NCBI GenBank assembly: GCA_021108375.1
Contig: JAIORA010000037.1
Span: 1-64,000, forward strand
From: Anaerohalosphaeraceae bacterium
GTDB lineage: Bacteria; Planctomycetota; Phycisphaerae; Sedimentisphaerales; UBA12454
DNA length: 64,000 bases
Direction of reading: 5' to 3'
Shown here: positions 1-64,000 of the stretch, one piece after another
Numbering within the stretch: position 1 is the stretch's first letter
Layout: every line of letters starts with the position of its first letter
Notes under the pieces: generated by a model
Seen by the model: the letters and a program-made list of their open reading frames with translations, nothing else
Database searches by the model: none
Told to the model about the DNA's origin: nothing
Translations under genes and position numbers: made by a program

Positions 1-224
1 AATAATTATCTACCGTATTATACTTGAGGATGCTCTCTCTTCATATCTTCACAGAGGACACAGAGAACACAGAGGAGAAAACAAGATACAGAAAAATGGA
101 TACCCGTGTAAACGGGTATGACAAAAATACGGATTTCGCTGATTGCACAGATTTTTTATTTTTTCATAGAGGCCGAGCCACGAAAGTGGCCGGATAAAAG
201 AACACTTTCCATACCAGATATTTA
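1..224. other. Intergenic region with dispersed repeats
   Basis: No gene is supported here. The stretch contains the low-complexity string 'cacagaggacacagagaaca', a degenerate 'cggattt.gctgattgcacag' segment and a short palindrome 'gccgagccacgaaagtggcc' at about 171-192. The same motif types recur in other gaps of this window (7433-7502, 8538-8752, 25930-25960, 30585-30650, 33840-33940), so they look like chromosome-wide intergenic repeats rather than decayed coding sequence. Confidence 0.6.
99..121. repeat. Palindromic repeat, GATACCCG family, copy 1
   Basis: The sequence is GATACCCG, a 6-base loop, then CGGGTAT followed by GACAAA. Two further copies with the same stem and the same trailing 'atgacaaa' lie at 8601 and 33883. 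A stem-changed relative, TTCCT paired with AGGAA, lies at 1359. The arrangement resembles Neisseria dRS3 repeats (ATTCCC-N8-GGGAAT), but no relationship is claimed. Confidence 0.75.
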
Positions 225-338
225 ATGGTAGAATCTACTAAACGACAAATTGAGGGATTAAAAAATATTCTGAATGCCTTTAATTCCATCGTAGAAAAAC
301 TGCTGGACAAAATGAATAAGGATAGAAAAAATGGATAA
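225..338 (+). CDS. Small ORF overlapping the next gene (37 aa)
   Basis: This ORF is absent from the supplied track. ATG at 225 opens a 37-residue reading frame (MVESTKRQIEGLKNIL...) that is highly charged and probably an amphipathic helix. Its stop codon lies inside the first codons of the next gene: the string ATGGATAA at 331-338 contains both the downstream start and this stop, an 8-base overlap typical of translational coupling. There is no clear Shine-Dalgarno site before ATG 225. It could be a small regulatory or partner protein, or a remnant of a longer gene. I recognise no family. Confidence 0.4.
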   Translation: MVESTKRQIEGLKNILNAFNSIVEKLLDKMNKDRKNG

Positions 339-1347
339 AGCTAAACTCGAAAAAATTGAAAACGCAAGAGCACTTCTAAGTGAGATCCAAGACTTTGATA
401 TTGCAAAACTGCCACGCACAGAAGACCTTGGCAAGGAACTAAACTTCAAGGCTGCTGTTGACCCAGCCGAGAAAATTATATTGCTTTATAAAAAATTACC
501 CATTGATGTACTAGATTCTTTGTCAGGCAATATGGTAGACCAGATTGCAAGTATAGCAAAAACTAATCTTGACACTCTAAAAAGGATTATGAAAGTTAGC
601 GCCCAACAGGCGGTATCGGAACGTGCAAGCCTGATTCAAAAACTCGTCAGTAGTTATGACAACACGTTCAATAATCTACATCCTGCCATATCCTATTCAG
701 TACACAAGTCCACCGATTTTGCACGTTTGGAAGCTGAAGCACAAGAAGCCGTTAAAAACATAGAAGAAAAATCCAAAGCAATTTCAGGCACAATGGATAC
801 AAATGCGGCTGAGGCAAAAAAAATTCTTGCAGACATAAAAAAAGTAGCTGAGGAACAAGGAGTGTCTCAACAAGCTATATATTTCAAAAATGAGGCGGAT
901 GGCCACTCAAAAGCTTCTTATGCATGGTTGGTAATAACTGCTATGCTTGCTGTAGGATTGATAATAGTATCGATTTTATTTCTTGAGTGGAATATTGGAC
1001 ACAAAGACAATAATGACTATTATGCCATAGTTCAGCTAACCGTGTCCAAAATACTTATTTTTGGAACACTATCTTCTATGTTGGCAATGGCAGCGAAAAA
1101 TTATTTTGCCAACAGGCATAATGTGATTATTAATAGGCATAGAGAAAACGCCTTGAAAACATATACGGCCTTAGTAGATGCTGCAGGCGAAGATGCAAAT
1201 GGAGATATTGTATTAACAAAAGCTGCTGACAGTATTTTTATGAGCCAAACAACCGGCTTTGATAAATCTGATTCACGTGACGGTAAGGCCCTTTCTATGC
1301 TTAATATTGCACCAGCAGCAATAAGGGGAATGTCTGAAAATTCGTAA
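331..1347 (+). CDS. Two-pass membrane protein with coiled-coil N-terminus, unknown function
   Basis: This 338-residue protein is not recognised. Residues 1-195 are charged and helical with probable coiled-coil segments (around 130-175). Two hydrophobic segments follow at about 197-219 and 232-255, and the C-terminal 80 residues are soluble. The topology suggests both large ends on the cytoplasmic side joined by a short hairpin. The start is supported by AAGGA eight bases upstream. The small ORF at 225 overlaps the start, so the two may be co-translated. No downstream partner is evident because about 300 bases of repeats follow. The coding call is confident from length and composition; the function is unknown. 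Confidence 0.75.
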   Translation: MDKAKLEKIENARALLSEIQDFDIAKLPRTEDLGKELNFKAAVDPAEKIILLYKKLPIDVLDSLSGNMVDQIASIAKTNLDTLKRIMKVSAQQAVSERASLIQKLVSSYDNTFNNLHPAISYSVHKSTDFARLEAEAQEAVKNIEEKSKAISGTMDTNAAEAKKILADIKKVAEEQGVSQQAIYFKNEADGHSKASYAWLVITAMLAVGLIIVSILFLEWNIGHKDNNDYYAIVQLTVSKILIFGTLSSMLAMAAKNYFANRHNVIINRHRENALKTYTALVDAAGEDANGDIVLTKAADSIFMSQTTGFDKSDSRDGKALSMLNIAPAAIRGMSENS

Positions 1348-1640
1348 AATAAAAAATAGATTCCTATCTGAGCAGGAATGACAAAGTCGGTGTTAATGCG
1401 GGAAACCATTCGGAAAAATGAACCGTCGGGCAGGCCACGACGGCTAAACATCGGCCTAACGGCCGAATAGGGGAAACCCTGACATAGTGATGGCAGGGCT
1501 AAACGAAGTGGGAACGGTTGATTGAAATATGTAAACACGAACCCCGCCATAGTGATGGCAGGGCTAATCAAAAACAACCCCGGCAAACAAGTTGCCAAGG
1601 CTAAATGGTAGTGGGGTGATGGAAATCAGCGCATAAAAAA
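1348..1640. repeat. Cluster of dispersed palindromic repeats
   Basis: The stretch has no supported gene. It contains a GATTCCT/AGGAATGACAAAG palindrome (1359-1386), a 'cggcctaacggccg' palindrome near 1453, two copies of 'catagtgatggcagggcta' (near 1475 and 1548), and 'caagttgccaaggctaaatgg'. The 'agtgatggcagggcta' elements are reverse-orientation relatives of 'ttagccctgtcattactatgg' at 30184. The minus-strand ORF 1101-1598 runs across these repeats and is rejected. Confidence 0.6.
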
Positions 1641-1664
1641 AAGGGACGCGTCGACTCGTCCCTT
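1641..1664. terminator. Stem-loop, possible bidirectional terminator
   Basis: AAGGGACG and CGTCCCTT form an 8-bp perfect stem around an 8-base loop containing GTCGAC. A run of eight A precedes the stem, giving a canonical U-tract if read on the minus strand. The plus-strand side has only a broken T-rich stretch. It may end transcription of the 331 gene, or act in both directions. Confidence 0.5.
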
Positions 1665-1996
1665 GAAGGGTTTGTTCTTTATAATTTTCAAGCGTCTGCG
1701 CCAAACCCTATCTGTTACTAAGTTAAGTGTAATAAAAAAAATGCCCCCCGTCAAGTAAAAACGCTTTTAGCTACTGGCTTTTAGAATCTTACGTCCTCAG
1801 ATTATGAGACCTTTATCGCAATCTCTAAAAAACTCCGCAAGTAATTATTTGCTTAAAATGCCCATTTAAACAGCAGAAACGAACTTGCCCTGTTCTAAAT
1901 CCGCGACCTGCAATAGCGGGAGCGTTAAGGCCGCCCGCAAAATTGTCGAGGAGGAGGGAGAATCAAGGTTCCCTTAAATTTAACGGAGTTTACATT
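1665..1996. other. Leader region upstream of the PilZ gene
   Basis: This 332-base stretch has no supported gene. It contains a GCGGG/CCCGC stem-loop at 1916-1938 and a purine-rich 'gaggaggaggga' at about 1950. Given the PilZ gene downstream, I looked for the conserved bases of the GEMM-I c-di-GMP riboswitch and did not find them. It may be a long structured 5' UTR. Confidence 0.35.
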
Positions 1997-2374
1997 ATGG
2001 ACAGCGGCACACGACAACAAAGACGCGCAGAACAGAGACTCAGCTACAACTGGCCAATCTGGTTCGCCGAGGATTTCAACGGGATATTATCGCAGGGACA
2101 GATGGCGGATTTGAGCAGTCGCAATGCGGCCTTTACCTGTTATGCCGACCAGTGTCCATTTGAAGGCCAACACATAACTGCCCGTTTCAGCGTGCCAAGA
2201 TATGATGCCGACGGTTCTTTCGACCTTGAAAACGTGATTGTCGATGGGAATATTCTCAGGGTAGATAACATAAATCCGTTTATGAAAAAAATAGTTCTGC
2301 AATTCAACGAGCCCTTAGGCTTTAGGCCCGGCGAAACCGAAGACGTTCCAGCGCAAAAGGCAGCCCTGGTTTAG
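1997..2374 (+). CDS. PilZ-domain protein (putative c-di-GMP receptor)
   Basis: This 125-residue protein carries the two PilZ c-di-GMP-binding signatures: an Arg-rich RxxxR-type switch at the N-terminus ('RRAEQR', about residues 8-13) and a D/N-x-S-x-x-G-like element ('DLSSRNA', about 38-44), although the usual Gly of the second motif is replaced. ATG 1997 is preferred over the track's upstream TTG start because GGAG lies eight bases before it. The protein is a single domain with no membrane segment, so it would be a cytoplasmic receptor. A GGDEF cyclase lies 13 kb away, but no direct pairing is implied. A hairpin with a U-tract follows the gene. Confidence 0.75.
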   Translation: MDSGTRQQRRAEQRLSYNWPIWFAEDFNGILSQGQMADLSSRNAAFTCYADQCPFEGQHITARFSVPRYDADGSFDLENVIVDGNILRVDNINPFMKKIVLQFNEPLGFRPGETEDVPAQKAALV

Positions 2375-2398
2375 AGCATAAAAATAAAACAGCACAAA

Positions 2399-2438
2399 AA
2401 GCATCTGGCTTTCGAGGGAGAGACAGGTGCTTTTTTTT
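2399..2438 (+). terminator. Intrinsic terminator after the PilZ gene
   Basis: An AAGCAtCTG ... CAGgTGCTT stem is followed directly by eight T. It lies 25 bases after the PilZ stop codon and is correctly oriented for it. Confidence 0.7.
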
Positions 2439-2605
2439 GCGCTTTCAACCATCTCGCAATGATGACAAAATGTGCGTTTTTATGCCATTGCAAGGCCTTG
2501 TTGTCAAAATAGGCTCTAAATATCTTGACTTATCGAAATAAGGATGATAGCATTGTGGAGAGAGGTTGTAAGCAAACAATTTTATTTTTTTTGGAGGAAG
2601 AGAAA

Positions 2606-3595
2606 ATGAAAAAGGTATTTGTGTGCCTGTTGTTAGCGGCAGGCTGTTGTCAATTCGCTAACGCTTCGATAACTATGAATGGCTACAACGCACCAGGCAG
2701 TCCGGGATTAATTACCCCAACAACAGATGTCGCTATATCCACTATGTACAACAGCACGGCAAATCTGGATATTACCTCAAATTCACAACTGCAGGCGGGT
2801 AGTTTGGCAATCGGTTACTGCGATAAATCCACCGGGTATGTTCGCATCAACACAAATGGAGAGTTTACTGTTAACGGCGATATGGTGATAGGCAAATTTG
2901 GATATGGTAAGGTTGATATCAAAACCGGAGGCAAACTCTACACAAACAACACAACTATGGAGTCGCCTTTGAGTATGTCGTGGGCAATTATGGCAGTCGA
3001 TGGCAATTCAAGTTTATGGTCAAATGGAGGTGATTTGCTTATGGGAAACGGAGGAGTCCGTTATAGCGACCTGACCATCAGTAATCTGGGTACGGTGCTT
3101 ATCGGCGGAGATATGGACACCGGAGGCGACCGGAGCTACATCACAATCAACAATGGAACACTGGCTGTTGGCGGTAATTTGAATTTCGCAGATGCTACGC
3201 TCAACCTGACAGATGCTCTGATTTCCGCATGGTCTATCAACGCTTATGATTACAACCCCAGCGACACCACGACAACACAGCTTACAATGAATAGCAGCGG
3301 TATTGGCAAAATCAATGCTGAGAGCCTGCTGTCAGCTGACGGTACATTGAAAATCGCCTTTGCAGACGGTTTTGACCCCGCTGCAACCGGAGTCTTTGAC
3401 GTTATGGATTGGCTTACATTAGATGGTACATTCGATGAGGTAGTTTTGCCTGAACTCACTTTTCCCGGGCTGTCGTGGGACACTTCCGATTTGTACACTA
3501 CCGGCACGATAAAGATAGTTCCAGAGCCTGCGACAATAATAGCGTTGAGTGTTGGGTTGATTTTTGTAAGAAAAAGGAAAAAAACGGCAGAATAA
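2606..3595 (+). CDS. PEP-CTERM surface protein with beta-helix-like repeats
   Basis: This 329-residue secreted protein starts at ATG 2606, preceded by GGAGG; the track's extension to 2525 is rejected because the signal peptide MKKVFVCLLLAAGCCQFANA begins here. The body is rich in Gly, Asn and Thr, with repeated 'GG.L....' and 'G.M.IG..G.G' strands (about 85-210) typical of right-handed beta-helix or autotransporter-like passenger domains. The C-terminus is a canonical PEP-CTERM signal: VPEPAT, a hydrophobic segment, then RKRKK. In known systems an exosortase processes this tail; no exosortase gene is in the window. It is flanked by terminators, so it is probably monocistronic. Its ligand or role cannot be read from sequence. 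Confidence 0.85.
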   Translation: MKKVFVCLLLAAGCCQFANASITMNGYNAPGSPGLITPTTDVAISTMYNSTANLDITSNSQLQAGSLAIGYCDKSTGYVRINTNGEFTVNGDMVIGKFGYGKVDIKTGGKLYTNNTTMESPLSMSWAIMAVDGNSSLWSNGGDLLMGNGGVRYSDLTISNLGTVLIGGDMDTGGDRSYITINNGTLAVGGNLNFADATLNLTDALISAWSINAYDYNPSDTTTTQLTMNSSGIGKINAESLLSADGTLKIAFADGFDPAATGVFDVMDWLTLDGTFDEVVLPELTFPGLSWDTSDLYTTGTIKIVPEPATIIALSVGLIFVRKRKKTAE

Positions 3596-3614
3596 CAAAG
3601 CAAGCCAAAATGAG

Positions 3615-3652
3615 ACTTCTGAAAAACTAAAACTTTTAAGATTTGAGATTGC
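3615..3652. repeat. 38-bp exact repeat, copy 1
   Basis: The string beginning 'acttctgaaaaactaaaact' and ending 'gagattgc' recurs exactly at 21707-21744. Here it lies just after a PEP-CTERM gene; there it lies just before murE. Next to this copy, 'gcaatctccaatttttcag' repeats part of the motif in inverted orientation. Confidence 0.85.
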
Positions 3653-3709
3653 GAGAAGCAACGCGATGAAGCAATCTCCAATTTTTCAGATATCCGAAAA
3701 TATTTTAAG

Positions 3710-3739
3710 GACCCCGAGTTAACTCAGGGTCTTTTTTTT
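3710..3739 (+). terminator. Intrinsic terminator
   Basis: GACCC-C-GAGTTAACTC-A-GGGTC forms a long near-perfect stem followed by eight T. It separates the PEP-CTERM gene from the V-ATPase operon. Confidence 0.85.
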
Positions 3740-3894
3740 GATATAGCGGAACACAAAAAACGGGACACAAAAATTTGAATTATTTGTAAAAAGACCGCTT
3801 TATTTTCTGGAAATCCAGCCCCAAAGCCTTATACTCTGCGCTTCCGGGGACAAAAATGGGTTGGAAATGGGTTTTTATTGACGGTGCGAACCAA

Positions 3895-4206
3895 ATGGAA
3901 CTAATAAAAAAAATCAAAGAAGCTGAAAATCAGGCAAAAACACTGGTTCAAGAGGCAAACGAGTACTCTGCTGAGACGGAAAAGATTGCGGCCAGAGAAC
4001 GTCAGGGAAAACTTGAAGCGGCCCTGCAGCGCAGAAAAGAAATTGTCGTCAAAGCGCAACAGGATGGCAAAGCCCAAGGCCAGGCCGAAGCAGAGCAAAT
4101 GGGCCAGCAGGGCAAAACTTCTGAGGATGCCTTGAGAGGCCGAGCAAATGAAAAATCGGGGCAGGCGGTAGCAAAGATTGCCGATTTTATCAAGTCGCAG
4201 GCATAG
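3895..4206 (+). CDS. ntpF: V-type ATPase peripheral stalk subunit (NtpF/AhaH-like)
   Basis: This 103-residue protein is almost entirely charged helix ('LIKKIKEAENQAKTLVQEA...') and fits the G/H stalk subunit that pairs with subunit E in bacterial and archaeal V-ATPases. It opens a nine-gene operon in the order known from Enterococcus hirae ntp, where the equivalent gene is ntpF. The start is uncertain: ATG 3895 matches the usual N-terminus of the family, but ATG 3856, 13 codons upstream, has the better GGGGA ribosome site. It ends 38 bases before the subunit I start. Identification is from composition plus position, since short stalk subunits have few diagnostic residues. Confidence 0.8.
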   Translation: MELIKKIKEAENQAKTLVQEANEYSAETEKIAARERQGKLEAALQRRKEIVVKAQQDGKAQGQAEAEQMGQQGKTSEDALRGRANEKSGQAVAKIADFIKSQA

Positions 4207-4243
4207 CAAGAGTAAAACAGCAGTAAACGAATGGAATCGTCAA

Positions 4244-6226
4244 ATGTCAGTAGCCAAAATGCAGAAGGTAATAATCGCGAGCTTCCACACTGAGGCTCCT
4301 GCGCTTCTTGAGGCGTTACAGGCCGAGGGCGTTATGCAGATTTATGATGCCGAGCGATCGCTAATCACTAAAGAATGGCCTGAGCTGCACACCGAAATCG
4401 AAAAACCAAAAAATCTTGAAGACACACTGGCTAAGCTGGAAGAAACCGTCGAGTTCCTGCAGCAATATGCGCCAAAACCGGGACTGGCCGGGGCGCTTGC
4501 TCCAAGGACTGTTATTGAAGAAGATAAATACACCTCGATAGTAAGCGGCAAAGAAGCAGCGAGTCTGCTTGAAGCAGCGAGTCAGATAAAAACACGGCTC
4601 GCTCATCTAAACGAAAAACAAAAACAAATAAACGCCCGGCTGCAACTGCTTTTGCCCTGGGAAAAACTCCAGATGCCGATGGAAGAAATAAATACACTGG
4701 AACAAGGCTCGGCAGTACTGGGGCTTTTGCCGGAGAAAAATTTCGCTCTTGCTGTCGAACAGCTAAGTGAGTTCGGGGCGGAAATAGAAAAAATAGACAA
4801 AATGGACAAAATCGTTTCCTGTGTTGCGGTTTGTCTGAGAGAGAACATATCCGAGCTTCAAAAAACATTGCGGCCATTGGAATTTGAATCGGTGGGCCTT
4901 AATAGTTTTAAGGGTACCCCGGCAGAGGTGAGCAACAGTGGCAGGGGCGAACTGGCCGAAATCGAAAAACAAATGGCCGAGACAGAGCAGGATGCCGCGG
5001 CAATGGCCAGCGATAAGCTCAAGCTGGAAATACTCGCGGACCATTATACCAACCTTCTCGGCAGGGAAAAACTACGATTAAGCGTCCCGGAAACCCAGCA
5101 AACGGTTCTGCTGGAAGGCTGGGTCAAAAAACGCGACCTGTCAAAGCTCAAAAAGACCGTCTCAAAATTTTCGTCTTCAAGTATTGCCGAAATCGCACCC
5201 GGCGATGAAGAAAAAACTCCAATAGAAATAGAGAACAGTGGAATTGTCAAACCGTTTGAAACTATTACGCGTTTGCACGGTATGCCGACAATCAAAGATG
5301 TTGACCCGACGGCACTGCTGGCTCCGTTTTTCGCTATATTTTTCGGACTCTGCCTTACCGATGCCGGCTATGGAATAGTACTGGCGGCGGCGTGCTGGTG
5401 GCTGATAAAAAAATTCCAGGGCGACAAAAAAGCTATCTGGATGCTCCTCATCTGTTCAGCAACTACCATCGTGGCAGGTGCTCTTACAGGCGGATGGTTT
5501 GGCGACGCGTTTCAGGTACTGATACCGCAGGAAACGACAGTCTTTAAAGCTCTTAACGGATTCCGTGAAAAAGCGATGCTGTTCGACCCGATGAAACAGC
5601 CGATGGTCTTTTTCGCAATATCGCTGGCACTGGGATATATACAGATAATGTTCGCATTGTTCATCGGGCTGTTCAATAACATCCGCCAAAAAGATTACGC
5701 AACAGCCACCTTCAATTTCCTCAGTTGGATAATATTCCTCAATTCGCTGGCAATTTTGATAGTTACAAAAGTAGTTAATGCCCCTATCGCTGTTGGTGTT
5801 ATTTCCAAATGGCTGGCAATCGTTATGGCGGGTGTGATATTTTTATTCACCGAACGCAAATCCGGAATAGCAGGAAGGGTTGGCGGCGGAGTTTTCGCAC
5901 TGTTCAGCACTGTCTTTTATTTCGGCGACATACTGAGCTATGTAAGACTGATGGCACTTGGAATGGTAACAGCCGGCTTGGGAATCGCGGTGAACATACT
6001 GGTTCAGCTTGTTATGGAAATACCTTACGGCGTTGGCTTTGTACTCGGTGCGATATTATTCGTAGGCGGACATTTGCTGAATCTGGTGTTGTCTGTATTA
6101 AGCTCGTTCGTTCACAGCCTGAGGTTGCAGTTCGTTGAGTTCTTTCCGAAATTTTTCGCTGGCGGCGGCAGAGAATTTAAGCCGTTAAGCACTTCGTATA
6201 AATATGTGTTAAAGAGTGCAAAATAA
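4244..6226 (+). CDS. ntpI: V-type ATPase membrane subunit I (a-subunit homologue)
   Basis: This 660-residue protein forms the static half of the ion channel next to the proteolipid ring. The N-terminal half is cytoplasmic with coiled coils (about 70-290) that hold the peripheral stalks. The C-terminal half has about seven to eight membrane segments starting near 'LLAPFFAIFFGLCLTDAGYG'. The essential arginine is in 'GDILSYVRLMALGM', which matches the conserved Arg of the a/I family. ATG 4244 is chosen over the track start because the family N-terminus is 'MSVAKMQKV' and the extra 22 codons overlap ntpF. Confidence 0.95.
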   Translation: MSVAKMQKVIIASFHTEAPALLEALQAEGVMQIYDAERSLITKEWPELHTEIEKPKNLEDTLAKLEETVEFLQQYAPKPGLAGALAPRTVIEEDKYTSIVSGKEAASLLEAASQIKTRLAHLNEKQKQINARLQLLLPWEKLQMPMEEINTLEQGSAVLGLLPEKNFALAVEQLSEFGAEIEKIDKMDKIVSCVAVCLRENISELQKTLRPLEFESVGLNSFKGTPAEVSNSGRGELAEIEKQMAETEQDAAAMASDKLKLEILADHYTNLLGREKLRLSVPETQQTVLLEGWVKKRDLSKLKKTVSKFSSSSIAEIAPGDEEKTPIEIENSGIVKPFETITRLHGMPTIKDVDPTALLAPFFAIFFGLCLTDAGYGIVLAAACWWLIKKFQGDKKAIWMLLICSATTIVAGALTGGWFGDAFQVLIPQETTVFKALNGFREKAMLFDPMKQPMVFFAISLALGYIQIMFALFIGLFNNIRQKDYATATFNFLSWIIFLNSLAILIVTKVVNAPIAVGVISKWLAIVMAGVIFLFTERKSGIAGRVGGGVFALFSTVFYFGDILSYVRLMALGMVTAGLGIAVNILVQLVMEIPYGVGFVLGAILFVGGHLLNLVLSVLSSFVHSLRLQFVEFFPKFFAGGGREFKPLSTSYKYVLKSAK

Positions 6227-6339
6227 ATAAGAAGTACAGAATACAGTAGGCAGTAGATGGAATCGTCTTGCGGCAATGACTGGTTAAAATGGAAAATTAA
6301 AAAATAAAAACATAAGCAATTTAGTGAAAGGTATCAAAA

Positions 6340-6822
6340 ATGGATTATGCATTGGCAATCGCTATGGCTGGAGCGGCAGTGGCAACTTTTGCAGCAGGTA
6401 TCGGTTCATCAATCGGTCTGGGAATCGCCGGACGGACAGCGACCGGAGTTCTGGCTGAAAAGCCTGAGCGTTATGGCCTAATGACTTTACTGGTGGTACT
6501 GCCGAGTACGCAGGGTATTTACGGAATGGTTATCGCCCTGTTCGTAATGTTGAAAATTGATATGTTCGGCAGCGGCGTTGAAGACCTTTCTATCGCTGTG
6601 GCTCTGCAACTGTTCGCAGGCTCTCTGCCGGTCGGTATCGCAGGGTTGTTCAGCGGTATTCACCAGGGCAAAGCCTGTGCCGGCGGTATCGTGATGTCGG
6701 CAAAACGGCCGGAAATGGGCATTAAGGCCGGTCTGGTTTACGCGGCATTAGTAGAATTTTACGCTATTCTGGGCTTTTTGGTTTCGTTCCTTATCATTAT
6801 GATAGGCGTGAAAATCGGTTAA
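6340..6822 (+). CDS. ntpK: V-type ATPase proteolipid subunit K (sodium-type c subunit)
   Basis: At 160 residues with four membrane helices (two fused hairpins), this is the duplicated proteolipid that forms the rotor ring. Only the second hairpin carries the ion-binding carboxylate, Glu139 in 'AALVEFYAILG'. The first hairpin has 'LPSTQGIYG', giving Leu54, Thr57, Gln58 and Tyr61, and Gln109 lies in 'SGIHQGKA'. These match in spacing the Na+ ligands of E. hirae NtpK (Leu61, Thr64, Gln65, Tyr68, Gln110, Glu139). Sodium coupling is therefore inferred. AAAGG precedes the start. Confidence 0.95.
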   Translation: MDYALAIAMAGAAVATFAAGIGSSIGLGIAGRTATGVLAEKPERYGLMTLLVVLPSTQGIYGMVIALFVMLKIDMFGSGVEDLSIAVALQLFAGSLPVGIAGLFSGIHQGKACAGGIVMSAKRPEMGIKAGLVYAALVEFYAILGFLVSFLIIMIGVKIG

Positions 6823-6847
6823 TACCCTTAAAAAGGACTATTGAAAT

Positions 6848-7432
6848 ATGAGTGCCAACGAAGTAGTCGAAAAAATACTCGCCAGCGCAGAGGCCGAGGC
6901 TGGAAAAATAAAGGCCGAGGCTGATTCAAAGGCCGCTGAACTAAGCAGCCAAACCGATAGCGAACTTGCCGACTTCGACAAGGAGACCGCCCTGCTCAAA
7001 ACGAAGGCTTTTGAAGAAGCCAAGTCGAGAATCTTAGCTGCTGCGCGAATGGCTCAGGCTAAAAATGTTCTGCAAATCAAAAAAGGAATTCTCGACGAAA
7101 TCTTCGCCAACGCCGCCAATATGATAAAAAATATGAATGACAGCGATTACCCCACTTTGATGGGCAAGCTGCTTAAGGCCTGCATCGAAACCGGCGACGA
7201 GAAAGTCATTATCGGCAGAGATGATAATCGATTAGGCGATGATTTTATCAAATACGTTAACGCTGAACTCGGCAACAAAGGCAAGTTGACTCTCGCGGAT
7301 GAAAAGGCCAATATCGATGCCGGCTTTGTTCTGCTACGGGGAAGCGTGCGGGTTAATGCCAGCCTTGAAGTGCTAATCGCACAGGCAAGAGAAAAACTCG
7401 AAATCGAACTTGCCGGGGAACTTTTCAATTAA
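6848..7432 (+). CDS. ntpE: V-type ATPase stalk subunit E
   Basis: This 194-residue protein has a long charged N-terminal helix (residues 5-90, Ala/Glu/Lys-rich) followed by a globular C-terminal domain containing 'DAGFVLLRGSVRVNASLE', which is characteristic of subunit E. With the NtpF-like protein it forms the peripheral stalk tying the A3B3 head to subunit I. AAGGA lies upstream of ATG 6848. The 70-base gap to ntpC contains a dispersed repeat ('accacgaatt...cacagatttacacgg'). Confidence 0.9.
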   Translation: MSANEVVEKILASAEAEAGKIKAEADSKAAELSSQTDSELADFDKETALLKTKAFEEAKSRILAAARMAQAKNVLQIKKGILDEIFANAANMIKNMNDSDYPTLMGKLLKACIETGDEKVIIGRDDNRLGDDFIKYVNAELGNKGKLTLADEKANIDAGFVLLRGSVRVNASLEVLIAQAREKLEIELAGELFN

Positions 7433-7502
7433 ACGGGTATTTAACCACGAATTATTTTTAGACACAGATTTACACGGATTTTAAAAGAAGTAAGAAATTG
7501 AT

Positions 7503-8537
7503 ATGCCGGTATTAGAAGAACAACCTGTTTTTCATTTTAGTCTTTACCCGCCACTCGGCCAAGAGGACTGGAATTACTCGACCGCCGCTGCACAGGTGAG
7601 AACGCTGGAAGATAAGATGTTCGATAGAGCGCAGCTGGCCGAGATGGCTAATGCCGCCAGTTACAAAGCAGCTACCGAAATTCTAAGTGGCTCAGAGTAC
7701 AACATTTCGCCCGAAGCAGACTTCAAGACAATCGAAACAATGCTCAGCGACAGGCGAACCGAGACGACCAAACTCTGCAAAGAACTGCTCGAAGATTACA
7801 GAATTGTCGAATATCTAAGTGCCCGCTCGGACTTTGCGAATATGCGGCTGGCAATTCGCAGGCTTGTACTCGAACAGCCGCTCGGCACAGATTACAGCAA
7901 TAGTGGCAATGTCGCTGTTGATGATTTTGAACAGGTTTTCGAGCAGGAAGATTACAGCAGCCTGCCGGTATATTTGCAGGAAGGTATTGAAGCGGGAGTA
8001 TTGGGATATTACAAAAATAAGAACGTCCGCGATATTGACATCGCAATCGACAAAGCTCAGGCGTGGTTTCAACTGCAAAACGCAAAACATATCGGCAGCA
8101 TATTTCTGGTAGAACTACAGAAAATGTATATCGATATCAACAATATCAGAACTATACTGAGGCTCAAGTTTACCGAATCGCAGGACAGAGATGTTTTTAC
8201 TTCGGGCGGATACCTTGATACGCACAGGCTCAGCGGGTACGTTGATATGGGTTATGAATCGTTCCCGTCAGCTTTTGCCTCAACACCCTACTGCGATATT
8301 ATCCATTCGGGTCTGGGCTATCTGCAAAAAGAAAACTCTTTTCTCAAGCTCGAAGCTGCCTGCGATGAGCATCTGCTGGGATACCTGAAAACTACAACTG
8401 AAATTACCGCTGGCTATCAACCTGTTGTCGCTTATATGCTCAGAAAAGAACACGAAATAAGAATGGTCAGAATGCTTTTGACCGCTAAGAGAAACTTGTT
8501 GGAGCCGAAACTAATTTTAGACAGACTGTGCGTCTAA
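7503..8537 (+). CDS. ntpC: V-type ATPase subunit C (d-type, central stalk cap)
   Basis: This 344-residue, mostly helical protein is the expected length for the bacterial C subunit that seats the central stalk on the proteolipid ring. Diagnostic stretches include 'YSTAAAQVRTLEDKM' near the N-terminus and 'YIDINNIRTILRLKF' near the middle; the latter matches the repeated 'D..N....LR.K' motif of the family. It lies between E and G subunits, as in ntp operons. The ribosome site is weak. A 215-base repeat-filled gap follows before ntpG. Confidence 0.9.
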   Translation: MPVLEEQPVFHFSLYPPLGQEDWNYSTAAAQVRTLEDKMFDRAQLAEMANAASYKAATEILSGSEYNISPEADFKTIETMLSDRRTETTKLCKELLEDYRIVEYLSARSDFANMRLAIRRLVLEQPLGTDYSNSGNVAVDDFEQVFEQEDYSSLPVYLQEGIEAGVLGYYKNKNVRDIDIAIDKAQAWFQLQNAKHIGSIFLVELQKMYIDINNIRTILRLKFTESQDRDVFTSGGYLDTHRLSGYVDMGYESFPSAFASTPYCDIIHSGLGYLQKENSFLKLEAACDEHLLGYLKTTTEITAGYQPVVAYMLRKEHEIRMVRMLLTAKRNLLEPKLILDRLCV

Positions 8538-8752
8538 TAATAAAATGAAGGGTTTTAATTAACCACGAATGGACACGAATAAACACAAAGTTAAAAACTG
8601 GATACCCGCTTTCGCGGGTATGACAAAGTCTTATGCGAACGGTTGAGACTGCCGCGTCGGCCTAAAGGCCTCCTCGCAATGACAGCCCCCCCCCAAGCAA
8701 GCTTGGGGGCTAAATGAAAAAACAGTATTAAGTTTAGATTGAGATAGAAAAA
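8538..8752. repeat. Dispersed repeats inside the V-ATPase operon
   Basis: The gap between ntpC and ntpG holds 'aaccacgaatggacacgaat', the GATACCCG palindrome at 8601-8623 followed by 'tgacaaag', a 'cggcctaaaggcc' palindrome at about 8658-8671, 'ctcgcaatgaca', and an AGCCCCC...GGGGGCT palindrome with a run of nine C at 8684-8711. No coding sequence is seen. The stems could slow or attenuate transcription within the operon. Confidence 0.8.
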
Positions 8753-9076
8753 ATGGAAGGTAAAGTCGCGGTATTGGGCAATGATGATTTTGTAATGCCG
8801 TTTCGGGCTATGGGCCTTGAGACGTTCGCTGTCGGCATAGAAGCCGAAGCGGTTACAACTGCTGCGGAAAAAATCGTTAAAGAAAAATACGCACTGGTAG
8901 TAGTGGCTGAAAATGTCGCCTCTTTTGCGGAAACAGCTTTTAGCGTGACAAGTACGCAGGCAACGCCCTGTGTTATAGTTGTGCCGTTCACGACAGAATC
9001 GCAGGGTTTCGCGACTGAGAATCTCGGAAAATTGCTGAAATTGGCAACGGGAATAAATATCCTGGATGCCTTATAG
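8753..9076 (+). CDS. ntpG: V-type ATPase subunit F (NtpG)
   Basis: This 107-residue alpha/beta protein starts 'GKVAVLGNDDFVMPFRAMGL', the typical N-terminus of subunit F (called NtpG in E. hirae), which has a Rossmann-like fold and sits on the central shaft with subunit D. 'ALVVVAENVA' is the second beta strand region. The C-terminal helix that touches subunit A or B looks short but present. The gene's position before ntpA supports the assignment. It has no strong ribosome site. Confidence 0.85.
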   Translation: MEGKVAVLGNDDFVMPFRAMGLETFAVGIEAEAVTTAAEKIVKEKYALVVVAENVASFAETAFSVTSTQATPCVIVVPFTTESQGFATENLGKLLKLATGINILDAL

Positions 9077-9143
9077 GCTGCCTTTGGGCAGACAAATAGT
9101 TTTGAGTTTTGAGTTGATTGAAATATAAAACAGGATAGAAATA

Positions 9144-10916
9144 ATGGCAGAAAAAAGACAAGGCACAATAATTAAAGTCGCCGGGCCGGTTGTAAGAGCA
9201 AAAGGTATGGGCGGCGCGAGAATGTATGACGTTGTACGCGTCGGCCAACAAAACCTTATCGGCGAAATCGTTGAGCTGCACGGAGATACGGCAAATATCC
9301 AGGTATATGAAGATACCGTCAGTATCGGGCCGGGCGAACCAGTCGTCAATACCGGCGCACCGCTGAGCGTGGAGCTTGGGCCGGGACTGATAGAGAGTAT
9401 CTACGACGGCATCCAGCGACCGCTCGACCAACTATACAAAGCGCAGGGCGAATATATTCTTCGCGGTAGCCAGTTGCCGGGCCTTAACAGAGAGAAAAAA
9501 TGGCAATTCAATCCCATCATTGAAAACAGCTCGGAAGTTACAGGCGGGCAAATCATCGGCGAGGTACAGGAATCGACCCTGCTGCTGCACAAAATAATGA
9601 TACCCGCAAATCTAAGCGGAAAAATTGATGGTATAAAGCAAGGCGAATTTACCGTAGAAGAAACTGTTGCGGTAGTAACTGACAAAAACGGTAACAGCCA
9701 CGATATAAAACTAATGCAAAAATGGCCTGTACGTCAGGGACGAACGGTACAGCAGAGACTCGCTCCCAACAAACTCCTCCAGACCGGCCAGCGGGTTATC
9801 GATACGTTTTTCCCAATCGCAAAAGGCGGAACTGCGTGCGTGCCGGGACCTTTTGGAACAGGCAAAACCGTTGTTCAGCATCAGTTGGCAAAATGGGTTG
9901 ATGCGGATGTGGTTGTTTATGTGGGCTGCGGCGAACGCGGAAACGAAATGACTGACGTGCTGACAGAATTTCCGGAACTGAAAGACCCGCGAAGCGGCGA
10001 GCCACTGATGAGACGCTCGGTACTTATCGCCAACACTTCCGATATGCCGGTCGCGGCAAGAGAAGCATCAGTTTATACAGGAATTACCATTGCCGAATAC
10101 TTCCGCGATATGGGCTACACCGTAGCAATGATGGCGGACTCGACGAGCAGATGGGCTGAGGCAATGAGAGAAATTTCGACCCGGCTGGAAGAAATGCCCG
10201 CCGAAGAAGGATACCCCGCATACCTGGCGGCAAGAATCGCATCGTTCTACGAACGAGCAGGCAGAGTGGAATGTCTCGGCTCGCCCAAAAGAGAAGGTGC
10301 CCTTTCGATTATCGGAGCGGTAAGCCCTCCGGGTGGCGACCTTTCCGACTCGGTCGTTCAGGCAACGCTGCACGTGGTAAAAGTTTTCTGGTCGCTAATG
10401 GCAAATCTTGCTCAGCAGAGACATTTCCCCGCAATCGACTGGCTTACAAGCTATTCCTTCTATAAACAATACCTGTCCGAAAGCTTCGAGGATAAGGACA
10501 AAGCCAACGATATGGTTAACCTTACCCAGCAGGCGATGGAACTGCTGGAACAGGAAGCTCAACTTGCGGAAATCGTAAGGTTGGTTGGCTCAGAATCAAT
10601 CGGCGCCAAAGACAGAATGACACTCGAAACTACAAAGAGTATTCGCGAAGACTTTCTTCACCAAAACGCTTTCCATAAAGTTGACACCTATACTTCAATC
10701 AATAAGCAGTACGAAATACTAAAAACGATTATGCACTTCCACGAAAAAGGACTTTCAGCGGTAACAGCCGATGCCGACACGAAAGACATATTCAAACTCA
10801 GCGTACGAGAAGAAATTGCCAGGTCGAGTTACGTGCCGGAAGAAGAAATCGAAAAAATTGTCGGTATAAGAAATACAATCGAAGAACAAATTGAGACACT
10901 CAAAGTGGGTGTTTAA
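9144..10916 (+). CDS. ntpA: V-type ATPase catalytic subunit A
   Basis: This 590-residue protein is the nucleotide-hydrolysing subunit of the A3B3 head. The Walker A motif 'GPFGTGKT' is at residues 235-242. 'GCGERGNEM' follows, carrying the catalytic Glu, and '[16 protein letters not shown]' is the Walker B and Arg region. The N-terminal beta-barrel (1-70) and the A-subunit-specific bulge (about 110-190) are present, which separates it from F-type beta subunits. AGGA lies upstream of ATG 9144, and ntpB follows after 17 bases. Confidence 0.97.
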
Positions 10917-10933
10917 AATTCAAGGAGTCTGGA

Positions 10934-12313
10934 ATGCTTAAAGAGTATAAAACAGTATCAAGTATAAGCGGGCCATTGATGGTGGTCGAATCCGTTGATA
11001 ACGCCAAGTACGGCGAAATGGTCGATATCGAAATGGGCAACGGAATAATCAGGCACGGACAGATTCTGCAGGTCGATAATGACAAAGTTCTCGTGCAGGT
11101 CTTTGAAGGAACCGAAGGACTCGATGTTGAATCGAGTACGATAAGACTGTTAAGCAAACCACAGCAGTTAGCGGTTTCGCCGGACATCCTCGGAAGAGTT
11201 TTTACCGGCACAGGCGTTCCGAAAGACGGCGGAGCGGAGATTATCCCCGAAAAAAGGCTCAACATTAACGGCAATCCTATAAACCCGTACAGCAGGGACT
11301 ACCCGAACGAATTTATCCAGACCGGCATTTCAACTATCGATGGTCTTAACCCGCTTGTTCGCGGACAAAAGCTGCCGATATTCAGCGGCTCCGGCCTGCC
11401 GCACGATGAAATCACCGCCCAACTTGCCAGACAGGCTGCTGTGAGAGGAAAAGACGAACAGTTCGCGGTGGTATTTGCTGCGATGGGAATAACATTTGAA
11501 TCGGCACAGTTCTTCATTAACGACCTGACCGAAACCGGTGCCATTGAGCGAGCAGTAATGTTTATCAACCTCGCAAACGACCCGGCTATCGAACGAATCG
11601 CAACACCAAGAGTAGCTCTGACGGCTGCGGAGTATCTGGCATTTAGTATGGATATGCAGGTACTGGTTGTCCTTAACGATATGACAAACTACTGCGAAGC
11701 ACTAAGACAGATTAGTGCGGCGAGAATGGAAGTACCCGGCAGAAGAGGCTATCCGGGTTATCTCTACACCGACCTTGCGACTATTTACGAACGTGCCGGC
11801 AGAATCAAAGGCAAAAAAGGCTCCATCACGATGGTACCGGTTCTGACTATGCCCGAAGACGATAAGACTCACCCCGTGCCGGACCTTACAGGCTATATTA
11901 CCGAAGGACAGATTATTCTTTCGCGTTCACTGCACAGAAAAGCCATCGCCCCGCCGGTAGATGTACTGCCGAGCCTTTCACGTCTGAAAGACAAGGGTAT
12001 CGGCGAAGGTAAAACACGAGAAGACCACGCAGACCTGTACAACCAGCTTTACGCAGCTTATGCAAAGGGCAAGGAAAGTCAGGAGCTTGCGACAATTCTC
12101 GGCGAAGCTGCCCTTTCGGAAGAAGACAAAAAGTATATGACGTTCGCCAATCTGTTTGAGGATAAGTATATTTCGCAGGGCTACTATGAAAACAGAAGCG
12201 TGGAAGAGACGCTCGATTTGGGCTGGGAACTGCTGAGTATGTTTGAAGATTCAGAGCTTAAGAGAATCGATGTCGAACTGATAGAAAAATATATGCCTAA
12301 ATTCAGAAAATAG
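10934..12313 (+). CDS. ntpB: V-type ATPase regulatory subunit B
   Basis: This 459-residue partner of subunit A in the hexameric head has the B-type replacement of the P-loop, '[18 protein letters not shown]', so nucleotide is bound at the interface but not hydrolysed here. '[18 protein letters not shown]' and '[20 protein letters not shown]' are family signatures. The start has AAGGAG seven bases upstream, one of the best ribosome sites in the operon, consistent with the stoichiometric need for A and B. Confidence 0.97.
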
Positions 12314-12358
12314 ACATCGTCCCGGCTGGTAGCAAAAAAGTATTTGATAGGAAAAGTT

Positions 12359-12976
12359 ATGCAGCAAAAAATAAATGCGACACGAATGGAACTGCTCCGC
12401 TTGCGGAAGAAGGTAGCCCTTGCACAAAGGGGACACGGACTGCTTAGCCAGAAAAGAGACGAAATTTCCAGACAACTGGTTAACATCGCTCGTGAAATCG
12501 GCCCTTTGAGAAAGAGCGTTGAAAAAGACCTGCTGCAAACATCCAGACGCTTTATGATGGCACGGGCGACAATGGAACCCGAACATATAAGAGCGGCAAT
12601 GGAAGTGCCGACAAAAAAATTCAATCTGGCAATATCTTTCGCGAGTATTATGAGTGTAAAAGTACCTCAAATGACAAAGGCAATAGAGGGTGATATAATC
12701 TGTTACGGCTATGCGACAACCAGCGGCGAACTGGACGCGGCACTTAAGGCACTCGAAAGAGTTTTTGACAAACTCATCGAATTAGCTGAAAAAGAAAAAC
12801 AGGCACAACTGTTAGCGACCGAACTGCAGCTAACGAGACGACGGGTAAATGTGCTTGAACACGTGCTGATACCCGAACTCAAACAGACCATCAGATTCAT
12901 CTACGATAAGCTGGCAGAGGCCGAAAGGGATAATACCAGCAGACTTATGAAGATTACAGACCTGATTAGGGCTTAA
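12359..12976 (+). CDS. ntpD: V-type ATPase central shaft subunit D
   Basis: This 205-residue protein is helical throughout, with long N- and C-terminal helices that form the rotating shaft inside A3B3. 'NATRMELLRLRKKVALAQRGHGLLSQKRD' is the subunit D N-terminal signature and 'RRRVNVLEHVLIPELKQTI' the C-terminal one. ATG 12359 is preferred over the track start at 12344 because AGGA lies upstream at suitable distance. It ends the operon. No clear intrinsic terminator was seen before the next gene. Confidence 0.95.
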   Translation: MQQKINATRMELLRLRKKVALAQRGHGLLSQKRDEISRQLVNIAREIGPLRKSVEKDLLQTSRRFMMARATMEPEHIRAAMEVPTKKFNLAISFASIMSVKVPQMTKAIEGDIICYGYATTSGELDAALKALERVFDKLIELAEKEKQAQLLATELQLTRRRVNVLEHVLIPELKQTIRFIYDKLAEAERDNTSRLMKITDLIRA

Positions 12977-13070
12977 TTAGAAACACATAACGACTTGCCA
13001 AATAAGAGGTTAGTCCTCGATTACCCCTCCATATACAATTTTTAAGCTGTTTTTTATTGCCATTAGTGGG

Positions 13071-13076
13071 TATAAT
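13071..13076 (+). promoter_or_regulatory. -10 element of a probably leaderless promoter
   Basis: A perfect TATAAT lies eight bases before ATG 13085, so a start point six to eight bases downstream falls at about 13082-13084. No good -35 box is visible and there is no Shine-Dalgarno sequence. The transcript would be leaderless or nearly so. Confidence 0.6.
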
Positions 13077-13084
13077 CTGCTCCG

Positions 13085-14971
13085 ATGGCAAACGAAACTC
13101 AGGAAAAACAAACTAAGGCTTCAAAGTCATTTATGACCGTTGGGCCGACCCTGCATTACAGCCACGCCAATGTGCACGGCTGCTATTTTCTTGCGCTGGG
13201 TGTCTATTTTCTAACCGCAATGTTCTGGTCGAAACTGATGGCTGGCGACACACTTTCAATCGGCACGGGGGGACTGTGGCATCTCGATAAATTTATTCTC
13301 AGTCCGCTGAGCATCTTTGAATATCCAATCCACATATTCATAATCGGACTGCTAATAGGCATCTTTATCGTGGTTCCGGTACTGGCAGCTCAGCTTATGA
13401 GTTTCAGATACAGCATTCTGTTCCTGCTCATTTTAGGATTATTCGCAAAGCTTGGCGGCCTGGCAATTTTCACCGCCATAAGTTGCATAGCAGTCGCGTC
13501 CAGACCGCTGAGATTCCGCTCGCGATACATCGCCTTGGTTTCCTCATTTGCGCCGGTGTTTTTATACCTGGGTTTTTCCAGCGGAACAGGACATATCGAG
13601 AGCATACGATGGGCACTGTCGCTGTCGCCGTGGCTCGATGGAGCTGTAAGTGCTGCACTCATCGGTGCTGTCGTGCTGGGCATCGGCCATTTCACAAGGT
13701 ATCGACCCGGGCTCATCTGGAGTACCGCTGCTATCGCTCTGCTCGGTGCTATCATACTGTTCCAGAGCAAAATAAACCTTGCGGAATTGGATTATCAGTT
13801 ATACGTAGCAAAAAATAATCCCGAAACCGTAACCCAGTTTCAGGGCAACAGCATAACAGAATCGCTCGACAGAACATTAAAAAAACGGCAAAGCCACCAG
13901 TACTTCCAGCCGCCGTTCTATCCAAACGAAACCATACCTCTCAGGGCAACTTTGAAAAGGGAAATCGTAAATCGGCTGGCCTACGACCGATGGCCGGAGT
14001 GGATGGATATTTCCAAGGAACTGCGGTATCAAAAAACCAGGCAGATACTTTTGGATAAATATGAAATGTTCATTTCGCCAGAAAAACAATGGTTCAAGCC
14101 AAAATTTCTGCACAACGCAATGCTGAAAAGCAAGGTAAGAATAAAAAGGATGCCAATCGCTCTGTATTACAAGGCACTGCTGAGCGAATTTACGCCGAAT
14201 GTAAATCTGCTTGAGAAAAAAGAAATCCTCTACTTTTACAGCGATTATCCACACAAAGAAAACCTGCCGATATGGCACAGGCTATATTTTGAATACCCCG
14301 ACAGCGTCGAGTCTATTGAAGCACGCTGGCGAAGAGCGATGCACCTGGCAGGAATTGAAAAGTTCTCAATCGCCGATTCGATGATACAGGAAGCTCTGAA
14401 AATGATAAGCCAGGTAACCGACAAAGCTACTTCTGAACAAAGCGACTCAGAGACATTGTTTGTCAAGCCGGCTAAAACCGTTATTACCAATTTTGAAATC
14501 AAAAAAATACGCAGAAAATTATTGTATCTTCGCGAAATAATGTCTCAGGAGAATCTCGGCAAAACTGAAACCAACCATATGCTTTTGGCAAAATTCATAC
14601 TGCTCAACAAGCACGACAGATATTATTCCGAACGGCTGGCAGACCTGCTGGAAAGATGCGAAAAGGACAGCCCGATAAGAGATAATATCCTGCTGGCACA
14701 AACGATGCAGATTCCGGATGCGATACTGAGAGCCGAAAAGCTCGGCCAACTGAGCGAAGAATACAAAAAAACTGATGGCGGAATAAGAGCGAAATTTGAG
14801 CAGGCGAGCCTCAAAGTCTCCATCACAAAAGAACACAATATCAGTGAGCAGGAAAAAGAAAAATTCCTCACAGAAGCCAAAGCAGAGCTGGAACAATTCA
14901 TAACCGACCACGCCAACTGCATTTTTGCCGAAGAAGCCGCCGAAAAGCTCTCCAGCCTCGGTGTCCGATAA
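13085..14971 (+). CDS. Polytopic membrane protein with large soluble C-terminus
   Basis: This 628-residue protein is not recognised. After a short polar N-terminus there are about seven hydrophobic segments between residues 30 and 235 (for example 'CYFLALGVYFLTAMFWSKLMA', 'FIIGLLIGIFIVVPVLAAQL' and 'SAALIGAVVLGIGHF'). The C-terminal 390 residues are helical and soluble, with short repeats reminiscent of TPR-like helices ('DSVESIEARWRRAMHLAGI'). No catalytic motif is visible. It follows the V-ATPase operon by 108 bases but has its own -10 box and probably no leader, so it is a separate unit. It could be an envelope or scaffold protein. Confidence 0.8.
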   Translation: MANETQEKQTKASKSFMTVGPTLHYSHANVHGCYFLALGVYFLTAMFWSKLMAGDTLSIGTGGLWHLDKFILSPLSIFEYPIHIFIIGLLIGIFIVVPVLAAQLMSFRYSILFLLILGLFAKLGGLAIFTAISCIAVASRPLRFRSRYIALVSSFAPVFLYLGFSSGTGHIESIRWALSLSPWLDGAVSAALIGAVVLGIGHFTRYRPGLIWSTAAIALLGAIILFQSKINLAELDYQLYVAKNNPETVTQFQGNSITESLDRTLKKRQSHQYFQPPFYPNETIPLRATLKREIVNRLAYDRWPEWMDISKELRYQKTRQILLDKYEMFISPEKQWFKPKFLHNAMLKSKVRIKRMPIALYYKALLSEFTPNVNLLEKKEILYFYSDYPHKENLPIWHRLYFEYPDSVESIEARWRRAMHLAGIEKFSIADSMIQEALKMISQVTDKATSEQSDSETLFVKPAKTVITNFEIKKIRRKLLYLREIMSQENLGKTETNHMLLAKFILLNKHDRYYSERLADLLERCEKDSPIRDNILLAQTMQIPDAILRAEKLGQLSEEYKKTDGGIRAKFEQASLKVSITKEHNISEQEKEKFLTEAKAELEQFITDHANCIFAEEAAEKLSSLGVR

Positions 14972-14993
14972 AATCGCCGATTTTATGGAAAAA

Positions 14994-15022
14994 TTGACTT
15001 TTCCACGACAATCTGGTACAAT
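14994..15022 (+). promoter_or_regulatory. Sigma-70-type promoter for the GGDEF gene
   Basis: TTGACT at 14994-14999 and TACAAT at 15017-15022 are separated by 17 bases. The start point would be near 15029, leaving a leader of about 36 bases that includes a GAGG ribosome site. Confidence 0.75.
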
Positions 15023-15064
15023 AGTTGCCAAAAGAAATTCATCTCAATAACCCAGAGGATAACG

Positions 15065-16093
15065 ATGCAAAGCAGCATATTGATAAACAGCGGCACCAGG
15101 CAGAATCACAAAATTCTCATCATCGGCCAGGCCGAAGACGCGGTAATAACCGAGGGTCTCCCCGAACAGATACAAATCCAATACTGCGAAAATGTACTCG
15201 ATGCCCTGGCAAAAATAACCACAGAGACATTTGAGCTTATAGCGATTGTGTTAGGCAAGGTTGATGGCAATTTAAAATCTGCCCTGCGAACAATACGCAG
15301 AATCCGACCGGAATCGAGATTGATACTGCTGGCAAAAATGTACCAGGAACCCCACGCCGCCGAGCTGGTAAACTCATTTGTTGATGGCGAAAAAGGACCC
15401 GACGATTATGCCATCTCTCCGGTGAGCTTCACTCTTGGCCAAAACCAAGAAAGCTCCAGCGAAAACGGCAAAGAAATTATTCGCCAAAAACAAAAAATAG
15501 AAATTCTCGAAAAGCTGGTAATGGAAGACGAACTGACGTGTGTAAAAAACAGACGGTTCGCCGCCGAATTTCTGAGGCAAATCATCGAAAGAACAAAAAA
15601 AGAGTCGATACACATAACCGTACTGACTTTTGATATAGATAATTTCAAAGAATACAACGACCGCTACGGCCATCCGGTGGGAGACAGCATTCTCAAACAG
15701 GTTGCTGTGCTTATGCAGAAATGCTGCCGAAAACAGGACGTTATCGCAAGGATTGGAGGCGACGAATTCGCGGTTGTTTTCTGGAGTACGCAAAAAAACG
15801 AACAAACAAAAACAGAAAATCCGCACCTGCAGGATGAAAGAAGAAACCCGCAAAGCCAGCACCCGTCAGAAGCTGAAATAATTTCCGAAAGGTTCAGAAC
15901 TGAACTCAACAAAACAGACCTGCCCGCACTGGGAGCTTATGGCAAAGGCACACTGACAATAAGCGGAGGCCTGGCAAGATTTCCTGATGACGGCGCAACA
16001 GCCCAACAATTGCTGTCTCAGGCGGATTCAGCCCTTATGGATGCCAAAAGAAGTGGAAAAAACAGGGTCTATCTCGTCGGCAGAGAACTATAA
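15065..16093 (+). CDS. Diguanylate cyclase with degenerate receiver-like N-terminus
   Basis: This 342-residue protein makes c-di-GMP from two GTP. Residues 15-120 look like a receiver fold ('KILIIGQAE...' to 'SRLILLAKMYQEP'), but the phospho-acceptor Asp position reads 'VLGKVDG', so normal phosphorylation is doubtful. A short helix leads into the GGDEF domain (about 150-340): 'DELTCVKNRRF', 'DIDNFKEYNDRYGHPVGD', and an intact GGDEF at 231-235. The inhibitory I-site RxxD is present as 'RKQD' at 222-225, five residues before GGDEF, so product feedback is expected. A Gln/Asn/Lys-rich insert of about 25 residues follows the GGDEF strand. The start has GAGG upstream and its own promoter. Confidence 0.92.
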   Translation: MQSSILINSGTRQNHKILIIGQAEDAVITEGLPEQIQIQYCENVLDALAKITTETFELIAIVLGKVDGNLKSALRTIRRIRPESRLILLAKMYQEPHAAELVNSFVDGEKGPDDYAISPVSFTLGQNQESSSENGKEIIRQKQKIEILEKLVMEDELTCVKNRRFAAEFLRQIIERTKKESIHITVLTFDIDNFKEYNDRYGHPVGDSILKQVAVLMQKCCRKQDVIARIGGDEFAVVFWSTQKNEQTKTENPHLQDERRNPQSQHPSEAEIISERFRTELNKTDLPALGAYGKGTLTISGGLARFPDDGATAQQLLSQADSALMDAKRSGKNRVYLVGREL

Positions 16094-16282
16094 TACCAAG
16101 TATGAATAATAAGTACGCATATATGTCATTCCGAGCGAAGTCGAGGAATCTAAAAACGATAGATTTCTCCACTCCATTCGCTTCGCTCATTCCGGTCGAA
16201 ATGACAGCAACCGAGATTGCCACGCTGCAATCGCAATGATGGCGGTACACCTAATAATCGGTATTGATATAACAAAATACTC
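16094..16282. repeat. Long imperfect inverted repeat of the 'tcattccgagcgaag' type
   Basis: From about 16127 to 16206 'gtcattccgagcgaagtcga' is mirrored by 'gcttcgctcattccggtcga' and 'aatgaca', with 'aggaatct' facing 'agatttctcc'. The whole forms a stem of roughly 80 bases. Shorter relatives occur at 30141 ('tcatttcgaccaacgtggag') and 30501 ('tcattgcgagcgcagcgtgg'). It sits between converging genes and may act as a bidirectional stop. No ORF is supported. Confidence 0.65.
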
Positions 16283-16305
16283 AGGGTAGCTCTAATAATT
16301 GCTTT
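16283..16305. repeat. Terminal-repeat fragment matching the MITE-like element
   Basis: The 23-base string starting 'agggtagctctaataattgc' is identical to the left end of the element at 31889. It provides the last codons and the stop of the glycosyltransferase gene on the minus strand. Only one end is present, so it is a solo or degraded copy. Confidence 0.75.
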
Positions 16306-17512
16306 CCCGCTGTACCATAACTATTTCAGTCGGACTGACAAGCCTGTATTTGATTCCCCGCCAGATTATTGTCCTGCCTATTGCCGAGGAAATTATGCAG
16401 ATGAAAAGAATCAATGCGCAAAAAGGATTTCCGAATATATCCAGCAATGCCACGGCCCTCATTTTCTCGACATCAGCAACAAGAATTTTAGCAATCATTC
16501 TCTGTCTCAAAACCGCCCGAAATACCTGACTGCCGTAAAATACTGCCGCAGCCAATGCAAAAATATACCAGAGGCCAACCCCCGCAAAAGCTGAAACAAC
16601 TGCCGCCGCTCCAATACCCCAAAAGCCAAGCAGAGAGTAAGAACTTCCGAAAAGCCCAAACCACCACGCACCCGGAGTTGTTATACGGGTAATCAGAAAT
16701 TGCCTTCTGGCAAATTCAAAAAACTGTCCCCAACTCATCTGTTCATAAGAAGCTACGAAGCAGGCCGGAACAAAAGCCACTTTCAACTTTGCCTGTTTCG
16801 CTGCCCTGCTTATTGTCAAATCGTCGCTGATGGCCCGTGTCCATATTTGCGGGATATTGAGCATCTCGAAAACAGCAACCCGAACAGCCATAGACCCACC
16901 CCAAGCCTGGTTGAATCGGCTGACACCGAGGTTCTGAGCCACTTTAGCGTTAACCGCCGACAAAACCAATGTCGCGAGATTGTTCTTTGTCGGAACGTAC
17001 CACCTGTAGCCGCTGGCAACGCCGCACTTGGACTTACGCAGCGGATAAACAATATGACTCAGCCAATCGCAGCGAAGGCACGCATCAGAATCAGCGAAAG
17101 CCAACACCTCGACATCATCGGAAATATGGCGGTAAGCGTAAAGCAAATTGTGCAATTTTTGACTGCCCGTCTCAGCAAGACCAGCCACCAGAACGCGAAC
17201 ATCAAAAGCCTTTGTCTCCGATTCGAACTTTTCTTTTAATCGGCAAAGCTCTTCATAAGCGGGGTCTTCCTGACTTTCGGTAACAAAAATTATTTCGTAA
17301 CCGTCGTAGTCAAGCCCGTAAAACGAAGCGATATTCTTTTCAAATTCGGTATCGAGACCCTTGCATGGAATAATCAGCGCCGCCTTTGGGCGATACAGCA
17401 GTCGCTCCTTGGACGATTTCTGAAGCACATAACGATAGTTACGCCGAATATGCAGAACGAAAAGAAGTTGAAAGATTACCGCGGTAATCACCAAAATATA
17501 CAAAATAAGCAT
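16292..17512 (-). CDS. Family 2 glycosyltransferase, membrane-bound, ceramide-glucosyltransferase-like
   Basis: This 406-residue membrane enzyme should transfer a sugar from a nucleotide donor to a lipid or surface acceptor. It has an N-terminal helix (1-20), a GT-A domain starting 'ALIIPCKGLD', a metal-binding 'FADSDA' (about residue 139), 'AISDDLTIS' as the general-base region, and 'EFARRQFLITR' in place of the (Q/R)xxRW motif. Three to four C-terminal hydrophobic segments follow. This layout matches ceramide glucosyltransferase and HpnI-type proteins, but the acceptor is unknown. It is the third gene of a kinase-phosphatase operon, 15 bases after the phosphatase. Its last residues (SNY) and stop lie in a repeat shared with a MITE-like element. 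Confidence 0.85.
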   Translation of the reverse strand: MLILYILVITAVIFQLLFVLHIRRNYRYVLQKSSKERLLYRPKAALIIPCKGLDTEFEKNIASFYGLDYDGYEIIFVTESQEDPAYEELCRLKEKFESETKAFDVRVLVAGLAETGSQKLHNLLYAYRHISDDVEVLAFADSDACLRCDWLSHIVYPLRKSKCGVASGYRWYVPTKNNLATLVLSAVNAKVAQNLGVSRFNQAWGGSMAVRVAVFEMLNIPQIWTRAISDDLTISRAAKQAKLKVAFVPACFVASYEQMSWGQFFEFARRQFLITRITTPGAWWFGLFGSSYSLLGFWGIGAAAVVSAFAGVGLWYIFALAAAVFYGSQVFRAVLRQRMIAKILVADVEKMRAVALLDIFGNPFCALILFICIISSAIGRTIIWRGIKYRLVSPTEIVMVQRESNY

Positions 17513-17527
17513 TTTTACCTTACCCCC

Positions 17528-18376
17528 TTAAGCTATCTGTGCCAACGGAATAAGAGACCGAACCAGAGAATCTATTGAGTAGCTTTTAGATAAATCAATA
17601 TGAATCAGAAATCCGTGATTGTGCTGCGAGTCAATTATCACAAGATTATTATCGTTTGAGCACCATCCGCTTTCCTGAACCTGATGGCCCAGAACCAAAA
17701 AATCGACATCAAGTTTTTCGGCAAACATTTTAAGGGTTGCCGCGCTTTGCCTTCTGCCCCACGTAAATGTATAGGCAGAGTTAGGCCTGACAATATCACT
17801 TATTTTGAGTTGCCGATTAAAAATCGAAAAGTCAAACTTTTCAGCGTAACGGTCTGCCGGCAAAGAGTGCGAAATCCATATCCTGTTTTCGCACCTTAGG
17901 CCCATAGGCTGGGAAAAAAGGAATCGCTCAACCGCACTTTCGACTGCGCCAAAGTTTTTGCCGTACTGGCGTTTCATCGCATCGCGCATCGCGATATTCA
18001 TTTCCTTGCCGTTTTTCATCACTTCGCTATTATTGATAAACGCCGTGTCGTGATTGGCAAGTATCATATGCACCCTGTCGGGATAGACAATTTTGAGTTT
18101 CACCGCATCCAGAAGCACCTCATAGGAAAGGCATCCGCCGTAACTGTCTTCATCTCCGCCGTGTATAATTTCCTGGAGTACGAGATGTCTTTTCGGATTC
18201 TCAGCAAGGTCAGCATACGAAACCACACGTTCAAAATTCCTTCTGTGTCCGTGTATATCACCGGCAATCACAACATCGCCATCGGAACCGAGATTAACGA
18301 CATTAAACTTGCGCCACCTGTCCTTCGTATTGGCCTCTATGCCGGCCTCTAACAAGCTGATTGTCTCGTTTGTCAT
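17528..18376 (-). CDS. Metallophosphoesterase (PPP-like protein phosphatase)
   Basis: This 282-residue protein has the ordered metal-binding motifs of calcineurin-like phosphoesterases: 'AGDIHGH' (about 38-44), 'HGGDEDS' (about 72-78, in place of GDxVDRG), 'ANHD' (about 106-109, in place of GNHE), 'ISHSLP' and 'LGHQVQ'. The DIHG start resembles PPP-family protein phosphatases. Its start codon overlaps the kinase stop by four bases (ATGA), so it is translationally coupled to a Ser/Thr kinase. That suggests it reverses the kinase's action, although phosphorylated sugars or nucleotides remain possible substrates. Confidence 0.85.
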   Translation of the reverse strand: MTNETISLLEAGIEANTKDRWRKFNVVNLGSDGDVVIAGDIHGHRRNFERVVSYADLAENPKRHLVLQEIIHGGDEDSYGGCLSYEVLLDAVKLKIVYPDRVHMILANHDTAFINNSEVMKNGKEMNIAMRDAMKRQYGKNFGAVESAVERFLFSQPMGLRCENRIWISHSLPADRYAEKFDFSIFNRQLKISDIVRPNSAYTFTWGRRQSAATLKMFAEKLDVDFLVLGHQVQESGWCSNDNNLVIIDSQHNHGFLIHIDLSKSYSIDSLVRSLIPLAQIA

Positions 18377-19218
18377 TGCTCGCCGCCTAACCTCTTGCCA
18401 AAAATACTGTGTACCAGAAGGTCAAGCCGGGATATTACTTCCGGCATCGAGTTAGGGCGTTCTTGGGGCGATTCCTTGACGCAGTCCATAACCAGTTTTG
18501 AAACACCAAACGGAATTTTTTTGTGAATCTCGTTAGGTGCGGGGCAATCCTTTTGGCCTGTAAGGGAGGACAGGTCATTAGCCTGGGGGATAAGCGTTGG
18601 CACTTTTTTGCCGGTAATGGCCCAGTACATTGTCGCGCCGAGATTAAAAATATCGGTTCTCTGGTCGAGGTGTTCCCTGCGAACCTGTTCGGGCGCAATA
18701 TAGTCAGGCGTGCCTTGTATGCGGGGCTTAACCGTCCCTATTTTACAACCCTGACCGAGGTCTATAACCCTGACATCGCCGGAATCATTTATGAGAATGT
18801 TATTCGGCTTTATATCGCAATGGATATAGCCCGCTTGATGCATCGCGTCGAGGCCGGTAGCAACCATACGAAAAACGAGCATCACATCACCGAGACTCAG
18901 AGTTTTGGTTTTTTCGAGAGTCTGCCCGTGGAACATCTCCATCGACATCAGAATCTGCCTTACCTTCAGGAACTTGCGAACTTTAATCAGCTTGTGGCAC
19001 TTTCGCAGATAGGGATGGTCGATAATTTTAGCGACCTTGTACTCGGTCTTAATCTGCTCAAAAATCCTTAAATCCTCAGGCTTTTCATATATCGAGCTTT
19101 TCAGTGCCACCATCTGGCCGCTAACGTCATCGGTTGCCAGATAAATCGTACTCCTGGCACCTGTTCCGAGCTTTCGGATAATCGTGAAGCCATCTATGTT
19201 AAACTTTTCAATCGCCAT
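18373..19218 (-). CDS. Soluble Hanks-type Ser/Thr protein kinase
   Basis: This 281-residue protein is a complete minimal kinase domain without membrane segment or sensor domain. It has the glycine loop 'LGTGARSTIYLA' (17-28), catalytic Lys40 ('MVALKSS'), catalytic loop 'YIHCDIKPNN' with Asp135 (HCD instead of HRD, so a non-RD kinase), the metal-binding 'DLG' (153-155) and 'APE' (175-177). Non-RD kinases often do not need activation-loop phosphorylation. It is the first gene of the operon with the phosphatase and glycosyltransferase. Confidence 0.93.
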   Translation of the reverse strand: MAIEKFNIDGFTIIRKLGTGARSTIYLATDDVSGQMVALKSSIYEKPEDLRIFEQIKTEYKVAKIIDHPYLRKCHKLIKVRKFLKVRQILMSMEMFHGQTLEKTKTLSLGDVMLVFRMVATGLDAMHQAGYIHCDIKPNNILINDSGDVRVIDLGQGCKIGTVKPRIQGTPDYIAPEQVRREHLDQRTDIFNLGATMYWAITGKKVPTLIPQANDLSSLTGQKDCPAPNEIHKKIPFGVSKLVMDCVKESPQERPNSMPEVISRLDLLVHSIFGKRLGGEQ

Positions 19219-19282
19219 AATAACTTTATAAATTTTATAAATCTAAAATGAAACCTGCATTGCAACTATTTATGATTAAGCT

Positions 19283-19311
19283 ATGGTAAGATAAAATTGT
19301 CTGATTGTCCA
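19283..19311 (-). promoter_or_regulatory. Candidate promoter for the kinase operon
   Basis: Read on the minus strand, TGGACA (19311-19306) and TACCAT (19288-19283) are separated by 17 bases. The leader to ATG 19218 would be about 55-60 bases. Moderate match only. Confidence 0.45.
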
Positions 19312-19350
19312 GTATTTTGAGCTTAAAAACCGCTGTTGAAATCACTTGAT

Positions 19351-19378
19351 TTGACAATTTGCGATTTTTGTGTATAAT
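19351..19378 (+). promoter_or_regulatory. Strong sigma-70 promoter for recJ
   Basis: A perfect TTGACA at 19351-19356 and a perfect TATAAT at 19373-19378 have a 16-base spacer. The start point would be about 19385, about 50 bases before ATG 19436. This is the best consensus promoter in the window. Confidence 0.85.
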
Positions 19379-19435
19379 TCGGCCTCGTAGTAACGGTGAA
19401 CATATCCAAATCAAATGTATATTCTGGGCTAATAA

Positions 19436-21178
19436 ATGCGATTTTCGGCAAGGATGCAAAAAAAACAGTGGCAGATAAAACCTGCCGACAAGTCCGCACC
19501 AGCCCTTGCCAAAGAGCTTAATGTATCGCCTTTAATGGCTCAGATACTCATAAATCGCGGCGCAGGCACCGCCAAAATCGCTTGCGAGTTTCTCAATCCA
19601 AAGCTCAACGACCTGCTCGCCCCGGAAAAAATGCCCGGAGCGGAAAAAGCAGTTGAAAGAATCGCAAAAGCCATCAAAAATGAGGAAAAAATCACCATAT
19701 ATGGCGATTACGACGTGGACGGCATCACATCGGTATCGATACTCACCGGCCTATTCGACCTATTGGGGGCCAAATCGGACTACTACATCCCGCATCGTAT
19801 CGATGAGGGTTACGGCCTGAACACCGAGGCCATCGAAAAAATCGCTCAAAAAGGCACAAAGTTAGTCATCACCGTCGATTGCGGAATCACCGCTTTCAAC
19901 ACCGCCGCTCAGGCTGCTCGGCTCGGACTCGACCTCATCATCACTGACCATCATCGGCCCAAAGGCGGCAACGAATACCCTGAAGCAGTCGCCATCGTCC
20001 ATCCCCAACTCGAGCCGGATTATCCAACGCCCTACTCAGCCGGAGCTATGGTCGCTTTCAAATTGGCCTGGGCAGTCGTTAACAAGCTCAAAGGGCCTGG
20101 CAAAACTTCGCCGCAGCTCAGAGAATTTTTGATAAACGCCACGATATTTGCCGCGATGGGCACAATCGCGGACGTTATCGACCTGCGGGGCGAAAACAGG
20201 ATTATCAGCAGCTTTGGACTGCGCGGAATAACCGACAGCAAACTTCCGGGACTGGCGGCTCTGATAGATGTTGCCCGGCTGACAAACGAAAAAATCGACA
20301 GCTATCATATTGGCTATTGCCTTTCGCCGATTCTCAACGCCGCAGGCAGAATGGGACACGCCCGACTCGCGGTGGAATTGCTGACGAGCGATTCGCAAAT
20401 CAAAGCGATGCGGATTGCGGAATATCTGAAAGAACAAAACAAACAACGGCAGCAGATTGAGCGAAAGATATTCAAACAGGTCTGCGATATGATAAGCAAA
20501 TCCGGCCTCGATATGCCGCATCGCAAGAGCATCGTTATCGGCAGCGGCGATTGGCATACCGGCGTTATCGGCATTGTCGCATCGAGAGTAATCGATAAAT
20601 ACTACCGCCCTACCATCCTGTTCAATATCTCTGATGGCAAAGCCCAGGCATCGGCCCGCTCAATAGAGGGCTTTGACATTCTCGAAGCAATCAAAGCCTG
20701 CAGCGAGAACCTGCTGAGCTACGGAGGCCACGCAATGGCCGCCGGGCTTACGCTCAAAGCTGAAAACCTCGACAAATTCGCTCAGGATTTTGAAGAATAC
20801 GCCTGCCGAAACTGGCAGGAAGATTTCACCTCGAACCTCGAAATAGACGCGGTATGTTCGCTTGGCGATTTGGAAATTGCCAGTGCCAAAGCGATAGCAA
20901 ACCTCGGCCCTTTCGGCAAAGGCAACCCTGAGCCGGTCTTTGTTACCAAAGGCGTTCGGCTGACTGCCGCTCCACGAAAAGTCGGACAGCACTCAGACCA
21001 TCTGCAAATCACCATCTGCGATAATTCGGGCAGTTTCCGCTGCATCGGATTCAGAATGGCCAACCTCGAAAAAAAACTACAGGAAAATGAATTTTTCAAT
21101 GTCGCTTATAAAACCAAAATCGACTCATATTATGGGACCGAAAACATTCAACTGATTTTAAGCGATATACAATTCTGA
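19436..21178 (+). CDS. recJ: Single-stranded-DNA-specific exonuclease RecJ
   Basis: This 580-residue protein is of normal RecJ length. RecJ degrades single-stranded DNA 5' to 3' in RecF-pathway and mismatch repair. The DHH-family motifs are in order: 'IYGDYDVDGITS' (about 87-98), 'ITVDCGI', 'TDHHRP' (about 170), and the DHHA1 signature 'SYGGHAMAAG' (about 428). The C-terminal OB-like domain is present. No strong ribosome site precedes ATG 19436; the family N-terminus would also allow ATG 19454 (MQKKQW). Transcribed from the consensus promoter just upstream. Confidence 0.95.
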   Translation: MRFSARMQKKQWQIKPADKSAPALAKELNVSPLMAQILINRGAGTAKIACEFLNPKLNDLLAPEKMPGAEKAVERIAKAIKNEEKITIYGDYDVDGITSVSILTGLFDLLGAKSDYYIPHRIDEGYGLNTEAIEKIAQKGTKLVITVDCGITAFNTAAQAARLGLDLIITDHHRPKGGNEYPEAVAIVHPQLEPDYPTPYSAGAMVAFKLAWAVVNKLKGPGKTSPQLREFLINATIFAAMGTIADVIDLRGENRIISSFGLRGITDSKLPGLAALIDVARLTNEKIDSYHIGYCLSPILNAAGRMGHARLAVELLTSDSQIKAMRIAEYLKEQNKQRQQIERKIFKQVCDMISKSGLDMPHRKSIVIGSGDWHTGVIGIVASRVIDKYYRPTILFNISDGKAQASARSIEGFDILEAIKACSENLLSYGGHAMAAGLTLKAENLDKFAQDFEEYACRNWQEDFTSNLEIDAVCSLGDLEIASAKAIANLGPFGKGNPEPVFVTKGVRLTAAPRKVGQHSDHLQITICDNSGSFRCIGFRMANLEKKLQENEFFNVAYKTKIDSYYGTENIQLILSDIQF

Positions 21179-21196
21179 TTTTACCCTCTGCAATAC

Positions 21197-21225
21197 TTGA
21201 CCTGAGGTACTTCGTTTCTTATATA
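21197..21225 (+). promoter_or_regulatory. Candidate promoter for the small membrane protein
   Basis: TTGACC at 21197-21202 and TATATA at 21220-21225 have a 17-base spacer. The expected start is near 21232. Confidence 0.6.
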
Positions 21226-21287
21226 TTAGTTGAAGTCCGGCAAGAGCCGCTGGTCATCAAAAGAGGTTAAAAAAAACGGGGGTAATT

Positions 21288-21587
21288 ATGGGATTCAGAA
21301 GCAAAGTTGTTTTCGTGATGATTGTCTATTTCGCGGGCTTTGCGACCGCTATCTATTATGTCGCGCCATCGGGAGCCAAGGCTAACTATCAGGAGCAATA
21401 TCAGGGAGGCTACAATCTGAAGGAAAGACCCGCAAAAAGCGGAGTGATGGACAAACTTTTTGAAAAAACTTATAGCAAGGCCTCAGGGACTTTTGCGGGG
21501 ATGAGTTCAGAAGAGGTAAAGGAAAAATTTAATCTGGGATTCCAGAAACTCATCGAAATGTCGAGACGCAATCCAAAACAAGAATGA
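21288..21587 (+). CDS. Small single-pass membrane protein, unknown
   Basis: This 99-residue protein has an N-terminal hydrophobic segment (about 6-27, 'VVFVMIVYFAGFATAIYYVA') that could be an uncleaved anchor or a signal peptide, then a charged helical tail. GGGGG lies just upstream of the start. A terminator follows directly, so it is monocistronic, between recJ and murE. It has no recognisable domain. Its position next to murE-murF-mraY hints at an envelope role, but that is only context. Confidence 0.7.
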   Translation: MGFRSKVVFVMIVYFAGFATAIYYVAPSGAKANYQEQYQGGYNLKERPAKSGVMDKLFEKTYSKASGTFAGMSSEEVKEKFNLGFQKLIEMSRRNPKQE

Positions 21588-21610
21588 AAAGTAGAACCAC
21601 AAACGCTTTT

Positions 21611-21647
21611 AAAGGCCGTTGGCAATTTAGCTAACGGCCTTTTTTTA
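21611..21647 (+). terminator. Intrinsic terminator
   Basis: AAAGGCCGTT and AACGGCCTTT form a 10-bp perfect stem around a 12-base loop, followed by a T run. It ends the 21288 transcript. Confidence 0.9.
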
Positions 21648-21706
21648 TGCGCCCGCAGCGAATTCATTTGATAAAACACCGCTTAGGCTTTATTTTATCC
21701 TGAGGA

Positions 21707-21744
21707 ACTTCTGAAAAACTAAAACTTTTAAGATTTGAGATTGC
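21707..21744. repeat. 38-bp exact repeat, copy 2
   Basis: Exact second copy of the repeat at 3615-3652. It lies in the murE leader, 26 bases before the murE start. Confidence 0.85.
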
Positions 21745-21770
21745 TTCGCAAAAGAAACACAGGATAAAAT

Positions 21771-23201
21771 ATGACATTAGACGAGCTTTTAGGGATTATA
21801 GGCAACAAAATAATATCATCGCAAATCTGCGCCGACTCACGACTGGTCGTCAAAGGTGATGTTTTCGTCGCCATCAAAGGCTCGCAATTTGATGGCTATG
21901 ATTTCATCAATGACGCGATTAAAAACGGTGCAGGCTATATCGTCTCAAAGACAGCAGTTAAAACCGACAAAGTCAAAGTCATACTTACCAAAAACACCAG
22001 CATCGCCTTAGGGCTTTTAGCACAGAAAAAATATGGTTCACCTGCCGACAAAATGACCAACTTAGCGATTACCGGCACTAACGGCAAAACGACGGTAACA
22101 TTTCTCCTCCGCTCGGTCATTAACTCCGCCGGCAAAAACTGCGGACTCATCGGGACGATATACAATGATACCGATGGCGGCGGTATTGAAAAATCGGCAC
22201 TGACCACACCTGACGCAATTGAAATCGCCGAGCTCGGCGCAAAAATGGTGCGGGCAAAAACCGCATATATGGCTATTGAAGCCAGTAGCCACGCTATCGT
22301 TCAGAACCGTCTGGCAGGTATTAATTTTGCGGCAGCGGCATTTACAAACCTCACTGGTGACCACCTCGACTATCACAAGACAATAGAAAATTACCTCGCT
22401 GCCAAGACGAAACTCTTTGCCGAACTTTCGCCGCAAAGCTTTGCGATACTCAACAGCGATGACAACGCGAGTAAAACAATAGCACAGCAGACTAAAGCAA
22501 AGAAAATTTTTTATGGGCTAAATTCTACCGCCGACATATCAGCATCGATAGAGTCGATGGATATCAGCGGAACGGTTTTCACAATCAGCTATCAGGGCGA
22601 AAAATGTAAAGTCAAAACACCGCTGCTCGGCAAATATAATATCAGCAATCACCTTGCAGCGGCCGGATTATGCCTTGCTACAGGCTTTAGCTTAGCCCAA
22701 ATTGCCGAGGGTCTGAGCAAACTCACAAAAGTACCCGGCAGGCTCGAACGCGTCGATTCCGCTCGTGATTTTGCCGTGCTGATAGATTACGCCCATACCG
22801 ACGATGCCCTGAAAAACGTCCTTTCAACCCTGAAACCACTTTGTAAGGGGCGGCTTTGTGTGGTTTTTGGTTGCGGCGGGGACAGGGACAAAACCAAACG
22901 CCCCAGAATGGCAAAAGTCGCCCAGGCTCTGGCTGATACAGTTATAGTTACAAACGACAATCCCCGAACAGAAGACAGCGGAGATATTATAAAGGATATA
23001 TTCGATGGATTTGATGAGCCGGACAAAAAATCTATCTCTGCCATACCAGACAGACGCAATGCTATTGAGTACGCTGTCAAAAACGCTGCCACCGGCGACA
23101 TCATTCTAATAGCCGGCAAAGGCCACGAAGATTATCAGATTATAGGCAGAGAAAAAATTCGTTTCAGCGACAACGAAACAGCAGGGGAATTTTTGCGATG
23201 A
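21771..23201 (+). CDS. murE: UDP-MurNAc-tripeptide synthetase MurE (meso-DAP type)
   Basis: This 476-residue protein adds the third amino acid to UDP-MurNAc-L-Ala-D-Glu during peptidoglycan precursor synthesis in the cytoplasm. The Mur-ligase P-loop 'TGTNGKTT' is at 101-108, and 'YMAIEASSHAI', the central-domain 'DYAHTDDAL' and 'VFGCGGDRDKTKR' are all present. The substrate-selecting motif reads 'DNPRTED' (near 395), the form associated with meso-diaminopimelate rather than lysine. It overlaps murF by four bases, so they form an operon with mraY. The sequence supports a conventional DAP peptidoglycan in this organism. Confidence 0.96.
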   Translation: MTLDELLGIIGNKIISSQICADSRLVVKGDVFVAIKGSQFDGYDFINDAIKNGAGYIVSKTAVKTDKVKVILTKNTSIALGLLAQKKYGSPADKMTNLAITGTNGKTTVTFLLRSVINSAGKNCGLIGTIYNDTDGGGIEKSALTTPDAIEIAELGAKMVRAKTAYMAIEASSHAIVQNRLAGINFAAAAFTNLTGDHLDYHKTIENYLAAKTKLFAELSPQSFAILNSDDNASKTIAQQTKAKKIFYGLNSTADISASIESMDISGTVFTISYQGEKCKVKTPLLGKYNISNHLAAAGLCLATGFSLAQIAEGLSKLTKVPGRLERVDSARDFAVLIDYAHTDDALKNVLSTLKPLCKGRLCVVFGCGGDRDKTKRPRMAKVAQALADTVIVTNDNPRTEDSGDIIKDIFDGFDEPDKKSISAIPDRRNAIEYAVKNAATGDIILIAGKGHEDYQIIGREKIRFSDNETAGEFLR

Positions 23202-24568
23202 AAATTACCATCCAACAATTAGCTCAGTGCCTCGGCGTTAATATCGACAAAAACCAGCAGGCAGAAATTACCGGCGCGAGCATCGATTCGCGAACCATCA
23301 AAAAAGGCGATATCTTTTTCGCTCTCAAGGGACAAAACTTTGACGGGGCTGACTTTTTGGCACAGGCCTTTGAAAACGGCGCAGTTTGCGCAGTAGTTGA
23401 AAAAGATATATCCGAAAAATTTCCCCTGCCGCTGATTAGAACCAAAAGCGTTATAGAATCACTCGGCGAGTCAGCAAATTACATCAGGAAAAAATCCAAT
23501 TTCAAATTGATAGCAATCACCGGCTCAGCCGGCAAAACAACAACCAGAAATATCATTTACCATATACTCAGCAAAAATTTCAAATGCTGTCAGTCGCCGA
23601 AAAACTTTAACAACAATATCGGCCTGCCGCTTACCATTCTAAACGCTCCTGAAAATACGCAGATAGTAATCGCCGAACTTGGCAGCAGCACACCCGGCGA
23701 AATCGCTCAGCTAACAAAAATCGCGACTCCCGACATCGCGGTTATTACAAACATCTGCCCTGCCCACTTGCAGGGCTTTGGAAACATCGAAGCCATAATC
23801 GCCGAAAAAGCCTCCATTGCCAAAGGTCTGCGTCCCGGCGGAAAATTCATAATAAACGGCCAATCTGCGGGACTAAGAGATTACTGCCGCCAAAACGGGT
23901 TTGAATTTTCAACTTTTGGCGACAGTAAAGACTGCGACACCTTCGCTGCCAATATCAAAACACAGGCGTTTTCGAGCAGTTTCAAAATAGATTCCCAACT
24001 CGTAACCCTACCCTTAATCGGCTCGGCAAATGTCGAAAACGCAATCGCCGCCTGGACAGTATGCAAAAATTTCGGCATAACGCCTCAGCAATTCAGCGAT
24101 GATATAACATCTGTCCGGCCAGTCGATATGCGACTCGTGCCGCTGACAATAGGTAAGGCCGTGATACTTGACGACTGCTACAACGCCAACCCCGCTTCAA
24201 TGCTGAACGCGATAAACACGCTTACGGCAATCGGAAAAGCAAAAAAGGCAAGAACGGTATTCATCTGCGGCAAAATGGGCGAACTTGCCGGCCAAAGCGT
24301 CGGATACCACAGAGAGTTAGGCCAAAAATGCGCACTGCTCAAAATTGATGTACTGCTCAGCACCAAAGGCGATGCCGCCGAGATTGTTACATCCGCCAGA
24401 GAACACGCCAATTACGAAATAACAGCCGAAGTGTTTGAAAATACCGGCCAGCTATGCAATAATCTGCACAAATTTCTGCAACCTGACGATATAATACTGA
24501 TAAAAGCATCGAGAAGTGAGCGCTTTGAGAGCGTTTCGCGGGAAATCAAAAAAATAATAAAGGGATAA
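23198..24568 (+). CDS. murF: UDP-MurNAc-pentapeptide synthetase MurF
   Basis: This 456-residue protein ligates D-Ala-D-Ala to the tripeptide made by MurE. It has the N-terminal UDP-binding 'DSRTIKKGDIFFALKG', the P-loop 'ITGSAGKTTTRN' (about 108-119), 'NNNIGLPLTIL', and the C-terminal 'DDCYNANPASM', all MurF-specific. The start overlaps the murE stop by four bases (ATGA). mraY begins ten bases after its stop, so the three consecutive steps are co-transcribed. Confidence 0.96.
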   Translation: MKITIQQLAQCLGVNIDKNQQAEITGASIDSRTIKKGDIFFALKGQNFDGADFLAQAFENGAVCAVVEKDISEKFPLPLIRTKSVIESLGESANYIRKKSNFKLIAITGSAGKTTTRNIIYHILSKNFKCCQSPKNFNNNIGLPLTILNAPENTQIVIAELGSSTPGEIAQLTKIATPDIAVITNICPAHLQGFGNIEAIIAEKASIAKGLRPGGKFIINGQSAGLRDYCRQNGFEFSTFGDSKDCDTFAANIKTQAFSSSFKIDSQLVTLPLIGSANVENAIAAWTVCKNFGITPQQFSDDITSVRPVDMRLVPLTIGKAVILDDCYNANPASMLNAINTLTAIGKAKKARTVFICGKMGELAGQSVGYHRELGQKCALLKIDVLLSTKGDAAEIVTSAREHANYEITAEVFENTGQLCNNLHKFLQPDDIILIKASRSERFESVSREIKKIIKG

Positions 24569-24578
24569 GGGATAAGAG

Positions 24579-25718
24579 TTGCTGTATCATCTTTTTGTAT
24601 GGCTGGATAAATTCATTACCGAATCGCTGGGTTTCTATGCCTGGCAGGAGGTGATGTTCCGATGCATAATGGCGGCGCTGACATCTCTGCTGGCGGCCTG
24701 GCTCACGGGTCCGAAAATAATACGCTGGCTTATGCGGAAAAAAATCGGCGACCGGCCGGAATTCAACCACGAAACACTCAACGAATTGAACAAGGAAAAA
24801 GCCAACACTCCTACGATGGGCGGGGTGATAATACTAACAGCGGTACTCCTCAGCACTCTGCTGTGGACACAACTGAACAACCCATTCATCCAGAAAGCCA
24901 TCATCCTTATGGTATGGTTTGGCGGAATCGGAATATGCGACGACTGGCTCAAGCTCACCAGCAAAATAAAACACCGAAGCAGAGATGGGCTAAGACCGTG
25001 GGAAAAGCTGGTCTTTCAGGCTGGCGGTGCCGTACTGATTGCCGCGTTTCTGTATTCGGACGTACGAAACATCCCTGACGCGATGAGACTGTGGCTGCCG
25101 TTTTACAAATACGGCATACCTATTGACGGCTGGATTTTTGTGATTATCGCGATTCTTTACATCTCGGCAACGAGCAACGCGGTCAACCTCACCGATGGAA
25201 TGGACGGGCTTGCTCCCGGCTGCGTTGCAATAGTCAGCGCAGTCCTCGTAATACTCTGCTACGTTACATCGGAATCTATGACCAGAACCAGCACAATGAC
25301 CTGGGCAGGCTACCTGCTCTTGCCGCACATCCCCCAGGTAGGCGAACTCAGCGTATTCTATTCAGCAATACTCGGAGCAACGATGGGCTTTTTGTGGTTC
25401 AACTGCCACCCCGCCCAAACATTTATGGGCGATACCGGCTCACTGCCATTAGGGGCGGCGATGGGTTACGGAGCGCTGGTAACGCGCAACGAGGTGCTGC
25501 TTTTGCTCATTGGCGGAGTCTTCGTAATAGAGTTGGCAAGCGTCGTCCTGCAAATCGGCTACTTCAAATATACTCACGGAAAAAGGCTTTTCCTGTGCGC
25601 ACCGATTCACCACCATTTTCACCTTGCCGGCTGGAGTGAGCCGCAGGTAGTCGTAAGGTTCTGGCTCGTCGCGGCGGCCTTTGCGGCACTGGCACTGGCA
25701 ACACTGAAAATCAGATAA
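24579..25718 (+). CDS. mraY: Phospho-MurNAc-pentapeptide transferase MraY (TTG start)
   Basis: This 379-residue polytopic enzyme transfers phospho-MurNAc-pentapeptide to undecaprenyl phosphate, giving lipid I. It has about ten membrane segments, the Mg-binding 'CDDWLK', 'NLTDGMDGLAPG' (about 203-214) and 'PIHHHFHLAGWSE' near the C-terminus. The start codon is TTG: the resulting N-terminus 'MLYHLFVWL' matches the family, while the next ATG (24654) would remove the first membrane segment. A non-ATG start may lower expression relative to murF. Confidence 0.95.
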   Translation: MLYHLFVWLDKFITESLGFYAWQEVMFRCIMAALTSLLAAWLTGPKIIRWLMRKKIGDRPEFNHETLNELNKEKANTPTMGGVIILTAVLLSTLLWTQLNNPFIQKAIILMVWFGGIGICDDWLKLTSKIKHRSRDGLRPWEKLVFQAGGAVLIAAFLYSDVRNIPDAMRLWLPFYKYGIPIDGWIFVIIAILYISATSNAVNLTDGMDGLAPGCVAIVSAVLVILCYVTSESMTRTSTMTWAGYLLLPHIPQVGELSVFYSAILGATMGFLWFNCHPAQTFMGDTGSLPLGAAMGYGALVTRNEVLLLLIGGVFVIELASVVLQIGYFKYTHGKRLFLCAPIHHHFHLAGWSEPQVVVRFWLVAAAFAALALATLKIR

Positions 25719-25975
25719 CCCTGCTCCGAAACTTTTAATACCAATACCGATTATCAAGTGCGCTGTTATTATTTCAATGGGTACGAATGAATTTAAACCC
25801 GCTCGCATCGCTGATTAGCCCCTCATCACTATGAGGGGGTTTACGCCTGCATATTGTTTATCCCTTTCCAATCGCCATTAGCCCCCTGGTCCTGCCTTGG
25901 GGGTTGTCGTTTGTTTTGCATTTTTATTTTTTTTAAAACTTTGTGTTCTCTGTGGCTAAATAACAAAGGGTTCCC
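25719..25975. repeat. Intergenic palindromic repeats
   Basis: Two TTAGCCCC-type palindromes lie at 25815-25842 (stem around 'tcatcactatga') and 25878-25905. The second is preceded by 'aatcgccat', which also precedes related palindromes at 30270 and 30430. 'ttgtgttctctgtggctaaa' near 25940 belongs to the low-complexity class seen at 50-80. The stretch separates converging mraY and the MauE-like gene. No ORF is supported. Confidence 0.7.
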
Positions 25976-27028
25976 TTAATTATTAAACGCCGCCTCAAAA
26001 ATTTCATCAAGATTTGGTGCGTTCCCTTCCCACACTCCCAGCACTCGGCCATCAAGAAGAACAACAACAAGCGGACTCTGAACGAACCATTTCTTAGCAT
26101 CGCTGAGCCTGCCCAGCGTACAAATACTGTCGCCCGGCACAGGCCCGGTACCCGGCTCAGCATACGGAGGCATACCGATAAAGGCAAAACGAATCGCGTC
26201 ATCGTTACCCGCCAGTGAACGCTGAAACTGCTCATATTCAGGAACGGCATCGGCGCAGTCAGGACAATCGGTATGATACATCAGAACGACCCAGATACCA
26301 CTGCCAAGCGTCTCTGCGATATTGATATGCTCAAGCATTGGCCAGCGAACCAACTGCTCTGGCGGCTCAGCCGGGGCGTTCGCCTCGACGACAACATTGA
26401 TTGGACTAACATTAACATCATTTGCCGCGGGAACGAGCGCGACATTCGGCTCAGAGCTATTGACCTCGGCAATCGGCTCTTGCCGAGCGGGCTTTGTCCA
26501 GTCAGCAGTATTGACAACCTCGTATTCATCTGTCTTGTCGGGCGGTCTGTTGAATATAATTGTAATTTCCAGAACCGGCAACAGGATAAATGTCGGTATC
26601 GCAATCGCGAGAAAATGTGCGGGCTTTGGCCAGGGCGGCGGAAGCAGCTTACAGCCGAGAGGCCTGAAAACAAGCAGCAGCAAAAAAATTGGAACATCGA
26701 CCGCCAAAAGCGTTATCCATGGGTCCACGTGAACGCTGCCGAAACAGCCGCAGGATTCAACGCCGCCAAGAGCTTTAGCTAAGGTAACCGCTATAAATCC
26801 GCCAAAGGATATTGTCGTTATCAGCCAGGCTGCCTTGCGGAACAAACCGCTCAAAAGCCATATCGCCAATCCAAGTTCCAGCGGTATCTGAACAAGGAAA
26901 AACTCCCACGATTCCCAGAACCCTTTGCTCATTATAGGTTCGCTGAGCAACTGCTGCGATTTCAGCACAACAGCAATCAGCAAAAACAGTCCTGCGATGT
27001 TCATCACGATGATATTTATTTTTTTCAT
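25976..27028 (-). CDS. MauE/DoxX-like membrane protein fused to a thioredoxin-like domain
   Basis: This 350-residue protein has an N-terminal membrane domain of about four to five helices (1-165) with 'ESCGCFGSVHVDPW', the Cys-bearing signature of MauE-type proteins linked to disulfide chemistry. A proline- and asparagine-rich linker (about 170-225) follows. The C-terminal periplasmic domain (about 235-350) is thioredoxin-like with a CPDC active site in 'YHTDCPDCADAVPEY'. The inferred role is moving reducing or oxidising equivalents across the membrane to an extracytoplasmic thiol site. Its ribosome site (AAGGG) is formed by the last codons of rmuC, so the two are tightly coupled. Confidence 0.8.
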   Translation of the reverse strand: MKKINIIVMNIAGLFLLIAVVLKSQQLLSEPIMSKGFWESWEFFLVQIPLELGLAIWLLSGLFRKAAWLITTISFGGFIAVTLAKALGGVESCGCFGSVHVDPWITLLAVDVPIFLLLLVFRPLGCKLLPPPWPKPAHFLAIAIPTFILLPVLEITIIFNRPPDKTDEYEVVNTADWTKPARQEPIAEVNSSEPNVALVPAANDVNVSPINVVVEANAPAEPPEQLVRWPMLEHINIAETLGSGIWVVLMYHTDCPDCADAVPEYEQFQRSLAGNDDAIRFAFIGMPPYAEPGTGPVPGDSICTLGRLSDAKKWFVQSPLVVVLLDGRVLGVWEGNAPNLDEIFEAAFNN

Positions 27029-27029
27029 A

Positions 27030-28079
27030 TTACCCTTCTCTTTTATCCTCGCTGCAGGTATCAGCGTCCTGTTCTTTTATTTGTTCAAGCTGCATCACAA
27101 GGCGGTCGAGCTTCTTCTGAGCCTCATCGTATTTGCCGTTTGAATTACGAAGATGGCCTCCGAGCGTATCCCAGCTGCTTATAAAGTCGGCAAAAGAGGC
27201 GTTCAACTTTCCAAGATTTTGCCTTATTTCAGCGGCAGCGGCCTCTATCTTCAGGCCGTGAAGCCCCATAACAATTGTCATCAGATAGATATAAAGCAGG
27301 TTCGGCGAAACAGCTATAACCTTTTTTTCCATCGCGTAATCCTGAATGCTTTTCGCGTCGCCGCCGGCCTTGACAATCGTCTCGTAATAAACGTTCTCCG
27401 CCGGTATATACATAAGTGCAAAATCGATAGTTCCCTCTGCCGGGCGGATATAACTGTCCGCGATTTTATCTATATGCTTTTTGACATCTTTGCGAAACTC
27501 TTTTACAAATTTCGCAACGTCATTCTCGTTTTCAGCCTGCTGAGCTTTTTCAAAATTGCTCAACGGAAATTTCGCATCGACCGGCACAGAATAATCCGGC
27601 ATCTTTATAAGAGCGTCCACCGCCCGCCCATCCTTATAATGATACTGCAATGTGAAACTTTCGATGGGAAGAACTTTTTTCAGAACGTTTTCCAGCGACC
27701 ATTCCCCAAAACCGCCCCGAAGTTTTGGACTGGCAAATATGTTATGCAGCCGTCTCACATCCGCCCCCAGCGCCGTCATATGCTGATTGGAACGTTGCAA
27801 ATCGCCGAGCTGATTGCCGAGCTTTGTGAGTGTCTCCGCGTGAAACTGCAAATTTTTATTAACGGTTTCCTGGCCACTCTGCAGGGATTTGCCAAGAGTA
27901 TCGCTGAGCCTATCCTGAGCTACTTTCAGAGATTCAAGCTGAGTTTGCAGATTACCAACCGCACCGGACGAGGCCGAAATCTTCAGCAAAAGCCATACAA
28001 CAGAGGCCAAAACGGCTAAAACTGCCAAAACCACGATTATTTCCATCATAAAATTATTTCCAAAAATGCCGTACACCAT
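27030..28079 (-). CDS. rmuC: RmuC-family DNA recombination protein
   Basis: This 349-residue protein has an N-terminal membrane anchor ('IIVVLAVLAVLASVVWLLL'), a coiled coil (about 35-100), then the RmuC nuclease-like core: 'LRGGFGEWSLENVLKKVLP', 'DALIKMPDYSVPVDAKFPLSNF', and 'DFALMYIPAENVYYETI'. RmuC limits DNA inversions at short inverted repeats in E. coli; that is notable in a genome so rich in palindromes. Two starts are possible: 28079, or the internal ATG at 28049 (MMEIIVVLAV), which puts the anchor nearer the N-terminus. Confidence 0.93.
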   Translation of the reverse strand: MVYGIFGNNFMMEIIVVLAVLAVLASVVWLLLKISASSGAVGNLQTQLESLKVAQDRLSDTLGKSLQSGQETVNKNLQFHAETLTKLGNQLGDLQRSNQHMTALGADVRRLHNIFASPKLRGGFGEWSLENVLKKVLPIESFTLQYHYKDGRAVDALIKMPDYSVPVDAKFPLSNFEKAQQAENENDVAKFVKEFRKDVKKHIDKIADSYIRPAEGTIDFALMYIPAENVYYETIVKAGGDAKSIQDYAMEKKVIAVSPNLLYIYLMTIVMGLHGLKIEAAAAEIRQNLGKLNASFADFISSWDTLGGHLRNSNGKYDEAQKKLDRLVMQLEQIKEQDADTCSEDKREG

Positions 28080-28441
28080 AGGGATTCTGTGGTGATTATA
28101 ATGGCAAAAACGGCAGCGTCAAAGGAGATTATATTTCAAAAACAGATTTTGAAAATCCTTAAACACTTTTAAAAGCGGCGTTTTCAGCATTAAAAAAAAC
28201 TTTTTTTAAAGAAAAAACCTTTTTTCGTCCGAATATAAATGGTATAATTCGGGGTATGATTATGCACTACCGTTGCTCATAGTATGTTTGGGCATAAAAA
28301 ATGGGTATAAAGAGCTTTTGGAAATCAGAAGGCCTGTCAAAGTCAGGATGGGTGGCTTTTCGGCAAATTTTTGCGGGAGCCTCTTAACGAAATAATGATT
28401 CGTAATGTGAAAAACTTGGAATTCCTTGAAAGGGTATCGTT
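28080..28441. promoter_or_regulatory. Promoter and long leader of the OmcB-like gene
   Basis: An extended -10 element, TGGTATAAT, lies at 28240-28248 without a clear -35. The start would be about 28255, leaving a leader of nearly 190 bases. I looked for conserved riboswitch cores there and recognised none. The long A/T runs at 28195-28220 lie just upstream of the promoter and could act as an UP-type element. Confidence 0.55.
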
Positions 28442-30082
28442 ATGAGAAACAAAATTTTATTGGCTCTGCTGTTAGCTTGTGTGCTGAGCGTTTCCGGTTG
28501 TTATAGTTGCCACAGCTGGCTTGCATCACAGGGCAAAGAACCCGTTGACCCCACTGCCAAATATATGTGGGACAAAAACTGCTACGCAAAACAGACACCT
28601 ATGCCGCTTCCGGAAATATGTGAGCCAGCCGCTCCCAAACCAAAACCGGTTAAGCCAAAACCTGTCAAGGTCAAACCTGTAATGATTGTTGCTGCCAACG
28701 CGGCTTCCAGAACCTATCCCTGCGAAGATTGCGGCGTTGTAAGACTTGACAAAATACTGCCGGAAAGAATACAGACCGGTGCTGATTTTGAATACAGAAT
28801 CAGGGTAACTAATCTTACCAATATGCCGCTGGCAGATGTTATTGTAACCGACACTCTCCTCAGCAATTTCCAATACAAAAGCGCAACACCCACCCCGAAC
28901 GTACAGGGCAACAAGCTCATCTGGGTATTCCCGACTCTGGGAGCAAGGGAAAGCGTTGAGATGGTCGGCATAGGCGTTGCCATTGCTGGCGGAATCGTCG
29001 AGAACTGCGTTGATGTAACATACAGAATGCCGCTTTGCGTTCAGTCTATCAGCGTTCAGCCGATGCTTGCACTCACAAAGACAGGCCCGGCAGAAGTATC
29101 TATCTGCGACCCTATCAAATATGTATTCAGAATTGAAAACACTGGCACAGGCCCGGCAAACAATGTCAGAATCATTGACACTCTCCCGGCCGGCCTTGTA
29201 ACAAAACAGGGTACAAACAAAATTGATATTGTTGTCGGCACACTGCTGGCTGGCACCGCAAGAGCAATGGCTGTTGAAGTCGAGGCACAAAAACCCGGCA
29301 CATACAACAACAGGGCTCAGGCTATTGCTGATGGTGGCCTCAAAGCCGCTTCAGAAACAGTCAAAACCATCGTCCGCAAACCGGTACTCGCTATTACAAA
29401 GACCGGCCCGGCAATGCAGTATCTTGACAGGGAAATCACCTACAACATCAGTGTAACAAATAGGGGCGATTACCCGGCAGTCAATACCGTTATTGAAGAC
29501 GCTGTCCCATCTGGCACCAGATTTGTCAAGGTAAGCCAGGGCGGCAAGCAGGTAGGAAACAAGGTCATCTGGAAGGTTGCCAAGCTCAATCCTGGCGCAA
29601 CCGCTAAGATGTCTATAACTGTAATGCCTACCAAGATGGGCACTGTTGTTAATACCGCAAGTGCCGTCGCTATCTGTGCCGAAGCTGTTACAGCTACCGC
29701 TCAGACAGAGGTCAGAGGCGTATCAGCCATTCTGCTTGAGGTTATCGACATCGAAGACCCAATCAGAATCGGCGAAAATGTAACCTATCAGATTCAGGTT
29801 ACAAACCAGGGTACTGCCTCAGGCACGAACATCCGTGTAAATGCTATACTTGAGCAGGAAATGCAGTATGTAAGCAATGCAGGAGCCACAGCAGGCACGT
29901 TTAATGGCAAAGATGCCATCAAATTCGCACCACTGTCATCGCTTGCTCCAAAGGCTGTTGCGACTTGGAAAATCATCGTAAAGGCTCGCGGCGAAGCTAA
30001 CGTTCGCTTCAGAGTTACAATGACCAGCGACCAGCTTACGAGAGATGTTATCGAAACTGAATCGACCAACTTCTACAAATAA
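28442..30082 (+). CDS. DUF11-repeat lipoprotein resembling chlamydial OmcB
   Basis: This 546-residue secreted protein has a signal peptide with lipobox 'SVSGC' (Cys20), suggesting lipid anchoring in the outer membrane. A Pro/Lys-rich stretch ('KPKPVKPKPVKVKPV', about 64-79) follows, then about four DUF11 Ig-like repeats. Each has a phrase such as 'YRIRVTNLTNMPLADVIVTD', 'YVFRIENTGTGPANNVRIID' or 'YQIQVTNQGTASGTNIRV'. Cysteines in 'YPCEDCGV' and 'CVDVTYRMPLC' could form cross-links. The ending 'TSDQLTRDVIETESTNFY' resembles the end of chlamydial OmcB as I recall it. An envelope-stabilising role is inferred. Own promoter and terminator. Confidence 0.8.
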   Translation: MRNKILLALLLACVLSVSGCYSCHSWLASQGKEPVDPTAKYMWDKNCYAKQTPMPLPEICEPAAPKPKPVKPKPVKVKPVMIVAANAASRTYPCEDCGVVRLDKILPERIQTGADFEYRIRVTNLTNMPLADVIVTDTLLSNFQYKSATPTPNVQGNKLIWVFPTLGARESVEMVGIGVAIAGGIVENCVDVTYRMPLCVQSISVQPMLALTKTGPAEVSICDPIKYVFRIENTGTGPANNVRIIDTLPAGLVTKQGTNKIDIVVGTLLAGTARAMAVEVEAQKPGTYNNRAQAIADGGLKAASETVKTIVRKPVLAITKTGPAMQYLDREITYNISVTNRGDYPAVNTVIEDAVPSGTRFVKVSQGGKQVGNKVIWKVAKLNPGATAKMSITVMPTKMGTVVNTASAVAICAEAVTATAQTEVRGVSAILLEVIDIEDPIRIGENVTYQIQVTNQGTASGTNIRVNAILEQEMQYVSNAGATAGTFNGKDAIKFAPLSSLAPKAVATWKIIVKARGEANVRFRVTMTSDQLTRDVIETESTNFYK

Positions 30083-30102
30083 GTCGGTTTAACTTAAATG
30101 CT

Positions 30103-30138
30103 AAAAGAGCCGTGAGTTTTTCTCACGGCTCTTTTTTT
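30103..30138 (+). terminator. Intrinsic terminator of the OmcB-like gene
   Basis: AAAGAGCCGTGAG and CTCACGGCTCTTT form a 13-bp perfect stem with a short T-rich loop, followed by a T run. Confidence 0.93.
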
Positions 30139-30748
30139 ATTGTCATTTCGACCAACGTGGAGAAATCTTTTTGTTTTTAAAAGTTAGCCCTGTCATTACT
30201 ATGGCAGGGTTATTTAACCCCCTGATTCATCAGGGGGTTTGTATTTACATTATGGTTTGCCCCTTCCCCACCGCCATTTAGAAGCCGAGCCGCGGGAGCG
30301 GCCGGAATAGTTAGCCCCCGATTTACAAATCGGGGGTTCTTTTACGAATGGTTTGTATTTTACATATTATCGTTTAGCCCCCGAATCACCATTCGGGGGT
30401 TTGTACTTTCATATGGTTTGCATCGTTCCCATCGCCATTTAGAAGCCGAGCGACGTAAGTCGCCGGAATAATTAGCCCCCTGATTCATCAGGGGGTTGTT
30501 GTCATTGCGAGCGCAGCGTGGCAATCTTTTTTGTTTTGAATTTTAAATTTTTGTGTTTTGAACTTGTTTAGGATTTAGATATTAGGATTTTCCTCTGTGC
30601 TCTCTGCATCCTATGTGGCTAAAATTTGTGTCTTTGAGTCTTCGTGGCTAATTTTTTAAAAAAAAGTCATCGCCGAGAGGCGATTCATTAACTCAAAACT
30701 ATTTTTGTATCTCTGCGTAATCAGTGTTTAAATAATTCGTGACTAATT
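30139..30748. repeat. Dense cluster of variable-stem palindromic repeats
   Basis: About 600 bases without a gene. Palindromes of the TTAGCCCC...GGGGTT type lie at 30184-30211, 30215-30241, 30311-30338, 30374-30402 and 30472-30498. A second type, 'gccgagc' + stem + 'gccggaata', lies at 30285-30309 and 30445-30470. A composite unit 'cgccatttagaagccgagc' + stem 1 + 'gccggaatagttagccccc' + stem 2 occurs twice, and both stems differ between copies with pairing kept. The remainder holds 'tcattgcgagcgcagcgtgg' and low-complexity 'ctgtgctctctgcatcctat' repeats. Confidence 0.8.
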
Positions 30749-31864
30749 TCAAGCCCTACCCAGACACTCACTCAGCGTACTGCAAACCAATTCAACATCG
30801 TCTCTGGAAAGGTTGTTGTAGAAAGGCAGCGCTATCGTACTTTTACAAATTTTATCGGTAACTGGGAAATCGCCGTCTTTGTAGCCGAACTGCTCAACCA
30901 TAAAAGGCTGAAGCGTTACAGGCGGAAAATAATTACTAACCTGAATCTCCTCATCGAACATAGCTTTCAAAATATCGTTCCGTTTTTCAATCAGCTCATC
31001 GACTACCCGAACAACGAATACGAACCAACTCATTTCACAGCCTTGCGGGGCTTGTGGAACTACAACTCTTTTCTCGCCGGCAAGAATTTCCTGATACCAG
31101 CCGGCAACGATTTTCCTTTTCTCGATAAATTCATCTATCCTGCTGAGTTGAACCACGCCAAGAGCAGCGTTAATATCGCTGAGCCTGAAATTATATCCCA
31201 TTCTTTCGTGGGCCAGCCAACCGCCGCCAGCACCTCTGCCCTGATTCCGCAGCGAGACGCACATATCAGCCAGCGACTTATCATCGGTAACAATCATTCC
31301 GCCCTCGCCGGTAGTAACCTGCTTATTGGGATAGAACGCAAAGGTACTCATCGTCCCGAAAGTACCGACTTTCCTGCCGCCAATACCTGAGCCAAGAGCC
31401 TCGCAGCTATCCTCAACTACCGGCAGATTATGCTTTTGAGCTATTTCATAAGCTTTATCGAGACCAGCCGGATTACCAAAAACCGCTACCGGCAAAATCG
31501 CTTTCGTCTTAGCCGTGATTTTTTCTTCTATTTTCGCATAGTCAATATTCAAAGTCTCCGGGTCGACATCGACAAATATCGGCTCAGCCCCTGCCATCAA
31601 AATACAATTAGTCGATGCTATAAAAGTGAAAGGCGTAGTAATAACCTCATCGCCGGGACCGACCCCCAAAGCCAGCAGGCACAAATACAATGCGCTGGTG
31701 CCGGAATTGGCAGAAACCGCATATTTCCTGCCGACATATTCAGCCATTTTCTGCTCAAACTCAACCATTTTCGGCCCGAGAGCAAGATTGGGACTTTTTA
31801 AAACATCAACAACAGCGGCAATTTCTTTATCCGTTATATCCGGCCGAGACAAATGTACTTTCAT
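30749..31864 (-). CDS. DegT/DnrJ/EryC1/StrS-family sugar aminotransferase
   Basis: This 371-residue PLP enzyme probably aminates a nucleotide-linked keto-sugar for surface glycan synthesis. It has 'SANSGTSALYLCLLALGVGPGDEVITTPFTF' (PLP and substrate loop), 'VEDSCEALGS', and the PLP lysine in 'FYPNKQVTTGEGGMIV' (about 183). 'GYNFRLSDINAALG' is also diagnostic. Which sugar is used cannot be told. It has no sugar-biosynthesis neighbours; galM lies 246 bases downstream past a MITE-like element. A few residues differ from the usual SxHxxK lysine context, as is common in this family. Confidence 0.9.
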   Translation of the reverse strand: MKVHLSRPDITDKEIAAVVDVLKSPNLALGPKMVEFEQKMAEYVGRKYAVSANSGTSALYLCLLALGVGPGDEVITTPFTFIASTNCILMAGAEPIFVDVDPETLNIDYAKIEEKITAKTKAILPVAVFGNPAGLDKAYEIAQKHNLPVVEDSCEALGSGIGGRKVGTFGTMSTFAFYPNKQVTTGEGGMIVTDDKSLADMCVSLRNQGRGAGGGWLAHERMGYNFRLSDINAALGVVQLSRIDEFIEKRKIVAGWYQEILAGEKRVVVPQAPQGCEMSWFVFVVRVVDELIEKRNDILKAMFDEEIQVSNYFPPVTLQPFMVEQFGYKDGDFPVTDKICKSTIALPFYNNLSRDDVELVCSTLSECLGRA

Positions 31865-31888
31865 AGTGATTCAAACTCCTGAAAATTA

Positions 31889-32051
31889 AGGGTAGCTCTA
31901 ATAATTGCTTTTGAGCGGCAAGTAGAAAATTTTTGTTCGCTGACAAGGAAGACAAATCAGCTTTATCCGTAGATAAAGCGGCTGTTGCCTGACACTGTTC
32001 AGCGACAAAAAGGTTCGTTTGTCCGCCAAAATGAATTTTTAGAGGTTCCCT
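31889..32051. mobile_element. MITE-like element, 163 bp with imperfect terminal inverted repeats
   Basis: The left end AGGGTAGCTCTAATAATTG pairs, read as inverted, with the right end AGGGAACCTCTAAAAATTC. The match continues inward ('cttttgagcgg' against 'cattttggcgg', and 'tttttgttcgctg' against 'tttttgtcgctg'). The centre is a GCTTTATC-CGTA-GATAAAGC hairpin (31960-31979). The element has no ORF, so it would need a transposase in trans. The left 23 bases recur exactly at 16283. I cannot confirm a target-site duplication. Confidence 0.65.
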
Positions 32052-32097
32052 AAAAACCCGTATTGTACCAATTTTACCACCGCAATACAATACCAAG

Positions 32098-32122
32098 TTA
32101 GCCCCCTGATTCATCGGGGGTT
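32098..32122. repeat. TTAGCCCCC palindrome overlapping the galM stop
   Basis: TTAGCCCCCTGATTCATCGGGGGTT is one of the variable-stem family, here with one stem base missing. The galM stop codon lies inside it at 32111-32113, and the last codons of galM (Asn-Asn-Pro-Arg) are read through the repeat. Confidence 0.8.
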
Positions 32123-33151
32123 GTTCATAAATTTATAAATTGTCCGCTGTGAATAAATTTCGCCCGGAGCAAGAACCGTCGATGGAAATTGCGGCTTGTT
32201 AGGCGAGTCGGGGTAGCACTGAGCCTCAAGGCAAAATCCGTTACGATGGTTGTAAACAGCCCCCTTGCCCTTTGCTGTCCCATCGAGAAAGTTGCCTGTA
32301 TAGAGCTGAACGCCCAACTCAGTTGTGTACATCTCCATCGCCCTGCCAGAGGCCGGGTCCAAAACTTTTGCCGCCAACGCTAACTTACCGCCTTCTTTAT
32401 TCAGCACATAATTATGGTCGTAGCCGCCCTGTATCTGGTCAATCCGCAGACCGATTTGAGTTGGCTGCGTAAAATCGAAAGGCGTGTTTTTGACCGAAGC
32501 AATTTCGCCGGTTGTGATAGCGTTCTCATCGACAGGCGTAAAATTGTCGGCGTTGAGCATAAGCGTATGGCCTGAAATATCGCCGCTATTATGGCCTGCC
32601 AAATTAAAATAGCTGTGATTGGTAAGGTTCACTATCGTCTGCTTATCGGTGGTCGCTTTGTAATCAATAATAATTTCGTCATCGTTGGTGAGAGTGTATG
32701 TAACTGTACAGGCCAGATTCCCCGGATAGCCTTGGTCGCCATCCGGGCTTGTATATGTCAATTCGAGTATGGCCGAATCTGCGGGGTTGATTTTGTTTGC
32801 GTTCCAAATCACCTTATCAAAACCTTTAATCCCGCCGTGCAGATGATTGGGGCCGATGTTTGTCGCGAGGGTATATTCATTTTGGCCGAGCCGAAATTTT
32901 CCGCCGGCAATACGATTTGCATATCTGCCTGTGATGCAGCCGAAATAAGAAGAAGCATTCACATAGCCATCGATAGTATCAAAACCGAGAACAACATCTT
33001 CAACAATATCGTTTCGGTCTGGCACTTCAATACTGGTAATAGCTCCGCCGTATGTTATGATGGAGACTCTCACACCGTTATCATTGCTCAGAACATAACG
33101 TTCGATTTGTCGGCCATCTTTTAATTTGCCAAAAACACTTTTCGATACCAT
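32111..33151 (-). CDS. galM: Aldose 1-epimerase (galactose mutarotase)
   Basis: This 346-residue enzyme, the usual length for GalM, interconverts alpha and beta anomers of aldoses in the cytoplasm. It has 'GGAITSIEVPDR', 'RYANRIAGGKFRL', 'NHLHGGIKGFDKV', the catalytic His in 'LTNHSYFNLAGH', and the general-base Glu in 'NGFCLEAQCYPDSPN'. ATG 33151 is preferred over the track's 33199 because homologous N-termini begin near 'SKSVFGKL'. It may feed sugars released by the carbohydrate island. Confidence 0.93.
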   Translation of the reverse strand: MVSKSVFGKLKDGRQIERYVLSNDNGVRVSIITYGGAITSIEVPDRNDIVEDVVLGFDTIDGYVNASSYFGCITGRYANRIAGGKFRLGQNEYTLATNIGPNHLHGGIKGFDKVIWNANKINPADSAILELTYTSPDGDQGYPGNLACTVTYTLTNDDEIIIDYKATTDKQTIVNLTNHSYFNLAGHNSGDISGHTLMLNADNFTPVDENAITTGEIASVKNTPFDFTQPTQIGLRIDQIQGGYDHNYVLNKEGGKLALAAKVLDPASGRAMEMYTTELGVQLYTGNFLDGTAKGKGAVYNHRNGFCLEAQCYPDSPNKPQFPSTVLAPGEIYSQRTIYKFMNNPR

Positions 33152-33282
33152 TATTACAACAACCCTTCCAAAAAATCCCCCTGCGATGCATCGATACATT
33201 ATTTGAGTTCGAGTATTATAGCCTTATTTCAGCTATCCATCAAACACAACTGCAACTTTCCCGTATTTCCCGCTTAATTTAC

Positions 33283-33311
33283 TTGCAATCGACGAAAAAA
33301 CGTTGTAAATT
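33283..33311 (+). promoter_or_regulatory. Promoter of tRNA-Lys
   Basis: TTGCAA at 33283-33288 and TAAATT at 33306-33311 have a 17-base spacer; transcription would start about seven bases before the mature tRNA 5' end. Confidence 0.6.
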
Positions 33312-33324
33312 ATGCGTTTTTCGC

Positions 33325-33397
<73 letters not shown>

Positions 33398-34142
33398 TTC
33401 GCGTTTTGGCCGATGTCAATTTGATAACATCGGCCTCTTTTTATATGCGAAATTGGCACAATGGACGCAGATTTTTGAAGTAAAAAATGTTTGTAAGTCC
33501 TTATTTTACGTTGAGAAAAGAGGGGTGAAAACGGCATTTTCAGGCCAAAAACCCATTTAATATATTATTGAGCCGGAAATTGCGGTAGCGTTTTTCGGCT
33601 AAAAATCCATTCAGGACATTGTTGAACCATAGAAAAACAGTAAAAATTTGAATTTTTTTTGCGATTTTTGACATTTTTTGAACATTTTTGCTCACTTTTT
33701 GTCGTTTTTGAACGGTTTTTTACCAGTTTTAAGGCCATTTCAGGATAAAAAATCAAGACTAAACAATTCGGGTTTGTTTCGCTTTCGGCGAATAGTTTTT
33801 AGTTCAGGTCTCGGCCTAACGGCCGAAATGATTTTACTTTTTTGAACACGGATTTTAAAAAAAAGTAAAAAGATAAAAAATGGATACCCGCCTTCGCGGG
33901 TATGACAAAAGAAATTTAGACACGGATTTCACTGATTGAAAAAGTTAAAGTAGCGGAATGTTAAAAGCGGGAGTAAAAACATTTTTGAAAAAAAAGAAGT
34001 CGTATCACATAATTGGTTTGTTTATTGAATTTTTTGTGAAAGCGATTGCCTGCAAATCTGGATGGTATTACCAGAAATTATTTTGTTAACTAAAGTAAGA
34101 TGCTTTTGATTAATCTGCCTTTTTAAAAGTGCGAAACATATC
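33398..34142. other. AT-rich gene-free region with helically phased T-tracts
   Basis: No gene is supported over 745 bases. At 33542 and 33597 there are two imperfect copies of 'ggc.aaaaa.ccatt...attgttgaacc'. From 33653 to 33730 there are eight T-tracts of 4-8 bases centred about 10.3 bp apart, an arrangement expected to bend DNA. The GATACCCG palindrome (copy 3) lies at 33883-33904 with 'tatgacaaaa', next to a 'gacacggatttcactgattg' repeat at about 33920. The ORF on the minus strand at 33565-33756 (Lys/Asn-rich) is a by-product of the T-tracts. Confidence 0.75.
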
Positions 34143-35549
34143 TTACGTTATCATAATTTTTCTCGGAGGCAAATGCAGAGCCATCTGGAACGCATCGGCA
34201 GCAGCTTCTTTGACTGCCTCGGATAATGTCGGATGAGCGAAAATCATTTCCGCTAACTCTTTCGTGCTGGCCTTAAGCGAGAGCATTGCCGTTGCGCTTT
34301 CAATAATCTCGGTGGCGTTGTGTCCTATTATATGCACACCAAGCAAACGGTCATTTTCAAAATGTCGAATCACCCGAACAAAGCCAAAGTCCTCGCCGAC
34401 AGCCATCGCCTTGCCCAGATACCCGATTGGGAACTCCCCGACACGAATCGGAACCCCCTGCTGCTGTGCCTGTTTTGTAGTGATTCCAACCGAAGCAATT
34501 TCCGGGAATGTATAAACCGCGTTCGGCACCGAGCGTGTCTGTTCGGTGCTATGGCCGAGTGCGCTCTCAACCGCCACTTCGCCCTGTGCGCTGGCGGCGT
34601 GAGCCAATAGGCATCGGCCATTCGCGTCGCCGATACAATAATAATTCTTAACAGCGGTTTCCATCTTATCGTTCACACAAATGAACCCTCTGTCGGTTTC
34701 GAGCCCGATAGTTTCCAGGCCAATATCCTGTGTATTCGGTCTCCGACCTGTTGCCACCAGAACCTTATCGACCCGTAGCAATTGATTGCCCGAAAGCGTC
34801 GCCTCGGCAATTTCGCCCTTGACCTGGAGGTCTTCAACTTTAACGCCGGTATAAATGTTGATCCCGCGTCTGGCAAAAACACCTTCGAGTGCCTGGCCAA
34901 GCTGCGACTCCATCTCCGGCAGCAATCCATCCATCAATTCCACAATGGATACTTCCACGCCATACTCGTGCATCATACAGGCAAACTCACAGCCAATCAC
35001 GCCGCCGCCAACAATCAGCAATCGCTTCGGCAACTTCTTCCAATGCAATGCCTCATCCGAAGTACACACAACCTCAGAATCCGTGGGCCAACCGGGAATA
35101 CGTGCAGGCACAGAACCCGTCGCCAAAATAATCTTATCAGCGGTAAATGAATCATTACCACCTTTTTTGTCTGTTACGATAACCTTACCCTGCCCATCCA
35201 AAATGGCTTTACCCGAATAAAGCGTAACACTACGAGCACGAAACAACCCCTTGATTCCGCCGCGCAGTTTCATCAGAATTTTGTCTTTTCGCTTCTGTAT
35301 CGCTGGCCAGTCAAAGCTGACCGAGCCGTTGATATTGATTCCCAACGAATTGGCTCCCTGTATCCGATGGAGCAATTCTGACGAAGCCAATAACGCCTTC
35401 GACGGAATACAGCCGTAGTTCAGACAAGTACCACCAAGATAATGTTTTTCAACAACCGCCGTTTTGGCTCCCATCTGAGCGGCTTTCAGGGCTGTGATAT
35501 AACCGCCCGGGCCGGCTCCGATGACTGCAATCTGATAATGTTCTGCCAT
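34143..35549 (-). CDS. lpdA: Dihydrolipoamide dehydrogenase (E3)
   Basis: This 468-residue FAD enzyme reoxidises lipoyl groups of 2-oxoacid dehydrogenases or of the glycine cleavage system, using NAD+. It has the FAD-binding 'AVIGAGPGGYITALKAAQMG', the redox-active disulfide in 'GGTCLNYGCIPSKALL' (Cys42, Cys47), the NAD-binding 'LIVGGGVIGCEFACMM', and the C-terminal His-Glu pair in 'FAHPTLSEAVKEA'. Length and motifs are intact. Its upstream partner is only a stump of an E2 gene, so this E3 has lost its local complex and may serve another one encoded elsewhere. Confidence 0.95.
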   Translation of the reverse strand: MAEHYQIAVIGAGPGGYITALKAAQMGAKTAVVEKHYLGGTCLNYGCIPSKALLASSELLHRIQGANSLGININGSVSFDWPAIQKRKDKILMKLRGGIKGLFRARSVTLYSGKAILDGQGKVIVTDKKGGNDSFTADKIILATGSVPARIPGWPTDSEVVCTSDEALHWKKLPKRLLIVGGGVIGCEFACMMHEYGVEVSIVELMDGLLPEMESQLGQALEGVFARRGINIYTGVKVEDLQVKGEIAEATLSGNQLLRVDKVLVATGRRPNTQDIGLETIGLETDRGFICVNDKMETAVKNYYCIGDANGRCLLAHAASAQGEVAVESALGHSTEQTRSVPNAVYTFPEIASVGITTKQAQQQGVPIRVGEFPIGYLGKAMAVGEDFGFVRVIRHFENDRLLGVHIIGHNATEIIESATAMLSLKASTKELAEMIFAHPTLSEAVKEAAADAFQMALHLPPRKIMIT

Positions 35550-35570
35550 AGTCTTATCCTCAATTATGAT

Positions 35571-35692
35571 TTATTGCGAAACTAATTGTTCAGGGTTTTC
35601 AAGAAGCTCTTTTAACCTCTTCAGGAATTGTGCAGCCAACACACCATCAATCACCCGATGGTCAACACTGAGCGTAATCGTCATCAATCGCG
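35571..35692 (-). pseudogene. 3' fragment of a dihydrolipoamide acyltransferase (E2) gene
   Basis: About 40 codons remain: 'RLMTITLSVDHRVIDGVLAA' followed by a helix ending 'LLENPEQLVSQ'. This is the last part of the E2 catalytic domain, including the active-site HRVIDG-type His. The lipoyl domain, linker and most of the catalytic domain are missing; the reading frame runs straight into RHS-derived sequence at about 35690-35694. It lies 21 bases upstream of lpdA, where E2 genes normally sit. Confidence 0.8.
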
Positions 35693-35925
35693 TCGGGCTG
35701 CAGGAATCGGCCGAGAGATGAATTATACATTCTTGCGCGATAGTAGTACAGGCCGGTTTCGGGGTCGTATCTGCGAGCGATAAAGAAATACGGATTACCC
35801 ATAGAACTGGTAGTGGTGATTTGCCTAAAGCGTTATAAATTTTGAAAGAGCCGAACACGTCATGTTTATAAGTCTCTGCCGTTTCGCCAGCAGGGTTACT
35901 AAGAGCAATTATACTGCCCAATTCA
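35693..35925 (-). pseudogene. Frameshifted fragment of an RHS-repeat core protein
   Basis: One frame reads 'ELGSIIALSNPAGETAETY' then 'KHDVFG', the usual 'LGSV.AL....G...E.Y.YD.FG' core of RHS proteins. After a frameshift near 'tttaggcaaatcacc' the other frame reads 'GNPYFFIARRYDPETGLYYY' and 'RARMYNSSLGRFLQPD', the canonical RHS C-terminal core. It ends at the junction with the E2 fragment, so the polymorphic toxin tail is lost. A stop codon lies just upstream. The track ORF 35571-35936 is a chimera of both remnants. Confidence 0.8.
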
Positions 35926-35936
35926 AAAACACTCAA

Positions 35937-36270
35937 ACATTATTAACTTGTAAAAGAAAAACAAATAACTATTACTCAAAAACGGTACCGGACACCTTTA
36001 AATTCTCCTATTCATGTCATTTATGCTCGCGACAAATTTCATTGTAAGAAAAAACATCCTTACAGTTTTTTTTGGCTTGTTCACCCAAATCAACTCGCAC
36101 CTGCTTTCTATCCCCCCATTCTTCATAGATAGTCGCAATATGCCCTCTCTTTTTAATACACTACATTCGTCTTTTCAATATTCATAACCACATAAACATC
36201 AAATTTAACTTTCCGTTATGCCCCCGGCAGAACCGGGGGCAATAACATTCAATTCTAACAATAAAAACCG
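35937..36270. other. Intergenic region with hairpins
   Basis: No gene is supported. 'acggtaccggacaccttta' at about 35981-36000 contains a GGTACC palindrome and recalls sequences at ends of mobile elements. A GCCCCCGG-cagaa-CCGGGGGC hairpin lies at 36220-36240 after the pectate lyase gene; the same hairpin and flanks occur at 38945 after the next gene. The hairpin lacks a U-tract. Confidence 0.6.
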
Positions 36271-38628
36271 TTACGGCATCGGCGGTATCGTAACACCTAA
36301 ATCATACTCCTCCTGCCAAAGCGGATACGTCGGGTCAATAATTACCCAAATATAGGTGGATACCACATCATCTATATCTATTGTGCCGGCACCCGCTCCT
36401 TCTTCACATGTGTCCGCAGAGATAAGCTGCTCTTCAGTAAGTGGATACGTCGGATCAATAATCGCCTTAATATAGATAAGTGACACATCATCTATATTCA
36501 CATGTCCGTCACCAGTAACATCGCCTTCCATCGGAAGTGGACCATCGCCGCCGTTGGGTCCGTCGCCTTCATCGACCAGCCAGGAAAGGTACTCTTCGAG
36601 GTTGGTGTAACCGTCCTGATCATTGTCATAATTCCTGTCGGCTGAACTATTAGGGTTCAGCCCATAGTCATTTTCCCAGTAATTCGGCATACCGTCGCCA
36701 TCACTGTCAGTGGGATTTGTGGTGGAATAAAGGGTAGGCCAGCCGCCAACATCTGACTCATCAGCAATAAAAGAACCGGTACCGTTCTCCACATCGCTTA
36801 CGATACGATCATCCACCGAATCACGCTCAGGATATATTGCACCAGCCTCGTCCAGAATACGATTATAGGCTGCAACAGTACTATCCGTTGCTACCGGAGC
36901 AGCAGGAAAAGGACGGTTCTGCTTGTAGGCATTTATCTGTGCCTGCGTAAAATGACCGGAGTCAAATAGAACCAAAGACCATGGGTCGGACGGGCAATAG
37001 CCATTCATATAATTGTCGCTGAAATAAGATCTGGCAGTGTTGGTAAATTCTCCATAGGCATAATCGACATTATAGCCGGGTTTTTCTTTAAGGTAATTGC
37101 CCACATAATTCATCTTGGTGAGGCTGTCATCGTCCCCATCAGCGTTATATCCCGAATATCCCGTCTCATCATTGCCACAGTGGTAGATAATGTTATTGCG
37201 GAAATCAAAATTAAGGCCATCCGGATCAGATGCGACATTCTCATAATTGCCGGGGCGAGGAGCTCGTGTTTTATGATGAGCAAAAAGGTTATGGTGTAAA
37301 GTAACTTCGGAACCATCATAACCTCGAATCAATGAGGCGTATCCATCATGTGCATAGTCATGGCCGGGTTCATACAAGCTTTCAGAAAGTATACACCATT
37401 GACATGTAATGCGATGAGATTGAAGGCAGGAAACGAAGGTGAGGTGCACACCCCAACTCAGGGAACAATGATCCATTATCCCATCCGTAGCCGACAAAAG
37501 AGTATGCGGATTAGTCGTCCTATCCTTATAACCAAAACCAGCACTGCTCAGCAGCAGCCATTCACCACCATTCCCTTCACGCATATTATCTCCGGTTCTG
37601 CTTCGCAGGTAGCGAATGATTACATCATTGGTACATACTCTGAGTCCGTAATTCGCCAAGCATATCCCATCGCCCGGAGCAGTCTGGCCAGCGATAGTGA
37701 TATAAGGATTTTCAACAAGCAACTGCGAGTCTAAATATATTGTGCCGGAAATATCAAAAACAATGGTACGATGACCACTTGTATTCACCAGCCCGTATCG
37801 CAACGAGCCCACAGCGGGATTATCAACATCATCACTCAAATTAGTAACATGGTACACATCACCGCCGCGACCGCCCTGTGCAAACATACCGGCACCCTCT
37901 GCCGTAGGAAAGGCAAGCCCATTAACAACGCTGATGTCATCCCAGTAGCCGTAACTTTTGTTTTTATTTGCTACAAAATATATACGGTCAATCGATGTGC
38001 TGGATGCACTGTAGAAACTCTTGTTACTTACTGTTGTCCAGGAAGCTCCGATACCTGCTTTTCTGGCACTGAGATTAAATTTTTTAGTCTGGTAGTTCAG
38101 TTTCAACTTGAACTCATACCATGTACTGTCCACCAGTGTCATCAAGGTGTGCCATCCGCTGCTGTCGCGATAACTGATACTACTTGAGTCTTTAGACATT
38201 TGCACTTCCGCGGCGGTGTCATTGTCATCGTCTCTGACCTTCACATAACAACATCTATCCCCTGATGTGCTGCTTATGCTTTTATGCCTGGCATACCAGT
38301 TCACAGTATAGGTGCCAGTATTGTTTTTGTTGCCGAAGTCCAGATAAGCATACTTACTGCCGGTACTGGAGCCAATAATCCTTCCACACTGGCTGCCGCT
38401 GTACGCTCCGCTGGTTGCGAAACGAACCTGGGTGTCGCTGCCGCCCTGTGTCCAGTTAATGCCGGACGCGATGTCCGGCTCATCCCAGCCATAGTCGATG
38501 GATGCATCCCAGGTGCCGGATCCGGCACTATCCTCTTCAAAGGTTGTGTGTACTAAGCAATCGGCATTCACTCCGTGAGCGAGCCACAAAACTGCAAACA
38601 TTACCATTAACATTGTGAGCTTTTTCAT
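36271..38628 (-). CDS. Secreted pectate lyase with LamG-like module and dockerin
   Basis: This 785-residue secreted enzyme should cleave pectate by beta-elimination. Order: signal peptide (MKKLTMLMVMFAVLWLAHGVNA); the island's 'TTFEEDSAGSGTWD...GYWDDISV' module (about 28-235); a PL1-type parallel beta-helix (about 240-600) with 'AEGAGMFAQGGRGGDVYHVT', 'PYITIAGQTAPGDGICL' and 'HHNLFAHHKTRAPRPG'; a calcium-binding thrombospondin-3-like stretch ('DSDGDGMPNYWENDYG'); and a type I dockerin with two repeats ('GDVTGDGHVNIDDVS', 'GTIDIDDVVSTY'). ATG 38628 is chosen because GGAAAG and the signal peptide begin there. Its 5' and 3' flanks are shared with the next gene. Confidence 0.9.
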   Translation of the reverse strand: MKKLTMLMVMFAVLWLAHGVNADCLVHTTFEEDSAGSGTWDASIDYGWDEPDIASGINWTQGGSDTQVRFATSGAYSGSQCGRIIGSSTGSKYAYLDFGNKNNTGTYTVNWYARHKSISSTSGDRCCYVKVRDDDNDTAAEVQMSKDSSSISYRDSSGWHTLMTLVDSTWYEFKLKLNYQTKKFNLSARKAGIGASWTTVSNKSFYSASSTSIDRIYFVANKNKSYGYWDDISVVNGLAFPTAEGAGMFAQGGRGGDVYHVTNLSDDVDNPAVGSLRYGLVNTSGHRTIVFDISGTIYLDSQLLVENPYITIAGQTAPGDGICLANYGLRVCTNDVIIRYLRSRTGDNMREGNGGEWLLLSSAGFGYKDRTTNPHTLLSATDGIMDHCSLSWGVHLTFVSCLQSHRITCQWCILSESLYEPGHDYAHDGYASLIRGYDGSEVTLHHNLFAHHKTRAPRPGNYENVASDPDGLNFDFRNNIIYHCGNDETGYSGYNADGDDDSLTKMNYVGNYLKEKPGYNVDYAYGEFTNTARSYFSDNYMNGYCPSDPWSLVLFDSGHFTQAQINAYKQNRPFPAAPVATDSTVAAYNRILDEAGAIYPERDSVDDRIVSDVENGTGSFIADESDVGGWPTLYSTTNPTDSDGDGMPNYWENDYGLNPNSSADRNYDNDQDGYTNLEEYLSWLVDEGDGPNGGDGPLPMEGDVTGDGHVNIDDVSLIYIKAIIDPTYPLTEEQLISADTCEEGAGAGTIDIDDVVSTYIWVIIDPTYPLWQEEYDLGVTIPPMP

Positions 38629-38788
38629 CTTACACTTTCCTTTCCTTTTTTTTGTAATTATTTTTGCGACAAACATGACCACCTCAAGATGACCTGTCAA
38701 GGATGAAACAAACTTAACTACTTGTGAAACAGCGTTCCTCCCCTGTACTTATTCTCCTCCTTTCTCCTGTTATGAATTTCAAGCCAAA
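38629..38788. repeat. Duplicated 160-bp 5' flank, copy 1
   Basis: Matches 43036-43195 over about 160 bases with only a few differences (for example 'acatgaccacc' against 'acatgactacc'). It lies directly upstream of a secreted-enzyme start codon in both places and probably contains the promoter and leader. The match also continues into the signal-peptide codons. Confidence 0.9.
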
Positions 38789-38848
38789 GACTAACGAGTA
38801 CACACCAAAAAAACATAGTCGCTTTCTTCCAAAACATTTATTGAATCA

Positions 38849-38926
38849 TTAGTCTTGTCTGTTTTCCAGCCAATTATCAGCAAAAATTGCAAAGTCAGCG
38901 AAGTCGATATTCATATCAAAGCCAGA
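38849..38926 (-). pseudogene. 3' remnant of a planctomycete dockerin-like tail
   Basis: Not in the ORF track. The minus strand encodes 'QYSGFDMNIDFADFAIFADN' then 'WLENRQD' and a stop, closely resembling the end of the 43483 gene ('DFEDLATMANYWLEDRQN'). The rest of the gene is missing. It lies between the duplicated 5' flank and the hairpin of the next gene, marking where an ancestral gene was lost during the local duplication. Confidence 0.7.
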
Positions 38927-38944
38927 ATACTGCATTACAGTTAC

Positions 38945-38965
38945 GCCCCCGGCAGAACCGGGGGC
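38945..38965 (-). repeat. GCCCCCGG hairpin, duplicated 3' flank
   Basis: GCCCCCGG-cagaa-CCGGGGGC lies 29 bases after the stop of the 38995 gene. The same hairpin plus about 60 flanking bases lies after the 36271 gene. It may be a factor-dependent terminator or an mRNA 3'-end stabiliser, as there is no U-tract. Confidence 0.7.
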
Positions 38966-38994
38966 ATAATGTTCAATTCTAACAACAAAAACCG

Positions 38995-41900
38995 CTACGG
39001 CTGAGGCGGCAACATATCATCATCTGCGGGCGACTCCCACAGAGGCGTTAACAGTACACCCAACGAACCGGTTGGATCAACTATCCACTGTGAGATATGC
39101 AGAGCATCTGTGATTGTAACAAGGCCATCATCGGTTGTGTCCGCACATTTCAGTTGATCTGCAGTAAGTGTCCTCGTACCTACTACATACTGCGCGATAC
39201 ACATACAATCTGTCGCAGTAACATGTCCGTCTCCAGTGGCATCGCCTTCCATTAGTGTCGCCCCGCCGCCACCGCCTTTATACAGCTTCATAGTATAAAA
39301 CTCTGTTCCTACGCCTACCGTACTGCCATCCTCACACTGAATTTGCAGAGTATGCGAACTGCCGCTCTTAGCCGGCAACTCAACATAACGAACAAACTCA
39401 TCGTCCATCATTGCATCATCAGTAGTAATGTCAACCAGAGTATCTACATAAGTTCCATCCAAAAGAATCCTTTGTACAGATTTACGCAGTATCAAGCCTC
39501 CATCACCAGCATTCCTGGCTTTGCATCCGAGGGGAACAAACTTGATGACAAGCATACTTCCATCGCTTATATCAGCATTGAAGTTCACCGTCAGCGTTTT
39601 CGGCTGTGTCCATTTTGAAATGACACGAGGCAGAGAACCTCCTGGAGCACTGACAGTGTATGTATCGCTTGTGTATGCATTGTTTAAAGTTGTAAAAGTG
39701 TACGGCCACAGGTCGCTGTCAACAAATGGGCCTGTCCGTTTATACCCTATCTTAGTAGAAGGGTTTTGCAATTCCCACACAAGAGTCGAATAGTTGCTTT
39801 GCTGCAAAGGCTGCATCACAATGTGGCTGTAGCCGGTCTTTACCTGCTGGTCAACACCACTCATCTGACCAAAATAGTAATAAGAGGAAGGCACAATGTT
39901 GTAACCCATATTCCATGTGGTATTAAACTCTTCGAAGAAATCATTAAACTTCGGATGCAACTGGTTCATATAGTACACATAATCCTCCGCTTCGGGCAGG
40001 GCTGACTCAATATAAGAAGACGCAGTGTTACGATAAGAAGCAGTACCTGTATTCAGGTAGAGGTTGTTGTATACCATGGCATAGTGATAATCCCTGTAGA
40101 AATTTGCCAGTGCATCAGTCGCCTGAGACATTTCATAAAATCTTAAAAGATCAGGATCACTATTATAACCTTTCGCCGTATAGAGTTTGCTCACAGCGTT
40201 GCTGGCCACGCTTCTTGCATCGCTGATAGTGAACTGAGAAAGCACACTGGAAAGTGTTCCGGTACTTACATTTTTCACGGCACTGGTCTGACTGAGAACA
40301 CAACCTGCATTATAGAAATTTAAACTTTTATCTTTAATAAAACTCATCATCTGATACCATCCGGTATGCAGAGGATCAACGGTGGTAAAAGCATCGGTTA
40401 TCTTATAAGTATCTTTCAAAGCCTGAGCCACATAGTAATCTGCACTCGTACCGAATCTGTTTTCAGCCCAATTCAGCAAAAAACTATAGCTGTTAAAGTT
40501 GGCAGGGTCCCATGCAATTTTGGAACTTGCCAGTCTGCTTGGCTCGTAAAGCGATTCTGTTCCGTCAATATCGTCGCACGGTGCTTGGCCATTCACGCCA
40601 TAACCAATAAGCGTTGTCGCACGGGTCCTGAGTTTGGGTGCAGTATAGCACAGTTGAGTGATGCAAGGCTGATTCAAATTCGGATGATAAGCATGCCAGC
40701 CTGAAGTTTCCATACGAGCCATATCAATCAGCGTGTTAAAAGTATCGCCCCAGAGATAATCACTGCCGGAAGGAGTCAGCTTTGTCCGGAAACGAACATC
40801 AACCGGTAAAAGATTTGCAAGGGACTCGAATTCAGCGTCTGAACCCAAACCATGACTGATAATTCCCCAGGGACGAAGGTAAACCTTAGGCGCATCCGGA
40901 TCATCGGGATAAGTGTAATTGGGATTATAGCCCGTGGCATCAAGCATCGCATCCCTTATTATATTAACATACTCAATGAGCCTGTTCTTATACGATTGAG
41001 AATTGCATGATGAGCAGCCGCAGGAATATACACACTGATCATTCTCACCAATGTTAAGTATAATACCGCCAAGGTTGTCAACATTCTCAAAAAGATTTTT
41101 TACTTTGTCGTAAAGCATATCTTTGCCGGCCTGCTTGCTCGGACAGACAGACGGATGCCACCAATCGGTTTGCCGTGAAGGGGTAGTCCCATTATATGCG
41201 TTGAACGCATCTATCGCCCACTCCGGTAGTGCCGGCTGGTATGTGGCCATATACACCTTTACTCCATATTCAGCCATATTGACAATTTTACTTCTCAACT
41301 TGTCACGATTCGATTCTACTGTAGCCAGGTAATCGCTCTTAAAGCTTGAAGAGACATTGTTAAATACCTCTGGGTTACTATCATACCTGAAAATAGGCGA
41401 TTTTCTATCGGTGTACCAGGCAATATCAAAGTTAGCACGCTTGTATACCTTGCCAGAACGGACACTTAGCACAGGCCTGTCGCTAACATTTAAGCTTTGG
41501 CCTAATACACTGTATCCATCTTCCTGAACCCTGTCTCTCAACTCCATCAGGCCGTATAACGCACCAACATCCGTAACACCGGTAACCAGTATTTTATCGT
41601 CGCCAAAACTTTTGATATAAAAGCCCTGCTGTCCTGCCCAACTCGGACTAACGGAAACCCCTGATTCCTCAACCACTGAAGCAATACTTGGGTCATCGTA
41701 TCTGCCGACATAGACAACAGTCTGATTGGCCTTGTCAAGTTCTTCTGTTGCTACAACAATATCATCCCAGTAGCTGTAACTTTTGTTTCTATTTGTTATA
41801 AAATATATACGGTCAAGCGATGTGCTGGAGGAACTATAGAAACTCTTGTTGCTTACCGTCGTCCAGGAAGCTCCGATGCCTGCTTTCCTGGCACTGATAT

Positions 41901-43035
41901 CAAATTTCATGGTCTGGTAGTTCAGCTTCAACTTGAATTCATACCACGTATTGTCCACCAATGTCATCAAGGTATGCCATCCGCTGCTGTCGTGGTAGCT
42001 AATATTATTTGATTCTTTAGACATTTGCACTTCTGCGGCTGTGTCATTGTCATCGTCTCTAATCTTCACATAACAATATCTATCCCCTGATGTGCTGCTT
42101 ATGCTTTTATGCTTGGCATACCAGTTCATAGTATAGGTACCGGTATTGTTTTTGTTGCCGAAGTTCAGATAAGCATACTTGCTACCGGTGCTTGAGCCAA
42201 TAACCCTTCCACACTGATCTCCATTGTACGCTTCGCTGGTTACGACACGAACCTGGCTGTCGCTGCCACCCTGTGTCCAGTTGATGCCGGACGCAATGTC
42301 AGGCTCATCCCAGCCGTAATCGCCGGATGCATCCCATGTATTGGTTCCGGCACTATCCTCTTCAAAGGTTGTATTTACCAGCATCTGGCTGAATTTCTGC
42401 GTTTTGCCAATCTGCTCACCAATTCGAACCATGCCGTCCAGCGAATTCCCGACAAACAGCCGCGCTGACCCGGATGCAGCCGTATCGTATGCCTGAAAGT
42501 TGTCGAATTTTGCTTCAACAGTTTGACCTGCTATAGAAGTTGTATTCCGAACATAAAATCTTGTAGCGATTACATATTTTGGGTCAAAACCGGATTCTGT
42601 AAAATGGCCATCAGCTGCTCCCTGCTGACCTTGGGTAAATGTAAATGTAGTCCAGGCACCACTGGACATACCAGACCACCATCGCCAATACTCATATTTA
42701 CCGCTGGCATCATACAGATAAATATACACAGAGTTTATTTTACTTTTATCCACAGGACAAACGGAAAAACTCATGGCTAAGTTAGCCATATTAACGTGGC
42801 CTGCACAATTTTTTATTATCTTGCCGTATGTATAGCCTGACCCGGGAACGGTAAACGAGAGTTTAACACTTCCCACCCCGTCAATACAATCAGAATCAAC
42901 AGTTATAGATGGGTTGTCACCACCAAAAACGGACAAACCATCGACATCTTCAAAACCTTCGTAAAGAGCGGCATTCACTCCGTGAGCGAGCCACAAAACT
43001 GCAAATATAATCATTAACATTGTGAGCTTTTTCAT
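38995..43035 (-). CDS. Secreted GH67-like glycosidase with two beta-sandwich modules and dockerin (paralogue 1)
   Basis: This 1346-residue protein has a signal peptide (1-22), a first module ('LYEGFEDVDG...EAKFDNFQA', about 23-190), the island's 'TTFEEDSAGTNTWD...YWDDIVV' module (about 220-430), then a region like the N-terminal domain of alpha-glucuronidases ('VGRYDDPSIASV...GVTDVGALYGLMELRDRV'). A (beta/alpha)8-like domain follows with 'GGIILNIGENDQ', 'YSCGCSSC', 'YLRPWGIISHGLGS', 'ARMETSGWHAYHPNL' and 'SSKIAWDP'. A type I dockerin ends it ('GDATGDGHVTATD', 'TTDDGLVTITDA'). GH67-type glucuronidase activity is inferred from layout only. The Glu of 'NIGE' and of 'METSGW' are candidate catalytic acids. 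Start ATG 43035 after GGAAAG. Confidence 0.75.
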   Translation of the reverse strand: MKKLTMLMIIFAVLWLAHGVNAALYEGFEDVDGLSVFGGDNPSITVDSDCIDGVGSVKLSFTVPGSGYTYGKIIKNCAGHVNMANLAMSFSVCPVDKSKINSVYIYLYDASGKYEYWRWWSGMSSGAWTTFTFTQGQQGAADGHFTESGFDPKYVIATRFYVRNTTSIAGQTVEAKFDNFQAYDTAASGSARLFVGNSLDGMVRIGEQIGKTQKFSQMLVNTTFEEDSAGTNTWDASGDYGWDEPDIASGINWTQGGSDSQVRVVTSEAYNGDQCGRVIGSSTGSKYAYLNFGNKNNTGTYTMNWYAKHKSISSTSGDRYCYVKIRDDDNDTAAEVQMSKESNNISYHDSSGWHTLMTLVDNTWYEFKLKLNYQTMKFDISARKAGIGASWTTVSNKSFYSSSSTSLDRIYFITNRNKSYSYWDDIVVATEELDKANQTVVYVGRYDDPSIASVVEESGVSVSPSWAGQQGFYIKSFGDDKILVTGVTDVGALYGLMELRDRVQEDGYSVLGQSLNVSDRPVLSVRSGKVYKRANFDIAWYTDRKSPIFRYDSNPEVFNNVSSSFKSDYLATVESNRDKLRSKIVNMAEYGVKVYMATYQPALPEWAIDAFNAYNGTTPSRQTDWWHPSVCPSKQAGKDMLYDKVKNLFENVDNLGGIILNIGENDQCVYSCGCSSCNSQSYKNRLIEYVNIIRDAMLDATGYNPNYTYPDDPDAPKVYLRPWGIISHGLGSDAEFESLANLLPVDVRFRTKLTPSGSDYLWGDTFNTLIDMARMETSGWHAYHPNLNQPCITQLCYTAPKLRTRATTLIGYGVNGQAPCDDIDGTESLYEPSRLASSKIAWDPANFNSYSFLLNWAENRFGTSADYYVAQALKDTYKITDAFTTVDPLHTGWYQMMSFIKDKSLNFYNAGCVLSQTSAVKNVSTGTLSSVLSQFTISDARSVASNAVSKLYTAKGYNSDPDLLRFYEMSQATDALANFYRDYHYAMVYNNLYLNTGTASYRNTASSYIESALPEAEDYVYYMNQLHPKFNDFFEEFNTTWNMGYNIVPSSYYYFGQMSGVDQQVKTGYSHIVMQPLQQSNYSTLVWELQNPSTKIGYKRTGPFVDSDLWPYTFTTLNNAYTSDTYTVSAPGGSLPRVISKWTQPKTLTVNFNADISDGSMLVIKFVPLGCKARNAGDGGLILRKSVQRILLDGTYVDTLVDITTDDAMMDDEFVRYVELPAKSGSSHTLQIQCEDGSTVGVGTEFYTMKLYKGGGGGATLMEGDATGDGHVTATDCMCIAQYVVGTRTLTADQLKCADTTDDGLVTITDALHISQWIVDPTGSLGVLLTPLWESPADDDMLPPQP

Positions 43036-43195
43036 CTTACACTTTCCTTTCCTTTTTTTTGTAATTATTTTTGCGACAAACATGACTACCTCAAGATGAC
43101 CTGTCAAGGATGAAACAAACTTAACTACTTGTGAAACAGCATTCCTCCCCTGTACTTATTCTCCTCCTTTCTCCTGTTATGAATTTCAAGCCAAA
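43036..43195. repeat. Duplicated 160-bp 5' flank, copy 2
   Basis: Second copy of the 38629-38788 segment, directly upstream of the first GH67-like gene. The similarity ends abruptly after 'aagccaaa' in both copies, marking the duplication boundary. The following bases to 43436 show no gene, only a 'tcccgacattcatcgggaca' palindrome at about 43360. Confidence 0.9.
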
Positions 43196-43436
43196 CAATA
43201 ATCTTAAAGCAGTTTAATTTTTCGTGTTCACTTTATGCCTGTTGCGGCTTCGGTTGATGGCCTAAATGCGAACAGAAAATACTAAAATGCTCTGGTAAGA
43301 AAGAGTAAATACTACGATTGCAATCTAAAGAATAAAGGTTATGTATCTCCGTCAGAGTTTATCCCGACATTCATCGGGACAAGAGTGGCATCAACAGTAA
43401 TTCGATTCCAATTAATCGCAATTGATATAACAAGTG

Positions 43437-43476
43437 TAAAAAAATATGGCCACTTTTTTTCAAAGTGGCCATATTA
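43437..43476 (-). terminator. Intrinsic terminator of the 43483-56154 gene series
   Basis: ATATGGCCACTTT and AAAGTGGCCATAT form a 13-bp perfect stem; read on the minus strand it is followed by seven T. It lies six bases after the stop of the 43483 gene. Confidence 0.92.
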
Positions 43477-43482
43477 AAATTA

Positions 43483-46400
43483 TCAGTTTTGTCTGTCTTC
43501 CAGCCAATAGTTGGCCATGGTCGCAAGGTCCTCAAAATCGACATTGGTACTTTCGTCCAGATCAGAACCGTCACACCAACCCGGGCTGGCACAACTCGTA
43601 TCAAGCCAATGCGAGACAAATATAGCCAAGTCGTTCATATCAACACAGCAATCCTTATCAATGTCCCCTGTCGGATAACCTAAACCACCGCAAACCGGAA
43701 CCACCTTGATATTGTCCCAGTAGCCATAACTTGCCGCCCCTTTATCTGTTATACAACTTATCTGGTCAAGAGAGTCGCTCTGCTTATAGAAATTCTTATT
43801 GGTTACGCTGGTCCAAGTAGCAGTGCCTGCCTCCCTGACCTTGAAATCGAATTCCTGGTCTCCGTACCTCAGTACCAACTCAAACTCATACCAGGTGCCA
43901 TAGTCCATATCCATCAGTTTGTTAAACTGTCCGCCATTATCAGCGTAACAAATGCCATAGGTGTCCGTCCCTGTCGCTTTGTCGTTATACATTGATATTT
44001 GTGCGGCTTCAGTGCCACTGCCGGCATCCTCTCTAATCCGCACACGACTATTCTTGTACACATGCGTACCCGATCCATGCATTGTTTGCATTGCGTACCA
44101 GTGCATAGTATATATGCCGGTATTATCACCGCTGGCAATGTCCAGAGTAGCGCTCTTAGCACCAGTGGCGGAACTAAATACCCTTCCACACTGGCTGCCT
44201 GAATAAGCGACACCACCATAGCTACCGAAACCTGCCTCACTATCGCTACCACTCTGTACCCAGTTGATGCCGGAAGCGATGTCCTTCTCATCCCAGCCAT
44301 AGTCAATAGATGTGTCCCATGTACCTGCGCCGGCACTGCCCTCTTCAAAGGTTGTATTGACCATATCCGACTCCGACTGCTCCATTGGTACGTACAACTT
44401 CATATAGTAGAACTCCGTTCCTACGCCTATACAATTGGGATCAGTTTCGTCCTGCGCTAACACTTTCAATTCGTGTTGCTGCGTGCCTGTTCCTGTCGGA
44501 GGAAGTTCAATGTATCGAACAAACTCGTCATCAACCATTGCACCATCAGTGGTAATATCAACCAGAGTCTTCACATAAATTTCGTTCAGGGAAACTTTTT
44601 GTACCGATTTACGTAGCATTAACCCCCCGTCAAAAGCGTATCTTGCCTTACATCCGAGGGGAACAAATTTAACAACAAGCATTCCGCCTTGACTTAAATC
44701 ACCTGTGAACTGTACGCACAGCGTGGTAGGCTGTGTCCAGGGCGAAATAACCTGAGGCAGAGACTCGCTGGCATTCGCGTTCACTGTATATATATCACTT
44801 GTGTATTTATTGTTCAAAGTCTCAAAAGTGTAGGGCCACAAATCCTCCTCTTCAAACGGGCCATAACGTTCATACCCTATCTTCCCATCAGGATTTTCCA
44901 CCTGCCATAGCAACCCGGGATAGTTCTGCGCCCTGTTAGGCTCCATCACAAGTTGGCTGTACCCGGTTTTGCATTGCTGCTCAACCCCGACCATTTGACC
45001 AAAGTGGTAGTATTTGGAAGAAAGACCTGTGTAGCCATAATTCCACTCTGTATCAAACTCTTTAAAAAATTCGTTAAACCTGGGGTGCAACTGGTTCATC
45101 AAATCCACATAGTCCTCAGATTCGGGTTTGGCTAAGTTAATGTAAGAAACAGCAGTATCGTGATACGCAGAGTTTCCGGTATTGTGGTGCAAATTGTTGT
45201 ATATGACAGCGTAGTGATAATTCTTGTAAAACTTAGTTAAAGCCACAGTTGCTTTAGCCATTGTCCAGAATCTACCGAGGTCAGCGTCATTCGGCTCAAG
45301 AGATACGGCTGTGGCAAAATTCTGGTTAGCATCAACTGCTATGCTGATTTCATCGGAAATGTCAAACTGCGAAAGCACTGTTGCAAGGGTTCCTTCACTA
45401 ACATTCTTCATACTGCTCGATTGACTGAGGACACAAGCTCTATTATAGAAAATCAGACTTTTGTCTTTAACAAAACTCGTCATCTCGTACCATCCGGTGT
45501 GCAAAGGGTCGATAGTAAGAAAAGCATCGGTAATTTTGTATGTATCTTCCAGAGCATTAGCCACATAAGAGTTAGCGTCCTCTCCGAATCTATTCGTTGC
45601 CCATTCAAGTAAAAAATCATTTGAATCAAAACCACAAGGGTCCCATGCAATCTTCGAACTTGCCAATCGACTCGGCTCGTAGAGTGGCTCAGTGGAATCG
45701 ATACCGTCGCACTGTCCCTGGCCATTAACACCATAGTCGTTAACAAGCTTCATTACACGAGCCTTGAGCTTAGGAGCAGTATAACACAGTTGAACAATAC
45801 ACGGCTGATTCAAATTCGGATGATAAACATGCCAGCCAAAAGTTTCCAGACGAGGCATATCTATTAGCGAAGTAAAATAATCATGCCAAGTGTAATCATC
45901 ACCAATAGGCACCAGCTTCGACCAGAAACGAACATCGTCAGGAAGGATAGTAGCTAAAGACCTGAATTCACTTTCCGAACCTAAACCGTGACTGATAATT
46001 CCCCAGGGACGCAGATATACTTTTGGTGCGTCCGGGTCATCCGGATATGTATAATTGGGGTCATAACCCGTAGCATCCAGCATAGCTTTTCTTATAAGCA
46101 GGACATACTCGATGAGCCTGTTCTTATAAGACTGACTTCCACAAGTCGAGCAGCCGCAGGAATAGATGCTCTGGTCCAGCTCGCCGATGTTCAGTGCTAT
46201 ACCGCCTATGTCATTAACATCTGTGAAAAGATTTTTAATTTTGTCATAGAGCAAATCCTTACTTGCCTGCTTGCTCGGACAGACGGACGGATGCCAATAC
46301 TCCGTTTGCCGTGCAGGGGTAGTCCCATTATGTGCGTTAAACGCATCTGTCGCCCACTCTGGTAGCGAGGGTTGATATGTAGGTATATACAGTTTCGCTC

Positions 46401-48186
46401 CATAGTCAGCAGCGCTGGCAACCTTGCTTTTCAAGCCGTTGCGATTACTCTCTACAGTTTGCAGGTAATCCTGTTTGAAGGTCTCGTTGACATCGTTGAA
46501 TACCTCTGGATTATCGTCATAGCGAAAGACTGGCGATTCTCTATCAGTGTACCAGGCTGTGGCAAAATTCGCACGCTTATAGGTCTTGCCCTGACGAATG
46601 CTCAACACCGGTCTGTCGGCAACATCCAAAGTTTCTTCCAATACTCCATATCCTTCTCCGGAAACCCTGTCCCACAGTTCTATCATTCCGTACAATACGC
46701 CAACTTCTGTCGCCGCGGTTACAAGTATTTTATTATCCCCGAAGCTTTTTATATAAAAACCCTGCTGGCCAAGCCAGTTCACATCCACGGTAAGATTGGC
46801 ATCGGCAATCAGCGGAACGATATTCGGGTCGTCATACCTGCCAACGGAAATGATTATCCTGTCTTCTTCAACGATATCAACCTTGATGTCGTCCCAATAT
46901 CCTGCATCCAAATTCTTCCAAAAACGGCACTTTATCTGGTCAAAAGAACCGCATAAGTCAGACTCGAAAGCCAGATTTGTTTCTTCTGTTGCCCACTCTG
47001 TATTGCCAGCTTGTTTTACTTTTACATCGAAAGTTTTATTGACAAAATCCGGCACCAACTCAAATTCATACCACACATTGTCGGAAAAACTACCCAAAAG
47101 TGTTACAACCATTACGCCGTCATTACAGGTGATTCCCTCTGACGGCTTCATTTTTATGTATGCGGCACAATGTCCGGCATCATTTGTAGTATATGTACGA
47201 TGGTTGCGGATACCACTCCCGTCGGTATCATATTTTGCATACCAGGTCATTTTATAACGGCCTCTGTTCTCACCACTGCCAAAATCGAGCAATGCATATC
47301 CCTCGCCTCCGCTGGTGCCTTGTACCTTGCCGCACTGAGAACCCTCCCGGGCACCACTGGTTTGGATAACAGCCGTAGCAACTGGCGGCGACCAGTTCAT
47401 ACTGGTAACAATATCACGCTCATCCCACAGGTTGCTTATTGACACATCCCAGGTATTTGGACCAGCACTGTCCTCCTCGAAATTCGTATGCATTATCGTT
47501 GCCGACGGCAGCGAAGTTCCAAGTTTTTGTGTTACGCCGATTTGCTCGGCAGTACTGGTTATTCCAGCAAGACTGTCCTCAACAAACAAATAAGCAGATT
47601 TGGTCATTATGTCCGGAATTGCCCTGAAGTCGTCAAACTTTGCCTCAACAGTCTGACCTCCGATACTGTCGTCGCTCCGCAGACGAAACCTTATAGATGT
47701 TACATACCTGGGATTAAAACCAGCATCCTTAACATGACCATCAGCACCGCTTGGCTGTCCCTCAACCACTCCAAATCTTGTCCACACGCCGGTTGATGTC
47801 CCCGTCCACCATCGCCAATACTCTACATTGCCTGATGCATCATACAAGTAAAGGTAAACCGAGTTTATAACGGACCTGTCAACGGGGCAAACAGAAAAAC
47901 TCATATTTAGGCCAGTCATATCTACCGGCCCGGTCAACTTTTTTACAATATAAGCTGTCTCATATTCACTCTGGCCTGACGGTACAGTGAATGTAAGTTT
48001 TACACTTGCCAAGCCGTTTGTTTTGTCATTGGCGTCAACGGTCATAACCGCATTAGCGTCAACATCCATGCTAACAGACAGACCTGCGGTGTCCTCAAAA
48101 CCCTCGTAGAGAGCAGCGTCTGCCGCAACTGCGAACAGAAAAAACACAATTATTATAACTGACTTTATAGCGGTTCTTTTCACCAT
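43483..48186 (-). CDS. Secreted GH67-like glycosidase with extra LamG-like module and planctomycete dockerin (paralogue 2)
   Basis: This 1567-residue protein has the same plan as its neighbour: signal peptide, 'LYEGFEDTAG...EAKFDDFRA' module, a divergent 'TNFEEDSAGPNTWD' module, the alpha-glucuronidase-like N-terminal region ('VGRYDDPNIVPL') and the catalytic domain ('GGIALNIGELDQ', 'YSCGCSTC', 'YLRPWGIISHGLGS', 'PRLETFGWHVYHPNL'). It then carries a second, more typical 'TTFEEGSAGAGTWD...GYWDNIKV' module (about 1270-1490) and a short two-repeat tail ('GDIDKDCCVDMNDLAIFVSH', 'STNVDFEDLATMANYWL') in place of the classical dockerin. It follows paralogue 3 by 14 bases, so the two are co-transcribed. 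GGAAGGG precedes ATG 48186. Confidence 0.75.
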   Translation of the reverse strand: MVKRTAIKSVIIIVFFLFAVAADAALYEGFEDTAGLSVSMDVDANAVMTVDANDKTNGLASVKLTFTVPSGQSEYETAYIVKKLTGPVDMTGLNMSFSVCPVDRSVINSVYLYLYDASGNVEYWRWWTGTSTGVWTRFGVVEGQPSGADGHVKDAGFNPRYVTSIRFRLRSDDSIGGQTVEAKFDDFRAIPDIMTKSAYLFVEDSLAGITSTAEQIGVTQKLGTSLPSATIMHTNFEEDSAGPNTWDVSISNLWDERDIVTSMNWSPPVATAVIQTSGAREGSQCGKVQGTSGGEGYALLDFGSGENRGRYKMTWYAKYDTDGSGIRNHRTYTTNDAGHCAAYIKMKPSEGITCNDGVMVVTLLGSFSDNVWYEFELVPDFVNKTFDVKVKQAGNTEWATEETNLAFESDLCGSFDQIKCRFWKNLDAGYWDDIKVDIVEEDRIIISVGRYDDPNIVPLIADANLTVDVNWLGQQGFYIKSFGDNKILVTAATEVGVLYGMIELWDRVSGEGYGVLEETLDVADRPVLSIRQGKTYKRANFATAWYTDRESPVFRYDDNPEVFNDVNETFKQDYLQTVESNRNGLKSKVASAADYGAKLYIPTYQPSLPEWATDAFNAHNGTTPARQTEYWHPSVCPSKQASKDLLYDKIKNLFTDVNDIGGIALNIGELDQSIYSCGCSTCGSQSYKNRLIEYVLLIRKAMLDATGYDPNYTYPDDPDAPKVYLRPWGIISHGLGSESEFRSLATILPDDVRFWSKLVPIGDDYTWHDYFTSLIDMPRLETFGWHVYHPNLNQPCIVQLCYTAPKLKARVMKLVNDYGVNGQGQCDGIDSTEPLYEPSRLASSKIAWDPCGFDSNDFLLEWATNRFGEDANSYVANALEDTYKITDAFLTIDPLHTGWYEMTSFVKDKSLIFYNRACVLSQSSSMKNVSEGTLATVLSQFDISDEISIAVDANQNFATAVSLEPNDADLGRFWTMAKATVALTKFYKNYHYAVIYNNLHHNTGNSAYHDTAVSYINLAKPESEDYVDLMNQLHPRFNEFFKEFDTEWNYGYTGLSSKYYHFGQMVGVEQQCKTGYSQLVMEPNRAQNYPGLLWQVENPDGKIGYERYGPFEEEDLWPYTFETLNNKYTSDIYTVNANASESLPQVISPWTQPTTLCVQFTGDLSQGGMLVVKFVPLGCKARYAFDGGLMLRKSVQKVSLNEIYVKTLVDITTDGAMVDDEFVRYIELPPTGTGTQQHELKVLAQDETDPNCIGVGTEFYYMKLYVPMEQSESDMVNTTFEEGSAGAGTWDTSIDYGWDEKDIASGINWVQSGSDSEAGFGSYGGVAYSGSQCGRVFSSATGAKSATLDIASGDNTGIYTMHWYAMQTMHGSGTHVYKNSRVRIREDAGSGTEAAQISMYNDKATGTDTYGICYADNGGQFNKLMDMDYGTWYEFELVLRYGDQEFDFKVREAGTATWTSVTNKNFYKQSDSLDQISCITDKGAASYGYWDNIKVVPVCGGLGYPTGDIDKDCCVDMNDLAIFVSHWLDTSCASPGWCDGSDLDESTNVDFEDLATMANYWLEDRQN

Positions 48187-48200
48187 ATTTAACCCTTCCT

Positions 48201-50915
48201 TTAGTACTCAAACGACCAAAGCGGTGTATCAAGTTTTTCCTCAAACAGATTAAGACTTGTATGCGATTTATGTTTATAAATCTTCTGCTCTTTAGGCGTA
48301 TATAATCTCATAAAATAAATTTCCGTACCGGTACAATCCGGCATTGACACAAATGTTAGCTCGTGCTTACCTGCCTTATCCGTAGCTGGCAACTCTACAT
48401 AGCGAATATATTCGTTGTCTTCCATCGTATCATTTGTGGCGATGTCGTCGAGAGTTGTTATGTCCTGGCCGTTCAGCGATATCTTCAGGAGCGACTTTCG
48501 CGGGCGTGCCCCAACTCTGCCCTTAGGGCCAAGAGGGACGAATCTTAAAACAAGCATCCCGCCACTGCTCAAATCACCACTGAACTTCACACGCAGCTTC
48601 GGCAAAATATCGGGCGAAATAATAGCTGGCAATGACTGAGGTTTGTCAGCCCCGGCATTCGCATCAAAAATAAACTCCTGACTATTCCATTTTTCCAGCA
48701 GCTTCGAGTGAATACTTTTCCATCGCGTCTCGACAGGCCACGGCGCATACCGTTTATACCCTATTTTCTTATCGGCATTTTCTGCCTCCCACAAAAGATA
48801 AGGATATTTTTCTGCCCGAAGCGGCTCCATCACAAGGCGGTTATATGCGTTTTGGCATTGCTGACTGACTGATGCTAATTGACCAAATATGTATCCAACG
48901 AACGGATTCGTATCAACATCAAAGAATGTGAGAAACTTTGGATGTATCTTGTACATCCACGCCAGATAGGCCTCCATCTCCGGAACAGCCTTTTTGATGT
49001 GGCCAGCGGCCAGTTCGTAATATTTTCTGCTGTCCCGGCCATTGACCGTCTTACTCGCATTGTTATATACCAGTGCAAAATGATAGTGATGATAAAATTT
49101 GGTCAGACCCACCGTCGCCTTGCTCATCATCCAAAATCTTTTGAGAGCCTTGTTTTCCGGATTGATGGTCAGAGCTTTGGCTAAATTTTCCTCGGCGCTT
49201 TCAGCTATCTTGACCTCTTCTGCAAGCTCAAACTTTGAAAGCACTTTTTTCAGCGTCTGTTTATTTGTATTTGCAATATCTTTGGTTTGTTTAGCGGAGT
49301 TTGTTCCGCTGTAACAGTGAGTTTTCTTGTCCGGCACGAAGTTCATCAGGTGGAACCAATTAGTATTGGTCGGCAAGATAGTAAAAGCATCTGTAATCTT
49401 GTAGGTATCCTTCAGTGCATCCGCTACATAAGGCGATGCTTCTTTTCCGAATCTTTTCTCTGCCCATTCCAACAGAAATTTGTCAGGATCAAAACGGAAA
49501 GGGTCCCACGCAATCTTTGATGTCGCCAGTCGACTTGGCTCATAAAGAACTTCATCCTTTTTGGGCTTTCGACAAGGTGCCTGGCCTCTCATACCAAGCT
49601 TGGCTAACTTCATTGCACGGGCTTTGAGCTTGGGGCCGGTATAACACAATTGGGCAGGACAGGGCAGACTAAGGTTTGGATGATGTGTATCCCAGCCAAA
49701 AGTTTCCATACGAGGCATATTTACAAACGGACTAAAGTGATCGTTCCAAAGATAATCGCCTCCCGGCGGAACGGTTACCTTCGACCAGAAACAAATGTCC
49801 TTCGGTAAAATTTCTGCTAAAGTACTGAATTCCTCTTCTTTCGAGCCTAAACCGTGTTTAACAATCGACCAGGGACGCAAATATATTTTGGGTGCATCCG
49901 GGTCGGCATTTGGGTCCTTTCCTGAGCCGTCAAGCATCGCCTTTCTTATGAGCAAAAGATACTCAACAAGCCTATCCTTATAGGGCTGAGTCTGGCACTT
50001 TTCGCAACCGCAGGAAAATATGCTTTGATTCTTTTCTCCAATATTTAGCAATATACCCCCTATATCCGGTACATCTCTAAAAAGATTTTTCATTTTAACA
50101 GACAGCAGCCGTTTGCTTGTTTGCTGGCAGGGACACATAAAAGGTTCCCACCATTTATCCCGCCGTTTAACTTTTACTTCCGGATGAGCCGCAATAAATG
50201 GCTCTTTTGCCCAGTAGGGAAGAGCTGGCTCGTACATAAACAAATAGACTCTTGCCCCATAATCTGCTGCTTTGGCAATAGCTTTCTTTAATTTCTCACG
50301 CCGAGCTTTAACCTTCTGTATATGTTCGGTACGGACATCGTCATTCGGAAATATTTCGGGGAAGCCCTCATATAGAAAAAGTGTCGCATCTTTATAGCTG
50401 GGTCCATCTGGTTCCGTTGCCCAGAAAGTAGTGAAGTTAGCACGCTTTTGGGCACTGCCTAAGCGAACATCAAACACAGGCCTGTCTTTGATATTGAGTT
50501 TTTGCTTTAACACACCCCGACCATCATCTTCAATCCTATCGCGCAGTTCCATCAGGCCGTAAAGAACTCCAGTATGTGTATCAGCGGTAATAAGTATGGA
50601 ATCGTCTTCGAGAGATTTAATGTAAAACCCCTGCTCGCCAATCCAGTTTGTATCAACTTCCAGGCCGGACGCCTGAACCAGCGGCGTGATATATTTATTG
50701 CTTAATCTTCCTGCAATTATGATTTGATTTGCAGAATCACCTGTCACCAGAGCAGTTTCAAGCGACTGTACCCGTCCAATCTCACCGGCGGTCTCAACAG
50801 CACCTTTAAGAGTACCCTGTTCAAGAAAAACACTGGTCTGCGCCTGCAGGCACCCTGTAAAAAAAAAACAGGCACAAAAAAACAAACCGACAATAATATT
50901 TCGCTGCTCTTTCAC
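48201..50915 (-). CDS. GH67-like glycosidase without accessory modules, likely lipoprotein (paralogue 3)
   Basis: This 904-residue protein keeps only the core of the family: an N-terminal signal with a lipobox-like 'FFTGC' (Cys22), the alpha-glucuronidase-like N-terminal region ('TADTHTGVLYGLMELRDRI'), the catalytic domain ('GGILLNIGEKNQ', 'FSCGCEKC', 'YLRPWSIVKHGLGS', 'PRMETFGWDTHHPNL', 'TSKIAWDP'), and a C-terminal beta domain ('GGMLVLRFVPLGPKGR') shared by all three. It would be cell-anchored where the other two are modular. The start is probably GTG 50915, with GGAAAGG eight bases upstream, rather than the track's TTG at 50951. Confidence 0.75.
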   Translation of the reverse strand: MKEQRNIIVGLFFCACFFFTGCLQAQTSVFLEQGTLKGAVETAGEIGRVQSLETALVTGDSANQIIIAGRLSNKYITPLVQASGLEVDTNWIGEQGFYIKSLEDDSILITADTHTGVLYGLMELRDRIEDDGRGVLKQKLNIKDRPVFDVRLGSAQKRANFTTFWATEPDGPSYKDATLFLYEGFPEIFPNDDVRTEHIQKVKARREKLKKAIAKAADYGARVYLFMYEPALPYWAKEPFIAAHPEVKVKRRDKWWEPFMCPCQQTSKRLLSVKMKNLFRDVPDIGGILLNIGEKNQSIFSCGCEKCQTQPYKDRLVEYLLLIRKAMLDGSGKDPNADPDAPKIYLRPWSIVKHGLGSKEEEFSTLAEILPKDICFWSKVTVPPGGDYLWNDHFSPFVNMPRMETFGWDTHHPNLSLPCPAQLCYTGPKLKARAMKLAKLGMRGQAPCRKPKKDEVLYEPSRLATSKIAWDPFRFDPDKFLLEWAEKRFGKEASPYVADALKDTYKITDAFTILPTNTNWFHLMNFVPDKKTHCYSGTNSAKQTKDIANTNKQTLKKVLSKFELAEEVKIAESAEENLAKALTINPENKALKRFWMMSKATVGLTKFYHHYHFALVYNNASKTVNGRDSRKYYELAAGHIKKAVPEMEAYLAWMYKIHPKFLTFFDVDTNPFVGYIFGQLASVSQQCQNAYNRLVMEPLRAEKYPYLLWEAENADKKIGYKRYAPWPVETRWKSIHSKLLEKWNSQEFIFDANAGADKPQSLPAIISPDILPKLRVKFSGDLSSGGMLVLRFVPLGPKGRVGARPRKSLLKISLNGQDITTLDDIATNDTMEDNEYIRYVELPATDKAGKHELTFVSMPDCTGTEIYFMRLYTPKEQKIYKHKSHTSLNLFEEKLDTPLWSFEY

Positions 50916-50968
50916 GGCAAAAACCTTTCCTTTTGCTAAATGACCGCCCAATAATAAATTCTGACCGC

Positions 50969-51730
50969 CTACCAGAAATGCTTTGCGGTGCCTCCGCCTG
51001 ATTTTAACCTGTAGTTGGGGCCTGATTCTGAATCATCAATCCTATTCCACCCCACATCGCCACCGTTGCGCAGCATATTAGCCCCTTCATGCTGGTCTTT
51101 TGTATGGCTCCACTTCCAGTGATATTGTTTGTAATAAAGAGACCAGTCCCCTGTTAAATCGGCCATCAATGGGAGACTCGAACTGTCGGTAGCCTTCTCA
51201 GGCATTCGGTCCTTTTCCTTGCTATCGACCCAGACTGCTTGATAATCGCCCAGGAAGTTACCGAAATAGTAGTAGCCGATAGCACCCATTGTCCCCCAGT
51301 TTTCGGGGTCGGCCGAGGTTGCTCCGGTACGGTACGAATTAGGACAGAACAACGCCTCGTGATTTGTAATATACGAGGTATAAAACTCACTCTCCCAATC
51401 GAGACCATTATTTGTATATGCCGCCATCCAGACTGAATATTCGGGATGCTTTTGTGCCCATCTGGTTTCCCTCGCTTCATCTACAGATGTTGTGGCAGGG
51501 TCGTCAACCAACTTACAGTGAGGTGGATACTTCGTGTCGTAGTCGCCTGAATAAGCCGTTAGCGCTATATGACATTGATGCAGACGATTCCCACAAATAA
51601 CCCTTTTCGCCTGCTCCCGCGCCTTCCGCAAAGAAGGCATCAGAATAGCCAAAAGCAAGGCAATAATGGAAATGACAACCAAAAGCTCTACTAACGTGAA
51701 CGCCTTACAATGTTCTTTGCGTCTATACAT
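50969..51730 (-). CDS. Type II secretion pseudopilin-like protein
   Basis: This 253-residue protein has the class III signal 'CKAFTLVELLVVISIIALLL': prepilin peptidase would cut before Phe, and Glu5 is present. The hydrophobic N-helix (12-35) is followed by a globular domain with 'MPSLRKAREQAKRVICGNRL', and it ends 'GGTAKHFW', a type of tail common in the large planctomycete pseudopilin-like family. Its place directly upstream of two glycosidase genes suggests either a role in their export or display, or simply hitch-hiking. GGAG lies before the start. Confidence 0.85.
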   Translation of the reverse strand: MYRRKEHCKAFTLVELLVVISIIALLLAILMPSLRKAREQAKRVICGNRLHQCHIALTAYSGDYDTKYPPHCKLVDDPATTSVDEARETRWAQKHPEYSVWMAAYTNNGLDWESEFYTSYITNHEALFCPNSYRTGATSADPENWGTMGAIGYYYFGNFLGDYQAVWVDSKEKDRMPEKATDSSSLPLMADLTGDWSLYYKQYHWKWSHTKDQHEGANMLRNGGDVGWNRIDDSESGPNYRLKSGGGTAKHFW

Positions 51731-51830
51731 ATCCGACTCCTACATTAAAAATTCACTTTGCACAGGGCGATTTTCATCAACACTGTCATTAAAACAAAAT
51801 AAACCACCACTAACTAACTCAGTCAAGACA

Positions 51831-51860
51831 CCCCAGTCCATACTCTTGGTACGGACGGGG
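51831..51860. other. Strong stem-loop upstream of the pseudopilin gene
   Basis: CCCCaGTCCaTAC and GTAcGGACGGGG pair around a five-base loop with one bulge and one mismatch. There is no U-tract on either strand, so it is not a simple terminator. It lies about 100 bases before the pseudopilin start on the minus strand and may be an mRNA processing site or a mobile-element remnant. Nothing else is seen in 51731-51926. Confidence 0.5.
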
Positions 51861-51926
51861 CACCTTAACCAAAAAACAACACAACAATAAGACTTTTTGC
51901 AAAATCCTACCTTGCATTAATTAGCC

Positions 51927-52754
51927 TTAATTCCTTCGCCTCTTCAAAGTAAGCAAACCGCCGCCTAAACCAAGCAGCAACATCGTTGCTGGCTCGGGAA
52001 CTACGGTGATGTCATCCCAGTAGCCGCAACTTTCCGCTCCTTTATCTGTTATACAACTTATCAGATCAAAAGAACTGCTCGCCGACTCATAGAAGGCCTT
52101 ATCGGTTACGCCTGTCCAGGCAGCTCCGACACCGGCTTCCCTGGCCTTGAAATCGAATTTCTTATCTCCATACTTCAATACCAGTTCAAACTCATACCAG
52201 GTGCCATAGTCCATATCCATCAGTTTGTTAAACAGTCCACCGCCACCAACAGCGTAACAAATGCCATAGCTGTCCGTTCCGGTCGCTTTGTCGTTATACA
52301 TCGATATTTGTGCGGCTGTTTTTGCGGCATCGTCTCTAATCCGTACGCGGCTATTGTCGTACACATGTCCACCCGTTCCCTGCATTGTTTGCTTTGCGTA
52401 CCAGTGCATAGTATATGTGTCGGTATTTTCACCGTTGCCAAAATCCAGATTAGCACTCTTAGCACCACCGGAGGTACAACAAATTCTTCCGCACTGATCG
52501 CCTGAATAGGCAACGCCGCCACCATAGCCGCCGAAGCCCGCATGCTGATCTTCGGCAGTAGTTGTCCAGTTAACGCCGGAAGCAATATCCTTCTCATCCC
52601 ATTTAGCATAGAGGTTAGGCACACCATTCACATCAGTACCTGTATCCCATGTACCGGCGCCGGCACTGCCCGCCTCAAAGGTCGTGTTGACCATATAGGC
52701 ACTCGCCGAAGCAACCACCAAAGCCATACTACAAAACACAATTAACTTCTTCAT
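51927..52754 (-). CDS. PEP-CTERM protein consisting of one LamG-like module
   Basis: This 275-residue protein is a signal peptide (MKKLIVFCSMALVVASASA), one copy of the island module ('TTFEAGSAGAGTWD' to 'GYWDDITV', about 22-250), and a PEP-CTERM tail 'VPEPATMLLLGLGGGLLTLK' then 'RRRN'. It has no catalytic domain, so it probably acts as a surface glycan-binding protein. It is most similar to the second module of the 43483 gene ('YGICYA', 'FNKLMDMDYGTWYEFELVL'). GGAGGAATGAG precedes the start. Confidence 0.85.
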   Translation of the reverse strand: MKKLIVFCSMALVVASASAYMVNTTFEAGSAGAGTWDTGTDVNGVPNLYAKWDEKDIASGVNWTTTAEDQHAGFGGYGGGVAYSGDQCGRICCTSGGAKSANLDFGNGENTDTYTMHWYAKQTMQGTGGHVYDNSRVRIRDDAAKTAAQISMYNDKATGTDSYGICYAVGGGGLFNKLMDMDYGTWYEFELVLKYGDKKFDFKAREAGVGAAWTGVTDKAFYESASSSFDLISCITDKGAESCGYWDDITVVPEPATMLLLGLGGGLLTLKRRRN

Positions 52755-52838
52755 TTCTCATTCCTCCAACAAAAGTAACATAAAACATTTAAATCTGAAC
52801 TGAATAAAGACGATTCATTCAGTATGTTATAACCCTAA

Positions 52839-53714
52839 CTACCACGAACATCTGGTATCTGTCGGATCAGTGCAGTCCAGCCAGTTTTCCGCAAGTATTG
52901 CAATGTCCTTAAAATCTACATAGCAGTCTTCGTTCAAATCTGATGGTGCATATCCCCAGTCGCCACACACATCCGGCGTTATGCCATCAACCACTTTGAT
53001 ATCGTCCCAGTAGCCCCAGCATTTGTTTCTGTAAGAGATACACCACAGCCTGTCAAGTGAAGTGCAGGTAGCATCGCGAAAATCAATATCGCTTGCTGTG
53101 GTATAAGCATCTCCACTTCCCGCCGCTCTTACCTTGAGAGTAAACTTCTGGGTTCCGTAGTTCAGTTCCAGCTTAAATTTATACCAAAGGCTATCTACCA
53201 GATCCATCAACTCCGCATTGCCGCCAAGATTGCTGTCGTAGTATGTAATCGCGCCCTCCTCTTCAGACAGATTTATCTCTGCGGATACATTTCCGGCATC
53301 GTTTCTAATCTTCACACAAAGACGCCGGTTCCCAGCCTCCGTACTCCTGCTTACATATTTGGCATACCAGGTTATCGTATATATCCCTGTGTTCGTACCA
53401 CTGCAAAAGTCCAAAACAGAAAACTTAGCACCTGTGCTGGAGCCGGTTTGCCTGCCGCACTGATTGCCATCGTAAGGCTCATGATTACTAATTACACCGT
53501 ATTGGTGCTGAGTACTAAGTGGGCTCCAGTTTACCAAAGAACAGGGATCTTGGCCGGTCCACGCACCATATTCCGGAGGACCGTACATATTCCAGGAAGG
53601 GTCCCCTGCACTGTTAGGCTCGAAAGTCGTGTTGACCAAATCTGCCGCGGATGCCGCACCGCAGAGTAAAAATACACCGGATAAAACACTAAGCAAAACA
53701 ACATACTTTTTCAT
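52839..53714 (-). CDS. Secreted LamG-like module protein with planctomycete dockerin tail
   Basis: This 291-residue protein has a signal peptide (MKKYVVLLSVLSGVFLLCGAASA), one island module ('TTFEPNSAGDPSWN' to 'GYWDDIKV', about 25-240) and the tail 'SDLNEDCYVDFKDIAILAEN' followed by WLDC. ATG 53714 is chosen because GGAGG lies seven bases upstream; the track's extension is rejected. It has no enzyme domain. A binding or scaffolding role is inferred. Confidence 0.85.
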   Translation of the reverse strand: MKKYVVLLSVLSGVFLLCGAASAADLVNTTFEPNSAGDPSWNMYGPPEYGAWTGQDPCSLVNWSPLSTQHQYGVISNHEPYDGNQCGRQTGSSTGAKFSVLDFCSGTNTGIYTITWYAKYVSRSTEAGNRRLCVKIRNDAGNVSAEINLSEEEGAITYYDSNLGGNAELMDLVDSLWYKFKLELNYGTQKFTLKVRAAGSGDAYTTASDIDFRDATCTSLDRLWCISYRNKCWGYWDDIKVVDGITPDVCGDWGYAPSDLNEDCYVDFKDIAILAENWLDCTDPTDTRCSW

Positions 53715-53817
53715 CTTAACCTCCATCTTTAAATTAAAGTCCTTATACAATAAATTCATCTGACTTTATCTCCAATTTACCCTTACATTGACTCATAAGG
53801 AATTAAAACCCTTTCTA

Positions 53818-56154
53818 CTAATACGCCTGGCAATTGGGATCGTTTGGTTCGGAACAATCAAGCCACTCCGAAGCAATCATCGTGAAATCCTTAAAGTCTA
53901 CATAGCAGTCCCTATTCATATCTCCGACTGAATAACCGTAGCTGCCGCATACTTCCTGCTCTTCCAGAACCACTATATCGTCCCAGTATCCAAAGCCACT
54001 CGTTTTGTTGGTCTTACATTGTATCCAGTCAAACGAATTTGCGTCGGCTCCGTTCTGGAGATAGCCGGATATAGTACCTTCCCATCCAGGCTCACCTACT
54101 TGTTTTACACTTGCCCGAATTTCGTTAGTGTAGAAGTTCAACTCTACCTCGAATTCGTACCATTCCCCATCTTCATAACCATCCAGCAGTATTGCGTCAA
54201 TCGCAGCACCTGTCTGTGTTCCATAACAAAAACCAATGGTTGTTGCTCCATCCGCATCTGCTTTCATTAATACAGCAGCGCATTTGTTGTTCCAACTAGT
54301 CGGCAGATTATTGGGATCGCAGGGGTCACCCACACTAAAACTTCCAAGTATGATACCCGCGTAGTTATCCCAGCCGCCTGAAACATACTGATACTTCTGG
54401 AACCATTTCAGCACAACAGGACCAACATTGTCGCCGTCGCCGAAGTGCAACGAAGATGCCGTTCCACTTTCCGAAGCCGCCGTACGCCATATCTTGCCTG
54501 ATTGAGTGCCGTTTTTAGCGATGGCTGTTGTTACGACAATACCATTTGCATCGCCCTGCTTGAATTGCCACTGAACGCCTGATACAGGGTCGGGGTCATT
54601 TCCGTCACACCACAATTGACCATCAACAGCATCGCCGGGCCAGGTGCCAACACCACCGCTGCCGGCTTCAAAAGTCGTCTTGACTATATACGGCACACTT
54701 TTAACCTTGATGTTATCCCAACTGCCCCTCACCTCGCTGTGGGTGGCTCTGCATAGAATTCTGTCAAACGAATCAATACTGCCGGCAAATCGAAGAAGGC
54801 CGCTTGCCGTTGCTTCCCAACTACCTATGCCTGCCTGTTTTACCTTTATCTCGTATGTTTTATTGGATAAGTCCAACTCCATCTTGAACTCATACCACGT
54901 TTCAACCAGATAACTCGCCAAGAGTGTTGTTATATGAGCGTCATTGCCATCAGCACAATCATCAACCGTAATTATCGTAGTGCCGCTGGCATCTCCCTTC
55001 ATATTTATCCCCAGCGCTCTATCACTCCAATCGGCATTGTCATCATCAAAGATAGCTATCGCGGCATACCTGTCAGTAGTAGCACTGTGGTTTGTATATT
55101 TTTGAGCCCAGGTCATAACATAGATTCCGGTATTCTCGCCACTGGCAAAATCCAGTCCACAGGACTTGCCGCTGGTAGAACCTGTAACCGACCCGAACTG
55201 AGCACCTGCATAAGAAAGTAATGCATCTCTTGCGATGGAACATTTATCGCCACCATACTCGTTTATCCAGTACACACCGGAAGCCGGGTCTGGATCATTA
55301 TTACCCGTGCCGGACGGCGGAGTGTTCGCTTCTTTATCACCCCATTGACCACTGGTCCACATTCCGCTAACAGGGTTATCAAGCTCGAAAGTTGTGTTCA
55401 CTATGTATGGTGCCGCACGCTTCACCTTGATGTCGTCCCAGTAACCGTAAATGTTAGGGTCGTTAACCGTACACGCAATTTTATCAAAGGATTCGATGCT
55501 GCTGCTGTTTCGCAGACAACCGGCCACCGTACTCGCCCAGTTTGCTGCACCTGCCTGTTTTACTTTCGCCTCGTATGTCTTATTTGTGAAGTCCAACTCC
55601 ATTTCAAATTCATACCAAATGTTATCGGAATAACTATTCAGGAGTGTTGCTGTATGGCTATCGTTGCCTGTTCCGTTATCATCTTTTACTTCAATTACGG
55701 TGGTGCCGTTAGCATCTCCCTTCATCAGTACCTGCAAAATTTCTGCATTGTAGTTGTCGGTAATTTTTACACCGGCTATTGGCACGGCTACTGTTGCATT
55801 GACATCTTCATATTTTTGGTACCAGGTCATAACATATACGCCGGTATTCTCACCACTGGCAAAACTCAACCTGGCGTGTTTAGTGCTGCCGCCTTTAATA
55901 CGCCCGCACTGGTCGCCTTGACACGCACCGCCGGTTATAAAACGAACCTGACCATCACTACCACCCTGGTACCAGTCCACCTTAGATGCGGGATCAGATT
56001 CATCCCAGCCATAGCCAGCACTTATATCCCATGTACCGGGACCAGCGCTGTCCTCTTCAAAAGTTGTTTCGACCAAACACCTGTCCGAAGCTACCGAAGT
56101 AGCCACCAAAACAACACTGCTCAAAGTAACTAATAGAACAATAAACTTCTTCAT
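53818..56154 (-). CDS. Secreted protein with three tandem LamG-like modules and dockerin tail
   Basis: This 778-residue protein (from the second of two adjacent ATGs, which has the better GGAGG spacing) has a signal peptide, then three tandem modules beginning 'TTFEEDSAGPGTWD', 'TTFELDNPVSGMWT' and 'TTFEAGSGGVGTWP'. They end 'GYWDDIKV', 'GSWDNIKV' and 'GYWDDIVV'. The tail is 'GDMNRDCYVDFKDFTMIASE' plus WLDC. Tandem binding modules without an enzyme suggest avidity for a polysaccharide. It is the first gene of the minus-strand series, divergent from the LacI gene. Confidence 0.85.
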   Translation of the reverse strand: MKKFIVLLVTLSSVVLVATSVASDRCLVETTFEEDSAGPGTWDISAGYGWDESDPASKVDWYQGGSDGQVRFITGGACQGDQCGRIKGGSTKHARLSFASGENTGVYVMTWYQKYEDVNATVAVPIAGVKITDNYNAEILQVLMKGDANGTTVIEVKDDNGTGNDSHTATLLNSYSDNIWYEFEMELDFTNKTYEAKVKQAGAANWASTVAGCLRNSSSIESFDKIACTVNDPNIYGYWDDIKVKRAAPYIVNTTFELDNPVSGMWTSGQWGDKEANTPPSGTGNNDPDPASGVYWINEYGGDKCSIARDALLSYAGAQFGSVTGSTSGKSCGLDFASGENTGIYVMTWAQKYTNHSATTDRYAAIAIFDDDNADWSDRALGINMKGDASGTTIITVDDCADGNDAHITTLLASYLVETWYEFKMELDLSNKTYEIKVKQAGIGSWEATASGLLRFAGSIDSFDRILCRATHSEVRGSWDNIKVKSVPYIVKTTFEAGSGGVGTWPGDAVDGQLWCDGNDPDPVSGVQWQFKQGDANGIVVTTAIAKNGTQSGKIWRTAASESGTASSLHFGDGDNVGPVVLKWFQKYQYVSGGWDNYAGIILGSFSVGDPCDPNNLPTSWNNKCAAVLMKADADGATTIGFCYGTQTGAAIDAILLDGYEDGEWYEFEVELNFYTNEIRASVKQVGEPGWEGTISGYLQNGADANSFDWIQCKTNKTSGFGYWDDIVVLEEQEVCGSYGYSVGDMNRDCYVDFKDFTMIASEWLDCSEPNDPNCQAY

Positions 56155-56300
56155 CATAATACCTCCTTTTCAAACTCCAATTACTTTCCGTAAAAATGCA
56201 CAATACATTTCAAACCAACAACTAAAAGCAACTAATTTTTTATAAAAGCACTACACCCGATACCGTCCCGAAAAAACCGACATTGACAACAAACTTGTTT

Positions 56301-56316
56301 GCAGTATCGTTTCTGC
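56301..56316. promoter_or_regulatory. Candidate LacI-family operator O1
   Basis: GCAGTA-TCGT-TTCTGC is an imperfect palindrome matching the second site at 56514 (GCAGAA-GCGT-TTCTGC). A central CG in a 16-base palindrome is usual for LacI-family operators. It lies between the divergent LacI and module-protein genes. Confidence 0.5.
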
Positions 56317-56474
56317 TACACTGTAATATACCTCTATCGGAAATTTAAGTCAATAATATTTTGTTATTATTCTTTGAAAATTGTTTTATTTCCAAACGCC
56401 CAAGCCTGCTTTGGTTGCATAACCACATATTGCACAAACACTTATGCCTCATAATGTTTTTTGCAAATTTTTCA

Positions 56475-56504
56475 TTGCAAAACAGCACTGCTTTCTGCTA
56501 CAAT
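56475..56504 (+). promoter_or_regulatory. Promoter of the LacI-family gene
   Basis: TTGCAA at 56475-56480 and TACAAT at 56499-56504 with an 18-base spacer; the start would be near 56511, just before operator O2. Confidence 0.55.
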
Positions 56505-56513
56505 ATCTTTGTG

Positions 56514-56529
56514 GCAGAAGCGTTTCTGC
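56514..56529. promoter_or_regulatory. Candidate LacI-family operator O2
   Basis: GCAGAA-GCGT-TTCTGC has perfect six-base half sites. It lies at about +3 to +18 of the predicted transcript, where bound repressor would block transcription, implying autoregulation. It is about 213 bases from O1, a distance that allows looping. Confidence 0.55.
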
Positions 56530-56575
56530 TTATTTAGTAATGATATTAGAAGGAATACGAAAACAGGAGTTTTCA

Positions 56576-57691
56576 GTGGCTGTTTCAATCAAAGATGTAG
56601 CGAGACATGCAGATGTATCCACTACCACTGTCTCGGTAGTACTCAACAACAGGACAAAGGAAGGCAGGGTTAGTGAAAATACTCGTCAAAAAGTGCTAAG
56701 TTCCGTTAAGAAAACAGGTTACATATCTAACCTGTACGCCCGGAGCATGCGAAAAGGAAGCACTTTTACCATAGGAGTAATAGCTCCCAGTTCTATGTCT
56801 TACCAAACAAGTCTTATCGTCAAGGGAGCCAGTTCGGAGGCGGTTAAAAGCGGCTACGAAATTATTGTGGGTATCAGTTTTTTCGACAGTGATCGAGAAC
56901 AGGCTTATATAAAAAACTTTCTATCGCGCAGAGTCGATGGAATTATCTTTTCAGGCCATCCTTCACAGGCAACAGCTTCCATATTAAAGAATTTATATAA
57001 TAATAAATTTCCTTTAGTTATCGCTGGAAGTCTTGTCAGCGATGGAATAGATGCCATCAGCGGCGACCCTGAAATGAGCGGCTACGAGGCAACAAATCAT
57101 CTTGTCCGGCTCGGCCACAAACGCATCGCTTTTTGCATTGGCAATCGCTCAAGATTTGCCGTGCAAGGTTACTCGCCAGCAGGTACCGCTGTTAGCCACG
57201 TAGAAGTAGATAGTGAGTTGGCCACTGATGTGTGCCGCATAAGATATCACGGCTACCAGAGGGCAATAGAAAATAGCGGAATACAGACGCAGGAACTCTG
57301 TATAGCCTCGGAAACAAGCGACTACGAAGGCGGCAGAGAATCAGCCGCGACTATTCTTAAAATGAAGGAAAGGCCTGATGGCATTGTCTTTCGCAATGAC
57401 GAGATGGCTGCCGGCGCATTGAATTTCCTGTTAGGTGCAAAAATTAGGGTACCGGAAGATATATCACTCGTCGGCATTGGCAATAAACCACTTACAGAAA
57501 TGACATTGGTTCCCATGACTTCGGTTAATTACCCTTCCGTTGAGGTAGGAATAAAGGCCATAGAGATAATTATGAAGAATATTAATGACAAAAAAACGAA
57601 GGACGGAAGTGAGAAAATCAACGGGGTCGCACAATCTATACGTCTTGCACCAAACCTGATAATCCGCAGTTCCACTGCCCCGCGAAAATAA
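56576..57691 (+). CDS. LacI-family transcriptional regulator
   Basis: This 371-residue regulator has an N-terminal helix-turn-helix and hinge ('VSIKDVARHADVSTTTVSVV', residues 3-22, through 'GYISNLYARSMRKG') and a periplasmic-binding-protein-like effector domain ('IGVIAPSSMSY', 'RRVDGIIFSG', 'LVRLGHKRIAF', 'VPEDISLVGIGN'). The GTG start at 56576 is chosen because AGGAG lies seven bases upstream and the family N-terminus begins here; the track's 44 extra residues are not homologous to LacI proteins. It is divergent from the module-protein series and upstream of a glycosidase, so it probably senses a sugar released from the target polysaccharide. An insert of about 15 residues ('GYSPAGTAVSHVEVD') occurs in the effector domain. 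Confidence 0.9.
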   Translation: MAVSIKDVARHADVSTTTVSVVLNNRTKEGRVSENTRQKVLSSVKKTGYISNLYARSMRKGSTFTIGVIAPSSMSYQTSLIVKGASSEAVKSGYEIIVGISFFDSDREQAYIKNFLSRRVDGIIFSGHPSQATASILKNLYNNKFPLVIAGSLVSDGIDAISGDPEMSGYEATNHLVRLGHKRIAFCIGNRSRFAVQGYSPAGTAVSHVEVDSELATDVCRIRYHGYQRAIENSGIQTQELCIASETSDYEGGRESAATILKMKERPDGIVFRNDEMAAGALNFLLGAKIRVPEDISLVGIGNKPLTEMTLVPMTSVNYPSVEVGIKAIEIIMKNINDKKTKDGSEKINGVAQSIRLAPNLIIRSSTAPRK

Positions 57692-57863
57692 TCATCGGGT
57701 ATTTTGTTTTGCATAAAACCGTAATTTCCCCCATAATCAGCAACATACCTGTACATTTTCAGTAAGAGTGGGGCAAAAAGTTTTTTGAGTTTATGTGTTG
57801 GCTGTTAAAGTACGGTTAAAAAATGCTTAACAAACAGAAACAGTGTCAAAGGAATCTAAAGTA

Positions 57864-60194
57864 ATGTCTGTATGTAAAGTCCAACTACACAATGGGTTAC
57901 CTGCCCTGATTGTTGACGGGGTTCCTTTGCCACCTATGGCAATGACAACCTTTAATTACCGCAAAAGCAAGAGTTACGAGCACCTGAAAGCATTAGGCCA
58001 GGCGGGTATCCGATTGTTTTACCTCCCTGCCGACCTGCCGTGGGATAATCCCACAGCTCTGAAGAAACTGTGCGATGATATGGACATATTGCTCAGGGCG
58101 GTGCCGAACGCTTACATTATTATTCGCATAAGGTTGCACCCTTCCGCTGACTGGGTACTGGCAAATCCGGAAGAGACGGTAACCTATAATGATGGCAGCC
58201 ACAAAGCTCTCGAAAAGCTCGGCCTTTTTTGGAAGAATGGTGCCAGTATGCCCGCTATGTACTCCTTAGCTTCGCCAAAATGGCGTTCAGAAGCAGGGAA
58301 TGCTCTGTCCAAGTTAATTGACTGGCTGGAACAGCAGCCGTTTGCCCAACACATAATCGGCTACCTGCCTTGTGCTGGAAGTACCAGTGAGTGGTATTAC
58401 CAGCACGGCACAGTTGACAGGGAGGATGGGCGTTATGGAGATTTCAGCTCGGCATTTCGGTCCGCCCAAAGTGAACTGCTGCGAGAAAAGTACCACACGA
58501 GTCAGGCCCTTCGCGAAGCCTGGGACAAAGCTGATATCGATTTTGACACAGCTCCAATACCGGATATGCACAGCCGCTGCTTCTCTTGGTTTGATGAAGT
58601 TACTCGACAAGCATCCGAACAGGGTCAATCTATCAATTCTATAAGCAACGAAACAAATATCGGCTCTTTCCTTAACGCCGACCAGTTGCAGAATGTGTTC
58701 GACTTTTACCGTAACTGGCACCACAGCACGGCTGATTCCATTATTCATTTTGCCCGTATCATCAAAGAAAAAACAGCCCAACGATGCATCACAGGAGCTT
58801 TCTACGGGGGTTCCAGGCGGTATATCGAGTCCGGAAGTTCGGCTGGCGTATTGCGGATACTGAACTCCGATGCGATTGATTTCCTGGCCAGCCCGGGACA
58901 CTATGAAAATCGCAAACCAGGAGGCACTACTGCTCAACGGATGATGCAGGATTCTTTCCGCATATATGGCAAATTATTCATCAGCGAAGATGACACGCGT
59001 ACCCATTTGGCCGATGACGGGTCGCTTGGGGAAAGTGCTAATGGGAATACAAAAGTTGGAAAAATAAAGTTTCGCACTTCCACAGGAACCCACACTCTGG
59101 CCGACAGCCTCACCATTATGAAACGCGACTTCGCCTGCGATATTTGTGAAGATACACACGGGTGGTGGTTTGATATGTCGATGGAACAACTCGGGCAGGA
59201 ACCTTGGTATGATCATCCAAAGATACTGGAGTTAATCAGCCGCCAGCAACAGATAGCCCGATTGGCTTACGAGTCCGATAGACGCAAACCGGCGGAAATT
59301 GCTTTCATCTTTGATGAAGAATCCATGCTTTATGTAAGTCAGGATACCACCGAAGATCTTGTAAAAACATTTCGTATGATGGAGGCACATCGTATTGGCG
59401 TACCGGTTGATTATTATTACCATAACGATTTGGCTAAGGCCGAAATGCCTGATTACAAGGTTTATGTCTTCGTCAATGTTTTTGCCCTGACCAAGGCAGA
59501 ACGTAAAGTCATTAACGACAAGGTCAAGCGCAACAATCAGGTCGCCCTGTGGCTTTATGGACAAGGCTTTATCTGCCCGGATATGCATCCAAAACTGTCT
59601 GAAAGCTATATTTCCAACCTTGTCGATATACCTGTCAGCGGAGAGGATATTGCTTGTCGTCCTAATTTCAAGATTACACAGTCTTCCCATCCCATCTTGG
59701 CAGATGCTATCCCTGAGCGTATTCAGGGCTATTTTGACCGACCGATTATTTCCGGCGGCGTTGCCGGGCTGGAACTGGGACAAGCACCAACATCTCTTTT
59801 GTGTCCATTGTTTTACCCGGATGATTCAGCATCAGATATAACAGTTCTGGGCAGGTACACAGAGAACGATAAAACGGCAATGGCGATGCGACAATTTGAC
59901 AACTGGACAAGCATCTACTGCGGTAGCAAGACAATCGGTTCGGATGTATTACGATCTATCGCCAGGTTCGTCGGCTGTCATGTTTACTGCGACAGTGATG
60001 ACTACATCTATGCCAACAATCAATTTGTGGCCATTCACGCTGCTCAGGCGGGCAAAAAATTCATTCAATTTCCCACACCATGCAATCCGTATGAGATTTA
60101 TCAACGCCGTTCATACGGACGTGGTGTTACCAAAATCGAAATAAATATGGCCGAGGGCGAAACGCTGATGTTTCATTTACACGGACCTTGCTGA
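57864..60194 (+). CDS. GH42-like glycoside hydrolase, cytoplasmic
   Basis: This 776-residue protein lacks a signal peptide. An N-terminal (beta/alpha)8 domain (about 15-430) has 'GSTSEWYY' as the likely acid/base Glu region and 'LFISEDDTRTH' as the likely nucleophile region, as in GH42 and related clan GH-A enzymes. A Rossmann-like middle domain (about 450-640: 'PADYY'-type 'GVPVDYYYHNDLAKAEMPDY', 'LTKAERKVINDKV') resembles the GH42 trimerisation domain, followed by a beta C-terminus ending 'GETLMFHLHGPC'. It probably cleaves imported oligosaccharides. The start at ATG 57864 is preferred to the track's GTG. The 3' end is copied twice downstream. Confidence 0.8.
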   Translation: MSVCKVQLHNGLPALIVDGVPLPPMAMTTFNYRKSKSYEHLKALGQAGIRLFYLPADLPWDNPTALKKLCDDMDILLRAVPNAYIIIRIRLHPSADWVLANPEETVTYNDGSHKALEKLGLFWKNGASMPAMYSLASPKWRSEAGNALSKLIDWLEQQPFAQHIIGYLPCAGSTSEWYYQHGTVDREDGRYGDFSSAFRSAQSELLREKYHTSQALREAWDKADIDFDTAPIPDMHSRCFSWFDEVTRQASEQGQSINSISNETNIGSFLNADQLQNVFDFYRNWHHSTADSIIHFARIIKEKTAQRCITGAFYGGSRRYIESGSSAGVLRILNSDAIDFLASPGHYENRKPGGTTAQRMMQDSFRIYGKLFISEDDTRTHLADDGSLGESANGNTKVGKIKFRTSTGTHTLADSLTIMKRDFACDICEDTHGWWFDMSMEQLGQEPWYDHPKILELISRQQQIARLAYESDRRKPAEIAFIFDEESMLYVSQDTTEDLVKTFRMMEAHRIGVPVDYYYHNDLAKAEMPDYKVYVFVNVFALTKAERKVINDKVKRNNQVALWLYGQGFICPDMHPKLSESYISNLVDIPVSGEDIACRPNFKITQSSHPILADAIPERIQGYFDRPIISGGVAGLELGQAPTSLLCPLFYPDDSASDITVLGRYTENDKTAMAMRQFDNWTSIYCGSKTIGSDVLRSIARFVGCHVYCDSDDYIYANNQFVAIHAAQAGKKFIQFPTPCNPYEIYQRRSYGRGVTKIEINMAEGETLMFHLHGPC

Positions 60195-60249
60195 CCCATT
60201 TTGACAGATAACATCATAGCAGCACCTCATGTTTTTTTCGATTTGATAC

Positions 60250-60277
60250 TTGACATTACCCGATTATATGATACTAT
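60250..60277 (+). promoter_or_regulatory. Promoter of the IclR-family gene
   Basis: TTGACA at 60250-60255 and TACTAT at 60272-60277 with a 16-base spacer. The predicted start is near 60284, about 28 bases before ATG 60312. Confidence 0.65.
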
Positions 60278-60306
60278 ATCGTGGAAAGAGATTCTATATT
60301 GTGGAA
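60271..60306 (+). promoter_or_regulatory. Paired direct repeats, candidate IclR operator
   Basis: ATACTATATCGTGGAA (60271-60286) and ATTCTATATTGTGGAA (60291-60306) differ at three positions and start exactly 20 bases apart, two helical turns. They overlap the -10 box and the predicted start point, so a bound regulator would repress. Autoregulation by the IclR protein encoded next is inferred. Confidence 0.55.
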
Positions 60307-60311
60307 TAAGA

Positions 60312-61091
60312 ATGTGTGATGTACCTGTCAAATCGGTGAAGAAAGCACTGGCGTTGCTTAATATCCTGTTGTTTGAGGATATAGAACGGGAGGGTATCAG
60401 TCTCTCGAAATTGGCAGACAGGATGGCGATACCCGCAAATTCAGCACATAATTTGTTGAAGACTATGGTCGCTTGTAAATATGTGGCACAATTAGTGGAC
60501 GGAAAATACATAGCCGGTCCAATCTGTGGAGAAATTGGCAAGCTCAACACGCTTTGCTCACCGGAAGCTTCAGAACTCCTAACCACGACACTATTGGATA
60601 TGAATTCAAGGGTAGACGAAGCCGTGGTTTTCGCCACCCTGATTGATGGGCAGCGTGTTATCATAGAAGGATTGAATGCGAATCATACGGTAAAAGTCAG
60701 TGAGGGTTTGTTGGCTTCGCATAATCACCTATATACGACGTCCACGGGGCGGATACTAGTTGCGTTCGCATCAGAAGAAGAACTCGCTCGTATTCTTGTT
60801 CGCCATGGCTTGCCTGGTGCGCAGTGGGACGACATAAACAACGAGCAACACCTTATGGCTGCGCTGGATGAAATTCGAAGCGATGGAATGTGTGTGATGA
60901 CATCTGACGAAAACGAACTTGTCGCTTTTGCTTACCCCGTTCGTAACACGGCAGGGAAACTATTGGGTGCTCTGGGTTGCTACGCCCCTATATTTCGTTG
61001 TCCGGAAAAAAAACGGAAACACATCATCGCCGAAATGCTCATCGTTTCCGAAGCAATGGGCAATACGCTTACATCTCTGTGCACAGTGTAA
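60312..61091 (+). CDS. IclR-family transcriptional regulator
   Basis: This 259-residue protein is of normal IclR length. It has an N-terminal winged helix ('VKSVKKALALLNILL', 'ISLSKLADRMAIPANSAHNL') and a C-terminal GAF-like effector domain ('HNHLYTTSTGRILVAFASEE', 'ENELVAFAYPVRN', 'LGALGCYAP'). ATG 60312 is chosen because the promoter lies between the track's TTG start and this codon. IclR regulators often respond to sugar acids such as those from pectin or glucuronate breakdown (KdgR being the classic case), which fits the pectate lyase and GH67-like enzymes here. Confidence 0.9.
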   Translation: MCDVPVKSVKKALALLNILLFEDIEREGISLSKLADRMAIPANSAHNLLKTMVACKYVAQLVDGKYIAGPICGEIGKLNTLCSPEASELLTTTLLDMNSRVDEAVVFATLIDGQRVIIEGLNANHTVKVSEGLLASHNHLYTTSTGRILVAFASEEELARILVRHGLPGAQWDDINNEQHLMAALDEIRSDGMCVMTSDENELVAFAYPVRNTAGKLLGALGCYAPIFRCPEKKRKHIIAEMLIVSEAMGNTLTSLCTV

Positions 61092-61122
61092 GAAATACAG
61101 ATTGGAAAAAGGAATACAAGTT

Positions 61123-61263
61123 ATGATGACCAGAGTACTTATAGCTGCAATAAATAGTTATTGCGACAGCATACCATCAATTGAAACTGGTGGTATTAAA
61201 ATCGGAAGAATAAATATTACCGAAGGCGAAACACTAATGTTTCATTTACACCGGTCTTGCTGA
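61123..61263 (+). pseudogene. 46-codon remnant of a second glycosidase 3' end
   Basis: The open frame from ATG 61123 ends 'GGIKIGRINITEGETLMFHL' then HRSC and stop, clearly related to the end of the 57864 glycosidase ('RGVTKIEINMAEGETLMFHL' then HGPC). The rest of that gene is absent. It lies 31 bases after the IclR stop and has a possible AAGGA site, so it could still be translated. Only part of the track ORF 60919-61263 is meaningful; the rest is an IclR shadow. Confidence 0.65.
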
Positions 61264-61347
61264 CCCGTTTGGTATTTTTTCACTTATGGAGAATATATAT
61301 GACTATTAAACAGACCGGTATCAGTCATTATGGAATAATTTACGGAG
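61231..61347 (+). repeat. Direct repeat bracketing the esterase, left copy
   Basis: About 117 bases starting 'acactaatgtttcatttaca' match 62108-62224 with roughly 85-90 percent identity by eye. The unit covers a glycosidase 3' end, a 'cacttatggagaatatatat' leader and the first codons of the following gene (MTIKQT here, MAIKQT there). Confidence 0.8.
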
Positions 61348-62114
61348 TGATATTAGTAATGTGCATTTGCGCTAAGGCGGAATTGATAGAAAATAAATCG
61401 GAGCCGCCGGTGAGTGGTTACCATTCTTTTTTCTATCAAGCCCAAGATGAACAAAAACTGAAATATCGTTTTTACAGTCCATCTGAAAATGACGGCAAAA
61501 AGAAGTATCCTTTGGTTGTTCATTTTCATGGCGCAGGCAGCAGGGGCGACAACAACACAAGTCAAATATATTTGGCGTGCAAAGTTACCAGCGAAGAAAA
61601 TGTCAAAAAACATCCTTGTTTTGTTTTTGCTCCGCAATGTCCATTCAAAAAAAAATGGGTGAATGCTGATTGGACTAAACTTTCCCACAAACAATCCCCG
61701 AAACCCAATGCGCAAATGGCAATGGTAATGGCCGCAATTGATGAAATCATAAAACAGTACCCTATTGACACCAAAAGAATCTATGTTTACGGTCAATCAA
61801 TGGGCGGTTTTGCCACTTGGGATATTATTTGTCGGCGTCCGGATATGTTTGCGGCAGCAGTGCCAGTTTGCGGCGGCGCAGATGAAACAAAAGCCCAAAA
61901 AATCGTATGTGTTCCGGTTTGGATTTTTCATGGTGCGCTTGACCATATAGTAAAAGTAGCACGTTCAAGAAATATGGTCGCGGCACTGAAAAAAGCTGGC
62001 GGAACCCCAAAATACACAGAATATCCCAAAGTAAAACACAATGCGTGGAGTTATTCGTATTCTCCACAACTATTTGAATGGATGTTTAAACAAAAAAAAA
62101 TAACAAAACACTAA
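61299..62114 (+). CDS. Secreted alpha/beta-hydrolase (esterase/peptidase-like)
   Basis: This 271-residue protein has an unusual N-terminus: the first 12 residues (MTIKQTGISHYG) copy the start of the next gene, then 'IIYGVILVMCICAKAE' acts as a signal-like hydrophobic segment. The hydrolase domain has the oxyanion region 'VHFHGAGSRGDN', nucleophile Ser167 in 'YGQSMGGFA', the acid in 'HGALDHIV', and the catalytic His in 'KHNAW'. It resembles predicted peptidases and feruloyl or acetyl-xylan-type esterases; deacylating plant polysaccharides would fit the island. Both its start and its stop lie in a direct repeat. GGAG lies eight bases upstream. Confidence 0.85.
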   Translation: MTIKQTGISHYGIIYGVILVMCICAKAELIENKSEPPVSGYHSFFYQAQDEQKLKYRFYSPSENDGKKKYPLVVHFHGAGSRGDNNTSQIYLACKVTSEENVKKHPCFVFAPQCPFKKKWVNADWTKLSHKQSPKPNAQMAMVMAAIDEIIKQYPIDTKRIYVYGQSMGGFATWDIICRRPDMFAAAVPVCGGADETKAQKIVCVPVWIFHGALDHIVKVARSRNMVAALKKAGGTPKYTEYPKVKHNAWSYSYSPQLFEWMFKQKKITKH

Positions 62115-62224
62115 TGTTTCATTTACACGGGCCTTGCTGGCCCATTTGATGTTTTTTCACTTATGGAGAATATATATGGCTATTAAACAAACAAGCGTCA
62201 GTTATTATGGTATGAACTATGTGG
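62108..62224 (+). repeat. Direct repeat bracketing the esterase, right copy
   Basis: Right copy of the 61231 repeat. It contains the esterase stop codon (62112-62114) and the start of the TIM-barrel gene. A third, shorter match to its first 45 bases is at 60168-60197, the genuine 3' end of the 57864 gene. Confidence 0.8.
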
Positions 62225-63207
62225 AGCATGCGGAAAATGATTTCAAAGAAATGGTGGACCACGGATGCACCTGTGTGGTTTTGGCTATCACCGAGTTTGA
62301 TATGGATTTCTGGTTTCCATCAATCAATCCAGTTATTCAGAAAGCTCACGAATTGGGATTGAAGGTGATTCTTGACCCCTGGGGTATCGGCAAATACTTT
62401 GGAGGCGAACAAGTCAGTCTGTTCCTCCAAAACAACATTCACCATCGTCAGGTTTCCGCTGTTAGCGGAGAAGTACTGCCCCACGCCTGTTTCAACACGA
62501 ACGCATTCCGTGATTATTTCCAGAGGATATGCCTGAAATTAGCTAATGAGACAGAGGCGGATGGCTTCTTCTGGGATGAGCCACACTATGCTTTCCCGAA
62601 ATCTTATGCCTCAATTACTGGCGGTGCCGGCGACGAGTGGAGTTGTCGCTGCCCGGAATGTATGAAAAAATTCCAGGATTACTACTGCTATGAGATGCCG
62701 AAAACAATGAACGACGATGTAAAACAGTTTCGCTGGCGGGAAGCTCTTTTCATTCTGGAGGACACTTCCAGAAAGATTAAGGAAATTAACAGCAACTACG
62801 AAATTACAATGTGTGTTCACGCTACAATCAACACCTATTATGTTACCGAACTCCGTGGTTATGACAATTGGGAAATGGTTGCCTCGTCTCCTTATTTTGA
62901 TGTTTTCTCCACTACTATTATTGACTGGGCATTACCCAAAGCCTTTTTCCAGGATGTTACGAAACGCACCGTAGCGATGGCAAAAAAGTATAATAAACAG
63001 TCGGAACGTTGGCTTATGAATTACTACAAACAGCCGGAGGATTTTTCACAAATGGACGAGGTTGTTGATCTTTATGAAAAACTCGGCGTAGATAGATTAG
63101 CGGGCTGGACTTATCGGGGAGGTTATGGCACGGTCCTCGCAGCTCCAGACGCTTTAAAGCTTTGGGACAGACTTGGTAAAAATTATAAAAGAATTTTAAA
63201 AAAATAA
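62176..63207 (+). CDS. Putative TIM-barrel glycoside hydrolase, unknown family
   Basis: This 343-residue cytoplasmic protein looks like a single (beta/alpha)8 barrel: alternating strands such as 'CTCVVLAITEFDMDFW', 'GLKVILDPWGIG', 'ADGFFWDEPHY', 'ITMCVHAT' and 'FDVFSTTIIDW'. The Asp-Glu in 'FFWDEPHYAFP' (about residue 136) sits at a strand end, as a catalytic acid would. A 'CRCPECMKKF' cysteine pair follows, as in several unclassified planctomycete and bacteroidete hydrolases. I do not recognise the exact family. ATG 62176 has GGAG eight bases upstream. It precedes the SIS gene by ten bases. Confidence 0.7.
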   Translation: MAIKQTSVSYYGMNYVEHAENDFKEMVDHGCTCVVLAITEFDMDFWFPSINPVIQKAHELGLKVILDPWGIGKYFGGEQVSLFLQNNIHHRQVSAVSGEVLPHACFNTNAFRDYFQRICLKLANETEADGFFWDEPHYAFPKSYASITGGAGDEWSCRCPECMKKFQDYYCYEMPKTMNDDVKQFRWREALFILEDTSRKIKEINSNYEITMCVHATINTYYVTELRGYDNWEMVASSPYFDVFSTTIIDWALPKAFFQDVTKRTVAMAKKYNKQSERWLMNYYKQPEDFSQMDEVVDLYEKLGVDRLAGWTYRGGYGTVLAAPDALKLWDRLGKNYKRILKK

Positions 63208-63217
63208 GGAAAAAAAT

Positions 63218-63979
63218 ATGAATACTGCAATAAACGATTTTGGTTATTTCGAGAAGGTCGTCGCTAATCTCCGAAAAGTGAACGAGACTCAGCATAAAAA
63301 TATAAAAAAAGCTGCGGAGCTTATGACTACGGCAATTGCCGGCGACCGCCTTATCAATGTCTATGGAGGCGGAGGACATACAACACTGGTTATGGGTGAA
63401 ATGTTTTTCCGGGCAGGAGGATTTAGCAATATCAATCCGATAATGGAAACCGGACTCTCAGTTTTCAACCAGGCTTTGAAATATCTTGAGTTGGAACGCT
63501 GTGTAAATTACGGACGCTCCATTATGAAGTATTATGATTTGCAAAAAGATGATGTTCTGATTATTTTCCACAATATCGGCATTAATGCCGCTACTATTGA
63601 CGCAGCTCTTGAAGCTAAAGAAAAAGGTGTGAAAATTATCGCAGTTTCGAGTTCATACTGGCAGAATGAAATGCCTGAAGACCACTTTATACGCCATCCA
63701 TCGAAAAAGAATATTTTTGATTTGGCAGATGTCTGCATAGACGACTTTAATCCGATTGGCGATGCTGTGGTTGAAGTGCCGGGCCTTGAAACTCCTATCG
63801 CCCCCATTTCAAATGTAGTTGATTTTTATATCGCTCATTTGTTGGAAATAGAAACAGTGAAGCAATGCGTTGAACGCGGAATAACCCCACCGGTCTGGAG
63901 CAGTGCCAACGCTCCGGGTGGCGATGAGAAAAATGCTGCGTACCTGAAAAAATATAAACCCTTAGTAAAAAGTTTGTAA
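63218..63979 (+). CDS. SIS-domain phosphosugar-binding protein
   Basis: This 253-residue protein has a sugar isomerase (SIS) fold: N-terminal helix, 'GDRLINVYGGGGHTTLVMGE' (phosphate-binding loop), 'KDDVLIIFHNIGINAATIDA' and 'GVKIIAVSSSYW'. The length fits the stand-alone phosphosugar-binding group that includes MurNAc-6-phosphate etherase relatives. It probably isomerises or binds a sugar phosphate formed from the products of the upstream hydrolases, or acts as a sensor. AAGGAAAAAAAT precedes the start; the gene is in an operon with 62176. Confidence 0.85.
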   Translation: MNTAINDFGYFEKVVANLRKVNETQHKNIKKAAELMTTAIAGDRLINVYGGGGHTTLVMGEMFFRAGGFSNINPIMETGLSVFNQALKYLELERCVNYGRSIMKYYDLQKDDVLIIFHNIGINAATIDAALEAKEKGVKIIAVSSSYWQNEMPEDHFIRHPSKKNIFDLADVCIDDFNPIGDAVVEVPGLETPIAPISNVVDFYIAHLLEIETVKQCVERGITPPVWSSANAPGGDEKNAAYLKKYKPLVKSL

Positions 63980-63994
63980 CAAGGACGACAAAAA

Positions 63995-64000
63995 ATGAAA
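63995..64000 (+). CDS. Start of the next gene, cut by the window edge
   Basis: AAGGACGACAAAAA then ATG AAA at the window end looks like a ribosome site and start codon 15 bases after the SIS gene, suggesting the operon continues. Only two codons are visible. Confidence 0.4.

Follow-up and report, generated by a model that had tools for sequence, protein, structure and literature searches.

Three tandem genes of an Anaerohalosphaeraceae bacterium belong to a locally expanded family of putative glycoside hydrolases with a possible role in pectin breakdown

The stretch of DNA analysed here (64,000 nt, the window) carries three intact, adjacent open reading frames on the minus strand, w1 (38995–43107, 1370 aa), w2 (43483–48186, 1567 aa) and w3 (48201–50951, 916 aa), and a search of the same genome places them among 14 paralogues located on contigs 1, 5, 6 and 28. 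These proteins quite possibly form a family of secreted glycoside hydrolases, unrecognised and expanded locally, and are putative exo-alpha-uronidases that act on pectic oligosaccharides. The sequence-only reading had described the three genes as tandem paralogues with a common set of motifs, and this was borne out: the other two cores are 49% and 45% identical to w3, the reference core, over ~840 aa (E = 0.0), which is far above chance, and LNIGE, SCGC..C, YLRPW, HGLGS, R[ML]ET and HPNL are each present in w1, w2 and w3. LNIGE and the M/LET element are common to these three proteins, but not to the family as a whole.

As had also been noted, the three proteins differ in accessory modules and anchoring. 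A true type I dockerin is found in w1 (Pfam, E 1.6e-7). w2 is composed of an N-terminal module, an interrupted N-domain, the core, a C-terminal module and a tail, the latter being dockerin-like of planctomycete type with a weak match (Pfam, E 0.08). w3 has no accessory modules and is of lipoprotein type, with a lipobox-like FFTGC (by inspection). Attachment to a cellulosome via the dockerin was considered and rejected because no cohesin was found in the host genome (2.36 Mb, 55 contigs, 93% complete), in which the window lies on contig 6. The predicted fold of w3 would comprise a GH67N-type beta-sandwich (residues 39–160, 50472..50837, minus strand, as for all w3 features), a (beta/alpha) barrel (residues ~161–450, 49602..50471), a helical region, and a C-terminal beta domain (residues ~780–890, 48282..48614), for which the strand pattern comes from a low-confidence model and which is conserved across w1, w2 and w3. 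The barrel is predicted from profile alignment to DUF4838 and to an unannotated group described below, and from strands and helices that alternate where the model scores better.

The family core falls below every Pfam and NCBIfam cut-off, and the only true domain match is the dockerin of w1. The alpha-glucuronidase-like character of the N-terminal region is nevertheless real, although sub-threshold: Pfam GH67N (PF03648) matches the three proteins with E 0.002–0.014, the NCBIfam GH138 N-region (NF049878) with E 1e-6 to 2e-4, and hhalign scores the N-domain at 70 against GH67, where the shuffle maximum is 18.5, at 62 against GH138, and at 17, a noise level, against the DUF4838 proteins compared. 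Proteins of NF049878 are GH138, as judged by their match to BPa0997 (PDB 6hzf, E of 5e-176), and the equivalog cut-off of 1300 bits is far from the 27, 19.6 and 25.3 bits reached by the three proteins.

For the barrel, the strongest match (hhalign 168, P about 1e-21) is to a group of unannotated Phycisphaerae proteins of ~790 aa (L020 group), which have a Glu and a CPRC cluster at the same place as in the family, but differ at the Arg359 and Lys391 positions and show no match to the GH67N-like domain. Among named families DUF4838 scores best (79, shuffle maximum 17); GH115, with a similar overall architecture, is weak (35 against 21), and the barrel alone scores near noise against GH67 (26–28) and at noise level against GH138 (25). 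No Pfam match was found to the GH67 catalytic domain (PF07488) in the host genome or in the three proteins, to GH115 (PF15979) in the host genome, or to DUF4838 (PF16126) in the window proteins; one paralogue matches DUF4838 weakly (E 1.4e-4, 21 bits, cut-off 26.6). In an anchored comparison, where the GH67 N-domain was kept and the remainder block-shuffled 60 times, the true GH67 score was 105.5 and the best shuffle 91.3 (0/60 reach the true score), and the corresponding GH138 values were 77.4 and 77.2 (0/60, narrowly). Because these scores exceed those of the shuffles, they support a distant, colinear relationship with GH67 and, marginally, with GH138.

Placing the proteins as a sister family of GH67 captures the related N-domain and the GH67 signal added by the anchored barrel, but is too specific, since the barrel is closer to the L020 group and to DUF4838, which is equated with GH163 in a published table (PMC9870897), and PF07488 is absent. 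Compared with the GH67 alpha-glucuronidases (PF03648/PF07488/PF07477; PDB codes 1gqi and 1h41), the family lacks matches to GH67M and GH67C, and has extra helical and C-terminal beta regions as well as modules. The usual GH67 catalytic phrase is indeed missing, with NIGE..Q..SCGC in place of KA.SEGQPGP. Judged by the Pfam and NCBIfam models, a distinct family within a GH67/GH138/GH163-like assemblage fits better, and it might already be included in a recently defined CAZy family. With DUF4838/GH163 (PF16126), which includes endo-beta-N-acetylglucosaminidases, the family has in common a CxCxxC cluster after strand 4, comparable to the CGCxxC of w3 (Cys314, Cys316 and Cys319, 49995..50012), and a WDP/FG..A helical segment, whereas the Pfam model fails to recognise the family. 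A B. thetaiotaomicron GH163 targets complex N-glycans (PMC10154615), and for GH115 the active-site residues have been published as differing from those of GH67 (PMC3879575).

Arg359 (YLRPW, 49875..49877), Trp361, Lys391 (49779..49781), Asp399 (GGDYLW, 49755..49757), Tyr400 and Trp402 show no variation across the 19 family rows. A direct HMM alignment places Lys391 and Asp399 opposite a Lys and an Asp in the GH67 phrase KNGPIDFQPREP, this Asp being that of NGPIDFQPREP. We take this Asp to be the GH67 base, and the Glu of SEG, from GlcA67A, to be the acid. Glu306 of NIGE (50034..50036) coincides with GH138 Glu294 (LLVCLGEA) and is displaced by one residue from the Glu of SEG. Two paralogues have LCMGEGW at this position, and the NIGE/CMGE strand end aligns with the CLGE of GH138, the rhamnogalacturonan-II (RG-II) alpha-galacturonidase family (BPa0997, PDB codes 6hzf and 6hzg), where Arg and Lys also occur in the same order and the setting is likewise pectin. 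Glu361 of GH138, which makes up the catalytic pair with Glu294 and is mutated in a deposited BPa0997 construct, does not align with Asp399 of the family. We treat these residue assignments as hypothetical because for GH67 the number of matched invariant columns does not rise above that of shuffles, and for GH138 it is borderline (2/40 shuffles reach the count). At one setting, a joint MAFFT alignment matched Arg359, Lys391 and Asp399 to columns that are invariant in GH67; since other settings disagreed, and the shuffle control reached similar counts, this placement was not relied on.

The sequence-only reading had asked whether the NIGE and M/LET glutamates fall at the GH67 active site. For the NIGE Glu a location at the acid position is plausible, off by one relative to GH67, in a mapping that is not decisive. 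The M/LET Glu was rejected as a catalytic residue, being replaced by Val, Ile or Phe in many paralogues, among them two with a NIGE-type Glu. Glu306 itself is kept in 12 of the 19 rows, including all three window genes, and replaced in the other seven, by Ser in L012 and by Asn in the rest. The seven (L010, two in L011, L012, L013, L014 and L075) retain Arg359, Lys391 and Asp399, and are separated from the Glu-keeping rows by one well-supported branch (100/99). Two AlphaFold2 models from four-row alignments are of low confidence (mean pLDDT 46–47, pTM 0.34 and 0.47); in the better-scored part (pLDDT ~75–88), Glu306, Arg359 and Lys391 are each located close after a predicted strand, a placement expected for barrel active-site residues if this low-confidence model is followed. 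Foldseek on the second model returned GH20, GH138 and GH156 matches, largely GH20, at TM about 0.2–0.3, which for a poor model is a hint only.

The accessory modules differ between the three proteins as claimed, with the refinement that in w1 and w2 a module interrupts the N-domain itself. This ~210-residue module (TTFEE..GYWDDI) has no Pfam family and occurs in 19 copies in the host genome and in four in a second genome, G350; none was found in the remaining 157 sampled genomes of the order, and within the order it is thus confined to the same two genomes as the enzyme family. The insertion lies between the first segment of the N-domain and the ..GR.D.P.I strand in w1, w2, L017 and L073 of G350. 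In w1 the module (41752..42378, minus) is located between SARLFV (42468) and VVYVGR (41718), and its DNA is 89% identical to that of the module in the neighbouring pectate lyase; in w2 (46879..47490, minus) it is located between LFVEDSL.. (47598) and IIISVGR (46857), and the C-terminal module of w2 spans 43699..44361 (minus). In L016 the N-domain is interrupted at a later point by a different module, a second copy of which is present at the C-terminus; the two 540-bp copies in this gene (L016:710-1249 and L016:3671-4210) are 99.8% identical in DNA. Over 227 bp at their starts (38562-38788 and 42969-43195), the pectate lyase and w1 genes share 98% identity, which points to a promoter/signal-peptide segment that was duplicated recently, and together the shared 5' segment and the module copies represent recent cassette copying. 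Elsewhere in the window, two genes in succession carry a 105-bp repeat (61229-61333 and 62106-62210, 88% identical) at the 5' end, possibly the same kind of leader copying. Modules also occur upstream of w3 in stand-alone form with a PEP-CTERM anchor (51927..52754, minus) or a planctomycete tail (52839..53759, minus), and as three modules in one protein with a planctomycete tail (53818..56157, minus). For the lectin-like module we infer a binding role.

For the copies in the host genome, identity to w3 across the aligned core is 25–62%. When 294 genomes of the phylum were searched with a single sequence, the host, whose relatives in the collections are Phycisphaerae, was the only genome returned. 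By profile search, full-length members are present in the host and G350 only among 161 genomes of the order, and the class-wide search (397 genomes) added one more, G514, with a member that is the same protein as the w3 orthologue (61.5% identity) in L001 from the SMBSF08 MAG. The family is therefore rare outside the host within the sampled collections. A scan of viral contigs gave no match, and no paper on the enzyme family was found in the literature searched. Cross-genome orthologue pairs cluster together in the tree, which means that several subfamilies, rather than one gene, are common to genomes of different taxonomic families; this distribution may reflect transfer or patchy retention. 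In G350, a chimeric family gene (L074:144-4118 and L073:8224-12963) fuses the N-terminal portion of one paralogue with the C-terminal portion of a second one, and is flanked by identical methyltransferase genes, as would result from recombination or an assembly artefact.

The pectate lyase next to w1 (36271..38700, minus; PDB code 9buj, E 4.6e-34; PelZ-like model sub-threshold, E 3e-33) has the same module as w1 and a dockerin-like tail. Pectate lyases adjoin three family loci in the host, those of w1, the L013 member and the L017 pair, and also L075, the L013 orthologue in G350. A prepilin-like protein with an N-methylation motif (50969..51730, minus) has homologues beside other family loci, a divergent LacI-type regulator (56444..57691, plus) has homologues near family loci on contig C1 and in G350, and a 783-aa unannotated protein (57843..60194, plus), with no Pfam or PDB match, is matched in L001 by a homologue of 59% identity immediately downstream of the w3 orthologue. 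Other neighbours of the family are GH36-like, esterase, sodium symporter and MtaA/CmuA-like proteins, and a phytase with a phosphatase. The latter, between two family members on contig 1 (L015:13694-17713), combines a beta-propeller phytase and a metallophosphatase with a sialidase-like CBM. The MtaA/CmuA-like methyltransferase genes beside family loci (L012:8152-9249 and L073:12957-14000) perhaps act on O-methylated sugars. An unannotated 357-aa protein in the window (62134-63207, plus), without a meaningful Pfam match, has a DEPH...WSCRCPEC segment that resembles the Glu and CxCxxC layout. Pectin is the best-supported substrate; the GH36-like, phytase and esterase neighbours fit several substrates.

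The alpha-uronidase reading follows from the N-domain, which matches two alpha-uronidase families, GH67 and GH138, and the pectic substrate from the pectate lyases at three host loci and one G350 locus. Against the uronidase assignment stand the direct barrel scores to GH67 and GH138 near noise, the seven rows without the acid Glu, the poor structure models, and the fact that the closest named barrel family, DUF4838/GH163, includes enzymes acting on GlcNAc rather than on uronides. The proteins might thus be GH163/DUF4838-type hexosaminidase relatives directed at GlcNAc-containing glycans, with an N-domain of a kind also present in GH20 and GH84, as the barrel score, the common CxCxxC cluster, the weak DUF4838 match of one paralogue and the largely GH20 Foldseek matches would suggest. 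We regard this as unlikely, given that the DUF4838 cut-off is missed, that the N-domain matches GH67 and GH138 but not the DUF4838 proteins compared, and that the recurring neighbours are pectate lyases, with GlcNAc-related context not seen.

A substrate that is neutral or unrelated to pectin, such as galactosides, arabinosides or phosphorylated glycans, attacked by glycoside hydrolases of the same fold, is suggested by the GH36-like neighbours, the phytase with phosphatase, and a neighbour with a sub-threshold beta-L-arabinopyranosidase-like match. These neighbours recur less than pectate lyases, and the invariant Arg and Lys would suit a charged substrate, which makes this alternative somewhat less unlikely than a hexosaminidase but still doubtful. 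Replacement of Glu by Asn or Ser in 7/7 members of one clade could mean that this clade is catalytically dead or binding-only, and that the expansion serves binding. Such a role appears quite improbable considering that the clade retains Arg359, Lys391 and Asp399, that L013 and L075 are kept as close copies in two genomes of different families, and that all window genes have the Glu.

According to the preferred reading of the family as exo-alpha-uronidases, the enzymes would cut pectic oligosaccharides that the neighbouring pectate lyases release. In this scheme the general acid would be Glu306 and the base or nucleophile Asp399, with the carboxylate of the uronate held by Arg359 and Lys391. 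Along with the dockerin-like or lipoprotein ends, the lectin-like modules, of which several members have one within an N-domain loop, would keep the paralogues on the substrate or the cell surface. What the analysis shows directly is domain insertion, paralogy, homology, conservation and gene neighbourhood; catalytic activity, the roles of residues, specificity for uronides and the function of the modules follow by inference. A bolder version, which we consider rather unlikely as a whole, is a new glycoside hydrolase family linking the GH67, GH138 and GH163 folds, with 14 copies within a single small genome that serve the breakdown of complex pectin, one clade in which the acid Glu has been replaced in a different catalytic arrangement, and members that exchange a lectin-like module tolerated inside the N-domain.

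Standard annotation overlooks glycosidases that are present in rare lineages. The present family sits between uronidase families with a common fold and different active-site residues, and a structure could show how these active sites relate. Its 14 paralogues, several beside pectate lyases, form a ready set for testing division of substrate specificity; domain shuffling is directly visible in the module placed within a conserved domain and in its recent, nearly identical copies.
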